Notes under the pieces: generated by a model
What the model saw: only the letters and a program-made list of their open reading frames with translations
The model's database searches: none
What the model was told of the DNA's origin: nothing
Virus record (IMG/VR): IMGVR_UViG_3300044799_000054
Span: 1-46,952 of that record
DNA: 46,952 nt
Origin: a virus
Reading direction: 5' to 3' (one strand)
Shown here: in pieces, positions 1-46,952 of the stretch
Position numbering within the stretch: position 1 is the first letter of the stretch
How the letters are laid out: each line of letters starts with the position of its first letter
Made by a program: the position numbers and the translations under genes

Positions 1-127
1 GAGCCACGACATAATCTTTGTCCTCTGGCAATCCCTGCTGGTGAGCATAATAGCCGGCCACATAGGGCTTGAACCATGTCGAATGAGCGAATAGCCAGGG
101 GCGCTCCATAATTACCCGGCCTTGAAT
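1..127. repeat. Terminal direct repeat (contig overlap), left copy
   Basis: The first 127 bases are identical to the last 127 (46826-46952). The length of 127 is a common maximum assembler k-mer, and the copy ends exactly where another copy of the sequence (45437) first differs from position 128. This looks like the overlap of a closed circular contig rather than a biological terminal repeat. The HNH gene reads continuously through the join, which supports a circle. Confidence 0.85.
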
Positions 128-334
128 ATGCAGATGACAACGCTGGCAAAGTGCGGGGATGTTCCACCAGGCAGAATTTGAAGGATTAAGATCCATGTGG
201 TGGACCGTGAGAGAATAGCCTGTCTTTGGTTCATGGATATGCCCGCATCGCACGCACTTCCAACCTGCCGCCTCTTTTACTTGCTTGGCAATCTCAGGCC
301 AATCTTCGGGGTAATCACTGGTAGATTTTCTCAT
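1..334 (-). CDS. HNH endonuclease-like protein, N-terminal part (runs off the contig start)
   Basis: The start at 334 is preceded by GGGAG at a good distance. The protein has a CxxC pair (CVRCG) near residue 27, then VHHMDLNP, a WWN motif and LCQRCH, the usual order of a zinc-supported HNH nuclease fold. It would cut or nick DNA, and such proteins often lie near terminase or replication genes in phages. The frame is open to base 1. Through the 127-bp overlap it continues to the stop at 46785, giving a protein of 124 residues. It lies just downstream of the methyltransferase gene, on the same strand. A truncated second copy of its 3' half lies at 45269-45476. The fold call is fairly safe; the target is unknown. 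Confidence 0.75.
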   Translation of the reverse strand, partial: MRKSTSDYPEDWPEIAKQVKEAAGWKCVRCGHIHEPKTGYSLTVHHMDLNPSNSAWWNIPALCQRCHLHIQGRVIMERPWLFAHSTWFKPYVAGYYAHQQGLPEDKDYVVA

Positions 335-411
335 TTCACTCCCTTCACAGCCCCACCATCCTCGCCTTGTCGAGCATCATTCACCTATACGTTATTTGCC
401 GTGAAACATAT

Positions 412-1311
412 TCACGCCGTTTTGCATTCCTCAATCACGAGAAGCAGTTGACGGCCGATGAATTCTGCTATCTGTGGCACTAAGGCGTTTCCGAGTCCTC
501 TAAGTCTGTCCACCCGAGAGGAAATCCCATTAGCCACTCTACCCACATCGGGTTCAACTGCCCACCAATCTGATCGTTTAGGTTGCAGAATTTCTTTCCC
601 TTTCTTGATTCCTCCCAGCGCGCCGTAGAACCTGTCCGAAAATCCCGCGCCTGGGGGGTTGCCAATTTCACCGCTCCGCTCAACTTCAACGCCTTCTTGC
701 CGTGACTGTTTTGATAATCTCCCCGACTGACTCCAGGTGTCGGCCACATTTTCACCATTGTGCTTAATGATATTCCGCCCTGTGCATACGGTTTGTTTCT
801 CTCGTTTGCCGCATCCATTGTTGGGGTAGGCCACAATCCAAACTCTGTTTCTGAGGTGCGGCGCGCCAAACTGCGCAGCCGATAACATTTGCCATTCCGC
901 ATCGTACCCGATACCGGCCAGGTCCCTGAGAATTCCACCAAAGAACCGTCCGTCCTCGCTAGAAAGTAACCCCCGAACATTTTCAGCCACGACCCATTTT
1001 GGTCTAAGTTCGCGAATAGCGCGGAGGAATTCAGGCCATAAGTCTCTTTCATCATTACTCCCTTTCCTTTTGCCCGCCGTGCTATGAGGCTGGCACGGGA
1101 AACCGCCACAAAGAACGTCCACAGGTTGAACGGTTGCCCAATTGATCAGGTGAATATCTCCATAACGTTTCACATCAGGCCAATGTTTAGCCAGTACTTT
1201 ATTGCACCAGGGATCAATTTCAACCTGCCAAGTGCATGATAAACCGGCGCGCTCAAAACCTAGATCGAAACCTCCGATACCTGAAAAGAGAGAACCGAAA
1301 GTCACCGTCAT
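412..1311 (-). CDS. dcm: DNA (cytosine-5-)-methyltransferase
   Basis: This enzyme transfers a methyl group from S-adenosylmethionine to C5 of cytosine in a specific DNA site, probably protecting phage DNA from host restriction. Motif I (FSGIGGFDLGFERAG) is at the N-terminus, the catalytic GGFPCQPHS loop is near residue 73, the ENVRG motif follows, then QFGAPHLRNRVW. The C-terminus holds the conserved RLRGLGNALVPQ segment. At 299 residues it is a typical compact phage enzyme. The start at 1311 is chosen because GAGG lies seven bases upstream; an ATG two codons earlier is too close to it. The recognition domain is short and its specificity cannot be read. The gene is bracketed by an 18-bp direct repeat, and its last codons (VIEECK) copy the end of the upstream gene, so it looks like an acquired cassette. 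A second plausible protein is encoded inside it in another frame. Confidence 0.93.
   Translation of the reverse strand: MTVTFGSLFSGIGGFDLGFERAGLSCTWQVEIDPWCNKVLAKHWPDVKRYGDIHLINWATVQPVDVLCGGFPCQPHSTAGKRKGSNDERDLWPEFLRAIRELRPKWVVAENVRGLLSSEDGRFFGGILRDLAGIGYDAEWQMLSAAQFGAPHLRNRVWIVAYPNNGCGKREKQTVCTGRNIIKHNGENVADTWSQSGRLSKQSRQEGVEVERSGEIGNPPGAGFSDRFYGALGGIKKGKEILQPKRSDWWAVEPDVGRVANGISSRVDRLRGLGNALVPQIAEFIGRQLLLVIEECKTA
421..438. repeat. 18-bp direct repeat, copy 1, at the 3' end of dcm
   Basis: The plus-strand sequence TTTGCATTCCTCAATCAC occurs here and again at 1311-1328. It encodes the VIEECK tail of the methyltransferase. Confidence 0.9.
480..1055 (-). CDS. Possible overprinted gene inside dcm (WPTP/WVEWLMGFPLGWTDL family)
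   Basis: This 191-residue frame lies wholly within the methyltransferase gene, on the same strand in another frame. Its start at 1055 (or 1052) is preceded by GGAAAGGGAG, a good ribosome binding site. The protein carries features I recall from phage proteins found beside cytosine methyltransferases: LDQNGSW, SGTWPVSGTMRNGKCY, repeated WPTP segments, and a C-terminal LNPMWVEWLMGFPLGWTDLE. That last motif is read from the same bases that encode the conserved end of the methyltransferase (GRVANGISSRVDRLRGLGNA). The family memory is from established annotations and cannot be checked here. Whether it is translated is inference; it could instead be a conserved frame imposed by the methyltransferase sequence. 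Function unknown. Confidence 0.5.
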   Translation of the reverse strand: MMKETYGLNSSALFANLDQNGSWLKMFGGYFLARTDGSLVEFSGTWPVSGTMRNGKCYRLRSLARRTSETEFGLWPTPTMDAANERNKPYAQGGISLSTMVKMWPTPGVSRGDYQNSHGKKALKLSGAVKLATPQARDFRTGSTARWEESRKGKKFCNLNDQIGGQLNPMWVEWLMGFPLGWTDLEDSETP

Positions 1312-1505
1312 TTGCATTCCTCAATCACAGCGTCAAACACGTTTCTCTCGACTTCCACCCGCGTGACCGTCACCGTCTGTTGCCTTCCCTCGCAGGTGCA
1401 GTCCACCATTTCGAGCTGCTCGCCCAGCTCAGGCAGGGGGCGGTTAAGGCCTGGCTTGATTGCCGCATAACTCTCTTGCAAACCGAGGACAATAAAGCGT
1501 CTCAT
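1308..1505 (-). CDS. Small hypothetical protein
   Basis: This 65-residue frame has GGAAGGTGAAGT before its ATG and overlaps the dcm start by four bases, which suggests translational coupling. No family is recognised. The sequence is mixed alpha/beta with a CTCE segment in the middle and a C-terminal VIEECK that is repeated at the end of the methyltransferase. It belongs to the run of small overlapping early genes between RecT and dcm. Confidence 0.65.
   Translation of the reverse strand: MRRFIVLGLQESYAAIKPGLNRPLPELGEQLEMVDCTCEGRQQTVTVTRVEVERNVFDAVIEECK
1311..1328. repeat. 18-bp direct repeat, copy 2, at the 5' end of dcm
   Basis: This perfect copy of 421-438 encodes the VIEECK end of the upstream 65-residue protein and supplies the ribosome binding site of dcm. 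The two copies lie 890 bases apart, one at each end of the dcm gene. Confidence 0.9.
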
Positions 1506-1786
1506 ACTTCACCTTCCTGCTTGTGCCGTTTCCGCTCATCTTCTTTCTGATCATCTTCTAGTTGCGCCTGCATAGTTTCTTCCATGATCTGGTCTTCGGT
1601 CGGTTGCCAGCGCTGGATCAATTTCATATCGTCGTATTTGTGCCAAATTTGCGGGTTGCCTTTCCAACTGATAAAAACCCTTTTATTAATAGGGTCAAGT
1701 TGACATACCGTTCCTGTTTCTTGTGAGTTGTGATCCCACATTACGACCTCGTGTAGCATCAATAACTTTGCCTGTTTTGCGTTCAT
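1502..1786 (-). CDS. Small hypothetical protein, charged C-terminus
   Basis: The protein has 94 residues. The first 60 have a small beta-barrel look (VVMWDHNSQETGTVCQLD, VFISWKGNPQIW) and the last 30 are very acidic and basic, probably helical. The start follows GGGGCAATAA. It overlaps the zinc-ribbon gene upstream by about 90 bases, which is unusually long for this genome and suggests that the 3' end of that gene has been altered. Function unknown. Confidence 0.65.
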   Translation of the reverse strand: MNAKQAKLLMLHEVVMWDHNSQETGTVCQLDPINKRVFISWKGNPQIWHKYDDMKLIQRWQPTEDQIMEETMQAQLEDDQKEDERKRHKQEGEV

Positions 1787-1949
1787 TTATTGCCCCTTTT
1801 TTCTCAATCTTCCCTGTACCCGAACAATCGGGGCATTCCTGCTGCCAGGATGTTTTTTCAGTGTGAAATTCGCCGGCCACGATATGACCCGTGACGGTGC
1901 AGACATCGATAACTTTATGACCGTGACAGGTTGGGCATTCTGTTTTCAT
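1695..1949 (-). CDS. Small zinc-ribbon protein, DnaJ-type cysteine pairs
   Basis: Two cysteine motifs, CPTCHGH near residue 5 and CPDCSGTGK near residue 39, resemble the CxxCxGxG repeats of the DnaJ zinc domain and probably bind one zinc ion. The protein has 84 residues. The part after residue 55 is basic and low in structure, and is read from the same DNA as the start of the next gene in another frame. That tail may be a recent read-through extension of a protein that once ended near the zinc ribbon. Role unknown. Confidence 0.6.
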   Translation of the reverse strand: MKTECPTCHGHKVIDVCTVTGHIVAGEFHTEKTSWQQECPDCSGTGKIEKKGAINERKTGKVIDATRGRNVGSQLTRNRNGMST

Positions 1950-2224
1950 GGCTGATTGCCTTCAGCTTTGGCGATGGCGGCGTGGAGTAAATCCATCGTG
2001 CTTGGAGATTGATGTTCCCAGGGTAAGTTTTCCATGTTGGCAAGCGCCGTCTTGCACGCCTCCAGCAGTTCGGGAGCTGCGGCAATCAGGCGGGCATTGT
2101 CTTCGGTCTCATCACTCATCCAAAGCATTTCGGCAATATGAAAAATTTCACTGTGAACACAAGGTCGCCCGCTTTTTTCTGAGCAATCCTTGTTAATATT
2201 CCACGGACCTTTTGTGTGTGTCAT
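1946..2224 (-). CDS. Conserved phage early protein (GPW...NARLIAAAPELLEA family)
   Basis: This 92-residue protein opens with MTHTKGPWNI and has the segment NARLIAAAPELLEACKTAL, a signature shared by many small early proteins of siphoviruses. No biochemical role is established for that family. AAGGATAATCGAA precedes the start. The gene overlaps the next gene by four bases and sits between RecT and dcm in the early run. Confidence 0.75.
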   Translation of the reverse strand: MTHTKGPWNINKDCSEKSGRPCVHSEIFHIAEMLWMSDETEDNARLIAAAPELLEACKTALANMENLPWEHQSPSTMDLLHAAIAKAEGNQP

Positions 2225-2254
2225 TTCGATTATCCTTTCGTCCCTTGGCCTGGG

Positions 2255-2503
2255 TTATTGATGTGCTACCCGGAAATGGCTAGATTTGCGCTCCAACATT
2301 ACTCCGAGTAGGCGGTCATAAATGCCACCAGGGAGGGAAAAATACAGGGCATTTTCAAGTGCCGCTGCTTCTTTACCCATAACCATTTCCCATTCATGCA
2401 ATCCTTTGATGTTGGGTATTTCGGCATTGATGTCAATCATCATCCCCTCAATTGGCTCTTCGGGAATGGTTGCTTGCGCTTTGTAGGTGAAAATTGTTTT
2501 CAT
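2255..2503 (-). CDS. Hypothetical protein
   Basis: This frame of 82 residues starts MKTIFTYKAQATIPEEP. It is predicted to be a small soluble protein with no cysteines and no membrane segment. No family is recognised. It lies 58 bases downstream of RecT in the same direction and is probably transcribed with it. Confidence 0.6.
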   Translation of the reverse strand: MKTIFTYKAQATIPEEPIEGMMIDINAEIPNIKGLHEWEMVMGKEAAALENALYFSLPGGIYDRLLGVMLERKSSHFRVAHQ

Positions 2504-2561
2504 GTGATTTTCCTTGCCTGCGGTTTGCGGTCCCGCAGGCTTTCCAGGGGAGAGAAATTGG

Positions 2562-3653
2562 CTAGGCTTTTCTTACCGCCAGCACTTCACGAATGGCAGC
2601 CAATGTTTCCGGCGTTTCTTCTACACCTTTGGCTACTTTCGGTCTGCTGTTTTCGATGAGCAACCATTCCAGATGATCTGTTGCAACGATGCCAATTGCC
2701 ATGTGGAAATAGTTACTGAGAGCATTCCCCGGCAGATTAACTGGTGCGGATGTTTCGATTACCTCAGTGGCGGGTGGCTCGGGCTGAGGCGCTTCTTCCG
2801 TTGTGGTGGTTATCTCGCCGGTGGTAACGTCGATATGCTTCTTTTCGGGTTCAGGCTCGAAGCCTAATGCCTTCATGTTCTCCGCTTCGGTATGTTTGAC
2901 TTCAACTGGCGGGGTCGTATCTTCCGGGTTAGGTAATTCGCCATTCCATCCCTGCTCGCTTTCAATTTGGTCCAGCATGGATAAATCATCTTCATTGAAA
3001 ACACCCCAGCGGCGCAGACCGTTGATAAGGACGGTCTTGCGCTCCATCTTTGGGCGCTCGTGCGGGTCATTCCATTTTGACTTTTGGCTATTCTTGCCGG
3101 TGTAGGCTTTTGAGTAATGCTTGGCGTGCGCTTCGATTTCTTCTATTGTCATCACGAAGGTTTTTTCAAAGCCGCTGACCAACTGGAAGTACAGCATTCT
3201 TGCGATGACTTTATTTCCGGTGCGCTTGCCGTTAAGCATGTGAATGCCGGTCATGCGGTTTTCAATGACTTCCTCGCCCTCATAAACGTCGATGACGTTG
3301 ATGAAGCGGTATTTGTTGGTGCGCAGTGCCAGTTCGTAGACGCCTTTATAACCCACCTGGAAAGTAGCTACATCCCCGTACGGGATGATCCATGCTTGCC
3401 CCTGTCCTGGGTCAACACTCAGGCGCAGGGAAGCGGCGCGCATGGCCGCAATCAGGATGCTTTTTGGTTCGCATTTCTGCAAGTCATCCGAGTTTGCTAC
3501 CAGGATCATCACCTGATTGAGGTAATAAATCCCATTTGATCCCATCATTTCCTGGAAGCGGTCCTTGACTTCTGGCGAGAGAATATAACTTTTCACCCGT
3601 TCGATTGGACTTTCCTTTTTCTTGACAATTGCCGTTTCTTGTTGGGTTTCCAT
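2562..3653 (-). CDS. recT: RecT-family single-strand annealing protein
   Basis: RecT binds single-stranded DNA and anneals complementary strands in phage recombination. Residues 15-230 show the family features: SPEVKDRFQEMMG, CEPKSILIAAMRAASLRLSVDPGQGQAWIIPYG, then VGYKGVYELALRTNKY, and a KMERKTVLINGLRRW segment. The C-terminal 130 residues are proline- and glutamate-rich, often the partner-binding tail. The start at 3653 follows GAGGAGG; the frame is open 66 codons further upstream but without a good start. The protein has 363 residues. No RecE or YqaJ-type exonuclease is seen beside it, so the partner nuclease may be another protein (for example the VRR-NUC protein at 39550) or the host's. 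A perfect 16-bp palindrome lies 24 bases upstream of the start codon. Confidence 0.92.
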   Translation of the reverse strand: METQQETAIVKKKESPIERVKSYILSPEVKDRFQEMMGSNGIYYLNQVMILVANSDDLQKCEPKSILIAAMRAASLRLSVDPGQGQAWIIPYGDVATFQVGYKGVYELALRTNKYRFINVIDVYEGEEVIENRMTGIHMLNGKRTGNKVIARMLYFQLVSGFEKTFVMTIEEIEAHAKHYSKAYTGKNSQKSKWNDPHERPKMERKTVLINGLRRWGVFNEDDLSMLDQIESEQGWNGELPNPEDTTPPVEVKHTEAENMKALGFEPEPEKKHIDVTTGEITTTTEEAPQPEPPATEVIETSAPVNLPGNALSNYFHMAIGIVATDHLEWLLIENSRPKVAKGVEETPETLAAIREVLAVRKA

Positions 3654-3676
3654 TTTCGTATCCTCCTCGAATATAT

Positions 3677-3692
3677 CCTGGCAGTTGCCAGG
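3677..3692. promoter_or_regulatory. Perfect 16-bp palindrome upstream of recT
   Basis: CCTGGCAGTTGCCAGG is a perfect inverted repeat ending 24 bases before the recT start. In the mRNA it would form a 7-bp stem just upstream of the ribosome binding site, and as DNA it could be an operator. Either role is inference. Confidence 0.45.
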
Positions 3693-3742
3693 TGGATTAC
3701 TTGTGAAATTGCTGGCGGCTGGTAGTCTCGTGCGATCTTTTC

Positions 3743-3973
3743 CTACCGATTTACGTTCTGCCCGCATTGAACGCACCGCCAGCATTCCGATAAACCAGCC
3801 GAGCGCCCCGTCTTTCGCCGGAAATTCTTTCGAATAAACATCGAAGCACACATCTCGCGAGCTTTGCTTTTGATGTGATTCGCCATAACAGCGGGCGCAT
3901 AGCTGGTTACAAAACTGGCGAACGTTGGGCCGGTTCTCACAGCCAACACTTTCTTTTTCCGCTTTGCGGTCAA
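3743..3973 (-). pseudogene. Uncertain cysteine-containing frame(s) between recT and 4026
   Basis: The 372 bases at 3654-4025 contain no frame with a convincing start. On the minus strand one frame is open from about 4038 to 3743 (segments QFCNNWRHCFRHDD and, at its end, WRCVQCGQNVNR). A second frame is open through the recT start (segment QFCNQLCARCYGESHQ). Both contain spaced cysteines of a zinc-finger kind, and the first has only TTG starts without a clear ribosome binding site. This looks like a small zinc protein gene broken by a frameshift, but a real short gene cannot be excluded. Confidence 0.3.
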
Positions 3974-4025
3974 CCGTGCATCATCATGCCGGAAGCAATG
4001 CCGCCAGTTATTGCAAAATTGGTTG

Positions 4026-4277
4026 TTAAGGTTCTTCCGCTCTCTTTATTCGAGCCTTTTCCAACCCACTGATGATCTTCTCCAAATATTGCACAGTTCT
4101 ACCGATCCGGCGCACCTTCTCAACCTCGGATAATGGCGCTTCCCCCAGACAGGGTTCCAGCATGTGCAGAGCTGCGGCGGCGTCCATAATTGCACCGTCG
4201 CGTATGTTCGGTTTCAGTTGCGCCAGTTCTTTCCGTTCTGTCACCTTTTTGTGTCCTTTTGCCTCCCCCTTTGTCAT
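4026..4277 (-). CDS. Hypothetical helical protein
   Basis: The protein has 83 residues with a basic N-terminus and long charged helices (LSEVEKVRRIGRTVQYLEKIISGLEKARIKRAEE), probably forming a coiled coil. Its ATG overlaps the end of the upstream gene by four bases. No family is recognised. Confidence 0.6.
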   Translation of the reverse strand: MTKGEAKGHKKVTERKELAQLKPNIRDGAIMDAAAALHMLEPCLGEAPLSEVEKVRRIGRTVQYLEKIISGLEKARIKRAEEP

Positions 4278-4546
4278 GGCAGCTCATCCAGTAGTACAGT
4301 AGAGGCATGAACACGATCCCATTCTTCCTTGTCTTGCCCACAGATGACACACTTTACAATTTCGTGAATGTCATCACCTTTGCCGGTGGACATATCACGC
4401 CATTCATGCTGTCGATGGACCGCGCCGCACTCACGACAGACAATCTCACCCAGGGCGAGCGTTTCCCAATCGTGCCCGTAGATGGAGCAGAGAGAAAGCG
4501 GGCCGGCAACATATCCAACGTGGTTATAATGTGCGTAGGTTCTCAT
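4274..4546 (-). CDS. Small two-cysteine-pair zinc-ribbon protein
   Basis: This 90-residue protein contains CRECG near residue 37 and CVICG near residue 66, the layout of a zinc ribbon. Histidines cluster between the pairs. Small zinc ribbons of this kind recur in this genome (1695, 27393, 29637, 41011, 41447). Function unknown; nucleic acid binding is a guess. Confidence 0.65.
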   Translation of the reverse strand: MRTYAHYNHVGYVAGPLSLCSIYGHDWETLALGEIVCRECGAVHRQHEWRDMSTGKGDDIHEIVKCVICGQDKEEWDRVHASTVLLDELP

Positions 4547-4549
4547 CTG

Positions 4550-4849
4550 TCATCTCCAGTTCTTGAGTTGATTGTGTGCAGTTTGCATATTGGCGCGAGC
4601 CCGATCGTTGTTGATCTTCTCTTGGCGATTGGCATATTCGATGCTGGCCCGGATCGCTGCATGAATATAGGCGGCCGTTCCACTGTCCGGCGCTTTTGGA
4701 TCAAACAGACGAAGTTCAGTCAGCAAACCAGAACGGATCGCCTCATATCTCCCAGACTGATAAGTCGTGGCTTTGCCGGAATAATAAACATCACCCATTC
4801 GGACAAGTTGGCCGTAAGAAAACATTGGGTAGAAAATCAATTCTGTCAT
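4550..4849 (-). CDS. Hypothetical early protein
   Basis: The start at 4849 (MTELIFYPMFSYGQLVRMGD) follows GGGAGGG at nine bases; an upstream in-frame ATG is less likely. The protein has 99 residues, with a mixed N-terminal part and a helical, asparagine- and alanine-rich C-terminus. It overlaps the upstream membrane peptide gene by four bases. No family is recognised. Confidence 0.6.
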   Translation of the reverse strand: MTELIFYPMFSYGQLVRMGDVYYSGKATTYQSGRYEAIRSGLLTELRLFDPKAPDSGTAAYIHAAIRASIEYANRQEKINNDRARANMQTAHNQLKNWR

Positions 4850-4956
4850 TTCTCGTTCCCTCCCAGCAGCATTTCTGCTATTGACCAAATCAGAACAAAG
4901 ACAGCCAGGCCAACAATGTACATTACGATGCAGATTAGGATTAGGATGGAGTGCAT
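4846..4956 (-). CDS. Small single-pass membrane protein
   Basis: This 36-residue peptide is almost entirely one membrane helix (ILILICIVMYIVGLAVFVLI) with a short polar end (GGNEK). GGAG lies ten bases before the ATG. Its position as the second gene after the early promoter fits an early function at the host membrane, such as superinfection exclusion, but that is inference. Confidence 0.55.
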   Translation of the reverse strand: MHSILILICIVMYIVGLAVFVLIWSIAEMLLGGNEK

Positions 4957-4957
4957 G

Positions 4958-5167
4958 TTAGCCGCGCTCCAGTTCTTCGCTGATGGTGATCGGCTGGGGA
5001 TGGGTGCGATCCCATTCAGCTTCGACCATATTCTCAAACTGCCCGGTCATAGAACGGTGCTGTTCATCTGCCATGATCTTCAACTTCCGGTGATAGGTCG
5101 CCCCGATCCTCACCATCAGATTGGAGGGCGATAAATCTATTGATGTACTTTCGATTGTTTCGTGCAT
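4958..5167 (-). CDS. Ribbon-helix-helix (Arc-like) DNA-binding protein
   Basis: The protein has 69 residues. The core SNLMVRIGATYHRKLKIMADEQHRSMTGQFENMVEAEWDR fits the beta-strand plus two helices of the Arc/MetJ fold. It is the first gene of the leftward early unit and is divergent from the repressor at 5302, the place normally held by Cro. It may therefore regulate the shared promoter region by binding the palindromes at 5193-5237. The fold assignment is from sequence pattern only. Confidence 0.6.
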   Translation of the reverse strand: MHETIESTSIDLSPSNLMVRIGATYHRKLKIMADEQHRSMTGQFENMVEAEWDRTHPQPITISEELERG

Positions 5168-5192
5168 ATTACCTCTCTTATTGATGAAAACG

Positions 5193-5205
5193 TCTCGCTA
5201 CGAGA
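5193..5205. promoter_or_regulatory. Candidate operator, 13-bp palindrome
   Basis: TCTCG-CTA-CGAGA is a perfect inverted repeat touching the leftward -10 element at 5205-5210. A protein bound here would block leftward transcription. Confidence 0.45.
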
Positions 5206-5236
5206 TTATAGTACCACGCCGTTGACAGTTTGTCAA
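5205..5236 (-). promoter_or_regulatory. Leftward early promoter (candidate)
   Basis: Read on the minus strand, TTGACA (5231-5236) and TATAAT (5205-5210) both match consensus perfectly, with a spacing of 20 bases instead of the usual 17. It lies 38 bases upstream of the first early gene. The long spacing suggests a weak or activator-dependent promoter, or use of the -10 with another -35. Confidence 0.55.
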
Positions 5237-5237
5237 C
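5221..5237. promoter_or_regulatory. Candidate operator, 17-bp palindrome with a TTGACA in each arm
   Basis: GTTGACA-GTT-TGTCAAC is a perfect palindrome in the divergent intergenic region. Each arm is a consensus -35 hexamer on one strand, so a bound repressor would cover both the leftward promoter and any rightward promoter. A matching rightward -10 is weak (TTTCAT at 5245). Confidence 0.55.
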
Positions 5238-5301
5238 TAAGTGTTTTCATTTCTGTCGATTGATTGTAAAATATAGAATAGGAGAAATGGAGGATAATAA
5301 A

Positions 5302-5688
5302 ATGGTAGAGAAAATTACAGAAATTCAGGAATTGCTAAATAATGCTTATACAGAATATCTCGCCAAAACCAAAAGGAGACGTGCCAGTGACAATGACTTC
5401 GCTCGGTGGTTGGGGGTTAGTTCATCAAATCTCAATCAATGGATTAACGGCAATCGCGCTCCCGGTATCATGAATGCAGTGAGATTATCGGGAAAGCTTG
5501 GACCAGTCGTTTTTGATGTTCTGGGTTTTCCCAGAATGGTTAATACAGCTCACGATCCGATCTTGCGTTTTATAAATGACAATTGGCACTTAGTAGACGA
5601 CGAGACCAAGGAGCAAATTCACGAACACATAAAAGAGATAGTCGATGACTACGGAAAGCACAAATCTACCGGCGGAATTACCACATGA
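5302..5688 (+). CDS. XRE/HTH-type repressor
   Basis: This is one of two genes of the rightward unit. The start at 5302 follows GGAGG at eight bases; an ATG at 5287 lies too close to its own GGAG. The protein has 128 residues. Residues 25-75 (ASDNDFARWLGVSSSNLNQWINGNRAPGIMNAVRLSGKLG) form a clear lambda-repressor-like helix-turn-helix. The C-terminal half (DDETKEQIHEHIKEIVDD) is helical and probably dimerises. No LexA-like autocleavage domain is present, so induction would need another route. It is divergent from the early genes and probably keeps them off; the link to the two palindromes is inference. Confidence 0.8.
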   Translation: MVEKITEIQELLNNAYTEYLAKTKRRRASDNDFARWLGVSSSNLNQWINGNRAPGIMNAVRLSGKLGPVVFDVLGFPRMVNTAHDPILRFINDNWHLVDDETKEQIHEHIKEIVDDYGKHKSTGGITT

Positions 5689-5836
5689 GTTAGAGGATGA
5701 GCATGAAGTAAGCAGAGAAAAATATCTAATAGAATTGCTGCTCGCCTGGCAGAAGTTACCAGCTTCTGCCAGGGGGCGCATTTTTTTCGCTGTATGGCGT
5801 AATGTTGTAAGACGAAAACATATCTGGGAGAATTAG
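5645..5836 (+). CDS. Small hypothetical protein coupled to the repressor
   Basis: The start lies 44 bases inside the end of the repressor gene. The protein has 63 residues: an acidic N-terminal half (LPAELPHELEDEHEVSREK) and a basic C-terminal half (FFAVWRNVVRRKH). A perfect 10-bp hairpin followed by seven T residues lies in its 3' part, so many transcripts may end before the stop codon. No family is recognised. Confidence 0.5.
   Translation: MTTESTNLPAELPHELEDEHEVSREKYLIELLLAWQKLPASARGRIFFAVWRNVVRRKHIWEN
5746..5787 (+). terminator. Terminator-like hairpin inside the 5645-5836 gene
   Basis: The arms CTGGCAGAAG and CTTCTGCCAG pair perfectly around a 7-base loop (5746-5772). A run of seven T follows at 5781-5787 after GGGGCGCA. 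The eight bases between stem and T run make it less than ideal as an intrinsic terminator. It lies within coding sequence. Confidence 0.5.
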
Positions 5837-6067
5837 CCGTCGCAGTAGGGGATAATATTCATGCGATGGTATTATTTCGTGCTTGAATGCTTTCGATAAG
5901 TATTACTACCCTATTTGTCCACATTAGACGTAAACATCTTGCACAGTGAAAACGTCCATTAGAGACATAATAAGCATCTATGCCCCGCATCGGTCTTTAA
6001 ATCGTTCTACGGCGTTTCTGTGGCATTCAGGGGCATCAGAAGGGGTATTCGTGATGGCCTCACCTTA

Positions 6068-6155
6068 TGGTATAATGTCATTGCTTCGCAAGGGCTTTAT
6101 GCTTTCCATACACCGCAGCAAAACCCGCCAACAAAAGTTGACGGGTTCTTGTTTG
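6068..6155 (+). ncRNA. Candidate short RNA: promoter followed by terminator
   Basis: An extended -10 (TGG TATAAT, 6068-6076) would start transcription near 6083, and an intrinsic terminator ends near 6155, giving an RNA of about 70 bases. No good -35 is seen. The only frame inside it is a 19-codon one without a clear ribosome binding site. Whether such an RNA exists is inference from the promoter-terminator pair. Confidence 0.4.
6120..6154 (+). terminator. Intrinsic terminator
   Basis: AACCCGCCAAC and GTTGACGGGTT pair around an AAAA loop with one mismatch, followed by CTTGTTTG. On the opposite strand the stem is followed by TTTTG, so it may act in both directions. Confidence 0.6.
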
Positions 6156-6159
6156 TAAG

Positions 6160-6304
6160 CCAGCCGGCCAGGTCGCTACGCTTGCCAATCCAACGACGCC
6201 GATTTCGCCACTTCAGTGGTAGCACTCGGCCAACGGCAATGGTGACACACTTCGGCCCTATAAGGCGTGTGACGCCCCTCGCTGCGGCGGGCATCTCTAT
6301 TATA
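6160..6304 (-). other. GC-rich block with possible structured RNA or 65-codon frame
   Basis: TATAAT (minus strand, 6299-6304) precedes a GC-rich stretch with small hairpins (GGCGTCACACGCC, CCACTGAAGTGG) that runs into the 6120-6154 stem. A frame of 65 codons (6097-6294, with LPLKWRNRRRWIGKRSDLAG) is open in the same direction, but it has no ribosome binding site and reads through the terminator. I cannot tell a structured RNA from a small basic peptide; neither is recognised. Confidence 0.3.
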
Positions 6305-6361
6305 CATCATAATTCATAGAAATGCAGGGAATTGGATCACGGATAATAGACGAATTTTGTA

Positions 6362-6418
6362 GTGTATCCCTATTCTAGATAATTACCCAGGACGGGATTA
6401 TCTATAAATAGAATACAC
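6362..6418. repeat. Long imperfect inverted repeat
   Basis: Two 22-base arms (6362-6383 and 6397-6418) pair with five mismatches around a 13-base loop. The outer six (GTGTAT) and inner eight bases (TAGATAAT) match perfectly. Its AT-richness and non-coding position fit an origin, a recombination site or a regulatory hairpin. Confidence 0.55.
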
Positions 6419-6454
6419 CAAATTAGATGTAGCCAGTTTATAGAAGTACGAAAG

Positions 6455-6473
6455 TGTGACTAAATCTGTCACA
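6455..6473. promoter_or_regulatory. 19-bp palindrome
   Basis: TGTGACTAAATCTGTCACA has 6-bp perfect arms around seven bases. The form is that of an operator. It resembles a CRP site, but the spacer is too long. Its binder is unknown. Confidence 0.4.
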
Positions 6474-6494
6474 TGAGTGCAGAACCTTAGCATA

Positions 6495-6521
6495 AAGCGA
6501 AGGTATTACTTACATTCGCTT
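6495..6521 (-). terminator. Hairpin at the end of the late operon
   Basis: AAGCGAA (6495-6501) and TTCGCTT (6515-6521) pair around 13 bases and are followed on the minus strand by TTTATG. The stem touches the stop codon of the endonuclease VII-like gene. An outer GAACC/GGTTC pair could extend it. The T run is short. Confidence 0.45.
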
Positions 6522-7048
6522 CACGCGCGACCAGGAGGGGTTCTAAGATAATTCGCTAACTTTTCAAGATTTTGTGGATCATCACCGAGCAAACCGAGCG
6601 CATAATTGCAACGATAACAGAGAAGTCCTCTTATCTCGCCATTTTTGTGATTGTGATCAACGTGCAATCTATTTTTGTGATTTCTGCCACAAATACATTT
6701 TCCGCCCTGAGCAATAAGCATTTTGTCATATTCCTCTACCGTAAGTCCATATTTGTTTTTTAACAATTTCCTTCTAGAATATTCTTTTTCTCGCTCTGGG
6801 TGATTATGGTAAAACCTATTGCGGCGTTCGTGTTTTTTGTCTGGATTGCGTTTCGACCATTCTCGCGCAGCTTTCCTTTTTACCTCAGCATATTTGGGAT
6901 CTGTTGCATATTTGACTCTTCTCTTGGTATTTAGGCAATCATTACATTCAGCCCTAAGACCAAATTTACCCCCTTTCTGTGTTGTGTAATAATTAAATGA
7001 TTTTTCGCAACCACATACACTGCATTTCTTTGTTATAATATTATCCAT
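6521..7048 (-). CDS. Recombination endonuclease VII-like (HNH) protein
   Basis: The start at 7048 follows AGGAGG at seven bases. The protein has 175 residues. An N-terminal zinc module (CSVCGCEKSF, CNDC) and a basic linker lead to the endonuclease VII domain: LKNKYGLTVEEYDKMLIAQGGKCICG, then LHVDHNHKNGEIRGLLCYRCNYALGLLGDDPQNLEKLANYL, with the catalytic DHNH and two zinc cysteine pairs. T4 endonuclease VII resolves branched DNA before packaging; smaller relatives may be homing-type nucleases. This is the last gene of the leftward sweep, and free-standing homing genes often sit at such borders. Confidence 0.88.
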   Translation of the reverse strand: MDNIITKKCSVCGCEKSFNYYTTQKGGKFGLRAECNDCLNTKRRVKYATDPKYAEVKRKAAREWSKRNPDKKHERRNRFYHNHPEREKEYSRRKLLKNKYGLTVEEYDKMLIAQGGKCICGRNHKNRLHVDHNHKNGEIRGLLCYRCNYALGLLGDDPQNLEKLANYLRTPPGRA

Positions 7049-7109
7049 CGAAGCACCTCCTAGTGCTTTGGTCAAGTGCCTGGATGCTCAAACATCGCAG
7101 GCACAACTA

Positions 7110-8132
7110 TTATACCATTCTTTTCATTCTTTCCCATTGCGTTTGTTGTGTAAGCAAATATGGAAATCCATCTTTAACTATCACCGCGCCTAAGACGTGG
7201 GCATCGACATTTGTTGACCTTTGAGATGCGTAAGGCAAACGGCGTTCATCGACTGAACATCCCATTTGTATGGCATAATTTTTCCCACTTGTTCCAAATC
7301 GAAAATCTACAAAGTGAGAATGCCCCATCAAAACAGATGTTTCGTATTTATCAGAAAGTCTAACCGCGGTGTTGTGCGCTGCACTTTTCGGGTGCTCGAT
7401 GCGAAATTCTCTATTACCCGAATTGAGTTTAGAGAAATAAAAACATGAAATTCTCCATGCAGGATCATTGATACCAATGAAATTGAGTAGATCGGTTGCA
7501 AATAGTGGGGAATTAAGGGCAGACAAGAATCGTCCATCGTGATTCCCCAATACATAAACCACGTCTTTAAATATTTGTCCTATTTTTATAAGTTCTTTCC
7601 TGGCAACTTTAACCTCTTCTCCAATATTTCCGTCATTATTTTCTGGAGCGTTGCGAGTAATAATATCGGTTAATTCCTGATATTGTTCTGCTGATAATTT
7701 AGATCCCAAATCCATTAATTCTTTTTCTGCGTCCTCCGATATGCCCGATTTTACTGGTCGCATCCAGGCCGCCTCAAAAGAACTAATCGAATTAAAATGC
7801 AACACATCACCGCCAATGATGCAGTTCGTGATCCCCCATACTACCGCCAACTCGAACACACGGTTGAGAAAGTCGGCATGGTGAAACGGGAACTCGGGAT
7901 CACATATCACCAGGGCATCGCCCTCGGTTACAAGCGGTTGATCATAAACGGGATAAGGTGAATTGGCGATCAATGGCATGACGCCGGTAAGTAGACTGCC
8001 AGTAATCAGGCGGTAGCGACTGCGAACACTCTCTCTCGTGGTTGACATGCGCTCAGCGATTTCAAGCCAGGTGCAACCGGTTTTTACGAACAGTAGTAAA
8101 CGCCTGTCAGATTCTTGGTCCCAGGATTTCAA
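7110..8132 (-). CDS. Metallophosphoesterase with N-terminal SANT/HTH-like domain
   Basis: The TTG start at 8132 follows GGGAGG. Residues 1-45 (SWDQESDRRLLLFVKTGCTWLEIAERMSTTRESVRSRYR) look like a Myb/SANT or helix-turn-helix module. The rest is a calcineurin-like phosphoesterase with GGDVLHFNS, GNHDGR and GHSH metal-binding motifs and an ICDPEFPFHH segment where the first DxH usually lies. The length is 340 residues. It could hydrolyse a phosphodiester in DNA, RNA or a nucleotide; the DNA-binding front end favours a nucleic acid substrate. It sits between lysin and endonuclease genes, outside the replication block, so its role is unclear. Confidence 0.85.
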   Translation of the reverse strand: MKSWDQESDRRLLLFVKTGCTWLEIAERMSTTRESVRSRYRLITGSLLTGVMPLIANSPYPVYDQPLVTEGDALVICDPEFPFHHADFLNRVFELAVVWGITNCIIGGDVLHFNSISSFEAAWMRPVKSGISEDAEKELMDLGSKLSAEQYQELTDIITRNAPENNDGNIGEEVKVARKELIKIGQIFKDVVYVLGNHDGRFLSALNSPLFATDLLNFIGINDPAWRISCFYFSKLNSGNREFRIEHPKSAAHNTAVRLSDKYETSVLMGHSHFVDFRFGTSGKNYAIQMGCSVDERRLPYASQRSTNVDAHVLGAVIVKDGFPYLLTQQTQWERMKRMV

Positions 8133-8159
8133 TTTACCTCCCTTTATTCGATTGTCTGA

Positions 8160-8780
8160 TCATTGTGTTATGGGTTCCAAATATGCAATACCCAATTTTC
8201 CCGCGCTGTAATATCCAGTCGCTAATTGCACCCAATAATCTCCGCCAATTCCGATCACATCTAAAACCGTGCCCGGCGGGTTCCAACCTACTTTGCCGAA
8301 ATTTATTCCCGGGCCCGTGCGCACATTCAGACCATCACTCGGTAATACTTTTGCTCTAAAGAGAACGGCACGCGGTATCACATCAACCAGTAGCGGCAGT
8401 GGATCCGTGCAAGTTTGTACCGTGCTGCCCAGCCTGACCTCAAAATGCAAATGCGGGCCGGTAGAATTGCCGGTATTATCCGAGTATCCTATCAAGTCAC
8501 CCGCTCTTACCTTATCATCTCTCTTGACGCTCCACGATTGCAAATGCCCATAAATCGTCAGGCAATCGCTATGCTGGATGCGAACATGATTGCCGTAGCC
8601 GGCCATGTCTAACGCGGCGACCGTTACCAGTCCATCCTGAGCTGCATAGACCAGTGTACCGTTGGGGATGCCCCAATCGATGCCGTTATGCCCATGCGTC
8701 GCCGGGTAGTTTTGCGGATTTTCGCCGTAGAGTTGCGTGATCGGCGGATTACCCTTGAGTGGTTTCTGTAAGATTGGCAT
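8160..8780 (-). CDS. Endolysin: M23 peptidase plus SH3 domain
   Basis: The protein cleaves peptide cross-links of peptidoglycan at lysis. Residues 25-120 form an M23 (LytM-type) zinc peptidase with the ligands HNGIDWG (HxxxD) and HLHFE and the intermediate IYGHL. Residues 140-206 form a bacterial SH3 domain (LNVRTGPGINFGKVGWNPPGT), which binds cell wall. There is no signal peptide, so export would use a holin; the two holin candidates lie far away at 38.2-38.9 kb. AGGAGAATG precedes the start. Being next to the tail-fibre genes, a virion-associated role is also possible. Confidence 0.9.
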   Translation of the reverse strand: MPILQKPLKGNPPITQLYGENPQNYPATHGHNGIDWGIPNGTLVYAAQDGLVTVAALDMAGYGNHVRIQHSDCLTIYGHLQSWSVKRDDKVRAGDLIGYSDNTGNSTGPHLHFEVRLGSTVQTCTDPLPLLVDVIPRAVLFRAKVLPSDGLNVRTGPGINFGKVGWNPPGTVLDVIGIGGDYWVQLATGYYSAGKLGIAYLEPITQ

Positions 8781-8859
8781 ATTTCATTCTCCTATAAATG
8801 CCACTGGCTAAAATCAAATCCGAGCGTGCGATTTGTCAATTATTCTCCTTTTCTAATTA

Positions 8860-10434
8860 TTAGTACAATGTAAAGGCGACTGGCGCATACCCAATATGCC
8901 AAACAGTTGCCGTGTGACCGCCGTACCATATATCGAAGCCGGTGGCCGTTTTTACTAAAGCAGCCTTATATAAAGCAGCATCCCACGCTCCCGCCACCAA
9001 ATTTAGGAAGGCACTTGAACCTGTTGTCCAGTTTAATCCCCAATCAGTGCTTATTCCTAACCAAAGGGCATTTGGGTTTAGAGAAAAGATTACGACATAA
9101 AGAACATTGCCATCTGCAAGAATATCGAAGTGCCAGATACCTGCCGTAGCGGATGAGGGCATATTTACAACTACCGGAGCCGACCAAGTGCCTGTCAGCG
9201 TTGCACAGGTACGCATTTCGATTGGGAATGGAGTGGTAGGAGAGAGTGTTGCATCAACTGTAAACATGCGGTATTGAGTGCCGTCCCATATAATTGCCGG
9301 AGAGAACCAGGAATGGCCAGTGGTTTGGTCTAAAATACTGGTTGCGGTAGACCATGTAATACCGTCAGTGGAATGGGACTCGTAGAAATGTTTGGATGCG
9401 TCTGCGTGACCAGTCAACCAAATACAATATAGCGTCACGCCCTCGAATACCAAACATGGATCGGCGTTATATCCTCCAGATGGACAAGCGTAAATGGGAT
9501 TCGTTAAACCAGCAGGGACTTCCCATGTTGTCTTATCATTAGATGCCAGTATAGATGGATTTTCTAGTGAAGCATTTGCGTTAGGATATGGTGTAATTGC
9601 CATCCAATAACGATAGCCGTTCCAAGTCGCCACTCCTAAATCCAATACAGCAGGATGCACAACTTCGCCCGACGCATCATAAGTTGGGGTAGTTAATGCT
9701 GTGGCAGCGTTATTAGCAGCGGCCCGTCCTAATTTTCGAGCCAGTGTTTGATAAGTGTATTTGGTAAATGAACCGTTGGTCAATGTACCGTTTCGTGTAA
9801 CAGTCCCCTCAGAGTTAACAATTGTATTACCCGGAGTAGTCATATTCCATTGTGCTACGGTATTGGCATCGATCACATAAGGACTTTCGTTTGGATAGAA
9901 ATCACCTGTATTACGCACAACGGTAGACAATCTCGCCAGTCTCAGGCCACCCAGCATTGCTCTATCCCCTGATGCTCGATTTCCGATATACATATCAGAG
10001 GCAGCATCAGATTTGATTGCACCATCACCCGCGCCAGACGTCCCGATTAACTTTCCATCCAGGTATAAATATATCTTACGATCCCCGGCATTATCCCAGG
10101 TAAATCTACTATGATGCCATAGCCCATCATTCATAGCGGCTATATAAACCTGGATAGATGCACTTGTGGTTTGACAGTAAACTGTTGCTTTAATACCACT
10201 ACTGTCAATATAAAATTCCCAACCAGTGTTGGAACCCTTCCTAAAAAAATATCTGGTATTCCCAAATGCCGTTACAGCACTATTAAACCAACACTCAGCA
10301 GTAAATGCACCAGCAGTTAGATCATCAAGACCATTGCCCTTTCCACAAATAATGGAAGTATTTGAGCCGTTGAATGCGATATACCAGGGATATACACCGC
10401 TCATCACCACTGCTAACAATTTTCGTTTGTCCAT
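8860..10434 (-). CDS. Receptor-binding/tail fibre protein: LamG lectin domain plus beta-propeller
   Basis: This protein of 524 residues follows AGGAG. Residues 18-175 look like a LamG/concanavalin-type jelly roll (FNGSNTSIICGKGNGLDDLTAGAFTAECWFNS, IYLYLDGKLIG, MYIGNRA). Residues 230-520 contain repeated blades with WDGTQYRMF, YNADPCLVFEGVTLYCIWLTG and WLGISTDWGLNW, typical of a five-bladed GH43/sialidase-like propeller. It is the last gene of the tail block and likely contacts a host surface glycan. Catalysis cannot be judged: the acidic triad of GH43 is not clearly placed. Confidence 0.8.
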   Translation of the reverse strand: MDKRKLLAVVMSGVYPWYIAFNGSNTSIICGKGNGLDDLTAGAFTAECWFNSAVTAFGNTRYFFRKGSNTGWEFYIDSSGIKATVYCQTTSASIQVYIAAMNDGLWHHSRFTWDNAGDRKIYLYLDGKLIGTSGAGDGAIKSDAASDMYIGNRASGDRAMLGGLRLARLSTVVRNTGDFYPNESPYVIDANTVAQWNMTTPGNTIVNSEGTVTRNGTLTNGSFTKYTYQTLARKLGRAAANNAATALTTPTYDASGEVVHPAVLDLGVATWNGYRYWMAITPYPNANASLENPSILASNDKTTWEVPAGLTNPIYACPSGGYNADPCLVFEGVTLYCIWLTGHADASKHFYESHSTDGITWSTATSILDQTTGHSWFSPAIIWDGTQYRMFTVDATLSPTTPFPIEMRTCATLTGTWSAPVVVNMPSSATAGIWHFDILADGNVLYVVIFSLNPNALWLGISTDWGLNWTTGSSAFLNLVAGAWDAALYKAALVKTATGFDIWYGGHTATVWHIGYAPVAFTLY

Positions 10435-10442
10435 TTGAGCTC

Positions 10443-11990
10443 CTATAATTCGTAAACCGTCAAGTAGGGAATATGCGCGCCTTCTTCTGAGCTGGCAAAA
10501 CGATAAGCATCATTTGCCTCAGTGTCACAGCGGATTAGAAAGCCATTATTGGCGAATATCCCATTGGTCATTTCCTCAATCTTTGCGGCATCCAAGGGTA
10601 TTTGTATCCAACCCTCACTTTCTGTGGCGGTCAAATCGATGCTGCCGATGTCAGTCTGCTCGCAGTCGGTCGCATCAAATCCGCCTGCCGCGCCCCAACT
10701 GTTTGATCCATCGTAAGTATTCCAGGTAGCATCTGCGGTTGCCGCTTTCAATAGGCGATAAACACTATACCTTCTGGCATTGCTGCACAGGTCAGCATCG
10801 AGGTATAAATTCAAGACCGCCTCGCCTACCCTTGGCGGAGCGTCAGTGTAAGAGAAGGTATCTATGGCAAACTTTATCAGTGTCCGGTAAATTATGCCAA
10901 CCCCCGTATTATTCTCGCCCACATAAAGCGATGTACTGGTTTTGTAATTTGTTGTAGCAGCATCGGCGCGGATATAGGTATCCCAGGAAAGGGTGACGTT
11001 ATCTTCATCGATTGTGTTCTCATTGGCAAATTCAACATAAGCGCCGCCAAAGTAATAATGTTTAGCCGCATTGGCGGTGGTATATATTTCACTCCTAAGC
11101 CTTGCGTTTTTCGAGAAATCTAAGGTTACATCATCAATCACAGCGGTGGTAATTTGCCATGTTGAACTACGTCCCGAGAATATACGAGTGGGCCATGCAA
11201 AAGCGGCTACTCTGCGATTTACTGAATCAATATAAATTTCAAAGGATACACTTTTAGTATCATCTGGGGATGGAGTAAAAAGTACGACTGATTTATATAA
11301 ATTTCCAGATCGGGCGAATAAATAAATATATGAACTTTCTCCGATGGTTGGATCGTCATTCGACAATCCAAGTGCGTACATATTAGTTAAGGTTGCATAG
11401 GGCACTTTGCTAAATAATCCAAAATAGAATAATTTTGAGGCCGCATTATCTAATCCAATCCTTCCGGCTATTCGTTTTATCTTTCCGGTATATCCCAAAA
11501 AAGGCGTATAAAAACCGGCACTGCTTCCAGCGCTTGCCGCCGTGGTATCTGTTATTGCTCTTTCACGACTTGTTAATAAATTGGCGCTTAGTTGTGTTCC
11601 CGTCTCTGTTAATACGCCGCATCCAATCGGCACATGTGCATTAATTTCAAATGGCGTCACCGCAATCGCCTGTGTCAGCCCAGGATTGGCAAAGCCGGTC
11701 AAATCCATATCTGCTCCCCAACCATTCCTAAACTTTAGCAGGTAATCTTTCTGGTAAATATGCCCAATCGAATATTCGCCGGTATTATCGCCAGGTGCTG
11801 GCGAAGGTGGCTCGGTTGTCAGGTTTCCTAATCCAATCGGGCCATTGATCATCAGATGCTCGGTAACGTCCGGGATCTGGTCAGCGCCGATCGCCTGACC
11901 TTCCACCAATTTCAAGCGCCGCTCAACTTCTGCCAGACGCCGAATGAAGTTGTTTTCTTGTGCCAGACCAACAAGTTCAGGAGATGTCAT
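10443..11990 (-). CDS. Tail fibre/adhesin with C-terminal DNRLRE-type carbohydrate-binding domain
   Basis: This protein of 515 residues begins four bases inside the preceding tail gene. A short coiled-coil N-terminus (NNFIRRLAEVERRLKLVEGQ) probably trimerises or attaches it to the tail hub. A beta-rich middle follows. Residues 340-515 (LYVGENNTGVGIIYRTLIKFAID, then AVLNLYLDADLC, ATWNTYDGSNSWG and IPYLTVYEL) match the DNRLRE/galactose-binding-like fold seen in secreted adhesins. Host recognition is the likely role. Confidence 0.75.
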   Translation of the reverse strand: MTSPELVGLAQENNFIRRLAEVERRLKLVEGQAIGADQIPDVTEHLMINGPIGLGNLTTEPPSPAPGDNTGEYSIGHIYQKDYLLKFRNGWGADMDLTGFANPGLTQAIAVTPFEINAHVPIGCGVLTETGTQLSANLLTSRERAITDTTAASAGSSAGFYTPFLGYTGKIKRIAGRIGLDNAASKLFYFGLFSKVPYATLTNMYALGLSNDDPTIGESSYIYLFARSGNLYKSVVLFTPSPDDTKSVSFEIYIDSVNRRVAAFAWPTRIFSGRSSTWQITTAVIDDVTLDFSKNARLRSEIYTTANAAKHYYFGGAYVEFANENTIDEDNVTLSWDTYIRADAATTNYKTSTSLYVGENNTGVGIIYRTLIKFAIDTFSYTDAPPRVGEAVLNLYLDADLCSNARRYSVYRLLKAATADATWNTYDGSNSWGAAGGFDATDCEQTDIGSIDLTATESEGWIQIPLDAAKIEEMTNGIFANNGFLIRCDTEANDAYRFASSEEGAHIPYLTVYEL

Positions 11991-13003
11991 ATTGCCTCAT
12001 CCATTATCAAGGCCGCCTTGTTCTCGACATCCTCATAGGTGATACCAAGAATGCGCGCCGTGGTATTTGTTCCAAAACCATCACCGCTAAAACCCACGCT
12101 GGTCAGTCTAACCGGCAGGGTGTCACCAATCCGCAGATTGTTGAATATTTCGCCCTTATCCAGCACACTGAAATCAAACGTCTTGCGCGGCTGTTTCTGT
12201 TTATCCAAAGTAGATTCAGTCGCCTTGTCAGATGCACTTTGAATATGTCCGACGGTATGCGCAAAGGCTGAATAACGCGGGCCATATTCATCGATTGAAG
12301 TCTGGTCAAGGCGATGCGATTTCATGCAGTTATTCCATGACTTTTCGGTACTGTCATAGCCAATTAAATCATTGGCGAGTGTGCCTTGTTCAACCATGAT
12401 GTTGTCGCTCAATTGCAAGTTCAGATTTTCATCCAGGGGTATTAACCTGGTTTCGCCTTTCTTGTCATACCAGTTCAGGTAGAATGTAATTTTGCCATTG
12501 ATCACCGTCGCAGTAACATCCCAATCGGCGTGGGCTTCCTTTGCCCATTGTTTGATCTCATCATATACAATTGCTAAGTGGCTTTCTCGTTTGATAGCCT
12601 TGCCGTTATCTGATATATTCCCAATTTGTAATATGTCATGCCTGCCATCAGATTGTGTTACAAGTTGGCTCGATAATGGGCCCGGATGTCCATCACCGGT
12701 CCAGTTCAACGGTGTGCGCATGGTTGTCAGAATGTACTCGCCGGAATAAGCAGTTACTTCAAACTTGTGATAACCCCAGGAGCGGGGTGGATCGATCATC
12801 CCGGCCCATTCGCCAAGTTTGGCGTGATTGACATAAATAAAGCGTCCAAATTGAACGTAGGATAAAATCGCCTTTGCATCATAACCCGACAATGTGAAAG
12901 TTGCCGATTCATATTCATTTAGTTTCCAGGTGCGCCGCACATTGGTTTCAAGTGTGGCAACTTGATTGCCATTCAAGTCAAAGATAAGCACCTGGCTCGT
13001 CAT
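11987..13003 (-). CDS. Minor tail protein (tail hub, Gp37-like)
   Basis: The start at 13003 overlaps the end of the previous tail gene (ATGA), with AGGAAC upstream; a longer frame to 13102 has no good start. The 338-residue protein begins VLIFDLNGNQVATLETNVRRTWKLNEYESATFTLSGYD. That is the N-terminal hub domain of siphovirus tail proteins (Siphovirus ReqiPepy6 Gp37-like or Tal N-terminus). It lies directly after the Dit-like protein and before the fibres, as expected for a hub or adaptor. Confidence 0.75.
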   Translation of the reverse strand: MTSQVLIFDLNGNQVATLETNVRRTWKLNEYESATFTLSGYDAKAILSYVQFGRFIYVNHAKLGEWAGMIDPPRSWGYHKFEVTAYSGEYILTTMRTPLNWTGDGHPGPLSSQLVTQSDGRHDILQIGNISDNGKAIKRESHLAIVYDEIKQWAKEAHADWDVTATVINGKITFYLNWYDKKGETRLIPLDENLNLQLSDNIMVEQGTLANDLIGYDSTEKSWNNCMKSHRLDQTSIDEYGPRYSAFAHTVGHIQSASDKATESTLDKQKQPRKTFDFSVLDKGEIFNNLRIGDTLPVRLTSVGFSGDGFGTNTTARILGITYEDVENKAALIMDEAI

Positions 13004-14937
13004 TGGCTGTTCCTGTCCCGCAAAATTACTTTGATGGTCACGCCATTGGTGCTGGCATCGTCGTATTGGAATATATTTGTGCCCGGCAGCATGTGAAGCC
13101 AATCCCGGCGCACATTAGACCAGGAAAGTCCTGGCATCATATTGGTGCCGTCAGCCAGGGAACAGGTGCGTCCATCGGTATCAATAGTCAATTTAGTATT
13201 CAATGGGAAGGCGATATTCAGGGTTATCGCTTCGGTTGTCGTATTGTTTGTGATCGTGGCTTGCATGTGATAGCAACTCTGTTCGGCGCCCAATAAAACA
13301 TAAGGCGTGTAAGCCGTTGTCAGTGCGATTGTCCCACCCTGAATGCTGTAATTAGCCTGCGCACTTCCAACTGCCGGCTGTGGACCGGAGAACCGAAAAC
13401 GCATCCAATAAGCCGTACCCAATGAAACTGTGCCATGTGCCGCCAATGCTTCCCAGGTTTGCACCGTTCCAGGAGTTACATCGGTCCATACCGTTGACCA
13501 GGTTGATCCATCGGTTGATTTCTGCATGGTTGCCGAAGGCCAGGAGGTTGTATATCTATATTTCTCGCCAACTACCGTAATAGCCGTGCCCCCGCAAGGT
13601 TGAGCCAGCACCCATACCAATGATGCCTGTTCTGCTTTCCATGCCGAATTCGAACGGAAGGCCTGGATTGACATTCCCATTTCAGTGGCCGGGTCAGCCA
13701 TTGCCAGTTGGACGCCAGTATAAATTTGCGAACAATAATCTGTGTCGCGCTTATTATCAGTATCTAATAGCGCTGGCGTCCAGGAGCCGGCACGCAAGAT
13801 CGACGCATCGGCAAATGATGTATAGACCCAACTGGTATTGGTGGATGTAAGGTCAAATATTGGTTGCAGACTATCATCCTGCACCGGAGCATCCATAGTC
13901 GCGTTGCCATAATACAGCCAGACATCATGTTCGCACCAATGCCACACCGTCCCGGGTGGATAGGCGGCGGCGCTTGTACCCTTTCCGGCGCGGGTAATAG
14001 TAGCCGTAACTTTTCTCCCATCGATTACTGCATTCGAGAATATCACCGCCTCGGTTCCAACGTACATGACAAAGGATTTACCGCCCCACTTTGCAATATT
14101 AGCCAATGCCGTTATATTGGCAGTCGTGTTCTGAAAGGTAATTGCCGTACCTTGACCTGCCGTAATTGTCCCGCTGGTCACTGATTGCCCGGGTTTCCAG
14201 GTTGATACAATCCATATTTTAGTCGTGCCGCTGTTGAAATCCCGAAACCAGCGCGGCGTCTCTGCTCCGTCCTCATATACCCGCATGTCATAGCCAAGAG
14301 TTCCACACTTGCTGGCAGTTCCCAATGAGGCAGTATCAAGGGTAGTGCCGCAAATATTCACCGGGTAATTTTTCATCGTGCGATTGGCCTGGCTGTAAAG
14401 CGCAACCCAGCGCCGGTAAGCAAAGCCGACACCACCTGCTGATGTCGGAGTTATTTCAAAAGATGGGAAGGCATATTGATTGCCGGTTGTTACTATCGTT
14501 CCCAATGCGCCGCTGGAGCCAATTGTCCAGGTAGTTGTTCCTGGTATTTTCGCCTGCCAGATTGGATCAGCAGCATACATGTTATATTCAATCAGCGGTC
14601 CCGATTGGCGGCTGATAAGGGTTGGCACTGCATTCACGAACCATTGTTTGCTAGAGTTATTGCTATCCCCTGCCAGAAGTTCACTGGGATTAATATCGGG
14701 ATTAAAGTAACCCTTTAACGTATCGATATAGGTATAAACCGGCGTGCCGATAGCCTTGATCTGTAATGGAAAATAAGCACCGCCATAAGTCTTGCCAGCA
14801 TAACCAGGAGCCATATCCGGGCGATTGACTTCACCAATGGAAAACTGCGATTGAGCGCCAATGCCAGGTAATGCTGCCGTATAAGCCGTGCCATCGTTGA
14901 TGTTATGCCCGTTATAACTTACTGGTTTTAGATTCAT
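13000..14937 (-). CDS. Distal tail (Dit-like) protein with large C-terminal extension
   Basis: This 645-residue protein follows the tape measure gene with a four-base overlap. The N-terminal 160 residues (YNGHNINDGTAYTAALPG, MAPGYAGKTYGGAYFPLQIKAIGTP, YIDTLKGYFNP, PLIEYNMYAADPIW) have the pattern of Dit/tail component proteins. A threonine-rich beta region follows, with YRYTTSWPSATMQKSTDGSTW, possibly a carbohydrate-binding insertion. It would form the ring at the tail tip. Order and pattern support the call; sequence similarity cannot be tested here. Confidence 0.7.
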   Translation of the reverse strand: MNLKPVSYNGHNINDGTAYTAALPGIGAQSQFSIGEVNRPDMAPGYAGKTYGGAYFPLQIKAIGTPVYTYIDTLKGYFNPDINPSELLAGDSNNSSKQWFVNAVPTLISRQSGPLIEYNMYAADPIWQAKIPGTTTWTIGSSGALGTIVTTGNQYAFPSFEITPTSAGGVGFAYRRWVALYSQANRTMKNYPVNICGTTLDTASLGTASKCGTLGYDMRVYEDGAETPRWFRDFNSGTTKIWIVSTWKPGQSVTSGTITAGQGTAITFQNTTANITALANIAKWGGKSFVMYVGTEAVIFSNAVIDGRKVTATITRAGKGTSAAAYPPGTVWHWCEHDVWLYYGNATMDAPVQDDSLQPIFDLTSTNTSWVYTSFADASILRAGSWTPALLDTDNKRDTDYCSQIYTGVQLAMADPATEMGMSIQAFRSNSAWKAEQASLVWVLAQPCGGTAITVVGEKYRYTTSWPSATMQKSTDGSTWSTVWTDVTPGTVQTWEALAAHGTVSLGTAYWMRFRFSGPQPAVGSAQANYSIQGGTIALTTAYTPYVLLGAEQSCYHMQATITNNTTTEAITLNIAFPLNTKLTIDTDGRTCSLADGTNMMPGLSWSNVRRDWLHMLPGTNIFQYDDASTNGVTIKVILRDRNSQ

Positions 14938-16550
14938 TGGGACAATCCTCGCAGAACATCAGCCAGTCCGTCGCCGGATTTGGGATAGATATTAATAGGC
15001 GCATAGAAGTGATTTACAGCTCCACTATCTTGACCAATAGGCGAAACCGTCACCCGTTCTCCGCTGGATGCAGTATGTCCTGCGCCAAGTTGGAAATTCT
15101 CACTATATCCCGGTGGAATGACAAAGGAACCGCCCGCAATATGGGCTTGCGAAGTTGGTGTCCAACCAGGAAGATGTGGCACCGATCCCGGCAATGGTGG
15201 TAAAGTGCCATTCGACCAATCAACGGATACATGAATGCCCCAATTTCCAGCCAGGGCAAGAATAGAATCGCGCAATTCAACAGCCTTGGCAGTGGCATCC
15301 AACAACTCGGCAGATGCTGTTGGCATATCTTTTGCTAATGATTGAACTCCAGTGTCAAATTGCTCTAAAGTAATCTGACCCCATTGATATTTTCTGGTTA
15401 AATCGGCAATTGCCCGATCCTGTTTTGATGTAGCCAGATAATGCGTCCCCAGGTCTTTATCCAGTACCCCAAGTGCAGCATCGTTATAACCCAAACTTGT
15501 AGCCCAACTACTCAAATTTCCCACAACCTTATCGCCGACACCGGTAAGATAAGTCTGCTGGGACTGTTTTAGATTATCCTGGGCAGTTATAACGTTCTTT
15601 AGAGCGTCGTCATATTGTCCTGTAAGAGTATTCAATTCTTGTTGTACGCCTACCAGTTGAGCCGCCTTCATTCTTTGAACGTAATAAGCATTTGATTCAG
15701 ATAATGCGCTGGTGGCAGCTACTTTACGGGCTATACCTTCATTGATTATGCCGTCAGTTATATCTCGAAGCAAAGTCATTTGATCTTGCCCGTTTTGCAT
15801 ATCTACTGAGTGTTGGTAGGCCTTCATAACCCACTGCGTGCCATAGGCTTTTTGGGCTGCTATTTGTTCATCCCGACTCATCATCGTCGCTTCCATGTAG
15901 GCCGTCAAAGCAGGAATAGCGTCTTTTACGATTGTATTCACTACTGCATGGAAAGAATCATCTAATCTATCCTGTTGTTGTGCTAACCTCAAGCTGGCCG
16001 CATCTGCCTCTTTTGTAACAATCAATCCCTTTTCGACAGCATCGGACATTTCTTTTATGCCTTTACTGCCCTGCGCCATCATTTCGCCCATAACCAGACC
16101 GGACTTACCAAACGTGTCACCCAGAAAAGCCGCTTTCTGTTGGGCATTGGCGAGACTATTATATTCATCCGCTAATTTTTGTAAGCCCTGGATGCTTACA
16201 TCAATTCCCTTTTTGGCGGCAATTCCTAAAGCGGATGTTAGTTGTTCCTGGGTTATACGTAAATCGTCAGCAACCTGAATCGCCCTGCTCGCATCCTCCG
16301 TAGATTGTCCCGAAGCACGCGATAAATCATGAACGACTTTGACATAATCCTGGTATTGTGCGATGGTCTTTGCTACTTCCTGAGAAACCATCCTCAGGCC
16401 TTCGACTACCACAGCGAATGAAATTAACTTCATCGCCCCGGATGCTATACCGGCAAATGAAGTCATATCCGTTTTTGCATCATTCAGGGTCGCCTTTAAT
16501 TGGGTTGAATCACCCCGAATCATTGCAACAAGATCAGCAATAATTGTCAT
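14934..16550 (-). CDS. Tail tape measure protein
   Basis: Residues 1-40 (IRGDSTQLKATLNDAKTDMTSFAGIASGAM) are the usual tape-measure start, followed by a hydrophobic helix and long alanine- and glutamine-rich helices (residues 60-330). The C-terminal part is richer in glycine and proline (LPPLPGSVPHLPGW). At 538 residues and about 1.5 angstrom per residue the tail would be near 80 nm; that rule is general knowledge. The start codon overlaps the stop of the frameshifted chaperone. A short length for this family suggests a short flexible tail. Confidence 0.85.
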   Translation of the reverse strand: MTIIADLVAMIRGDSTQLKATLNDAKTDMTSFAGIASGAMKLISFAVVVEGLRMVSQEVAKTIAQYQDYVKVVHDLSRASGQSTEDASRAIQVADDLRITQEQLTSALGIAAKKGIDVSIQGLQKLADEYNSLANAQQKAAFLGDTFGKSGLVMGEMMAQGSKGIKEMSDAVEKGLIVTKEADAASLRLAQQQDRLDDSFHAVVNTIVKDAIPALTAYMEATMMSRDEQIAAQKAYGTQWVMKAYQHSVDMQNGQDQMTLLRDITDGIINEGIARKVAATSALSESNAYYVQRMKAAQLVGVQQELNTLTGQYDDALKNVITAQDNLKQSQQTYLTGVGDKVVGNLSSWATSLGYNDAALGVLDKDLGTHYLATSKQDRAIADLTRKYQWGQITLEQFDTGVQSLAKDMPTASAELLDATAKAVELRDSILALAGNWGIHVSVDWSNGTLPPLPGSVPHLPGWTPTSQAHIAGGSFVIPPGYSENFQLGAGHTASSGERVTVSPIGQDSGAVNHFYAPINIYPKSGDGLADVLRGLSQ

Positions 16551-16956
16551 TATGATCGTGCCTTTGCCGAGCCGTCCTCAACCTTCAGGTATTCGTGAAT
16601 GCGCTCCATACTTAGACCCTCGATATATTCCAGTGTCCAATGCGTTTTATAAACCATCTGCCATACAATCCATTCCAGCGGTGCACCTGCGCCATGTTTT
16701 AAGTGCATATACACCGCCTTACTCAGTTTGGGGCGTTCGGGTCCTCGGGATCAACATCGGGTTCGTTGCAAGCCTTGAAGAATGCTCTAATCAGGCGGCG
16801 GTATTCCTTATAGGGTAACTCTGATATTTCCTGCAAATTCATACCGCTCGCCTTCGCCAATACATCATCCCCGGTTTGCTCTTTTACATCCGAATTGAGT
16901 AATCTCCGGTAATCCGCAATGGATACCGATTTTAAATCAATCGTATATTTACCCAT
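16550..16956 (-). CDS. Tail assembly chaperone, extended -1 frameshift product (gpG-T type)
   Basis: The short frame (16723-16956) ends just after CCCAAAC, a canonical X XXY YYZ slippery heptamer in the correct phase (16726-16732). A -1 slip continues through LSKAVYMHLKHGAGAPLEWIVWQMVYKTHWTLEYIEGLSMERIHEYLKVEDG to a TAA at 16550 that overlaps the tape measure ATG. The extended protein has about 135 residues. This is the classic arrangement of lambda G/GT and its relatives: two chaperones in a fixed ratio that coat the tape measure protein. Confidence 0.8.
16723..16956 (-). CDS. Tail assembly chaperone, short form (gpG-type)
   Basis: This 77-residue helical protein (MGKYTIDLKSVSIADYRRLLNS) lies between the major tail protein and the tape measure gene, the fixed position of the G chaperone. 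Its acidic proline-rich end (DPEDPNAPN) spans the slippery site. The start overlaps the stop of the tail tube gene. Confidence 0.8.
   Translation of the reverse strand: MGKYTIDLKSVSIADYRRLLNSDVKEQTGDDVLAKASGMNLQEISELPYKEYRRLIRAFFKACNEPDVDPEDPNAPN
16726..16732 (-). promoter_or_regulatory. Programmed -1 frameshift site CCCAAAC
   Basis: On the minus strand the codons read GCC CCA AAC TGA. Both tRNAs can re-pair one base back (CCC, AAA). The stop follows at once, and the -1 frame is open for 58 more codons. Confidence 0.75.
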
Positions 16957-17360
16957 TAATTAGTCCCGTCTACGCGTGCGCCATTCTGCGTCCAGGAAAG
17001 CGAATATTCAACAACGGCGTTATAGGGAACATTCATTGAGATCCCGTCCGATATTGCCGGGATGGTCAATAGTTGCTTTCCGGCCGCAGTACCCTCTGGG
17101 CTGATTTTTAACGTCCCGGTCATGCCCTCAACCAATGCGGTCGCTATGCCAATCGATCCAGATTGCTGGAGAACTTGCATAGATGCCTTACCGGAAAATA
17201 CACCGGTGACAAAAGACTTGGCCGTGTCTGCCCCTGCGGTCTGTTCGACCATTTCCACCGCCGGGTCATATTTCACGCCGCGGAAATCAGGAGTAAGAAT
17301 TAAAGTTCCTACGGTCTGAATCCATGAAACAATACAAGCACTTCCTAAATAAGCTGGCAT
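16956..17360 (-). CDS. Major tail (tube) protein
   Basis: This 134-residue beta-rich protein (TLILTPDFRGVKYDPAVEMVEQTAGADTAKSFVTGVFSGKASMQVL) directly precedes the tail chaperone. Segments such as LEYSL-type strands with SWTQNGARVDGTN at the end fit the tail tube fold. It would polymerise into the tail tube around the tape measure. Identity rests mainly on position and composition. Confidence 0.75.
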   Translation of the reverse strand: MPAYLGSACIVSWIQTVGTLILTPDFRGVKYDPAVEMVEQTAGADTAKSFVTGVFSGKASMQVLQQSGSIGIATALVEGMTGTLKISPEGTAAGKQLLTIPAISDGISMNVPYNAVVEYSLSWTQNGARVDGTN

Positions 17361-17370
17361 TTGATACTCC

Positions 17371-17784
17371 TTATGCGTCTAATCCAAAACGATACATCCC
17401 TCCGCACATCCATACTGGTTCGGTGTTTGGTAGGGTTTCTAAAAGTTCGGCGTCCATTTCACGCCATACAAAAACGTTTGAATAACCCGAAATACTAACA
17501 GATCCCTTATGAAGCAAATTGCTGACCTGGGAATCAATGCTTCCGGCCTGACCCGCACTTACTTTTGAATAGCATCTAATCCAATAAATCAATTCCCGAT
17601 TGTCAGATGGGGTAATGTTCAGCGGTCCGCCGGCATTCAAACTGAAAACAACGTAAGGGTAGGTTGCATTCTCTCGCGCTTGCATGTTATAGATCGAGGC
17701 TGTTCCTGGCAAGAGAGCGGTCAATGCTGTACCCGCACTTAATTTGCCGAATATGGCACTACCCATGGCATTAAAAGTGCTCAT
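17371..17784 (-). CDS. Tail terminator/completion protein (DUF3168-like)
   Basis: The start at 17784 follows GGAGG at eight bases and overlaps the previous stop as ATGA. The 137-residue protein (FNAMGSAIFGKLSAGTALTALLPGTASIYNMQARENATYPYVVFSLNAGG) shows the family features: a helical start, the ATYPYVVF strand, and a paired-strand core. It caps the tail tube where it joins the head. Confidence 0.8.
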   Translation of the reverse strand: MSTFNAMGSAIFGKLSAGTALTALLPGTASIYNMQARENATYPYVVFSLNAGGPLNITPSDNRELIYWIRCYSKVSAGQAGSIDSQVSNLLHKGSVSISGYSNVFVWREMDAELLETLPNTEPVWMCGGMYRFGLDA

Positions 17785-18221
17785 TCGAATAACCTCCGCC
17801 ACATTGAACCGTCATTCAATTTATTGGACTTGACTTCTACCGCAGGCCCAAGATAGGGTTGCGCTGCCATTTTGCTTGTTCCCAACTCAACATAAGCGGC
17901 GTAATTCATACCGGTGCCCACCACGGCCATCACATCACCGCCAGCTGCCGGGATTTCATTCTGCTCATGCCCTTCGCCATAATCCTTGTTCTCATTGGTA
18001 TTGGTTCCATCCTTGCCGCGTGTGTGAATGCTGGATTTCAGAGCGCCGGTATCAATTGCCACTATATCTTTCGCCAATCCTTCGATTTCCAATGCAAAGT
18101 TAATCAGTACCACCTCCGTATTGGTATTCAATCCGGCAGCAATGCGGTCTAATTCAGTGGTGTCCAGATGAACGCTCGCCTGTGCATTGAAAGCACCCAT
18201 ATTCTCGGCAAAAGTAGGCAT
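17781..18221 (-). CDS. HK97 gp10-like head-tail joining protein
   Basis: The 146-residue protein has the family hallmarks: helix, AKDIVAIDTGALKSSIHTR, VGTGMNYAAYVELGTSKMAAQPYLGPAVE. It lies in the usual order: adaptor, closure, gp10-like, terminator, tail tube. A loop rich in N, E and G (DGTNTNENKDYGEGHEQNE) is inserted before the VGTG strand. Confidence 0.88.
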   Translation of the reverse strand: MPTFAENMGAFNAQASVHLDTTELDRIAAGLNTNTEVVLINFALEIEGLAKDIVAIDTGALKSSIHTRGKDGTNTNENKDYGEGHEQNEIPAAGGDVMAVVGTGMNYAAYVELGTSKMAAQPYLGPAVEVKSNKLNDGSMWRRLFE

Positions 18222-18583
18222 TAGATTTCCTCCAATTCAGCCCGCTTATCAATCATCCATGAACCACTGGTAATGCTGGTGATGTTATAGGTCACGCCAT
18301 TACACATAAATCGGTTATCAGTTGTCAGCACCGTATCATGGGGAACAGTCAGGGTAAAACCGGCAAATGGATGAAGCTGACCGCCTGTCACCGGCTCCAC
18401 ACCGCGCTCCACATCTATTCGGCAGGGTATATTTGCCGTTGCCGTGCCCCACACAGTTGATTCGCCGCCCATGCCGTCGCTGATAGCCGTGCCCCCCAGG
18501 ATCACGCCCACATCAGGCAACGTCATCCCTTCCAGGTCGGAACGCATACTTTCTAATTCGGCAGCGGATAATAAGTTAGTCAA
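18221..18583 (-). CDS. Head closure (head-tail connector) protein
   Basis: The TTG start at 18583 follows GAGG and overlaps the previous stop. Longer versions of the frame lack a start signal. The 120-residue protein (LLSAAELESMRSDLEGMTLPDVGVIL, then NIPCRIDVERG and FTLTVPHDTVLTTDNRFMCNGVTYNITSI) has the beta-barrel pattern of phage head-tail joining proteins (SPP1 gp16/HK97 gp7 group). Confidence 0.75.
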   Translation of the reverse strand: MTNLLSAAELESMRSDLEGMTLPDVGVILGGTAISDGMGGESTVWGTATANIPCRIDVERGVEPVTGGQLHPFAGFTLTVPHDTVLTTDNRFMCNGVTYNITSITSGSWMIDKRAELEEI

Positions 18584-19451
18584 GATTATCCTCGATTGGC
18601 GGGCGCGTATCTTCGCGGTAAATCTGAATGATGTTGGGTCCCGCTTGCCCTTCGTAGAATTGCCACATCTGCTTGCAATGATCCATATATTGTGAGCGTG
18701 CCAGGTTGTGTCTATCGGTTGAGAAATCGTACATTTTTGCGGCATTACCCATTTTCTTGCGCCACACCTCAGCCGCAGCTCCGTTCACATCATAGTAATA
18801 ACCACTGATGAACCTGGCAGAACCATATTGGTCGTCAGTGAATTCAACCTCACCACTGACCGGTTCAAAGGTATAAAGAGTGCCGACGATGGATGAACCA
18901 TAACCATCTCGAATGGTTGGCGTTCCCTCCCAATTAGTGTGTCCGGTATAATATTCTTTGTACTCGTAAATACTGCCAGCTCGGGTAGAGAAAATATCCA
19001 TCTGCTCGTAATCAACTTCAGTTTGTTTCTTGTCCAGGATGTCTTGCAAATGTTTGTCGCTCCAGAAAGCCACACCCGCAACAGTGTAATCATTGACGCC
19101 AGCCTCACTCATTCCGCGCAATTCAAGGATAAGATCGGTCATGGTTGCGCGCACATCCGCCCAACGTACTGGAATAATCAGGCGCGCTACACTCTTGTCT
19201 CCGGTAGCTAGGGTAGCGGTGATATCCACATAATACATGCCTGCCAGAGTTGCCGCACTGACTGTCACCGGAACCACATTGGCGGTGATTATTCCCATGG
19301 CTACAGTGGCTGTCCCGCCGGATGGATAAGCGGATAATGTTCCGGCCGCGGCGGATACCGTCCCGCTGGCGGGCAGGTCATTGGTGAAGTCCACAAAATG
19401 AGTGCGAATTTCCCCGGTGGTTTGCGGTGTTGTATAGATTTCAGTTGCCAT
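18576..19451 (-). CDS. Head-tail adaptor with N-terminal Ig-like domain
   Basis: This 291-residue protein has two parts. Residues 1-95 are beta-rich (ASGTVSAAAGTLSAYPSGGTATVAMG, YYVDITATLATGDKSVARLIIPV) and resemble an Ig-like surface domain. Residues 100-290 are the helical adaptor (MTDLILELRGMSEAG, FWSDKHLQDILDKKQTEVDYE, CKQMWQFYEGQAG). The fusion is unusual; the Ig-like part may be displayed at the neck. GGAGG precedes the start. Confidence 0.65.
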   Translation of the reverse strand: MATEIYTTPQTTGEIRTHFVDFTNDLPASGTVSAAAGTLSAYPSGGTATVAMGIITANVVPVTVSAATLAGMYYVDITATLATGDKSVARLIIPVRWADVRATMTDLILELRGMSEAGVNDYTVAGVAFWSDKHLQDILDKKQTEVDYEQMDIFSTRAGSIYEYKEYYTGHTNWEGTPTIRDGYGSSIVGTLYTFEPVSGEVEFTDDQYGSARFISGYYYDVNGAAAEVWRKKMGNAAKMYDFSTDRHNLARSQYMDHCKQMWQFYEGQAGPNIIQIYREDTRPPIEDNLD

Positions 19452-19636
19452 TAATCCTCCACATTCGCCGTCTGGCGGATATCTACCGGATAGAGACGGC
19501 GGTTGCCATGCATTACTATCAGGATAATAAATGGCGCATCATTCAATTGGGGTTGACTCATCTTACCGACTGTGAGCAAATAAATAGGCGCCACTGTCGC
19601 CTCATCGGATGTTTGTGTCTGTGTATTTGGGCTCAT
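19451..19636 (-). CDS. Small hypothetical structural-region protein
   Basis: The 61-residue protein has a polar, threonine-rich N-terminus and a hydrophobic middle (APFIILIVMHGNRRLYPVDIRQTA). AAGGTGAGTA precedes the ATG. It overlaps the adaptor start by one base. No family is recognised. Confidence 0.55.
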   Translation of the reverse strand: MSPNTQTQTSDEATVAPIYLLTVGKMSQPQLNDAPFIILIVMHGNRRLYPVDIRQTANVED

Positions 19637-19644
19637 TACTCACC

Positions 19645-20019
19645 TTATACAATCGTGCCAATCTCATCCACATCGAAAGAATTGACAATCAAAGTGCCCG
19701 CCGCGGTGACTGCCGTCGGCGCGCAGGTACCCACCAGGATCAATGTGCCGGTATTGCAGAAAGCGATATGCGTGACCGTCCCTGAATAGCCCATGGTAAT
19801 GGTCGCCGCTCCCGCCGTCATTTTACGACCACCTGCCACATCACCCGCCCCAATCGTAAAACTCGCTGTGGCGTAGGCCAGAGTACCCAAAGCATAAGTT
19901 GAGGCTGTCGCCTGCGCCGCAGTAGTCGGTATCGAACCGCAAGCGGCGATAATTGTGGTATTGCCCTTGTACCATGTCAGGGCCGCATCCACACCATCAG
20001 GATTACAATATTTTGCCAT
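19645..20019 (-). CDS. Probable virion decoration/head fibre-like protein
   Basis: This 124-residue protein is rich in A, T and G with a repeating strand pattern (AAQATASTYALGTLAYATASFTIGAGD, THIAFCNTGTLILVGT). It shares this composition with 20152-20460 and 22364-22774. Three such small beta-rich genes around the capsid block suggest virion surface or decoration proteins. That is inference from composition and position. Confidence 0.5.
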   Translation of the reverse strand: MAKYCNPDGVDAALTWYKGNTTIIAACGSIPTTAAQATASTYALGTLAYATASFTIGAGDVAGGRKMTAGAATITMGYSGTVTHIAFCNTGTLILVGTCAPTAVTAAGTLIVNSFDVDEIGTIV

Positions 20020-20022
20020 TTG

Positions 20023-20139
20023 TTATTTCCTATGACTTTTCTTTACAATCTTGCCGCCATATTTGCGATCCCAGCGTTTGGCAATGCCAGGTTTATGTAC
20101 ATGCATCCAACCGCGTTGTTTCTTGCTCCGATAAGGCAT
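20023..20139 (-). CDS. Small basic conserved phage protein (MPYRSKKQRGW type)
   Basis: This 38-residue gene is short and easily missed. The protein begins MPYRSKKQRGWMHVHKPG and ends with lysine-rich GGKIVKKSHRK. Tiny basic proteins starting MPYRSK are common between capsid and connector genes of siphoviruses and may bind nucleic acid, but no function is proven. It fills the gap between two structural genes exactly. Confidence 0.7.
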   Translation of the reverse strand: MPYRSKKQRGWMHVHKPGIAKRWDRKYGGKIVKKSHRK

Positions 20140-20151
20140 CTCGCACCGCCT

Positions 20152-20460
20152 TTACGCCTGGTAGAACTCCACATGCGCGACCGCAGCAGTTCCGTACCCA
20201 TTGACGTGCAGCGTACCAAAATTATCAATTTCGGCAATTAATCCGGTTTGGTCTTGGGCAACATAACCCGGCGAGAGAGAGGTGGCGCTTCCAGCATTAA
20301 CTGCCCAATAAACTGCCGCACCTTCAGCATGAATCCAGGCCCAATTCGACAGGGCGGGAATAGTTATGGCAGAACCCGCTGCAGAAGTGCCGCAAGGAAC
20401 CGTTGACCCACCTTTGTAAGTAGACAAATACGGTACTAAATCACGATAAGCTACAGGCAT
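20152..20460 (-). CDS. Small beta-rich structural-region protein
   Basis: The 102-residue protein (GGSTVPCGTSAAGSAITIPALSNWAWIHAEGAAVYWAVNAGSATSLSPG) is a likely small virion protein by its composition and place. Its C-terminal strand GTAAVAHVEFYQA resembles the HIAF strand of 19645-20019. No family is recognised. Confidence 0.5.
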   Translation of the reverse strand: MPVAYRDLVPYLSTYKGGSTVPCGTSAAGSAITIPALSNWAWIHAEGAAVYWAVNAGSATSLSPGYVAQDQTGLIAEIDNFGTLHVNGYGTAAVAHVEFYQA

Positions 20461-20472
20461 TGTTTATATTCC

Positions 20473-21138
20473 TTATACTCTGAACTTGAACCAGTCATCT
20501 TTGAACGTGTTTTTCATCATCTCCAGCCGCTTGGCAACCGGGTAAATCCCATGCCAACCCATCACAATCGCATCCGGCACCAGGTTGACATTCACCGTAG
20601 AGTTCCATTTCGCCGGGCAACTAACGAATATATCCTTATACTTTTCCTCGACGATCATCTTATTGAACGATCCCTGTTCTGCCCAGCGCGGTTCACCCGG
20701 ATATCTGCTCAGCCAATCATCAATAAATTCCACAACCAACGGCCCAGTCCTGAAATACATTACGCCAATATTGTGGTGCGCTTCCATGCCATTATCTTTG
20801 AACCAGGGAGCATTGTGTTCCACCGCACCAATTAATCCAGAGTTTGGATCACCTCCCTCCGCGAAGATTGTGCGTAAATCCACTTGCCCGTTTACTATTG
20901 CCGCATCACTATCTATCCAGGCGATAAATTCATAGCCCCGCTCGAGTGCCCATTTCAATAACCAAATCTTAGACCATCCACCATGCACATTCTGTTCGGG
21001 GTGGATGTCGCCCACTATATTCCAATAATCGAATTTAAAAGCTCTGGCATAAGACGCATGGCGCTGATAGGTCAACCGGTGCGCGTCGGCAAAGTCATTT
21101 GAGGACCAACATTGCTGAATGATCAATCCGGTATTCAT
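20473..21138 (-). CDS. Glycosyltransferase, GT-A fold (GMA12/MNN10, GT34-like)
   Basis: The 221-residue protein shows IAWIDSDAAI, the DxD metal and nucleotide-sugar site, near residue 75. Other family marks are WSKIWLLKWAL, AEHH-type acceptor segments (NGMEAHHNIGVMYFRTG), EQGSFNKMI and WHGIYP. It would transfer a sugar from a nucleotide-activated donor. It overlaps the GT4 gene upstream by four bases and lies between capsid and connector genes. The acceptor may be the virion or a host polymer; the donor could be the sugar made by the 25.5-34.8 kb genes. Confidence 0.82.
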   Translation of the reverse strand: MNTGLIIQQCWSSNDFADAHRLTYQRHASYARAFKFDYWNIVGDIHPEQNVHGGWSKIWLLKWALERGYEFIAWIDSDAAIVNGQVDLRTIFAEGGDPNSGLIGAVEHNAPWFKDNGMEAHHNIGVMYFRTGPLVVEFIDDWLSRYPGEPRWAEQGSFNKMIVEEKYKDIFVSCPAKWNSTVNVNLVPDAIVMGWHGIYPVAKRLEMMKNTFKDDWFKFRV

Positions 21139-22271
21139 AATGAAGCCTCAATTTCTGCAAGGATCGGCTTCCACTTCGTTTCTGTGATGACATCCACGTC
21201 ATATTCAGCCAGAACTTGCTGTACTGCGTGCGCCGTTGGCGTAGCCTTGCGGTATTCGGCGCTCAGTAACGCTTCAATCGCCCGGATATGAGGCCGGTAC
21301 TGGTAAGCTGCCAGGCCGGTGTAATAAGGCTCAGCGTCCTTCTTGTCAACCATGCGCCCGGCAAGACACAGTTCACTCATCGAAGTCCAGTCGCCCACGA
21401 TCACCGGAATTCCACACGCCTGCGCTTCCAGGATGGGAATTCCAAACCCTTCTCCGGCGCTTACCAGCATGTGAACATCCAGCGAGTTATATAAGTTTGC
21501 CAGATAGTCTTGCGGAAAACCGACGTAGGTTTGATAGGGATTGCTCATCCCGTAATCCTTGCCCTCTACCAATCCCAAATTGCCGCATAATTCGGGGATA
21601 TTGATCACATCCGCCTCACCCTCGCCGCGTCCGGTTTGCATAAAGTAGAACGTTTCCGGGTGGCGCTTATGGAAATTGGCAAAGGCGGTGATCATCTCGA
21701 AGAAGTTCTTGCGGCTTGGAAAACCCTTATTCATTGCCACTGTGCCCACAATCCACTTATCCAACGGGAACCCCAACGCCCTGCGGCTTTCGCTCTTTTC
21801 CATCGGGTGAAACACTTTTGTGTCTACCCCATGTGGAATATAGTAACAATCCAGACCGGCAGCATGTGTAGCTTTTTCGCCGAATTTGCTGATGGCGATC
21901 CGCTTATAAGCTATGTTCAATTTCGTGCGCACGATCTGCGGCATCGGTTCATGATCCACCGGGAACCAGGGAATCCACTTGAAACCCTGCGGATATTCCT
22001 CTACGTTCATCACCCAGGTGTCCATCAATGAAAACATGACCTGCGCCCCAAAGTTGGCGGTATGAGTCACGGCAATATCATTCCCATAGGGATGATATCG
22101 TTTGGGAAAGCAGGGTATTCCGTTGACAACCATAGCACCGCCTTCCAGACCGAAATAGCAGATTGCCGCTGGCTCGTGTCCTAGTGCTTTTATGCGTGGC
22201 AAAAACAAGCCAGTTTGTTGACCATACCCTGAACTTGACCAGGGGCTATTCGATAACCAAGTAAACCTCAT
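21135..22271 (-). CDS. Glycosyltransferase family 4-like, GT-B fold
   Basis: The start at 22271 (MRFTWLSNSPWSSSGYGQQTG) follows GGGG; 17 extra N-terminal residues are possible. The 378-residue protein has the N-terminal GYGQQTGLFLPRIKALGH loop, AISKFGEKAT with YYIPHGVDTKVFHP between domains, and the C-terminal VSAGEGFGIPILEAQACGIPVIVGD donor site with its conserved glutamates. It is a retaining transferase of unknown acceptor. The genes before and after it encode virion proteins. Confidence 0.88.
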   Translation of the reverse strand: MRFTWLSNSPWSSSGYGQQTGLFLPRIKALGHEPAAICYFGLEGGAMVVNGIPCFPKRYHPYGNDIAVTHTANFGAQVMFSLMDTWVMNVEEYPQGFKWIPWFPVDHEPMPQIVRTKLNIAYKRIAISKFGEKATHAAGLDCYYIPHGVDTKVFHPMEKSESRRALGFPLDKWIVGTVAMNKGFPSRKNFFEMITAFANFHKRHPETFYFMQTGRGEGEADVINIPELCGNLGLVEGKDYGMSNPYQTYVGFPQDYLANLYNSLDVHMLVSAGEGFGIPILEAQACGIPVIVGDWTSMSELCLAGRMVDKKDAEPYYTGLAAYQYRPHIRAIEALLSAEYRKATPTAHAVQQVLAEYDVDVITETKWKPILAEIEASL

Positions 22272-22363
22272 GACGGTATTCCCCTTTCGCGTCTTCCCCA
22301 ATAAATGGCTGCCAGGGCCGGGGAAAAGCCTTTTCGCTGTAGGCTAGGCAGCCACTGATAACC

Positions 22364-22774
22364 TTATCCGTCGCGGCCTTGCAGGTAGTTGATGCTGACC
22401 ATGGTCGGAGCTGTGATAGTCCCAGCCACCAACAGAGCGAGCCAACAACCGGCAGTGCCAGGCGAGACGATATGACTCGCCAGCGTGAGAGCGCAGGGAA
22501 CACCGGTTGCCAGCGTGCCCAAGGCCACAGGTAAAGTGCCCAAAGTACCAGCCGCAACCACTACCGGAATAGTCCCTGACCCAGCGTTGGTGTATTTACC
22601 AAGTACCATGGAGCCGTAAATACCTCCTGCCGTGCCCAAGGCCATCACGTTAGCCGAAGTAACCGTGATAGCACCATGAGAAGCAGGCACGAAAACCACC
22701 GGGAAGATTGCGGCAGAAGCGCATAAAGTTCCGATTGAAACATTTACAGTTTTTAAGTCGCCAAAAGCAGCCAT
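22364..22774 (-). CDS. Probable capsid decoration protein
   Basis: The 136-residue protein directly follows the capsid gene. It is rich in G, A, T and V with many short strands (ITVTSANVMALGTAGGIYGSMVLGKYTNAGSGTIPVVVAAGTLG). Small beta proteins in this place are often decoration or head-stabilising proteins. AAAAGGAG precedes the start. The call rests on position. Confidence 0.55.
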   Translation of the reverse strand: MAAFGDLKTVNVSIGTLCASAAIFPVVFVPASHGAITVTSANVMALGTAGGIYGSMVLGKYTNAGSGTIPVVVAAGTLGTLPVALGTLATGVPCALTLASHIVSPGTAGCWLALLVAGTITAPTMVSINYLQGRDG

Positions 22775-22787
22775 TTCATATCTCCTT

Positions 22788-23639
22788 TTAGCCTGTCACG
22801 GCTGAGCCAACAGTGTTGATGCAGACCCCAAACTGAGGCCGCCAAACACCCTTGGCATATACGGCTGAAAGGTTTAATTCCCAGGCGCGTCGTGAAGCAT
22901 CGCGCTCGGGCTCGATACGCGGAGCACGCCGCCAGTCAATGGCCAGCGCAACGCGTGAGAACATTCCGCCATAAGTAGCCGTGCCGGATGCAATCGAGAC
23001 ATTTCCATCCATGTAGATAGAAACGCCGGCCACAGTCTGTACATAAAAGCGGTTTGCAACTTCGTCAACCAGGGCAGGCGAATTTGTCACCGCCACGCCT
23101 GGACCGATAATGGTGCCTAAACTAAAGTATTGATTTGGGTGCAAAACGCAAACGTAAGGTTGTGGTGCATAAGCAGCCACTAATTTGGCGCGAGCAGCTA
23201 AGAACTGCCCCCAGGTCAATGCGGTTGAAGTCCCGCCAACTGTTCCGCAGGTGAAAGATGAGAACAAGGCTGCTAGATCGGTATCGACCTTCTGACCCAT
23301 AGCCGCCCCCAATTCTTGCAACATATCGGCACGCACACCGAAAATATCGGATTCTGCGCGCTGATCGGTGAGCAAGAACTGCGCTCCATATTCAGCAGGA
23401 GTCAGGGTTTGGTCGGTTGAGGGAGTGAAGGCCTGTCCAGCCAGATCATCACGTTCATTGATTGCCCCGATGGTAACGGCTCCATAGGTCGAATTGGTAC
23501 GAACTGCCATACCAGTACGATCATTGATGCCCGTAACCAGGGCACTCATCACATCATTCTCACGCGCGGTAAACAGTACGTCTGCCCAAACTGTGTTGAC
23601 GTATGAACTGATATCAGCGTAAGTATTGAATACTGCCAT
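22788..23639 (-). CDS. Major capsid protein
   Basis: The 283-residue protein follows the scaffold gene. Its sequence (FTARENDVMSALVTGINDRTGMAVRTNSTYGAVTIGAINERDDLAGQAFTPS, then LTPAEYGAQFLLTDQRAESDIFGVRADMLQELGAAMGQKVDTDLAALF) fits the N-arm, E-loop and long helix of the HK97 fold. The second half (PQPYVCVLHPNQYFSLG, VAGVSIYMDGNVSI, FSRVALAIDWRRAPRIE) fits the P- and A-domains. There is no N-terminal delta domain; a separate scaffold gene precedes it. Confidence 0.85.
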   Translation of the reverse strand: MAVFNTYADISSYVNTVWADVLFTARENDVMSALVTGINDRTGMAVRTNSTYGAVTIGAINERDDLAGQAFTPSTDQTLTPAEYGAQFLLTDQRAESDIFGVRADMLQELGAAMGQKVDTDLAALFSSFTCGTVGGTSTALTWGQFLAARAKLVAAYAPQPYVCVLHPNQYFSLGTIIGPGVAVTNSPALVDEVANRFYVQTVAGVSIYMDGNVSIASGTATYGGMFSRVALAIDWRRAPRIEPERDASRRAWELNLSAVYAKGVWRPQFGVCINTVGSAVTG

Positions 23640-23669
23640 TGTTTAGTTTCCTTTTATGGCTAAGATAAG

Positions 23670-24236
23670 TTATGTTTTGGGTTCGGGCGCCATTACGCCT
23701 CCGCCCATTTTGCGAACCACTGCCGGGTCATACATATTCGCTCCAGAACCATGAATTCTGGCTGATTGTTGTGCAACCGTTTCGCCTATTACGGCCCCAC
23801 CGGGATTGGTCGGGCTAACTGTGGGCGGCGGTTTGGGTCCTTTCGGCAGCGCATCGAATATAAGTTTGGCATCGGCTTCCATCTCTTCAGAGGTCTCCCC
23901 CTGAATACGGTCAGCCAATACATCGGGCAGGCCAACTTTGCGGGCAACTTCTGCACGCTTGGTGGTGACTTCGAGTTTTTTGAGTTGGTTTTGCAAGTCT
24001 TTGGCTTCTTTCTTCAATCTCTCGATCTCGGGAAGTTCAGCATCCTTGCGTGCCTTCTCAGCAACCTCCATGTCGTCGGCCTTCTTCGCCTTGGGTTTTA
24101 GGTCTTTCACCTCACTGCGTAATTTCTCAATCAGCAGCATGGCGCGTTCTTTGTCATACGGTTCCTCGACCAACGGCTCTGCCGCCGGTGTTGGGATTTC
24201 TGCCACTACCTGAGTGGGTTCTACTGGATCAGACAT
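23670..24236 (-). CDS. Scaffolding protein
   Basis: The start at 24236 follows AAGGAAC. The 188-residue protein is acidic and proline-rich at the start, then forms a long lysine/glutamate coiled coil (residues 25-110), then has a flexible PKGPKPPPTVSPTNPGG segment. This layout and its place just before the capsid gene are typical of DUF4355-like scaffolds, which guide shell assembly and then leave. Confidence 0.85.
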   Translation of the reverse strand: MSDPVEPTQVVAEIPTPAAEPLVEEPYDKERAMLLIEKLRSEVKDLKPKAKKADDMEVAEKARKDAELPEIERLKKEAKDLQNQLKKLEVTTKRAEVARKVGLPDVLADRIQGETSEEMEADAKLIFDALPKGPKPPPTVSPTNPGGAVIGETVAQQSARIHGSGANMYDPAVVRKMGGGVMAPEPKT

Positions 24237-24262
24237 TGTTAAGTTCCTTTCGTGAGTTAACA

Positions 24263-24293
24263 CAAAAAAGCCCGTCTCATCTAGAGACGGGCT
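24263..24293 (-). terminator. Strong intrinsic terminator upstream of the scaffold gene
   Basis: On the minus strand AGCCCGTCTC and GAGACGGGCT pair perfectly (10 bp, 5-base loop) and are followed by six T. It separates the terminase-portal-sugar-Mu F unit from the scaffold-capsid unit. For capsid expression there must be a promoter past it, or read-through. Confidence 0.85.
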
Positions 24294-24363
24294 GGTTGAC
24301 CAGGCGGTCGGTATTGTTGTGCGCGGGGACGAATACGTCGCGGCGCTATTGAATTACGAAATC

Positions 24364-24372
24364 ATTGTACCA
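24364..24372 (-). promoter_or_regulatory. Candidate extended -10 promoter (TGG TACAAT)
   Basis: On the minus strand TGG TACAAT lies upstream of the 24263-24293 terminator. No consensus -35 is seen. Transcripts starting here would meet the terminator after about 70 bases, before the scaffold gene. Confidence 0.4.
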
Positions 24373-24476
24373 CGATTATTCAGAATTACTATCCTTACTT
24401 TCTAACTCCTTTCGAAGAGCTGCCACAATAGCACACAGTGCCCTATAAACACACCACCAAAACTTGTTACTAAGAA

Positions 24477-25502
24477 TCATTCACCCACCAAATCTTTCAA
24501 CGCTGCCTCAACTCGCATGGTTCCATAATCCGCATTCTCGACCTGCTTTGACAATTGCGAGAGTTCGAACTTGCCCGCTTTCCATGCATCATACTTGCCG
24601 GGACCCAAAAGTTTACGTTGTTTATCTTCGCTCAACTTCATAAACTCATCAATGCCTTGGCGTCTATCAGGGTTCGGGTCCAGCATCGTGACAGGAATAG
24701 GGGAGCAACGGCAGTTATAATGCCCGTCCAGTGGTTCATCCAATTCGTGAAATGTACCATCCAACACATAACAGGCTTCACAAGTAAGATCATCCAATTC
24801 TGCGCTCCAGGTCCAGCCCTTCACGATCTCCATTTTATATTGTGCATTGATGTTCTTATAATTCTGCCGACTGGCTTCCCGATATGACCATAACTGCACC
24901 GTCCTGGCTGTGCGCAAGGCCGCCGTAAGAGATCCGCCAAGATCATGCTTAATCAATCTGGCAATCTCACGCGGGTTGAATCCCAACGCCACATTGGTGA
25001 TAATTGTCTCACTCACTGACCGCGCCGTGAATTCACCATAGCCTTCCAGTGTTTTGAATAGACTACCCTCTGGGTCCAAGAAGTGCAAAAGTTGCTTGAT
25101 AACATCCGGGTTGAGTGTGTTGAAGCGCACATTGACACCCAATCCGGCCTCGGTCAATATCCGCCTGAGCAACAATATACTATCCTTAGACCCCTGTAAT
25201 ATTGCATCATTGGCGATGGACCGCAATTCAACCTTCATGAATGCGGCATATTGTTCTAGTTCCTTAACGATGGCTTCCATCAAGTCTTTGTACTGCGCCA
25301 GACGCATGATCTGGCCGCCGGTCATCTGCCCGCCTGCCTGTTCAATCTGGATAAGTAGCAACTCAATCCGTGGAACCAGGTTAGCATAAATATCAAGATA
25401 AGCGTTTATCAGACGTTTCAATGCCACTGCATCCTTGGCGGCCATTGCCTTATTGAATTTCCGTATCATTACCTCTACATCATTGGGTTTAGTTATTACC
25501 AT
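24477..25502 (-). CDS. Mu F-like head morphogenesis (minor head) protein
   Basis: The 341-residue protein is helical for 200 residues, then has the Mu F domain: YREASRQNYKNINAQYKMEIVKGWTWSAELDDLTCEACYVLDGTFHELDEPLDGHYNCRCSPIPV. The CxxC pair and the HYNCRC motif are diagnostic of phage Mu protein F/SPP1 gp7. It is an internal head protein linked to the portal and to DNA entry. The start overlaps the last sugar gene by 14 bases, so the insert is translationally joined to the head genes. Normally this gene would directly follow the portal gene, now 9.3 kb upstream. Confidence 0.9.
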   Translation of the reverse strand: MVITKPNDVEVMIRKFNKAMAAKDAVALKRLINAYLDIYANLVPRIELLLIQIEQAGGQMTGGQIMRLAQYKDLMEAIVKELEQYAAFMKVELRSIANDAILQGSKDSILLLRRILTEAGLGVNVRFNTLNPDVIKQLLHFLDPEGSLFKTLEGYGEFTARSVSETIITNVALGFNPREIARLIKHDLGGSLTAALRTARTVQLWSYREASRQNYKNINAQYKMEIVKGWTWSAELDDLTCEACYVLDGTFHELDEPLDGHYNCRCSPIPVTMLDPNPDRRQGIDEFMKLSEDKQRKLLGPGKYDAWKAGKFELSQLSKQVENADYGTMRVEAALKDLVGE

Positions 25503-26694
25503 AATCCATGATCTCCTTCAACTCGTCCGCAGGCAATCTTGGTGTCATATCTTCCATCGCATCTGCCTGGAAGCCAGTACTCGACACACGGGGGTATTGC
25601 TGGTAATTGGGGTCGATCATTACCTCACAGATGATCGGTGAATCATTCTCAATCAATAAATTCATCCTTGGAGAAAGAGTATTATTTTCGGCAAGATGTC
25701 CCGTAACGTATGAAAACGGTATTTCAAACGCCTCAGCAAGCGCGCCAATATCCGGTAATGTTAACCCACTCTCAGGATCGCATCCCACATGCCGCCCCTC
25801 GAACCTGGCGTTCTGCATATTCCTGATTGACCCATACCCATAGTTATTGAACACGAAGAACTTGATAGGCAAATTCAACCGCCTTACCACTTCCAATTCC
25901 TGTATGTTGAGCATGAACCCGCCATCGCCGGTAACGCAGATCGTGCGCCTGCCCCCACTACCAATGCAAGCGCCGATTGCTGCGGGAATGTCAATTCCCA
26001 TTGCGCCAATGGTAGAACAGTTTACTATCCGCTGTCCTTGCTTGACTTTGAACGTTTGCAGGAACGAATTCGGAGCTCCACCTGAACTGCCAATTGCCAA
26101 TACATCATCCGGCTGGCACATGTCACTCAGAATGCGCTGAAAGTAGAATGGGTCAATATAGTCGCCCACTTTGCCCTCAAGTTCTGGTCTGAAACGATTG
26201 TATAGCGCCTTGCACCAGGAGAGCCAGTTTGTATCATCAGTTTCTGGCGTTATACCTAAGTATTCAGACATGCCAGCCTTACATAGTTGCACATAGTAGG
26301 GTTTTGATAAATCAATTTTTTCTTTATCCCAAAATTCCTTCCTTCTCTTGTCTTTTTCGCTTTTGTGAGTACTCGGCAATTTATCTAATTCGGCCTGGTC
26401 AATGTCATAAATAACTTTATATGCCCTTGGTGCAAAGTTATCAATCCTGTGCGCCACTTGTTCATTATCCAGCCTTGCGCCAAACACATAAAGTGTATCC
26501 GCTTTCTGTTGGATGATATTCGCTGCCCGCTGGCCATACACGCCCGGACGCCCGCAGAAGGCAGGATTATCTTCTGCCACAAGATCAATAGCCATCCAGG
26601 TAGTAAGAACTGGTATACCCAAGTCACAAAGATGAGTGACTAACGCTGGATTGTTTCGACAACCGTTACCTATCAAAATAACTGGCTTATACAT
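25489..26694 (-). CDS. Thiamine-diphosphate enzyme, middle and C-terminal domains (acetolactate synthase/YerE-like)
   Basis: This 401-residue protein corresponds to the M and PP domains of the acetolactate synthase superfamily. Residues 1-130 (KPVILIGNGCRNNPALV, IQQKADTLYVFGARLDNEQ) are the middle domain. Residues 190-360 are the cofactor domain with CVTGDGGFMLNIQELEVVRRLNLPIKFFVFNN, the GDG-x25-NN magnesium/ThDP motif. The YGYGSIRNMQ segment is seen in O-antigen cluster members. The N-terminal PYR domain is a separate gene at 26891-27406. In the yersiniose pathway a related enzyme (YerE) adds a two-carbon unit from pyruvate to a CDP-3,6-dideoxy-4-ketohexose; a similar job here is inference from the neighbours. 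AAAGGA precedes the start. Confidence 0.88.
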   Translation of the reverse strand: MYKPVILIGNGCRNNPALVTHLCDLGIPVLTTWMAIDLVAEDNPAFCGRPGVYGQRAANIIQQKADTLYVFGARLDNEQVAHRIDNFAPRAYKVIYDIDQAELDKLPSTHKSEKDKRRKEFWDKEKIDLSKPYYVQLCKAGMSEYLGITPETDDTNWLSWCKALYNRFRPELEGKVGDYIDPFYFQRILSDMCQPDDVLAIGSSGGAPNSFLQTFKVKQGQRIVNCSTIGAMGIDIPAAIGACIGSGGRRTICVTGDGGFMLNIQELEVVRRLNLPIKFFVFNNYGYGSIRNMQNARFEGRHVGCDPESGLTLPDIGALAEAFEIPFSYVTGHLAENNTLSPRMNLLIENDSPIICEVMIDPNYQQYPRVSSTGFQADAMEDMTPRLPADELKEIMDYGNN

Positions 26695-26735
26695 GGCAAT
26701 CCTTTCGTGCTATACTGTTCCTGGAGGTACAAACT

Positions 26736-26894
26736 ATGGTACTATCAATCGTTTTCATGGTTATCATACTTGCCCTGAATTTATTGGGCTTTCTCAATAC
26801 GCTCAACACTACCATGCTGTTAATCTTCTTCGCCGCAATCGGCATCATGTCTGAAATCCATGGACTGAGGCCCAAAAAGGATGAGTCGCATTAG
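26736..26894 (+). CDS. Small membrane protein on the opposite strand
   Basis: The ATG follows GGAGG at eight bases, and TATACT (26711-26716) could be a -10. The 52-residue protein is two hydrophobic segments (MVLSIVFMVIILALNLLGF and TTMLLIFFAAIGIMS) with a polar end (EIHGLRPKKDESH). It lies exactly between the two halves of the split thiamine enzyme and is read against them; its stop codon overlaps theirs. Apart from the repressor pair it is the only convincing plus-strand gene. Function unknown. Confidence 0.6.
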   Translation: MVLSIVFMVIILALNLLGFLNTLNTTMLLIFFAAIGIMSEIHGLRPKKDESH

Positions 26895-27406
26895 ATTTCT
26901 TCCATCTGTACATCCAAAGGTACAGATAACCAGCATGGGCCACGACGCTCTTTAAGACAATCATATATCATAGCAAGAGCCAATCCCTGCGCCATATCAC
27001 CCTTAAGGGGCTGAGCTGCGTATTTTGTGATGTGTTCAACCATTGGCACAATATCAATTTCCTGAATGCCCCGTGTCCTCAATCCACTATTGCCAATCAG
27101 GGTGTCACTTCTGGGCTGCCCGCTTATGAATAATACAGGCACGCTGTCAACCCATGCCGCCGCGCAGGGGGTCACCGCATTACAGGCTCCTGGGCCGCTT
27201 GTCACCAGGCATACCCCCAAACCGTTTCTGATTTGTGCATATCCAATCGCGGCAAAGCCCGCACCCTGTTCATGAAGCATAGATACCGCCCTCAATCCAC
27301 TGCGCCCAAGCGCATCCACCAGATAGGCTGCGCCGCCGCCTGGGACGAAAAAGACGCAATCCACGTACTGTTTTAGAATGTCGAAAATGGCTTCACTTGT
27401 GTTCAT
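26891..27406 (-). CDS. Thiamine-diphosphate enzyme, N-terminal PYR domain
   Basis: The 171-residue protein is a complete TPP_enzyme_N domain: EAIFDILKQYVDCVFFVPGGGAAYLVDAL, the catalytic glutamate in HEQGAGFAAIGYAQ near residue 45, and LVTSGPGACNAVTPCAAAWVDSVPVLFISGQ. It ends at the normal domain border (PLDVQMEEI). Together with 25489-26694 it gives 572 residues, the size of a single-chain acetolactate synthase-type enzyme. Split ThDP enzymes exist (for example sulfopyruvate decarboxylase), so two subunits could form an active complex. Confidence 0.88.
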   Translation of the reverse strand: MNTSEAIFDILKQYVDCVFFVPGGGAAYLVDALGRSGLRAVSMLHEQGAGFAAIGYAQIRNGLGVCLVTSGPGACNAVTPCAAAWVDSVPVLFISGQPRSDTLIGNSGLRTRGIQEIDIVPMVEHITKYAAQPLKGDMAQGLALAMIYDCLKERRGPCWLSVPLDVQMEEI

Positions 27407-27677
27407 GTTTCAATTCTCTCATTTCTTCAGTTACATCAATGTCTTTATAGGGATAATTCCTGAAAACATGATAGCGCACATTGCAATAAGGGCAGACGAA
27501 CGTTTCCTCCATTGTAAAAAATAAATCGCAGTCTGGTAGTTTTGTTATACAAAGAGCGGTAAATGGATCGTAGTGCCAAACATCGCTACCGCAATTGTCG
27601 CACGTCCCATGATAGCCCCCCAAAGTGTATATGCCGCCTATCTCATAAGTCTTATCGTCTGTGTTCATAATCGCCAA
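27393..27677 (-). CDS. Small zinc-ribbon protein in the sugar block
   Basis: A TTG start at 27677 follows AAAGGA at close range; an in-frame ATG three codons later is possible. The 94-residue protein has CDNCGS near residue 26 and CPYCNVRYH near residue 62, so one zinc site. It overlaps the radical SAM gene upstream and the PYR-domain gene downstream by about 14 bases each, which ties it to the operon. Function unknown. Confidence 0.6.
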   Translation of the reverse strand: MAIMNTDDKTYEIGGIYTLGGYHGTCDNCGSDVWHYDPFTALCITKLPDCDLFFTMEETFVCPYCNVRYHVFRNYPYKDIDVTEEMRELKHEHK

Positions 27678-28654
27678 AGTATCCTTTCTCGTTGGTCAAC
27701 ATCAAGATAATCCGGCGCGCCATAGATATACTGGCAATCACGGCAAGCTGGGTTCTTGTAACGCTCGCCATATAAATGCATTCGCCAGAAGTCCCTTATC
27801 TTCTCGCTGCCCCAAATCTCTTGCAATGTGTTTTTGCGCATGTCGCCAACGTTCACCTGCGTTGACCAGTCAAAGCAGCACAGATGTACAATCCCCTCGA
27901 CGTTGATCATCAGGGTATAGAAGATATAAGGGCATGTAACGTTTGGCGTTATGGGATCGCCATTAATTGTAAGTTCTGGCCTGGCCTGTCCCAGGGTCGT
28001 GTTATAAAGCATCCCATTATTCCACTGCATCGGATATTCGACATCGATGACGTCAGAAATGGGTGCAAAAATGCGCTTGAATTCATCAACATTTGTATAG
28101 GGTGTGTTCAATGGAATAATCTTATTATAAATACGGCAGTTGCCTCGATGTTCGTACAGATCGGTCACGCCCGCTAAAATCTTGTCAAACATTCCCTTGC
28201 GTCTCGTAAGACGCTCATAACCTTCCTCGTTGACCGCCGCAATGCCAATATTAATTTCAGTCATACCCGCATCAATCAATTTGCGATTGAAGTTGGGCTC
28301 CAACATGCTGGCATTCGTGCGCACAATGTGAGACGCGAATATATGTTTATCCACCGCATATTTGACCAGTTCGATAAACTGCGGGTAAATCATGCTCTCC
28401 CCCATGCCATTGTAATAGGCCTTATAAGGTCTATCTGAATGCGGGAATTCTGCAAATTGATCGATGGCCCTTTTGAATAATTCCGGGTCCATATCCATAC
28501 GCTTGAAGCCAACGCGCTTGCGTTCATCCTCCCGAGCGGTTGGGCAGAAGATACAGGCGAAGTTACAGCGCGTGGTTAACTCAAACATTGCCGCAAGCGG
28601 CCGTTCCAGGGGTGCGAGTGCTGCCAGGTCAAGACGGTCGGTTACTGGTTTCAT
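27665..28654 (-). CDS. Radical SAM/SPASM protein 2
   Basis: The start at 28654 overlaps the previous stop (ATGA). Cys30-x3-Cys34-x2-Cys37 (CNFACIFC) binds the SAM-cleaving [4Fe-4S] cluster. A GGE-like NGMGES segment follows near residue 85. The C-terminal 110 residues (CPYIFYTLMINVEGIVHLCCFDW, NVGDMRKNTLQEIWGSEKIRDFWR, NPACRDCQY) form a SPASM domain for extra clusters. It is a paralogue of its neighbour. Known SPASM enzymes oxidise peptides or sugars such as 2-deoxystreptamine intermediates; in this setting a sugar substrate is a reasonable guess. Confidence 0.88.
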   Translation of the reverse strand: MKPVTDRLDLAALAPLERPLAAMFELTTRCNFACIFCPTAREDERKRVGFKRMDMDPELFKRAIDQFAEFPHSDRPYKAYYNGMGESMIYPQFIELVKYAVDKHIFASHIVRTNASMLEPNFNRKLIDAGMTEINIGIAAVNEEGYERLTRRKGMFDKILAGVTDLYEHRGNCRIYNKIIPLNTPYTNVDEFKRIFAPISDVIDVEYPMQWNNGMLYNTTLGQARPELTINGDPITPNVTCPYIFYTLMINVEGIVHLCCFDWSTQVNVGDMRKNTLQEIWGSEKIRDFWRMHLYGERYKNPACRDCQYIYGAPDYLDVDQRERILWRL

Positions 28655-29640
28655 CACATCCTCATCAAAAGTTCATAGCGGTAGCGGTCAATATTGTCCG
28701 GCGCGCACATCAAATAATAGCAATTGGCACAGGCCGGATTATCGCCACGCTTGCCCAGCAGCATCATGCGCTGCATGTCACGCATAGCATGACCATCCCA
28801 AATCTGCTTAATTGACTGTTTATTTACATCCCCGACAATCGTATTGTGTGCCCAATCCTCGTTACACAAAGAAACAGACCCGTTCCAATTGACAGCCATT
28901 ATGTAGAAAGGCCAGGGGCAGACGATCTTAGGCGTCAGCGGTATTCCGTCATAGGTATCACTTTTGATGCCTAGGGTAAAATCCTTGATGCCACTCATGC
29001 TCCAACCATGTAGATTTTCCACGGCAATGTAATCACTGACCGGCGTGAAGTCAGTATAGAACTTATCAATCTCAGCCTCGGTCAAACCGCTGTTTACAAT
29101 GGATGCGTAAATCTTGCAATCTCCACGCCTGGCGTATAAATCCTCCAGGTTATCAAGAAACTTGCCATAATCCATATCCACACCGGAAATGCGCTTATAC
29201 CCGCTGGCGCTGACGTGCTTGACAGAAATTCCCAATATATCAAGTCCGGCATCAACTAGGCATTGATTGAGTTCGGGAGTAAGCAATAACCCGTTGGTCT
29301 TTGTCCATATCCTCTCGGTAGTCCCTGATTGTTTCAAATATGCGACCATCTCAGGAAAATGTTTATTCACCAATGGTTCGCCATCTTTGTAAAGTAATAT
29401 ATTTTTCAGCTTGCGCGGAAAATATTTTAGATCGTCTACCACCTTCTTGAACAGATTGAAATCCATCACCCCATTGGGGCGCATCTTCTGTAATTCCTTA
29501 TCGCCGGTCGGGCAGAAGATACAATGGCAATTACATAGATTGGAAGGATCGATATATAACATGAACGGCATATCCAGCGGGATAACTTCTTCCAGTTTGA
29601 CGCGATCGTGTGCTCGCAGATCGGCAGCAATGATTTTCAT
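28654..29640 (-). CDS. Radical SAM/SPASM protein 1
   Basis: The start at 29640 overlaps the upstream zinc-ribbon gene (ATGA). Cys36-x3-Cys40-x2-Cys43 (CNCHCIFC) is the radical SAM site, and YKDGEPL replaces the GGE motif. The SPASM-like end has CPWPFYIMAVNWNGSVSLCNEDW, VGDVNKQSIKQIWDG and NPACANCYYLMC. The protein has 328 residues. It shares domain order with 27665-28654 throughout, suggesting an old duplication and consecutive or paired reactions. Confidence 0.88.
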   Translation of the reverse strand: MKIIAADLRAHDRVKLEEVIPLDMPFMLYIDPSNLCNCHCIFCPTGDKELQKMRPNGVMDFNLFKKVVDDLKYFPRKLKNILLYKDGEPLVNKHFPEMVAYLKQSGTTERIWTKTNGLLLTPELNQCLVDAGLDILGISVKHVSASGYKRISGVDMDYGKFLDNLEDLYARRGDCKIYASIVNSGLTEAEIDKFYTDFTPVSDYIAVENLHGWSMSGIKDFTLGIKSDTYDGIPLTPKIVCPWPFYIMAVNWNGSVSLCNEDWAHNTIVGDVNKQSIKQIWDGHAMRDMQRMMLLGKRGDNPACANCYYLMCAPDNIDRYRYELLMRM

Positions 29641-29900
29641 TTCAAAATAAATCCTCGCGGCGCTCCACATTGTGAACAGAATCGATTAGATAATGGGTTG
29701 GGACTGGCGCACCATAAACACATAAATTCATTGCTCTGGTTTTTCACGCCAAATAAAGCGGTGTCATTGCTATAAAGACTTTTCCGAAGCGCGTTTATGA
29801 TGTCGAAATTATTGGCATAGAGTTCAAAATTCGCCCTAATCAGTCCATCATAATCCATTGAATAACTCATTGAATTTATTTGCAACCATTTATCTTGCAC
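29637..29900 (-). CDS. Small protein with C-terminal zinc ribbon
   Basis: The GTG start at 29900 follows GGAGG at five bases, inside the end of the dehydrogenase gene. The 87-residue protein is mixed for 60 residues and ends with CLWCASPNPLSNRFCSQCGAPRGF, a double CxxC zinc ribbon of the zf-RanBP/DZANK kind. It is linked to both neighbours by overlaps. Function unknown. Confidence 0.6.
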   Translation of the reverse strand: MQDKWLQINSMSYSMDYDGLIRANFELYANNFDIINALRKSLYSNDTALFGVKNQSNEFMCLWCASPNPLSNRFCSQCGAPRGFILK

Positions 29901-30546
29901 TAAATCCTCCGTCCACAATCAAAGTAATACCCGTGATATAATCCGCCGCCTTGCTTGCTAGAAACATCACCGCCCCCGCCACATCAGCAGGCTTGCCAAA
30001 CCTGCCCGCCGGTATCCGACCCCGTATCACTTCGGCATGTTCCTTGTCATCAAGTAGCGGTTTGAGCATGGGCGCATTGATGAAACCGGGCGCAATGGCA
30101 TTGACCTGGATATTATAGGGTGCCCATTCGTTTGATAGGCATTTCGTCATCTCAATCAATCCAGACTTGGACACTGAATAACCAATGCAAAAACGTGTTC
30201 CCTGAATTCCTGCAATACTGGCAATATTGATGATCTTGCCGCCGCCCCTGGGGATCATAATTCGTGCAGCCTGCTGGCAAAGGTCAAATGCGGCGGTCAG
30301 ATTGAGTTCCATATCCTCATCCCATTGCGCCAGGTTGTAATCAGCGGCCGCATCAAAAGATTGCGCCGCAGCACAGTTTACCAATACATCCACCTCGTCA
30401 ATCTGTATATATTTCCTGCTAACCCGGCTGGATAGATCATAGCCATAGGTTCTTGAAACCTGTTGCACTTCATACCCCGCATCATGCAAGGCGATCACAA
30501 TTGCGCTACCAATGCCCCCACTACCTCCCGTTACTACTGCGTTCAT
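29890..30546 (-). CDS. Short-chain dehydrogenase/reductase (FabG-like)
   Basis: The 218-residue protein has TGGSGGIG for NAD(P) binding, NCAAA in place of NNAG, a serine in INIASIAG, the catalytic YSVSK pair, and the IAPGFI and IVDGGFS ends. It would reduce a keto group or oxidise an alcohol. In yersiniose synthesis a reductase (YerF) acts after YerE, but YerF belongs to a different dehydrogenase type, so the comparison is loose. It overlaps the methyltransferase gene by four bases. Confidence 0.88.
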   Translation of the reverse strand: MNAVVTGGSGGIGSAIVIALHDAGYEVQQVSRTYGYDLSSRVSRKYIQIDEVDVLVNCAAAQSFDAAADYNLAQWDEDMELNLTAAFDLCQQAARIMIPRGGGKIINIASIAGIQGTRFCIGYSVSKSGLIEMTKCLSNEWAPYNIQVNAIAPGFINAPMLKPLLDDKEHAEVIRGRIPAGRFGKPADVAGAVMFLASKAADYITGITLIVDGGFSAR

Positions 30547-31559
30547 AGCACAATTACCTCATTTTTATAGCCACGCTCTTTAATCGTTTTCAATATACTC
30601 GCCTCCTGGTTCTGGACCATCACCAATATTGGTGCATCACTTTCGACATGATCCAATATTGGTATGCCCCCAATAGACGAGCCGCGAAAGTCCTCATTCA
30701 AATCAACAAATTGCAAGATATTCAATTTGGCTTTTGTTAGTAGATGTATCAGTAAGTCGCCGCAACCCCATACGATAACAGGGACAGTGATCTTATTTAA
30801 TGCCTGGAGCTTCAGATTTACCTCATAATTAATGTGCTCCTGAGATTTTCTATAGATTTCCATCGGCGACTTCCTGGGCATATAAATCACGCGGTAACAA
30901 TACCCGAACGTATATAGAGGCAGTATCTCTCCATGTACGGGATAATAGTCATAAATTGCTAATAACTTATCGAGAACCCAGGGGGCAAATTTATTAATGT
31001 GTCCCTGGTTATAATCCCAGATCGGTAACATGACTTGCAATAGTTGAACCGCATCTGGAACCTCAATCAGGAAAGCTCCCCCAGCCGCCCGGACTGATGA
31101 TGCCAGTTTATCCATAGCGCCGCGCAGGTCATATATATGCTCCAGGACGTGTGAGCATATCAATAAGTCAATCCTGTCCGGCAATACTTCACACACATTC
31201 ACGGTCGAGGCACTGGCATAACCCAACTCATTCAACCGTTTTGTTATATACCCTTCGCCGCCGCCAAAGTCAACAATACACCCACCTTTGTCTGGTATGA
31301 GTTTACGAGCCATTTCTACAATCTCATCTTGCCGCTTATGGTTCTCGTCACAGGCCAATACAGGTGTATTTCCGTAGTGTTTCTGATAATACTCGTCATA
31401 ATCCGCCTGTGTGCGGTCATTGTCATAATAGATAAGGCCGCACTCACATAGGCAGATCGTGTTCCTGGCGGGCAAAGTCCAACCATCGGGAACGATGAAG
31501 TCCATCTGCCAATCGTCTACACGTTTCTTACTTCCACATACCGGGCATTCAGTTCTCAC
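30543..31559 (-). CDS. SAM-dependent methyltransferase with zinc-binding N-terminus, sugar C-methyltransferase type
   Basis: The GTG start at 31559 follows GGAGG at nine bases, inside the epimerase gene. The 338-residue protein starts with a zinc module (CPVCGS, then CLCECGLIYYDND). The methyltransferase core has CIVDFGGGEGYI and LICSHVLEHI. The last 90 residues (VPVIVWGCGDLLIHLL, QFVDLNEDFRGSSIGGIPILDHV) are a nucleotide-binding fold like the Methyltransf_14 end. This three-part order is typical of enzymes that methylate carbon of 4-keto deoxysugars, such as TylC3. The methylation site is not known. Confidence 0.82.
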   Translation of the reverse strand: MRTECPVCGSKKRVDDWQMDFIVPDGWTLPARNTICLCECGLIYYDNDRTQADYDEYYQKHYGNTPVLACDENHKRQDEIVEMARKLIPDKGGCIVDFGGGEGYITKRLNELGYASASTVNVCEVLPDRIDLLICSHVLEHIYDLRGAMDKLASSVRAAGGAFLIEVPDAVQLLQVMLPIWDYNQGHINKFAPWVLDKLLAIYDYYPVHGEILPLYTFGYCYRVIYMPRKSPMEIYRKSQEHINYEVNLKLQALNKITVPVIVWGCGDLLIHLLTKAKLNILQFVDLNEDFRGSSIGGIPILDHVESDAPILVMVQNQEASILKTIKERGYKNEVIVL

Positions 31560-32301
31560 GTTTATAATCCTCCACGCTTCTCTTGATTGCTTCCTTGAAA
31601 CCAATCTTGACATGTAACCCTAATTCATTTTGAGTGCGAACCGTGGTGGGTAGATACCACTTTTGCCGTTCTTCACTCATCTTGTTCTCTATAACGATTT
31701 CAGGTGTTTTGTCGAAGTTGTAACTTACTTCCTCTGCCAGATGCTGGATAGTCACCGGATATTCACTACCCACGTCATAGATGGCTCCTGGTTCACCGTC
31801 CAGTAATATCTTCCATAGCCATTCTCCCAGGTCGCTGCCATACATGTACGAGCGAACCGTTTTGCCATCGCCCAGGATGCGAATGGGACCGCCATTCACT
31901 GCGTCCCTGATGAATTGCCCAATGGCGAAGTTGTCCCATTTGAGATGAGATCCGCAGAAGGTGAACATACGGGCAATGCGCACATCTAACCCGCTGGCAA
32001 GCAGCATGTTCTCGCTTTCCAGTTTCATCTTGCCGTAGTCGTTGAGGGGATTGGCATAGACCGCACCGGATGAGGCGAAGAGGATGCGGGCGTTACAGCG
32101 TTTGGCAAGTTCTATAACTTTGTCAGGCAGGACAGGCGCAAGGTGAATAATATATTTACAACTATGCGGCCATGCGGCAGCGTTGTTATAAATTATTTGG
32201 TTCATAGGTCTTGTAACTATATCCATTAATTTGTCACAGGCTGTTTTCCACAACCAATATCCCACAAAGCCAGAACCACCGGTTATTAGGACATCGTTCA
32301 T
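31549..32301 (-). CDS. NAD-dependent epimerase/dehydratase (extended SDR)
   Basis: The start at 32301 (MNDVLITGGSGFVGYWLW) shows the Rossmann GxxGxxG. SSGAVY and YGKMK hold the catalytic serine, tyrosine and lysine. GDGKTVRSYMYGSDLGEWLWKIL is the usual substrate-domain motif. At 250 residues it is shorter than 4,6-dehydratases of about 330-360 residues and closer to CDP-sugar 4-reductases or epimerases. It could do the C4 reduction; it is less likely to be the missing CDP-glucose 4,6-dehydratase. Confidence 0.85.
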   Translation of the reverse strand: MNDVLITGGSGFVGYWLWKTACDKLMDIVTRPMNQIIYNNAAAWPHSCKYIIHLAPVLPDKVIELAKRCNARILFASSGAVYANPLNDYGKMKLESENMLLASGLDVRIARMFTFCGSHLKWDNFAIGQFIRDAVNGGPIRILGDGKTVRSYMYGSDLGEWLWKILLDGEPGAIYDVGSEYPVTIQHLAEEVSYNFDKTPEIVIENKMSEERQKWYLPTTVRTQNELGLHVKIGFKEAIKRSVEDYKREN

Positions 32302-32330
32302 ATTCCCTCGCAATACTCCGCAATCTTTGT

Positions 32331-32570
32331 CTACTGTTTTAGAATGGCAATAATTTCATTTACTTTATAATTGACCAAACTTTTTAGGAGGCGTTCTTCA
32401 GTTTTGATGATTTCTTCTGGCACGCCAAGTTTAATTAGTCTGGAGAGACGATAAGAACGATATATCAGTCGCCGAATGGTATCTAGTATCATCGGATTAA
32501 TTCTTTCGTCTTTATAAAATGCCTCTAATTGTTCATCATCATCAAATGGCAAAACAACTTTTAACTCCAT
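32331..32570 (-). CDS. Small hypothetical helical protein
   Basis: The 79-residue protein is charged and helical (LDTIRRLIYRSYRLSRLIKLGVPEEIIKTEERLLKSLV). GAAAGGAGAATGAG precedes the ATG. It sits between the RfbH-like and epimerase genes with small gaps on both sides. No family is recognised. Confidence 0.55.
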   Translation of the reverse strand: MELKVVLPFDDDEQLEAFYKDERINPMILDTIRRLIYRSYRLSRLIKLGVPEEIIKTEERLLKSLVNYKVNEIIAILKQ

Positions 32571-32615
32571 CTCATTCTCCTTTCTCTATATATACCAGTC
32601 TAAGTAAAGCAATCG

Positions 32616-33839
32616 TTACAATCCCTCGCAATATTCTGCTATTTTATTAGCGGCATAGTCTAACTGTTCTATTGACAATCCCGGCCAGCATCCAATCCAG
32701 AAGGCGGTATCGTGAATGTTGTTGGTATTAGTCAGTTCGCCATGAATACGATAATTGATACCCTCATAAGCAGGCTGTCTCAGCAGGTTGCCTCCAAATA
32801 TCGGCCTGTTATGCACCCCCCAACTGTCCAGGAAGCGACACAGATGATTGCGCCTGACAGGTGGCTTGCACAGTAAGGGGAAGCCGAAGGGTGAGGTAGC
32901 ATACCAGGGCGGACTGGTAAAGTAATTATTCATGGTATTAAATTTGTTGTAATCCTCTATTCGTGAAAAGGTAAATAATTGATTCCATAAATGAAGATAA
33001 TTTAATTTCCGCAAATTGATGAATATTTGCAACCTGTCCATCTGCGCGCAACCAATCGCCGCCGCCATGTTTGTTCCCTTCAGGTTATAGCCAATATGCG
33101 AGTAGGTATATTTATGATCGTATGGACCATCAAAGCGCTTAAAACAGGTATTGTCATGCCCTGGTTCGCACCAGCAATCACGGCCCCAATCACGAAATGA
33201 ACGCACTAACTTTGCCAGCAATGGGTTGGATGTGACCACCATCCCGCCCTCTTCTGTGCTGATTTGATGAGCTGGGTAGAAACTGAATGTTGCCAGGTCG
33301 CCAATTGTGCCGCGCTTGCAACCGTTGATTTCAGATCCCAGAGCATCACAACAATCCTCAATCAGCCAGATGCCCCATTCCTGGCATAATTGATATAACT
33401 CGTGCAACTTGACCGGATAGCCCAATGTGTGAGCCAGAATGATCGCCCTGGTCTTTGTTGTGATTGCATCCATTACCACCTGATGATTAGCCACATATTC
33501 GGGTATCATCACATCCACGAATACGGGCACCGCGCCAACCTGCAATATCGGATTAACTGTCGTTGGAAAGTTCAGCGCCGTTGTGATCACCTCATCTCCT
33601 GGCTTCAAGCGCCTGTCTCCCAATTCGGGAGCCGTGAGTGCACTCATTGCGAGCAGGTTGGCTGAGCTGCCACTGTTGCAGAACATCGCATCCTTCACAC
33701 CCAGGTATTGCTCGAACTTGCGTTCGAATTCAATTGTCCAGTGTTCTGATTGGACGCCGTTTAGCAACTCATTGGCGCATTGGATGAGATTATCACGCTC
33801 CTGGTCGCCGTACAATTTCCCTGAGACAGGGACAATCAT
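32616..33839 (-). CDS. rfbH: CDP-4-keto-6-deoxyglucose 3-dehydratase (E1, RfbH/AscC/DdhC-like)
   Basis: The 407-residue protein has the DegT/DnrJ/EryC1 fold (aspartate aminotransferase type I). In SFYPAHQISTEEGG the residue that normally holds the PLP lysine is His191. That is the hallmark of the PMP-dependent C3-dehydratase. The cysteines Cys164, Cys222, Cys224 and Cys232 fit the C-x57-C-x1-C-x7-C [2Fe-2S] motif known for E1. The enzyme removes the C3 hydroxyl of CDP-4-keto-6-deoxyglucose with a reductase partner (E3, RfbI-like), which is not found in this window. This is the strongest evidence that the block makes a 3,6-dideoxyhexose. Confidence 0.93.
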   Translation of the reverse strand: MIVPVSGKLYGDQERDNLIQCANELLNGVQSEHWTIEFERKFEQYLGVKDAMFCNSGSSANLLAMSALTAPELGDRRLKPGDEVITTALNFPTTVNPILQVGAVPVFVDVMIPEYVANHQVVMDAITTKTRAIILAHTLGYPVKLHELYQLCQEWGIWLIEDCCDALGSEINGCKRGTIGDLATFSFYPAHQISTEEGGMVVTSNPLLAKLVRSFRDWGRDCWCEPGHDNTCFKRFDGPYDHKYTYSHIGYNLKGTNMAAAIGCAQMDRLQIFINLRKLNYLHLWNQLFTFSRIEDYNKFNTMNNYFTSPPWYATSPFGFPLLCKPPVRRNHLCRFLDSWGVHNRPIFGGNLLRQPAYEGINYRIHGELTNTNNIHDTAFWIGCWPGLSIEQLDYAANKIAEYCEGL

Positions 33840-34075
33840 TTTATTACCTTATTTTGCTCTTGCTGACGCACCATTTGATCGTGTTCCAATTCTTTTCTGA
33901 TTGAGGTTATATTTTTTTGGCTTTCATTATGTTGGCTGTCTGCCTGTGCAATTCGTGCCATAATACCCATCCAACAGGCAATACCAATGATGGCAACGCC
34001 AGCCGTCACCTGACTAGCAAACAAAAGCCCACCAATTACCACAAATACTGACAAAACGACTAATAACTGTTTCAT
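33836..34075 (-). CDS. Small two-helix membrane protein with coiled-coil tail
   Basis: The start at 34075 follows GGAGG, inside the end of the nucleotidyltransferase gene. Two hydrophobic segments (LLVVLSVFVVIGGLLFA and AGVAIIGIACWMGIMA) are followed by a charged helix (NITSIRKELEHDQMVRQQEQ). The 79-residue protein overlaps both sugar genes. It could anchor an enzyme complex at the membrane or act on its own; no family is recognised. Confidence 0.65.
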   Translation of the reverse strand: MKQLLVVLSVFVVIGGLLFASQVTAGVAIIGIACWMGIMARIAQADSQHNESQKNITSIRKELEHDQMVRQQEQNKVIK

Positions 34076-34755
34076 TCTTTCCTCCACGGCTTTCCATTAT
34101 TCCATGCCGTTTCTAATATTTCTTTGTCATGCAGTGTGTCCATGCACTGCCAGAACCCTTCGTGACGGTAAGCCGTCAGAAGATGCGCCTCAGTCATCCT
34201 TGCCAACGCCCCGCTTTCCCAGGCCTCATCGCCATGAATATAATCTAACGCTTCAGGTTCGCACACAAAAAAACCACCATTGATCCAGCTCAAGGATTGA
34301 TGGTTGTAGTTAATAACATAATCCCGTTCCAGTATGCAGTTACCGAAACGACTAGGCGGGTGAACGGCGGTAACAGTGCAATATGATTCATGATATTTGT
34401 GAACCATCATCACTGAATTCAAATCAACATCACTTACACCGTCACCATAGGTGAGCATGAAGCGTTCACCCAGATACTTTGCCAGCTTTGCCACACGTCC
34501 GCCCGTGAACGTTTCAAGACCAGTGTCGATGAGCTGGACATTGTACGGCAAGTATGCGCCAGCCAGCCATTCATCAATACAGCCGATCTTATAACCGCCC
34601 GCAATTAGAAAATCGGAATAGCCGAAATAGGCGTAAATCCGCATGATATGCTGAAGCATTGGCATGTCGCCAATCTTCACTAACGGTTTGGGGATGTCGC
34701 CGGTCAACTCAGCAAGGCGGCTTCCCCGACCACCTGCGAGTATGACAACTTTCAA
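34072..34755 (-). CDS. rfbF: Glucose-1-phosphate cytidylyltransferase (RfbF-like)
   Basis: The TTG start at 34755 lies directly after the portal gene. The 227-residue protein has the nucleotidyltransferase signature LAGGRGSRLAELTGDIPKPLVKIG. It has marks specific to RfbF/DdhA/AscA: DTGLETFTGGRVAKL, LTYGDGVSDVDL, WINGGFFV and EGFWQCMDTLHDKE. It would make CDP-glucose from CTP and glucose-1-phosphate, the first step to CDP-dideoxyhexoses. It is about 30 residues shorter than bacterial enzymes (near 257). It is the first gene of the inserted block. Confidence 0.92.
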   Translation of the reverse strand: MKVVILAGGRGSRLAELTGDIPKPLVKIGDMPMLQHIMRIYAYFGYSDFLIAGGYKIGCIDEWLAGAYLPYNVQLIDTGLETFTGGRVAKLAKYLGERFMLTYGDGVSDVDLNSVMMVHKYHESYCTVTAVHPPSRFGNCILERDYVINYNHQSLSWINGGFFVCEPEALDYIHGDEAWESGALARMTEAHLLTAYRHEGFWQCMDTLHDKEILETAWNNGKPWRKE

Positions 34756-34756
34756 G

Positions 34757-36211
34757 TTATCTCACTTTCTGTTTCATCGCCGGGTTATTATTCTGCTTCA
34801 TGCCGCCATTACTTGTAAACTTGTTCAGGAAGAATGTGCCCAGATCGCCCTGCGCCTGCTCATTGGCTGCCTGTTCGTCATCGATGCGTGTCTTTTCGGC
34901 TTCCCAATCCTTGTAGCCGCGCTTGTCATATAACGTCTCCTGGCTGATAATGCCAGCCTGTTGGTCTTTCATCAGGATAGATTGTTCCTCAACCTCATTC
35001 CCGGGCAGCGGGTTAGGCCATACCAGTTCGCACTCTACTGGCTCTATATTAGCCAGGATAAGCAGGCGCCGGTTGATTTCCTTCAAACCATCGCCATACA
35101 ATTCCCGCTTGGTGTTGGTCTTGCTCAGTTCATCCTGATAAAGAACGTGCAAGCCAAAGTTAGTCAATGCGCCCAACTTGTCACTGAAGGATGACAAATC
35201 TACTGTACGGGTAATATCAAACAATGACCGGCGCAATGCCTCCATGAAGCCAGTGGCTCCAGGCAGATCACTAAGAGGCGGCAGTTGATTAACCTCCGCC
35301 AGGGGATCATTGTAAGACGGCATGTCATCGGGACCCATTGTTATATCTTTCTTTTCCCCCAACATCTTGCCCCAACGCTGTGGATGTGCAAACAAGCGAA
35401 TGACCTTACTAACATTGGATGCAATGAAGTTATAACGGTCTTGCAACTCAATAACGTCATCCGTTATGTCAGGCAGGCCCCAAATCTCCCCGACCTGCGG
35501 CATGTTCTGCCAATGAATAATTGGCGGAAAGTCGTAATTCCATAACGTTTGTTTGATCAATTCCCACTTACCGCCGGTATCAACACCAGCCTCATAATTG
35601 CGAATTATCCATGAATTGATGACTGGATTGTCAGTAGCTATGATTGTCTCCTGCCCATCTGCTCCAATAGAAATGGCAAAGTTATCGGCATCAGTCGTCT
35701 CTTTCTTCGAGATTTCCTTGCCGTCCAACCCGACTGTTTTATATTGGATGGTATAGCGGATCACCTTATCCAGATCATCAGGGTCGGTATCGATGCTCAT
35801 AAATGCCGGGTCCAACGGTACAAGACGGGTAAATAAACCACCCGTGACAATCTTATTGAATACCATCCCGCTCTCACCGCCATACATGCCCATCTTGTGC
35901 AACAGGATTGGTTTCAGGTTCGCTTTATATACACCGTCGATATAGGTCTGTTGGGCAGAAGCATCGCCATATTCAAACTCAATACCCTGATCGAATAGAC
36001 GACTTACACTGCGATTGAGTAACAAGCCGGTATAGTTGACAACCAGGTTATCATCAGCCTGGTTAGAACGCACGCGTATAAATCGCTTCTGGATGCCCAT
36101 GCGATATTCACGCCGCCGGATGATGAAGTCTGTCTGTTTCTTGTATTCCTGGTCTGCGCCAAGTTGCAGCCAGTCAACAATACGATTGCGAATTGTGTCA
36201 ATTAAATTCAT
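34757..36211 (-). CDS. Portal protein (SPP1 gp6-like)
   Basis: The 484-residue protein lies four bases after the large terminase. Recognisable parts are the N-terminal RNRIVDWLQLGADQEY, a stem region with VVNYTGLLLNRSVSRLFDQG, the wing strand VPLDPAFMSIDTDPDD, and the crown helices (LPGATGFMEALRRSLFDITRTVDL). The C-terminus is basic and asparagine-rich. Portals form the 12-fold ring through which DNA is packaged. Confidence 0.9.
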   Translation of the reverse strand: MNLIDTIRNRIVDWLQLGADQEYKKQTDFIIRRREYRMGIQKRFIRVRSNQADDNLVVNYTGLLLNRSVSRLFDQGIEFEYGDASAQQTYIDGVYKANLKPILLHKMGMYGGESGMVFNKIVTGGLFTRLVPLDPAFMSIDTDPDDLDKVIRYTIQYKTVGLDGKEISKKETTDADNFAISIGADGQETIIATDNPVINSWIIRNYEAGVDTGGKWELIKQTLWNYDFPPIIHWQNMPQVGEIWGLPDITDDVIELQDRYNFIASNVSKVIRLFAHPQRWGKMLGEKKDITMGPDDMPSYNDPLAEVNQLPPLSDLPGATGFMEALRRSLFDITRTVDLSSFSDKLGALTNFGLHVLYQDELSKTNTKRELYGDGLKEINRRLLILANIEPVECELVWPNPLPGNEVEEQSILMKDQQAGIISQETLYDKRGYKDWEAEKTRIDDEQAANEQAQGDLGTFFLNKFTSNGGMKQNNNPAMKQKVR

Positions 36212-36214
36212 GTT

Positions 36215-37471
36215 TTACCATCCTGCGAACGGGTCTGTTACAACTTCCGCTGAATATTCGTTCATGTCGTCCTCGTAAGCATATCTTGTCGCATCGATCA
36301 AGTGATTGTTCATCTCGATCGGCATTCGGATTGCCTTACCGTCTTTGTCCTCTTTCCACTTGTACTGCATGATTTCATTTTTCGTATAGATGCAATTTTT
36401 ATCGATAATCAAGGTCTGTTGTTGTAGCCACTGTATTCCAAACAGAACACTATCCTTTCCCTTACGAGCTGCTTGCACATTGACACCGCGCCGACGTAAT
36501 TCTTCAATTGACTTTGGCTCGGCGCTATCGCATTTAACATAGTCCTGCCCAATAATCCTTTTGACTTCCACTGCCAGCCAGTCATTTGTCAGACCCTTCT
36601 CGTACAATTCATCAAAGAAATAGATGGTCTTGAACTTGCGATCATAATGCGACACGCTAAGAGCCGCCGGATCGCTGGAGAAGCCAAAGTCGAGCCCATT
36701 GCGGTGATTGGTAAACTGGTCCCGCATTTCAGAAAGGTCGCGTACTTCCCAATTCTTGAAGATGACATTGCCCAGGATGCCCCAATTCCCAAAGGTGTAA
36801 ACATCTCTGTAATATTTGTCGGTTTCATTCTCTAATCCTTTTATGTCGTCCGGCGTCAGAAAGCGGTTGTGGATGTACCAGGTCTTCATAATGCTCAAAT
36901 CGTCATTATGGTATTCCGTCTGGTCATCTGCCCAGCCAATCTTGCTAAAGTATTCCTCATAAATCCAGTGGGATTGTAGAATAGGATTGAAGGATAAGGT
37001 AAGTTCCTTCAGTTCCTTCTCATCACCGCCACGCTGGCGCTTGAACAGTTGCTTGATTGTGTCGCGCTCTGCCTCAGTAGCCTCCTCAAACCAGATATCG
37101 GTCCAGGCGCCCTTGGCCGGCACAATCGACTTCAACTTCTCAACATCATCCATGCCGACAAATGCGATCTGATAGCCATTGGTACAGGTGATCAGCATTT
37201 CGCTTTTGTTGATGTTGAACAGCCGTTGAACGCCCCAATCGTTGATAACCCGACATATTTCAGCATAGACACTCATGCGCAATGTCCGGGCAACTTGGCG
37301 AGCTACCAAGTAATTGCGCCCGCCAGACATTACCCGATAAACTGCACGCTGGGCAAGGAATACAGATTTTCCAGAGCCGCTGCCGCCGTAAAAGATTTGG
37401 GTTCGTGCTAAATTTTTAAGGTACTTTATAAAAACTTCATTGAAAACTATTGGATCAATCTCAACTTTCAT
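36215..37471 (-). CDS. terL: Terminase large subunit (PBSX-type)
   Basis: The 418-residue protein has a Walker A motif GGSGSGKS near residue 30, Walker B in WTDIWFEEATEAE near residue 130, and the coupling motif LTLSFNPI. The nuclease domain has GLDFGFSSDPAAL, CDSAEPKSIEELRRRG and HLIDATRYA. It is the packaging ATPase and DNA-cutting enzyme. Its relation to SPP1/PBSX-type terminases suggests headful packaging, which agrees with a circularly permuted, circle-closing assembly. Confidence 0.95.
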   Translation of the reverse strand: MKVEIDPIVFNEVFIKYLKNLARTQIFYGGSGSGKSVFLAQRAVYRVMSGGRNYLVARQVARTLRMSVYAEICRVINDWGVQRLFNINKSEMLITCTNGYQIAFVGMDDVEKLKSIVPAKGAWTDIWFEEATEAERDTIKQLFKRQRGGDEKELKELTLSFNPILQSHWIYEEYFSKIGWADDQTEYHNDDLSIMKTWYIHNRFLTPDDIKGLENETDKYYRDVYTFGNWGILGNVIFKNWEVRDLSEMRDQFTNHRNGLDFGFSSDPAALSVSHYDRKFKTIYFFDELYEKGLTNDWLAVEVKRIIGQDYVKCDSAEPKSIEELRRRGVNVQAARKGKDSVLFGIQWLQQQTLIIDKNCIYTKNEIMQYKWKEDKDGKAIRMPIEMNNHLIDATRYAYEDDMNEYSAEVVTDPFAGW

Positions 37472-37745
37472 GCTTCAACGTCACAAAAATAGAATCGCCA
37501 TCTGCGCCAGTAACTTCTGTTTTCTGCATTGCCTTTCCAAATCTGCGATCCATAAGCATTTCGATTGCCTTGACATCTCCGCGCCGTGCTCTCTTTTTGA
37601 GCGTGCCAATAATAAACAGCCAATCATTCTCAGAAACAACGGAATCAATTAAAGCAGTAATGGATAATCCATCTTTGGGTCGTCCTCCAGGATTACCGCT
37701 TGCGCCTTTTATAAATCTTCCCGTTGTTGGGTCTTTAAGAACCAT
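37461..37745 (-). CDS. Probable terminase small subunit (RFIKGASGNPGGRP type)
   Basis: The 94-residue protein opens with DPTTGRFIKGASGNPGGRPKDG, the DUF5681-like motif often found just before large terminase genes. A helical part with DVKAIEMLMDRRFGKAMQ follows. It overlaps terL by 11 bases. DNA recognition for packaging is the likely role; it is shorter than classical small subunits. Confidence 0.75.
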   Translation of the reverse strand: MVLKDPTTGRFIKGASGNPGGRPKDGLSITALIDSVVSENDWLFIIGTLKKRARRGDVKAIEMLMDRRFGKAMQKTEVTGADGDSIFVTLKHES

Positions 37746-37938
37746 CGCCTGATTTTTTCCTATTCTGAGGTTCTGCCTTCGCTGTAAATGTTAGATATAA
37801 TCCTTGTCTTTGTGCCTCTGCCAGCATCGCCATTTGTGGTATGGCATCCTCCGGTAAATCCAATGTCACTCTTACGCCATGATCTGCTAGTGTTTGCACC
37901 TTGTAAATTGACGCCTCAAATTTAATTGTCGCCGTCAT
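37735..37938 (-). CDS. Small hypothetical protein
   Basis: The 67-residue beta-alpha protein (IKFEASIYKVQTLADHGVRVTLDLPEDAIPQMAMLAEAQ) overlaps both neighbours by a few bases. Similar short proteins precede terminase genes in many phages, but no function is known to me. Confidence 0.6.
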   Translation of the reverse strand: MTATIKFEASIYKVQTLADHGVRVTLDLPEDAIPQMAMLAEAQRQGLYLTFTAKAEPQNRKKSGDGS

Positions 37939-38135
37939 TCCTGCTCCGCCCTAAACTCCGGCTGGCGGAAGGGATCGGGCTGGAGATGGGTTAAACGTTT
38001 CGCCTTCTCCAATTTCTCAATGCGCTCACCACAAAGAGCGATCCACAAAGATAATCCATCAATGCGGCCGCTTTGAGCATCTACCACATCCTGAAAATAT
38101 TTGAGTTTCTTTTTCAGTTTCTTATTTTTCATCAT
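37935..38135 (-). CDS. Small basic helical protein
   Basis: The start at 38135 (MMKNKKLKKKLKYFQDVVDAQ) follows AAGGA; a longer frame to 38315 runs through a structured non-coding spacer and is rejected. The 66-residue protein has a lysine-rich start and a long helix. No family is recognised. Confidence 0.55.
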   Translation of the reverse strand: MMKNKKLKKKLKYFQDVVDAQSGRIDGLSLWIALCGERIEKLEKAKRLTHLQPDPFRQPEFRAEQE

Positions 38136-38149
38136 TGCCTTTTCCTTGA

Positions 38150-38206
38150 AGCCGGGCAGGTGAGCATGTTTGGCGAGACAGTCGCCCAGGAGGCACCCGC
38201 CCGGCT
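38150..38206. promoter_or_regulatory. Nested hairpin between holin-like and pre-terminase genes
   Basis: Arms of 13 bases (38150-38162 and 38194-38206) pair with one mismatch that is a G-T wobble in one strand. Inside the loop a second stem forms (GGCGA 38172-38176, TCGCC 38182-38186). No T run follows in either direction, so it is not a standard terminator. It could be an RNA processing or translation-control element at the late operon start. Confidence 0.5.
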
Positions 38207-38215
38207 GCAAAGAAT

Positions 38216-38485
38216 TTAATGCACGATCTCCACCGCATGGGTAATGATCGCCCAGATAAAAGCGATGAGTGAGCCACCGCTTATTGCTGCCACCCCAGAA
38301 AGCACGGCAATCCATAACTTAACTACCGGGACTACTTTCTTTATTTCCTCGAATTCCTTGACCAGACCCGGCATGTCGTGTTCGCCATACAATTCCCGCT
38401 CATGGCATTCAACCAGTTTTGACAGGGATACTAATTCTTTTTCATGCCTGTCGACTTGTGGTTTGAGGGTTGCCACGGCGGTCAT
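38216..38485 (-). CDS. Holin-like protein (XhlA-type: coiled coil plus one membrane helix)
   Basis: The 89-residue protein has a coiled coil (QVDRHEKELVSLSKLVECHERELYG, FEEIKKVV) followed by one C-terminal membrane helix (LWIAVLSGVAAISGGSLIAFIWAII). This is the layout of XhlA-like lysis accessory proteins. It overlaps the next membrane gene. The lysin is 30 kb away in the sequence, so the lysis genes are split. Confidence 0.65.
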   Translation of the reverse strand: MTAVATLKPQVDRHEKELVSLSKLVECHERELYGEHDMPGLVKEFEEIKKVVPVVKLWIAVLSGVAAISGGSLIAFIWAIITHAVEIVH

Positions 38486-38943
38486 GCCGGCGGTTTCCCA
38501 GCATCAACCGATCCAGTCAGTTTAGCGATCTGTACAGCATTAGTCAGTGGACTAATAGCGAACGTAGATTGGTTGGCGATCACTGACAATATCAGGATCG
38601 TAACCAATTGCATCAATCCAGGTTGGTCGCATGTCACGCCGGTGAGCACACTCGCACAGGATAGGCCAAAGACAGCTCCTGCAGTAAGAACTAAAAGACC
38701 CAACATGATCAATCGTTTATAGGTTGGATCTAAAGCGGCGAACTTGACATTCAAGCCAGGGACATATGAGAAAACAAGGGAAAGTACAACTCCAGCAATG
38801 AGAGCCAACATTTCAGGTGTTGGCGTGACTGCAATGCCAGGCGGTGCATCTTTGAGCGGTGCGGCCAGCACGGGGATAACGAACGCCAGCAAGAGCACAA
38901 CAATCAGCAACAGTGTAAAGGCGATGCGAAAAATGTGTTTCAT
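38482..38943 (-). CDS. Membrane protein, possible holin
   Basis: The start at 38943 follows GGAGG at five bases. The 153-residue protein has an N-terminal signal-anchor (IFRIAFTLLLIVVLLLAFVIPVLAAP, cleavage possible after AAP) and three further hydrophobic segments (LALIAGVVLSLVFSYV, LIMLGLLVLTAGAVFGLSC, LMQLVTILILSVIAN). Its pairing with the XhlA-like protein makes a holin likely, but topology alone cannot prove it. Confidence 0.6.
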   Translation of the reverse strand: MKHIFRIAFTLLLIVVLLLAFVIPVLAAPLKDAPPGIAVTPTPEMLALIAGVVLSLVFSYVPGLNVKFAALDPTYKRLIMLGLLVLTAGAVFGLSCASVLTGVTCDQPGLMQLVTILILSVIANQSTFAISPLTNAVQIAKLTGSVDAGKPPA

Positions 38944-39032
38944 ATTACCCTCCATCAAAGAATATTATTTTATCTAGGGATTAATTCATCCGCACAAGAT
39001 AAGTTTACCACTATATGATTATTTTACAATAG

Positions 39033-39377
39033 CTACTTCGCTCCTTTCACCCACACAAAAGCCTTTTGCAATTGGGTGGCGCAGCGTTCTTCATGGTCTA
39101 TACCATTCTCTCGCATCTCGTTCAGGAGAACGTGCATTAATTCATGGACAACGGCCAGCTCTATTGTCGCCGGACTTACCCTACGCAAAGGCTTGATGTA
39201 AAATGTCAGATTGGCCGTGAGGTATTCCCAATTGACATGACTGATCCCACACCGATCTAGATTTTCTTCACACATGTCCTCAAAGGTAACTCCAATATCC
39301 CAATAGCCCAACCCTGTCCAATGCACCCACCAGGCGATATATTTTCGCAGGAGTTTCTTGATGCGCTTGGGTTTCAT
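39033..39377 (-). CDS. Small zinc metallopeptidase-like protein (HELMH)
   Basis: The 114-residue protein has VVHELMHVLLNEM, an HExxH zinc site, and further C-terminal DHEERCATQLQKAF, where a glutamate could be the third ligand. Small phage zincins of this kind have unknown targets. GAGGGGAA precedes the start. The N-terminus is basic with many tryptophans. Confidence 0.75.
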   Translation of the reverse strand: MKPKRIKKLLRKYIAWWVHWTGLGYWDIGVTFEDMCEENLDRCGISHVNWEYLTANLTFYIKPLRRVSPATIELAVVHELMHVLLNEMRENGIDHEERCATQLQKAFVWVKGAK

Positions 39378-39553
39378 TTCCCCTCTTTTTGTTTTCTCTC
39401 TAGCATAAGATCAATGTATTTATTAAGTCGATATTGATACATGCACTTATATTTTTCTAATTCCGTTTTGGCGTCTATCCATAGGCGCATAAAAACAAAC
39501 GCCCAAGTTGCAAAACATAAGGTTAAAATTATAAGCATCCATTCAGTATTCAT
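39374..39553 (-). CDS. Small single-pass membrane protein
   Basis: The 59-residue protein has one N-terminal membrane helix (WMLIILTLCFATWAFVFMRLW) and a charged helical cytoplasmic tail (KTELEKYKCMYQYRLNKYIDLMLERKQKEG). This is the form of an i-spanin or an early membrane protein. It overlaps the zincin and nuclease genes by four bases each. Confidence 0.6.
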   Translation of the reverse strand: MNTEWMLIILTLCFATWAFVFMRLWIDAKTELEKYKCMYQYRLNKYIDLMLERKQKEGK

Positions 39554-39840
39554 TTGCAAACCATCTCCATTCCATCGTAGAATTCCATCGTTCTCAATGC
39601 GCTCTCCAGGCTGGTCGCTATCACGTGCGGAGCTGAATAGTGCGTGAAGAACTCGCGCTCCATCGGCGTCAAGCCTTCATCCAGCGTCTTGACCTCAATC
39701 AGCACGGCGATCCTGGTCTTACTTGCCGCCAATAAATCCGGGACCCCGTTCCCGCAGTCAGCCAGGTCGGCCACAAAATAACCGGTCTGGCGTAGACCGT
39801 CTCGGATCTCCGCATGATGATTATCGCGTCGCTTTCTCAT
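39550..39840 (-). CDS. VRR-NUC domain nuclease
   Basis: The start at 39840 follows AGGG. The 96-residue protein has the family core: HHAEIRDGLRQTGYFVADLADCGNGVPDLLAA with the catalytic D, and IAVLIEVKTLDEGLTPMEREFF with ExK and a following Q-motif-like segment. Stand-alone VRR-NUC proteins are common in phages and act as structure-specific nucleases in recombination or repair. It could partner RecT. Confidence 0.85.
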   Translation of the reverse strand: MRKRRDNHHAEIRDGLRQTGYFVADLADCGNGVPDLLAASKTRIAVLIEVKTLDEGLTPMEREFFTHYSAPHVIATSLESALRTMEFYDGMEMVCK

Positions 39841-40033
39841 CTGTCGCCCTATCAAACAGAAATGGCGTCAATTGGGTATTCATTTCATAGACCTTTGCGC
39901 CGCAACATTCGTAACAAACGTTCTTGTGAGAGAAGTACAGCCGCATAGCCAGTTCTTCATAGCCGGTGTGCTGCTCCAACGCCTTGCACCATTCACGATG
40001 TAATGATTCACCAAGGGGGCAGCGTGGGTTCAT
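39821..40033 (-). CDS. Small cysteine-containing hypothetical protein
   Basis: The start at 40033 follows AAGGAG at eight bases. The 70-residue protein has CPLGESLHREWCKALEQHTGYEELAMRLYFSHKNVCYECCG, possibly a zinc site. No family is recognised. Confidence 0.55.
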   Translation of the reverse strand: MNPRCPLGESLHREWCKALEQHTGYEELAMRLYFSHKNVCYECCGAKVYEMNTQLTPFLFDRATDEKATR

Positions 40034-40233
40034 GGCTGCGGCTCCTTCACATTCTGCGAGCATGGAATATTTTTTAGCAGATCATCGCTTAACAGAATAT
40101 AGAGATGAGTTGTTAATCCCATTGCCTGAGAAATGGCAAGCAACTTCGCTGCGTGATCTACGCAAATAAACTTTTCTTCATTGCCCGGCCATGTGTACCG
40201 AAACACTGCTGGCTCTTGACATTTGCTATCCAT
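40030..40233 (-). CDS. Small hypothetical protein
   Basis: GGAGG lies six bases before the ATG. The 67-residue protein has CxxH-like elements (FICVDHAAKLLAISQAMG) recalling small zinc-binding early proteins whose second half is lost. It overlaps both neighbours. Confidence 0.55.
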   Translation of the reverse strand: MDSKCQEPAVFRYTWPGNEEKFICVDHAAKLLAISQAMGLTTHLYILLSDDLLKNIPCSQNVKEPQP

Positions 40234-40627
40234 TTGTCACCTCCGGCGGCTCTGGCAGCGGTCGCCAGTGGGTGATTTTTGATCCCCATAAACACCTACT
40301 AAGCTCAAGATACCAGTGCTGTTCAAAGCGTGCAGAGTGTGCAGCAGGAAAAACTGTATTTTCGGCTGTTGCCAAAACCCAAACGTCATCCTCCGGCAAT
40401 CTCTCCCCCACCGGTATCCATCTATTCGCCACTTTCAGCGCCTTGTTCTCCTCTCGCAAGGCGGCAAGGCTGTTTAGTGTGGCCTGTACCAAATCATCCT
40501 TTTCGTGGCAAGCAATCTCCAACTGCTCGAACCTGGCAAGCAGGGCGTTATAGGCATCACCCATTGGTTCCATTTTTGCAGCCGCAACAATTAAATTACC
40601 AATCAGTTCCTCAATCGTTTCGTTCAT
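40226..40627 (-). CDS. Early protein with duplicated N-terminal coiled-coil module, copy A
   Basis: The start at 40627 follows AGGAGG at six bases. Residues 1-65 (MNETIEELIGNLIVAAAKME..., CHEKDDLVQATLNSLAALREENKALK) form a helical or coiled-coil module nearly identical to that of the next gene. Residues 66-133 (WIPVGERLPEDDVWVLATAENTVFPAAHS, HWRPLPEPP) match the DUF551-type module (WIPVSERLP...HWMPLPEPP) known from phage and enterobacterial early proteins. It is thus a fusion of two modules. Function unknown. Confidence 0.75.
   Translation of the reverse strand: MNETIEELIGNLIVAAAKMEPMGDAYNALLARFEQLEIACHEKDDLVQATLNSLAALREENKALKVANRWIPVGERLPEDDVWVLATAENTVFPAAHSARFEQHWYLELSRCLWGSKITHWRPLPEPPEVTNG
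40433..40627. repeat. 195-bp near-identical repeat, copy A
   Basis: Encodes the N-terminal module of the gene at 40226. It matches 40815-41009 (offset 382) with only a few differences. Confidence 0.85.
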
Positions 40628-40637
40628 CGTTAGCCTC

Positions 40638-41009
40638 CTAATATGGTTTCCCATCCGTTGTTACCCGATTGGTATATCCTGGATATTCAGGTGGAACATG
40701 AACCACAACATTGAATTTTCCGGTTTTCAACCCTTCCAGTTCGGCCTCCAGTTCGGCAATCTTCTGGTGATAGGCGTCTGACCATGCGCCCTCGATTTGG
40801 TGGTCAATTTCAAGTTTCAGCGCCTTGTTTTCCTCTCGCAGGGCGGCAAGGCTGTTTAGTATGGCCTGTACCAATTCATCCTTTTCGTGGCAAGCAATCT
40901 CCAGCTGCTCGAACTTGGCAAGCAGGGCGTTATAGGCATCACCCATTGGTTCCATTTTTGCAGCCGCAACAATTAAATTACCAATCAGTTCCTCAATCGT
41001 TTCGTTCAT
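40638..41009 (-). CDS. Early protein with duplicated N-terminal coiled-coil module, copy B
   Basis: The first 65 residues repeat those of 40226-40627, after which the sequence differs (IEGAWSDAYHQKIAELEAELEGLKTGKFNVVVHVPPEYPGY). The 123-residue protein is mostly coiled coil. GAGGAATAAG precedes the start. The pair arose by tandem duplication of the 5' half followed by exchange of the 3' part. Confidence 0.7.
   Translation of the reverse strand: MNETIEELIGNLIVAAAKMEPMGDAYNALLAKFEQLEIACHEKDELVQAILNSLAALREENKALKLEIDHQIEGAWSDAYHQKIAELEAELEGLKTGKFNVVVHVPPEYPGYTNRVTTDGKPY
40815..41009. repeat. 195-bp near-identical repeat, copy B
   Basis: Second copy of the sequence at 40433-40627. Confidence 0.85.
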
Positions 41010-41010
41010 C

Positions 41011-41394
41011 TTATTCCTCGCTTATTATCTTTTTCTCAAAATATGAAAGTTTAAAATTTACATCTTTTAGATTGGCAAGTTCAGTCGCCAAAAATTCCTT
41101 TACTTTGGCATTCTCGGCCTCCAGCGTCTTGATGCGATCATGTTGCGCCGATACCGTCCTGCGATAGCCCGAAATGTCGGTGCGCAGTTCTTCGATCTTG
41201 GCGGCCTGGGCGTCCTCGAGCGGACGGGTGTTCCATTTTTTTATTGCTGCCTCTCGCATCGTAAATATTGGGGTTTTTATATGACACCCATGTTCACTCG
41301 TGTTGCATTCAATTGAATAACCTGCTAATCCTTCATGCCAGTTTTCTCTTGCTTTACTTCCGCAAAATGGGCAGGGTTTATATTTATCGTCCAT
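41011..41394 (-). CDS. Lar-like zinc protein fused to coiled coil
   Basis: The start at 41394 follows AGGAG. Residues 1-50 (CPFCGSKARENWHEG, IECNTSEHGCHI, REAAIKKWNTRP) match the Lar restriction-alleviation family, a zinc ribbon ending in the WNTR motif. Lar relieves type I restriction in lambdoid prophages; activity here is inference. Residues 55-127 are a coiled coil (AAKIEELRTDISGYRRTV, RIKTLEAENAKVKEFLATELANL), of which 150 bp recur at 45479-45628. Confidence 0.78.
   Translation of the reverse strand: MDDKYKPCPFCGSKARENWHEGLAGYSIECNTSEHGCHIKTPIFTMREAAIKKWNTRPLEDAQAAKIEELRTDISGYRRTVSAQHDRIKTLEAENAKVKEFLATELANLKDVNFKLSYFEKKIISEE
41067..41216. repeat. 150-bp dispersed repeat, copy 1
   Basis: Matches 45479-45628 (offset 4412) with three differences. 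It encodes the coiled-coil segment AQAAKIEELRTDISGYRRTV and onward. Confidence 0.85.
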
Positions 41395-41446
41395 TTTCAC
41401 TCCTTTTCTGCTTATTAATGGTTATTAAAATCTTTTGGAATATATA

Positions 41447-42175
41447 CTAATCGTGATTTGTATCTATCGCTTTATTCTCCCGCGGCTCCGGCGGCTTATC
41501 ACTATAATCTGATACTAATTTCATGCATTCAAACCAAACTTTATTAAATTCCTCTACGTCTATGTCCTGGCTTTCTCGAGCCTTATCCATCCAGTACATA
41601 AGTTTCGCTAAGGCAGTCACCAAACTGTCTTTTTCAAGCCTCAGTCTATCAATGCACTGCGCCGGGGAACGTGCCGGGATAAGTTTATTTTTATATAAGG
41701 CTATAGTCACGTTTTTCTGATTAATTGCATCGCGCAGTTGTTCTAACTTCATCCTCACAAACTCGCCGACAGATTTTGCGTCCTGCAAATCTGGATAAGT
41801 TGGTGTGACATCTAGCGCAATGGCAAGATAATTTTTCATTGAAGCCAGATCCCGTTCGAGCGCCGCAATCGTGGCGGCCTGGGCGTCCTCAATCCTGCGC
41901 AAATTCCACATTTTAGCGGCGCGTTCTGGTGATGTATCGTTCGGGCCAACACAGCCACAGTTCGAGCAAATTACAAAATATTCAAGTTCGCCATCTTGAA
42001 TTTCTCCACAATCCATATGTGTCAAATCATTTCCCATCCCACAAAACGGACACGCTTTCAGTTCTTCGCTCATCTTCCTCTCCTTCTGATAATCGCCCTC
42101 AACTCGGGCGGCATCAACTAATAGTTCCTCATCGTTTCCAAATTCGATCACGTCATCGTCCATCTCTATAATCAT
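41447..42175 (-). CDS. Lar-like zinc protein with long coiled-coil C-terminus
   Basis: The start at 42175 follows GGAGG at seven bases. A second good start, at 42073 (MSEELKACPFCG, after AGGAG), lies in frame and may give a shorter form. Residues 36-90 are the Lar-type ribbon (CPFCGMGN, VICSNCGCVG, AAKMWNLR). The rest, to residue 242, is helical with AQAATIAALERDLASMKNYLAIAL. It is a relative of 41011-41394 with the same domain order. The first codons (MIIEMDD) recur at 46574-46596. Confidence 0.72.
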   Translation of the reverse strand: MIIEMDDDVIEFGNDEELLVDAARVEGDYQKERKMSEELKACPFCGMGNDLTHMDCGEIQDGELEYFVICSNCGCVGPNDTSPERAAKMWNLRRIEDAQAATIAALERDLASMKNYLAIALDVTPTYPDLQDAKSVGEFVRMKLEQLRDAINQKNVTIALYKNKLIPARSPAQCIDRLRLEKDSLVTALAKLMYWMDKARESQDIDVEEFNKVWFECMKLVSDYSDKPPEPRENKAIDTNHD

Positions 42176-42177
42176 TT
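42155..42177. repeat. 23-bp repeat spanning a start region, copy 1
   Basis: The bases encoding MIIEMDD and the preceding two bases are identical to 46574-46596. It marks a short homologous exchange between early genes. Confidence 0.75.
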
Positions 42178-42552
42178 CTTCGCCTCCATCCACGCAAGCC
42201 AGGCGAGCGAACGCTGACGAGCTGTAGCATGGATCAATTGGAAGTGATGTACTTCCATTCTGGCTTCGTCGTCAAATGTGTCGGTAAATATAGTGGCTGA
42301 GTCATGCGCAACAACATATTCCAGGTGTTTATAATATGCCATCCATGAAATTTGTGGTATCTCGTCTTCCAGCGCAAAGGCGGCGGCAATGTCGGTTGAC
42401 CAGTCGGGCAATGCAAATTGTCCACTATAATGTTGATCGGGATCAAGCCCCATCCAAGTTGTTATATCCGGACCATCATAATAGAAAATGTTTTTCCACC
42501 CCTTCGCCTTCGCGATCTCCAATCTCAATTCCTCATTCGTTAATTCGTTCAT
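42172..42552 (-). CDS. Phage ABA-sandwich domain protein
   Basis: The 126-residue protein (LTNEELRLEIAKAKGWKNIFYYDG, then LPDWSTDIAAAFALEDEIP, then ATARQRSLAWLAWMEAK) has the pattern of the phage ABA sandwich family, small early proteins of unknown function common in siphoviruses. GAGGATGAG precedes the ATG. Confidence 0.75.
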   Translation of the reverse strand: MNELTNEELRLEIAKAKGWKNIFYYDGPDITTWMGLDPDQHYSGQFALPDWSTDIAAAFALEDEIPQISWMAYYKHLEYVVAHDSATIFTDTFDDEARMEVHHFQLIHATARQRSLAWLAWMEAKK

Positions 42553-42773
42553 CTCATCCTCACTTTCGTTATCGCCGCCAATTTACCTGGCATATTCAAT
42601 TCATACCACGCCAGCAAATCTTTGTTGTCACAACCTGGCGCAAGGTTTCTGGTTGCATGATAATGCGCCATGATGTAATGGGTATATAACTCAGTTCTAT
42701 TTTTTACCTCACTCATAGCGGTTTCAGCCAACGACGGGATTACCAATTCTGGGTGTAACTTTTTTCCGCTCAT
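42549..42773 (-). CDS. Small hypothetical protein
   Basis: The start at 42773 follows GGAGG at five bases. The 74-residue protein (MSGKKLHPELVIPSLAETAMSEVKNRTELYTHYIMAHYH) has several histidines and no recognised family. It lies directly after the helicase gene. Confidence 0.55.
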   Translation of the reverse strand: MSGKKLHPELVIPSLAETAMSEVKNRTELYTHYIMAHYHATRNLAPGCDNKDLLAWYELNMPGKLAAITKVRMR

Positions 42774-42798
42774 CTCATCCTCCAAAACAAGCTATTTA

Positions 42799-44124
42799 CT
42801 ATTTGTCCTGCTTTTGCCAGTTATATTCTGGCGATTGTTTCTTCACCACCGATACAAACGCCGGATAAGTATCCTGTTGCATGAGCTGGAAGAAGCGTTT
42901 GCTTGCTCCCTCCCTGTTCTTTTCCCAGGTCAATGTAACCATCTTGTTGTTGGCAGTGTCCCGGCGCATGAAAATGATCTCATCAGCATCATGCAATTTG
43001 CGCCCGCTGCCGCTCATGCCCGTCATGCCTTTGTTATCCCCGGATATACCGCCCTTGTTCATATCATCCAGGCTGAGGACCGCTAAACTCAGGTCAGTCG
43101 CTATGCCATGGACCCGGGATGAGCGAATTGAAGACAGTCTGATTTCATCTGCCCCGGGTGCCGTATCCTGCAACAGGCTTTCGTAATCAATAACCACCAG
43201 TTCGACCTTCGCCTGTTTCTTCAGTCGGTGAAGATCCGCTCGAATGTCGGCAGTAGTAAGTTGGCTGTTCGCTTCGATGTAAACCGGCAGGGCGCTTAAT
43301 TCCTCAACCGCTGCCACAAATAAGGTCCATTCATCATCCTCGATCTTACCCCGCAGCATCTTATTGGTAGGGATATGCGATATGCCAGAAAGCAAACGCC
43401 GTACCACGTTCACCCGGCGCATTTCCAGTTCGTAAAGTACCCCAGGATGTCCGGCCCTGGCTGCCGCCGCTAATACCTGCATGGATAATAGTGACTTTCC
43501 CACACCTGGTTCACCAGTGATTTTGATGACCGTGCCTGGTTGAAGGCCGTATGTAATCGCGTCCCAATCTGGGAAACCGGTCGGAATGCCGTAAATCTCG
43601 CGTGGGTTCTTGGCCGCCGCCTCAACCTCGTCATAGACCTCACTGACAACTTCGCTGATATGCACCGCGCCGGCGCGTTCGCTGGTAGTCTTACTCAAAC
43701 TGTCCATCGTGACCGCTATCGCTTCGTCAAGGTCGGCTTCCTGGTTATAGGCTGCTACTGTCAAAATCTGTGCATCCTGGATGACCGCCCTGCGCTTCGC
43801 CAACTCTCGCACGATCTTGGCGTAGCTTTTTACGTGAAAGGCAACTGAAATGGTTTGCAATAATTGGGTAATCTTTGACGCTCCGCCAATCTCTCCGAGC
43901 AAACCTTTACCTTCCAGGTGATTGCAAATCGTGACGTAATCCGCATCTTTGCCCTCTGCACGTACCTCCTGGATAGCCTCGTAAATCCAGCGGTTTGTTT
44001 CTAGATAAAAATCAGCGGATGATAGTGATAATGTTGTGATCACTTCGGGGTCGATAAGCAGGGAGCCGATGAGAGCGGATTCGGCATTGGGAGAATAAGG
44101 GACGTGGGAAAGGGCGTCGGTCAT
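42799..44124 (-). CDS. dnaB: Replicative DNA helicase, DnaB-like
   Basis: The 441-residue protein has the DnaB N-terminal domain (YSPNAESALIGSLLIDPEVI, ETNRWIYEAIQEVRAEGKDADYVTICNHL) and a RecA-type motor domain: GEPGVGKSLLSMQVL (Walker A) near residue 208, LVVIDYESLLQD (Walker B), and MSGSGRKLHDADEIIFMRRD. It unwinds DNA at the fork. It overlaps the replication initiator gene by four bases, as in many phages where an initiator-loader precedes the helicase. No DNA polymerase gene is present. Confidence 0.92.
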   Translation of the reverse strand: MTDALSHVPYSPNAESALIGSLLIDPEVITTLSLSSADFYLETNRWIYEAIQEVRAEGKDADYVTICNHLEGKGLLGEIGGASKITQLLQTISVAFHVKSYAKIVRELAKRRAVIQDAQILTVAAYNQEADLDEAIAVTMDSLSKTTSERAGAVHISEVVSEVYDEVEAAAKNPREIYGIPTGFPDWDAITYGLQPGTVIKITGEPGVGKSLLSMQVLAAAARAGHPGVLYELEMRRVNVVRRLLSGISHIPTNKMLRGKIEDDEWTLFVAAVEELSALPVYIEANSQLTTADIRADLHRLKKQAKVELVVIDYESLLQDTAPGADEIRLSSIRSSRVHGIATDLSLAVLSLDDMNKGGISGDNKGMTGMSGSGRKLHDADEIIFMRRDTANNKMVTLTWEKNREGASKRFFQLMQQDTYPAFVSVVKKQSPEYNWQKQDK

Positions 44125-44843
44125 AGTTCCATTACCTCCCCATTCGGGCCGGTGTATTGTTCTTTGCGTCTGCCACTACCCTTTTGGATGCGCTTGCCAA
44201 AAGCCGTCATAACCGAACCCTCCAAATCAGCCGCCCCCCTTACTTGTTTTTTGCCATCCAGGAAGGTAATCGCCTCTCGAATATCATCCTCAATAACGCC
44301 TCTGGCAACAAAATTTGTAAGCGGCACAACGTCTCTTTGAGTTGATGGATAACCAGTCATTTTTTCAACCATGGCTTTCATGCAATCAAAAGGATCGGGC
44401 GCCGCTTCCATTCCTTTCTCTTCCATTCCATTCCATTCCATTCCATTAACCGGACATTCTTCCGGCAAACATCCAGCAATTATCCGGCAAGTTGCCGCAG
44501 AATATATAGGGATGTCGCTGGATGGTTCGCGCTCTTTCCGCAAGCCAGGTTGGTTCTTTTCAAACTTTGGGAAGTAAATCCATTGATCGCCCTTGCATCC
44601 ATACCAAACAATCAATCCGGCGGTAGCCCATTCTGTAATATATGTTGTCATTTTATTCGTGCTAATATCTTCACGCCTTGGGAAAAGAATAGATTTTATT
44701 ATTGCCGGATCACCGAATACTCTTCCATCACAGTCGGCAAAAGTTATCAGCCATGTAAAGGCAAGTCGGCTCAGGTCATCTGATAATTGGTGAATAGCCT
44801 TATCTCTGCAAATCTGATTAGTGATCATGCGCCCTCTAGCCAT
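44121..44843 (-). CDS. Replication initiator/helicase loader (winged-helix, DnaD-like)
   Basis: The 240-residue protein begins with a phage replisome-organiser type winged helix (RMITNQICRDKAIHQLSDDLSRLAFTWLITFADCDGRVFGDPAIIKSILFPRRED). A linker carries NGMEWNGMEEKGMEA, encoded by a 5-bp tandem repeat. The C-terminal region (TNFVARGVIEDDIREAITFLDGKKQ) recalls a DnaD-like or primosome part. It probably binds the origin and recruits the DnaB-like helicase. GGAGAGC precedes the start. Confidence 0.78.
   Translation of the reverse strand: MARGRMITNQICRDKAIHQLSDDLSRLAFTWLITFADCDGRVFGDPAIIKSILFPRREDISTNKMTTYITEWATAGLIVWYGCKGDQWIYFPKFEKNQPGLRKEREPSSDIPIYSAATCRIIAGCLPEECPVNGMEWNGMEEKGMEAAPDPFDCMKAMVEKMTGYPSTQRDVVPLTNFVARGVIEDDIREAITFLDGKKQVRGAADLEGSVMTAFGKRIQKGSGRRKEQYTGPNGEVMEL
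44421..44445. repeat. Pentanucleotide tandem repeat (TTCCA x5)
   Basis: Five perfect copies of TTCCA lie inside the replication initiator gene. Because the unit is not a multiple of three, loss or gain of one copy would shift the frame between the N- and C-terminal domains. Confidence 0.85.
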
Positions 44844-45129
44844 TTTCTATGCTCTCCACAACTCTTTGCAGAACCCCGGAAATATGTTCGACTCCCCGTC
44901 GCATAAATATACTATGGCGTTCGTGGCATTTATCACAAAGGGGGATCAAGTCGGTCATAAGTTCCTGACCCATACGATCATAGGTCCGGTGGTGAACCTC
45001 TACTCGAATAGGAGAATTGCACAATGCACAACGATGACCCCAAAAGACTAATACTTTTTCTCGTTTAGATTTCCATTCGGGGGATAAAAGATAATCATTG
45101 TAGAGTCTGGTCCAGGTTTGGGTTGCCAT
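44836..45129 (-). CDS. HNH endonuclease
   Basis: The start at 45129 (MATQTWTRLYNDYLLSPEW) follows AGGAG. The 97-residue protein is a compact HNH nuclease: SPEWKSKREKVLVFWGHRCALC, VEVHHRTYDRMGQE, LIPLCDKCHERH. It differs from the HNH protein at the contig ends. It is first in the replication unit, directly after a leader hairpin. Confidence 0.85.
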   Translation of the reverse strand: MATQTWTRLYNDYLLSPEWKSKREKVLVFWGHRCALCNSPIRVEVHHRTYDRMGQELMTDLIPLCDKCHERHSIFMRRGVEHISGVLQRVVESIENG

Positions 45130-45131
45130 TT

Positions 45132-45740
45132 TTACTCCTGTAACAAAATACCCCCGTCCTGATGGAGCAGCATCAGAAGCGGGGGGTATTTCCAATTAGG
45201 GGTCGGTCTGCTCACCAACATGTTTATTATATCACATGCAGATGATTTAATCCACACGAGATTATCTTTCATCCTGTCAATCCTTTCACAGCCAATAGTT
45301 CGTCCAGGTGAGCCACGACATAATCTTTGTCCTCTGGCAATCCCTGCTGGTGAGCATAATAGCCGGCCACATAGGGCTTGAACCATGTCGAATGAGCGAA
45401 TAGCCAGGGGCGCTCCATAATTACCCGGCCTTGAATGTGCAGATGACAACGCTGGCAAAGTGCGGGGATGTTCCACTCTTAGATTGGCAAGTTCAGTCGC
45501 CAAAAATTCCTTTACTTTGGCATTCTCGGCCTCCAGCGTCTTGATGCGCTCATGTTGCTCCGAAACCGTCCTGCGATAGCCCGAAATGTCGGTGCGCAGT
45601 TCTTCGATCTTGGCGGCCTGGGCGTCCTTATCTTTTAGCGCTGCCAATAATTTCAGCGCCAAACTAAGTTCGACTTCCGATGGTGTTTTTGATGCACCCG
45701 GAAAATTCGCCTCAAAGTTATCTATACTTTTTTGTTTCAT
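45132..45740 (-). CDS. Chimeric frame: coiled-coil protein joined out of frame to an HNH gene fragment
   Basis: The start at 45740 follows GGAGG. Residues 1-88 are a genuine-looking protein ending in a coiled coil (AQAAKIEELRTDISGYRRTV, ENAKVKEFLATELANL) that is nearly identical to part of 41011-41394. From residue 89 the frame runs through the duplicated HNH fragment in a frame that is not the HNH frame, then through promoter and hairpin to a stop at 45132. The 202-residue product is therefore a recombination product; only the first 88 residues are likely to be functional. It may be a pseudogene. Confidence 0.5.
   Translation of the reverse strand: MKQKSIDNFEANFPGASKTPSEVELSLALKLLAALKDKDAQAAKIEELRTDISGYRRTVSEQHERIKTLEAENAKVKEFLATELANLRVEHPRTLPALSSAHSRPGNYGAPLAIRSFDMVQALCGRLLCSPAGIARGQRLCRGSPGRTIGCERIDRMKDNLVWIKSSACDIINMLVSRPTPNWKYPPLLMLLHQDGGILLQE
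45146..45191 (-). terminator. Large hairpin in the replication-unit leader (attenuator/terminator)
   Basis: AAATACCCCC (45146-45155) pairs with GGGGGTATTT (45182-45191), and CTGATG pairs with CATCAG inside, around a GAGCAG loop. On the minus strand it is followed by TGTTA after TATTT. It lies 17 bases before the HNH start codon, so it would stop or slow transcription from the 45226 promoter. Confidence 0.6.
45226..45234 (-). promoter_or_regulatory. Candidate extended -10 promoter for the replication unit
   Basis: On the minus strand TGA TATAAT (45226-45234) is an extended -10. No clear -35 is present at 17 bases. It lies between the HNH remnant and the leader hairpin, upstream of the HNH endonuclease, initiator and helicase genes. 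Confidence 0.5.
45269..45476 (-). pseudogene. Truncated second copy of the HNH gene 3' end (208-bp repeat)
   Basis: This matches 46785-46952 exactly (168 bp) and continues through the circle join to match 128-167, with a single difference (45437 versus 128). It contains codons for WNIPALCQRCHLHIQ through the stop, but lacks the CVRCG and HH part, so it cannot make a nuclease. Its left edge is at the HNH stop codon and its right edge joins the 45479 coiled-coil repeat. Confidence 0.85.
45479..45628. repeat. 150-bp dispersed repeat, copy 2
   Basis: Second copy of 41067-41216. It begins two bases after the end of the HNH remnant, marking the recombination joint. Confidence 0.85.
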
Positions 45741-45753
45741 CTCATCCTCCAAT

Positions 45754-46569
45754 TTAAATTCCACATGCGCCCTCGCATTCGTTATTCCACAATTCCAACT
45801 GACCTCGGTCAACTTGATTATCTAAATTGCACTCTGCCAGCGGCTTGCGCTGCACGTTTACAAACAGGTCATAAGGCGGGCGCGCTTTCCTGATTGCGTT
45901 GTCCACTTCAACCGCCTTCGCCCAATCTTCGGGAGCATTGTCACGAATATCTCGCCATTCTGCGCGGCTATGGAACGGGCAAAACACGCAGGCAGATCGT
46001 GGCGGTATTTCCAGTCCGTGCCTTTCCAACCATAACTGGCAATCGTGGCGGGTCATACGAAGATCAACCAATAAATAGCGATTAACAATATATTTAACAT
46101 CGCTTACCTTCATCCGCTGAAATTCATCAAGTGAAATACCTATCCATTGCTTAACAATTCCGGGTTCTTTAGTCAACCCTTGGCGCTCTAATTCGGCTGA
46201 AATAAACCGTCGCATGGGTGCTATTTTCCAACGGCTGGTACATTGGCGCATCAACTTACCCTCACCGTCATTCGTCATAAAAGCAGGAATTGGAGTGCCA
46301 CCAAATTCAATTACCTTCTGAGTAAAGAACGGGGCATCTGTTTTATAAGTTGTCGCTTTCGCTGCTTGTTCTGGGTCGCTTACCGTCACCACCTTGACCC
46401 CTCTTTTCTCCAGCCACGGCGTCCAGCGTTTCGCAAATTCATAAGTCGCCGTACGCTCGTGAGTAGTGTCGGCATGGACAGCAAAATCAACTGGTTGGAT
46501 TTCGCCTCGGGCGCTCATAGCGGCAAGGGTGAAGGATTGCGTTCCCCAGCCCAGGCTAAGAATTTTCAT
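45754..46569 (-). CDS. PAPS reductase-like (adenine nucleotide alpha-hydrolase) protein
   Basis: The 271-residue protein opens with KILSLGWGTQSFTLAAM, a modified PP-loop (SxGxxS), followed by VDFAVHADTTHERTATYEFAKRW. The centre holds RQCTSRWKIAPMRRFI and GISLDEFQRMK. The end holds CVFCPFHSRAEWRDI with a cysteine pair. Phage proteins of this type are annotated as phosphoadenosine phosphosulfate reductase, but their true substrate is unknown; related enzymes activate sulfur for nucleic acid modification. The start overlaps a 12-codon leader frame (46556-46594). Confidence 0.82.
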   Translation of the reverse strand: MKILSLGWGTQSFTLAAMSARGEIQPVDFAVHADTTHERTATYEFAKRWTPWLEKRGVKVVTVSDPEQAAKATTYKTDAPFFTQKVIEFGGTPIPAFMTNDGEGKLMRQCTSRWKIAPMRRFISAELERQGLTKEPGIVKQWIGISLDEFQRMKVSDVKYIVNRYLLVDLRMTRHDCQLWLERHGLEIPPRSACVFCPFHSRAEWRDIRDNAPEDWAKAVEVDNAIRKARPPYDLFVNVQRKPLAECNLDNQVDRGQLELWNNECEGACGI

Positions 46570-46594
46570 CGTTATCGTCCATCTCTATAATCAT
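46556..46594 (-). CDS. Possible 12-residue leader frame (MIIEMDDNDENS)
   Basis: GAGGAAAA precedes the ATG, and the frame ends 14 bases inside the PAPS-reductase-like gene, whose own ribosome binding site is weak. The first 23 bases are copied from the start of the gene at 41447. It may couple translation to the next gene, or it may be a relic of recombination. Confidence 0.35.
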   Translation of the reverse strand: MIIEMDDNDENS

Positions 46595-46604
46595 TTTTCC
46601 TCTT

Positions 46605-46760
46605 TTATTTCAGCAAAAGCTGTACTGATGCACTTAATTCCAAAGCCCGATCCGCGGTCACAGTTTTCCCACCGGTAGCTTTTGCTAACTGTTGTAAAAA
46701 GTCCCGACCATCGGGTCTGTCTTCCGGGCCGCAGTAAATTGTTGATATGTGATTTTTGTA
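46605..46760 (-). pseudogene. Remnant of an unknown gene (C-terminal fragment)
   Basis: On the minus strand, a frame without a start codon reads TIYCGPEDRPDGRDFLQQLAKATGG and ends TADRALELSASVQLLLK before TAA. It has protein-like composition but is cut at its 5' side by the end of the HNH gene. No family is recognised. Confidence 0.4.
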
Positions 46761-46784
46761 AGTTTTTGCTACTCGTAAAGCTCA

Positions 46785-46952
46785 TCATCCTGTCAATCCT
46801 TTCACAGCCAATAGTTCGTCCAGGTGAGCCACGACATAATCTTTGTCCTCTGGCAATCCCTGCTGGTGAGCATAATAGCCGGCCACATAGGGCTTGAACC
46901 ATGTCGAATGAGCGAATAGCCAGGGGCGCTCCATAATTACCCGGCCTTGAAT
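46785..46952 (-). CDS. HNH endonuclease-like protein, C-terminal part (continues at 1-334)
   Basis: The stop codon is at 46785-46787. The frame reads upward through ERPWLFAHSTWFKPYVAGYYAHQQGLPEDKDYVVAHLDELLAVKGLTG and joins the N-terminal part through the 127-bp overlap. It is the same gene as 1-334, listed separately because the contig is cut within it. Confidence 0.75.
   Translation of the reverse strand: MQGRVIMERPWLFAHSTWFKPYVAGYYAHQQGLPEDKDYVVAHLDELLAVKGLTG
46826..46952. repeat. Terminal direct repeat (contig overlap), right copy
   Basis: Identical to bases 1-127. Confidence 0.85.

Follow-up and report, generated by a model that had tools for sequence, protein, structure and literature searches.

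The locus analysed here belongs to an uncultured tailed phage, known from a 46,952-base IMG/VR virus record, the whole of which is called the window below. On the minus strand, the genes for the terminase large subunit (TerL) and the portal precede the cassette; after it come the Mu F-like head morphogenesis gene, the scaffold and capsid genes, a gene for a 136-aa protein and those for two glycosyltransferases. The cassette comprises thirteen ORFs, from RfbF through the C half of a split ThDP enzyme (ThDP_C), and occupies positions 25489-34755 (minus strand, 9.3 kb), exactly between the portal gene, from which it is spaced by 1 nt, and the Mu F-like gene, which ThDP_C overlaps by 14 nt. The initial annotation had described a 9.3-kb insert splitting the portal from the head morphogenesis gene, and this was recovered with that exact span between profile-confirmed neighbors. 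The enzyme families that it had named were also found by profile, with neither RfbF nor RfbH being reassigned to an unrelated family. The features of the region are as follows.

36215..37471, minus: terminase large subunit (PF04466/PF17288); nearest isolates are Marinitoga phages, at 52-53% identity
34757..36211, minus: portal, the upstream neighbor of the cassette (PF05133 SPP1_portal)
34072..34755, minus: RfbF-like glucose-1-phosphate cytidylyltransferase (TIGR02623 231 bits, cut-off 300; 1TZF E 9e-53)
33836..34087, minus: 83-aa ORF (tm83) with an N-terminal hydrophobic stretch; overlapping start/stop, no PHROG match
32616..33839, minus: RfbH/E1, predicted CDP-4-keto-6-deoxyglucose 3-dehydratase (NF011936 above cut-off; 3BCX E 5e-116)
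32331..32570, minus: 79-aa ORF (o79); no homologue among related loci
31549..32298, minus: short extended SDR, candidate YerF-like ketoreductase (PF01370, Epimerase); N-terminal part shortened
30543..31583, minus: methyltransferase with a Cys-rich N-terminal domain (PF13489, Methyltransf_23); resembles deoxysugar C-methyltransferases
29890..30546, minus: classical SDR oxidoreductase (PF13561, adh_short_C2/PF00106)
29637..29918, minus: Cys-rich zinc-ribbon-like small protein (PF13240, just below its cut-off)
28654..29670, minus: radical SAM/SPASM-twitch enzyme 1 (PF04055+PF13186; model pLDDT 90)
27665..28657, minus: radical SAM/SPASM-twitch enzyme 2 (PF04055+PF13186), 34% identical to enzyme 1
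27393..27677, minus: Cys-rich small protein, no Pfam match; homologues adjoin ThDP_N in L052, L068, L080 and L121
26891..27406, minus: ThDP enzyme, PYR-domain half (ThDP_N; PF02776, TPP_enzyme_N), catalytic Glu in LHEQGAG
26736..26894, plus: 52-aa membrane-type ORF between the ThDP halves, GGAGG-type site upstream
25489..26694, minus: ThDP enzyme, middle and PP-domain half (PF00205+PF02775, TPP_enzyme_M/C), GDG...NN; 8RPH E 8e-51
24477..25502, minus: Mu F-like head morphogenesis protein, the downstream neighbor (PF04233)
23670..24263, minus: head scaffolding protein (phrog_233)
22788..23639, minus: major capsid protein (PF25209, phrog_267)
22364..22774, minus: 136-aa protein between the capsid and glycosyltransferase genes, candidate decoration protein or acceptor; no PHROG match
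21135..22268 (also given as 21135-22301), minus: GT4-type glycosyltransferase (PF00534, phrog_2170); best PDB match B736L, 3OY2
20473..21138, minus: GT34-like (GT-A) glycosyltransferase with a DxD motif; relatives match PF05637/PF03407

Most internal junctions of the cassette are overlapping, but not all of them as had been annotated: gaps of 45 and 32 nt flank the 79-aa ORF, and one of 196 nt separates the ThDP halves. The small ORFs tm83 and o79 and the two Cys-rich proteins were absent from that annotation. Gene order suggests that the cassette is expressed late, together with the head genes. A promoter scan showed no excess over shuffled sequences, nor did the terminator-like sites of the region; a strong terminator-like stem lies at 24293-24269, between the Mu F-like and scaffold genes.

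Relatives were collected in three viral scans with RfbH, GT4 and the ThDP N half as queries, giving 49 loci (the window included; about 35 distinct contigs) in which a ThDP gene occurs with phage structural genes. A single-sequence scan with the portal gave no matches, and a scan of genome contigs for the host hit five MAG contigs spread over several phyla, which gave no assignment. The same insert, which it had been proposed to look for in related phages, is present: nine viral contigs besides the window carry portal, cassette and downstream head gene on a single contig, and near-identical versions of the cassette occur in three metagenomes, with three assemblies about 99.97% identical. A chimeric assembly, named with the initial annotation as the finding that could overturn it, is ruled out by these contigs and versions. 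The block could otherwise be read as a chimera or a decaying, functionless insertion, given that the ThDP gene is divided into two parts 196 nt apart and that the window ends in an exact 127-bp terminal repeat, which falls within an internal repeat. The assembly-artefact version of this reading is already refuted. Against decay, the cassette genes are under purifying selection among relatives (pairwise dN/dS about 0.04-0.32) and their codon usage, at 0.84, matches that of the phage genes (mean 0.86 for phage halves), leaving the explanation scarcely credible.

The gene order of the cassette varies among the relatives, the smallest version (L055) being portal-RfbH-short SDR-ThDP-MuF. By predicted function, this minimal set of RfbH, short SDR and ThDP enzyme matches the branching steps of yersiniose synthesis. 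Some relatives have a gene for a NeuB-like synthase directly before the ThDP gene. In cassette-free relatives, the portal and Mu F-like genes are close together and the GT4 gene is kept; the ORFs of these relatives, taken mostly from downstream of GT4, are GT2-rich and include radical SAM and methyltransferase members, so that varied sugar modification seems to be customary in these phages. The cassette state changes at least six times on the capsid tree.

The initial annotation had proposed that RfbF and RfbH define a CDP-3,6-dideoxyhexose route, and the RfbH sequence supports this. In the profile search, it scored 497.7 bits against NF011936 (curated cut-off 423), with 3BCX as best PDB match (E 5e-116). 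The catalytic His is found at the PLP-lysine site (SFYPAH aligned to 3BCX), where 3BB8 has Lys. The motif C-X57-C-X-C-X7-C, which we take to be the E1 [2Fe-2S] motif, is intact in the window and in most relatives. These features assign the window RfbH, by sequence, to the E1 type. RfbF scored 231 bits against TIGR02623, short of the curated cut-off of 300, and its best PDB match is 1TZF, a glucose-1-phosphate cytidylyltransferase (E 9e-53). Among the 24 records searched, RfbF turned up in the window and in just two other, unrelated loci. In the same records, an RfbG-like gene spanning most of the profile was found in seven close phage relatives, where it is located beside RfbH, none of the seven having RfbF. 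The window is the reverse of these relatives, with RfbF present and RfbG absent by homology search. No E1 partner reductase (E3) was found among the cassette genes and the other profiled window proteins, so the host would have to supply both of these steps. The short SDR, most members of which have YxxxK, was considered as the missing 4,6-dehydratase and rejected, since relatives carry both the short SDR and RfbG.

The ThDP enzyme had been suggested to add a two-carbon branch as in yersiniose, and the comparison of the C half supports this. Among solved structures, the C half, the larger of the two, was closest to 8RPH (JanthE), matching it with an E of 8e-51 against 6e-30 for the best acetohydroxyacid/acetolactate synthase, a margin of ~70 bits. 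With the N-half profile, 5AHK, which we believe to be PpYerE, came first; BbmA and several acetolactate synthases also scored above JanthE. JanthE is a YerE-like enzyme (PMC12188165). YerE takes activated acetaldehyde from pyruvate and joins it to CDP-3,6-dideoxy-4-keto-D-glucose (PMC12247030), the compound that RfbH action would provide. The catalytic Glu (LHEQGAG) is invariant in 10 aligned sequences, and the GDG...NN ThDP-binding motif is kept in the C half. Across the family, the enzyme occurs as fused, N|MC, NM|C and N|M|C forms; the cuts of the three split patterns fall only at two domain linkers and the active sites are kept, leading us to reject a pseudogene or frameshift. The halves presumably assemble. 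In one relative (L018), a GIY-YIG/NUMOD3 gene lies between them. In cultured phages, the tblastn matches listed for the ThDP enzyme were only about 21-27% identical, and the annotated ones are acetolactate synthases.

The N half has matches to acetolactate synthase profiles. This and its ranking, together with the fact that neither ThDP piece reaches an equivalog cut-off, could also fit an acetolactate-synthase-like metabolic enzyme, the block then being a general auxiliary metabolism island and not one sugar pathway. This reading is, however, quite improbable in view of the C-half preference for JanthE, the position of the ThDP gene next to RfbH in close and distant phage relatives, and the minimal cassette, which holds nothing but RfbH, SDR and ThDP enzyme.

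The further carbon ascribed to the methyltransferase also gained support, here from its predicted structure. Its profile matches are TcaB9, KijD1 and MtmC, and the top 18 Foldseek matches of its AlphaFold model (pLDDT 90) are all sugar C-methyltransferases (MtmC, KijD1, TcaB9), with E values of 2.7e-14 to 2e-11 across about 420 columns. The three-domain architecture of these enzymes is present over the full length; TM-scores reach only about 0.5 and the rmsd is high, which a different domain orientation probably explains. For radical SAM enzyme 1 (pLDDT 90), the nearest fold is BtrN, followed by DesII and BlsE, so the modeled radical SAM folds appear nearest to sugar-acting enzymes.

Several independent tests thus support the pathway assignment, and from the sequence we infer its substrates, step order, sugar structure and acceptor. 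RfbF would form CDP-glucose, which a 4,6-dehydratase (from the host here, phage RfbG in relatives) would convert to CDP-4-keto-6-deoxyglucose. RfbH and a host reductase would remove the 3-hydroxyl. The split YerE-like enzyme would then place an acyl unit from a 2-keto acid onto the C4 ketone, and the short SDR would reduce the ketone of the newly added branch. Further decoration of the sugar may come from the C-methyltransferase and the radical SAM enzymes, and the GT4-like and GT34-like enzymes encoded near the capsid gene would attach it to a head protein. The most likely product appears to be a C-branched CDP-3,6-dideoxyhexose for virion glycosylation. We favor, with a probability of roughly 60%, a model in which a nucleotide-activated C-branched 3,6-dideoxysugar is produced by the phage while its heads are synthesized and ends up on its own virion.

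The virion as destination is suggested by the cassette position and the glycosyltransferases: a cassette beside two such genes suggests that the phage covers its particles with a sugar of its own making. The initial annotation had not reported these two glycosyltransferases, whose genes follow that of the capsid. The GT34-like enzyme has profile matches to xyloglucan xylosyltransferases, and its D76 and D78 are invariant. Its gene was found in 7/8 cassette loci versus 2/21 others (Fisher p 1.7e-4, without tree correction). The tree-corrected association is underpowered and not significant (median p 0.25); among independent pairs on the capsid tree, GT34 tracks the cassette in 2.6/3, too few for significance. 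Since GT4 is retained in cassette-free relatives, this enzyme is not specific to the cassette sugar. The 136-aa protein slot is also filled in L002, L017 and the cultured Microcystis phage Mae-JY09.

The pathway could instead alter the host surface polysaccharide, for receptor masking or superinfection exclusion. O-antigen conversion by phages is well known, and two small ORFs with hydrophobic stretches lie inside the block. Yersiniose-type sugars, moreover, sit in bacterial lipopolysaccharide (PMC12247030). We consider this use unlikely, as the profiled window genes include no membrane glycosyltransferase, flippase or gtrA/gtrB-type gene and many relatives have the cassette inside the head operon, with glycosyltransferases directly after the capsid gene. 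DNA glycosylation by phage-encoded glycosyltransferases is also known, and a C5-cytosine methylase gene is found at 412-1317 of the window, which would fit a sugar placed on the bases of phage DNA to protect it from host nucleases. The profiled proteins, however, include no hydroxymethylase or base hypermodification gene, and the glycosyltransferases are encoded in the head module, away from replication genes, making this destination very improbable.

The preferred model, a branched sugar made for the virion, has partial parallels in known systems. With yersiniose A and other YerE-type pathways, the phage set shares an E1-type RfbH, candidates for a YerE-like ThDP ligase and a branch reductase, RfbF (window) and RfbG (relatives). 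It differs in being phage-encoded within a head operon, in the ThDP enzyme split at domain linkers, and in the extra C-methyltransferase and radical SAM enzymes. Compared with the full yersiniose set (RfbF, RfbG, E1, E3, YerE and YerF), the window is without RfbG and no E3 was found in it; by analogy, we claim that its system would work like a yersiniose-type pathway only with host help.

Chloroviruses encode both sugar synthesis and glycosyltransferases for their capsids; they are, however, eukaryotic viruses of another capsid lineage, and the similarity to the window is confined to part of one glycosyltransferase (B736L). Head glycosylation by phages is already known, although we are aware of only a few cultured cases of virion glycosylation, and to our knowledge no dedicated branched dideoxysugar synthesis exists in the mycobacteriophages Che8, Corndog and Myrna. 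The virions of these three phages are reported to be glycosylated (Freeman 2023, cited in PMC12363180), with phage-encoded glycosyltransferases acting on structural proteins, whereas here such a role is predicted from the genes. Mae-JY09 shares the order TerL-portal-MuF-scaffold-capsid-x-GT, and its capsid protein and glycosyltransferase are 44-45% identical to those of the window. Its portal and Mu F genes, however, overlap, representing the empty site, and its head module is without RfbH and ThDP; an SDR and another glycosyltransferase-like gene were seen by eye. A split phage enzyme is also known from Aeromonas phage Aeh1, where nrdA is divided into separate genes (PMC2988022); the homing endonuclease gene between the ThDP halves of L018 is reminiscent of it. 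Unlike in nrdA of Aeh1, it is the domain linkers that are cut in the ThDP enzyme, in three recurring patterns.

Literature searches returned nothing on phage dideoxyhexose synthesis as auxiliary metabolic genes, and nothing on a phage combination of acetolactate synthase, radical SAM and glycosyltransferase genes. A phage head operon that contains a YerE-type pathway appears to be undescribed in the literature and collections searched. More tentatively, a widespread group of uncultured phages may make its own branched multi-carbon deoxysugars from the head operon as a capsid coat. In relatives with NeuB upstream of ThDP, NeuB may make a long keto-acid donor for the ThDP ligation, and the exchange of enzyme sets between phages may provide variation in antigenicity or host interaction.

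The locus thus presents a recurring head-operon module for sugar building and likely attachment, and brings into a phage module a predicted carbon-branching reaction of the kind known until now from antibiotics and the polysaccharides of bacteria. The naturally split ThDP enzyme, in its three arrangements, suggests new candidates for making tertiary alcohols, and the module makes it possible to test directly if phages synthesize sugars specifically for the capsid.

The two pieces of the split ThDP enzyme, the N-terminal one at 26891-27406 and the C-terminal one at 25489-26694 (both on the minus strand), are separated in the window by a small ORF occupying the gap, and in the related viral locus L018 by a homing-endonuclease gene.

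26736-26894, plus strand: membrane-type ORF of 52 aa, preceded by a good ribosome site
L018:7585-8571: GIY-YIG/NUMOD3 homing-endonuclease gene

Downstream of the cassette, a strong terminator-like stem (24293-24269, minus strand; 10 pairs, 7 of them GC) separates the Mu F-like and scaffold genes. Two further genes were recorded elsewhere in the window, the second possibly encoding a head decoration protein.

412-1317: C5-cytosine methylase, whose best match to the Pfam profile is confined to the N-terminal half
20152-20460: protein of 102 aa; L102, L112 and L115 encode homologues

Exact copies of a 127-bp terminal repeat lie at 1-127 and 46826-46952. Because this repeat sits within a 208-bp repeat having a further, internal copy at 45269-45476, the apparent circularity of the contig could be a product of the repeats. 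Two pairs of long direct repeats (40433-40637/40815-41019 and 41064-41216/45476-45628), with 95-97% identity between copies, are found near the replication genes.

Six relatives without the cassette (L091, L098, L112, L115, L120 and L131) carry 3-9 kb of other genes 3' of the glycosyltransferase gene GT4, and the ORFs sampled there include members of the GT2, radical SAM and methyltransferase families. Immediately 5' of the ThDP gene, a NeuB-family synthase or a longer homologue was observed in L002 (13870-14739) and in L166-L171, an adjacency seen in two different phage groups. This synthase may be the source of a long keto-acid donor.
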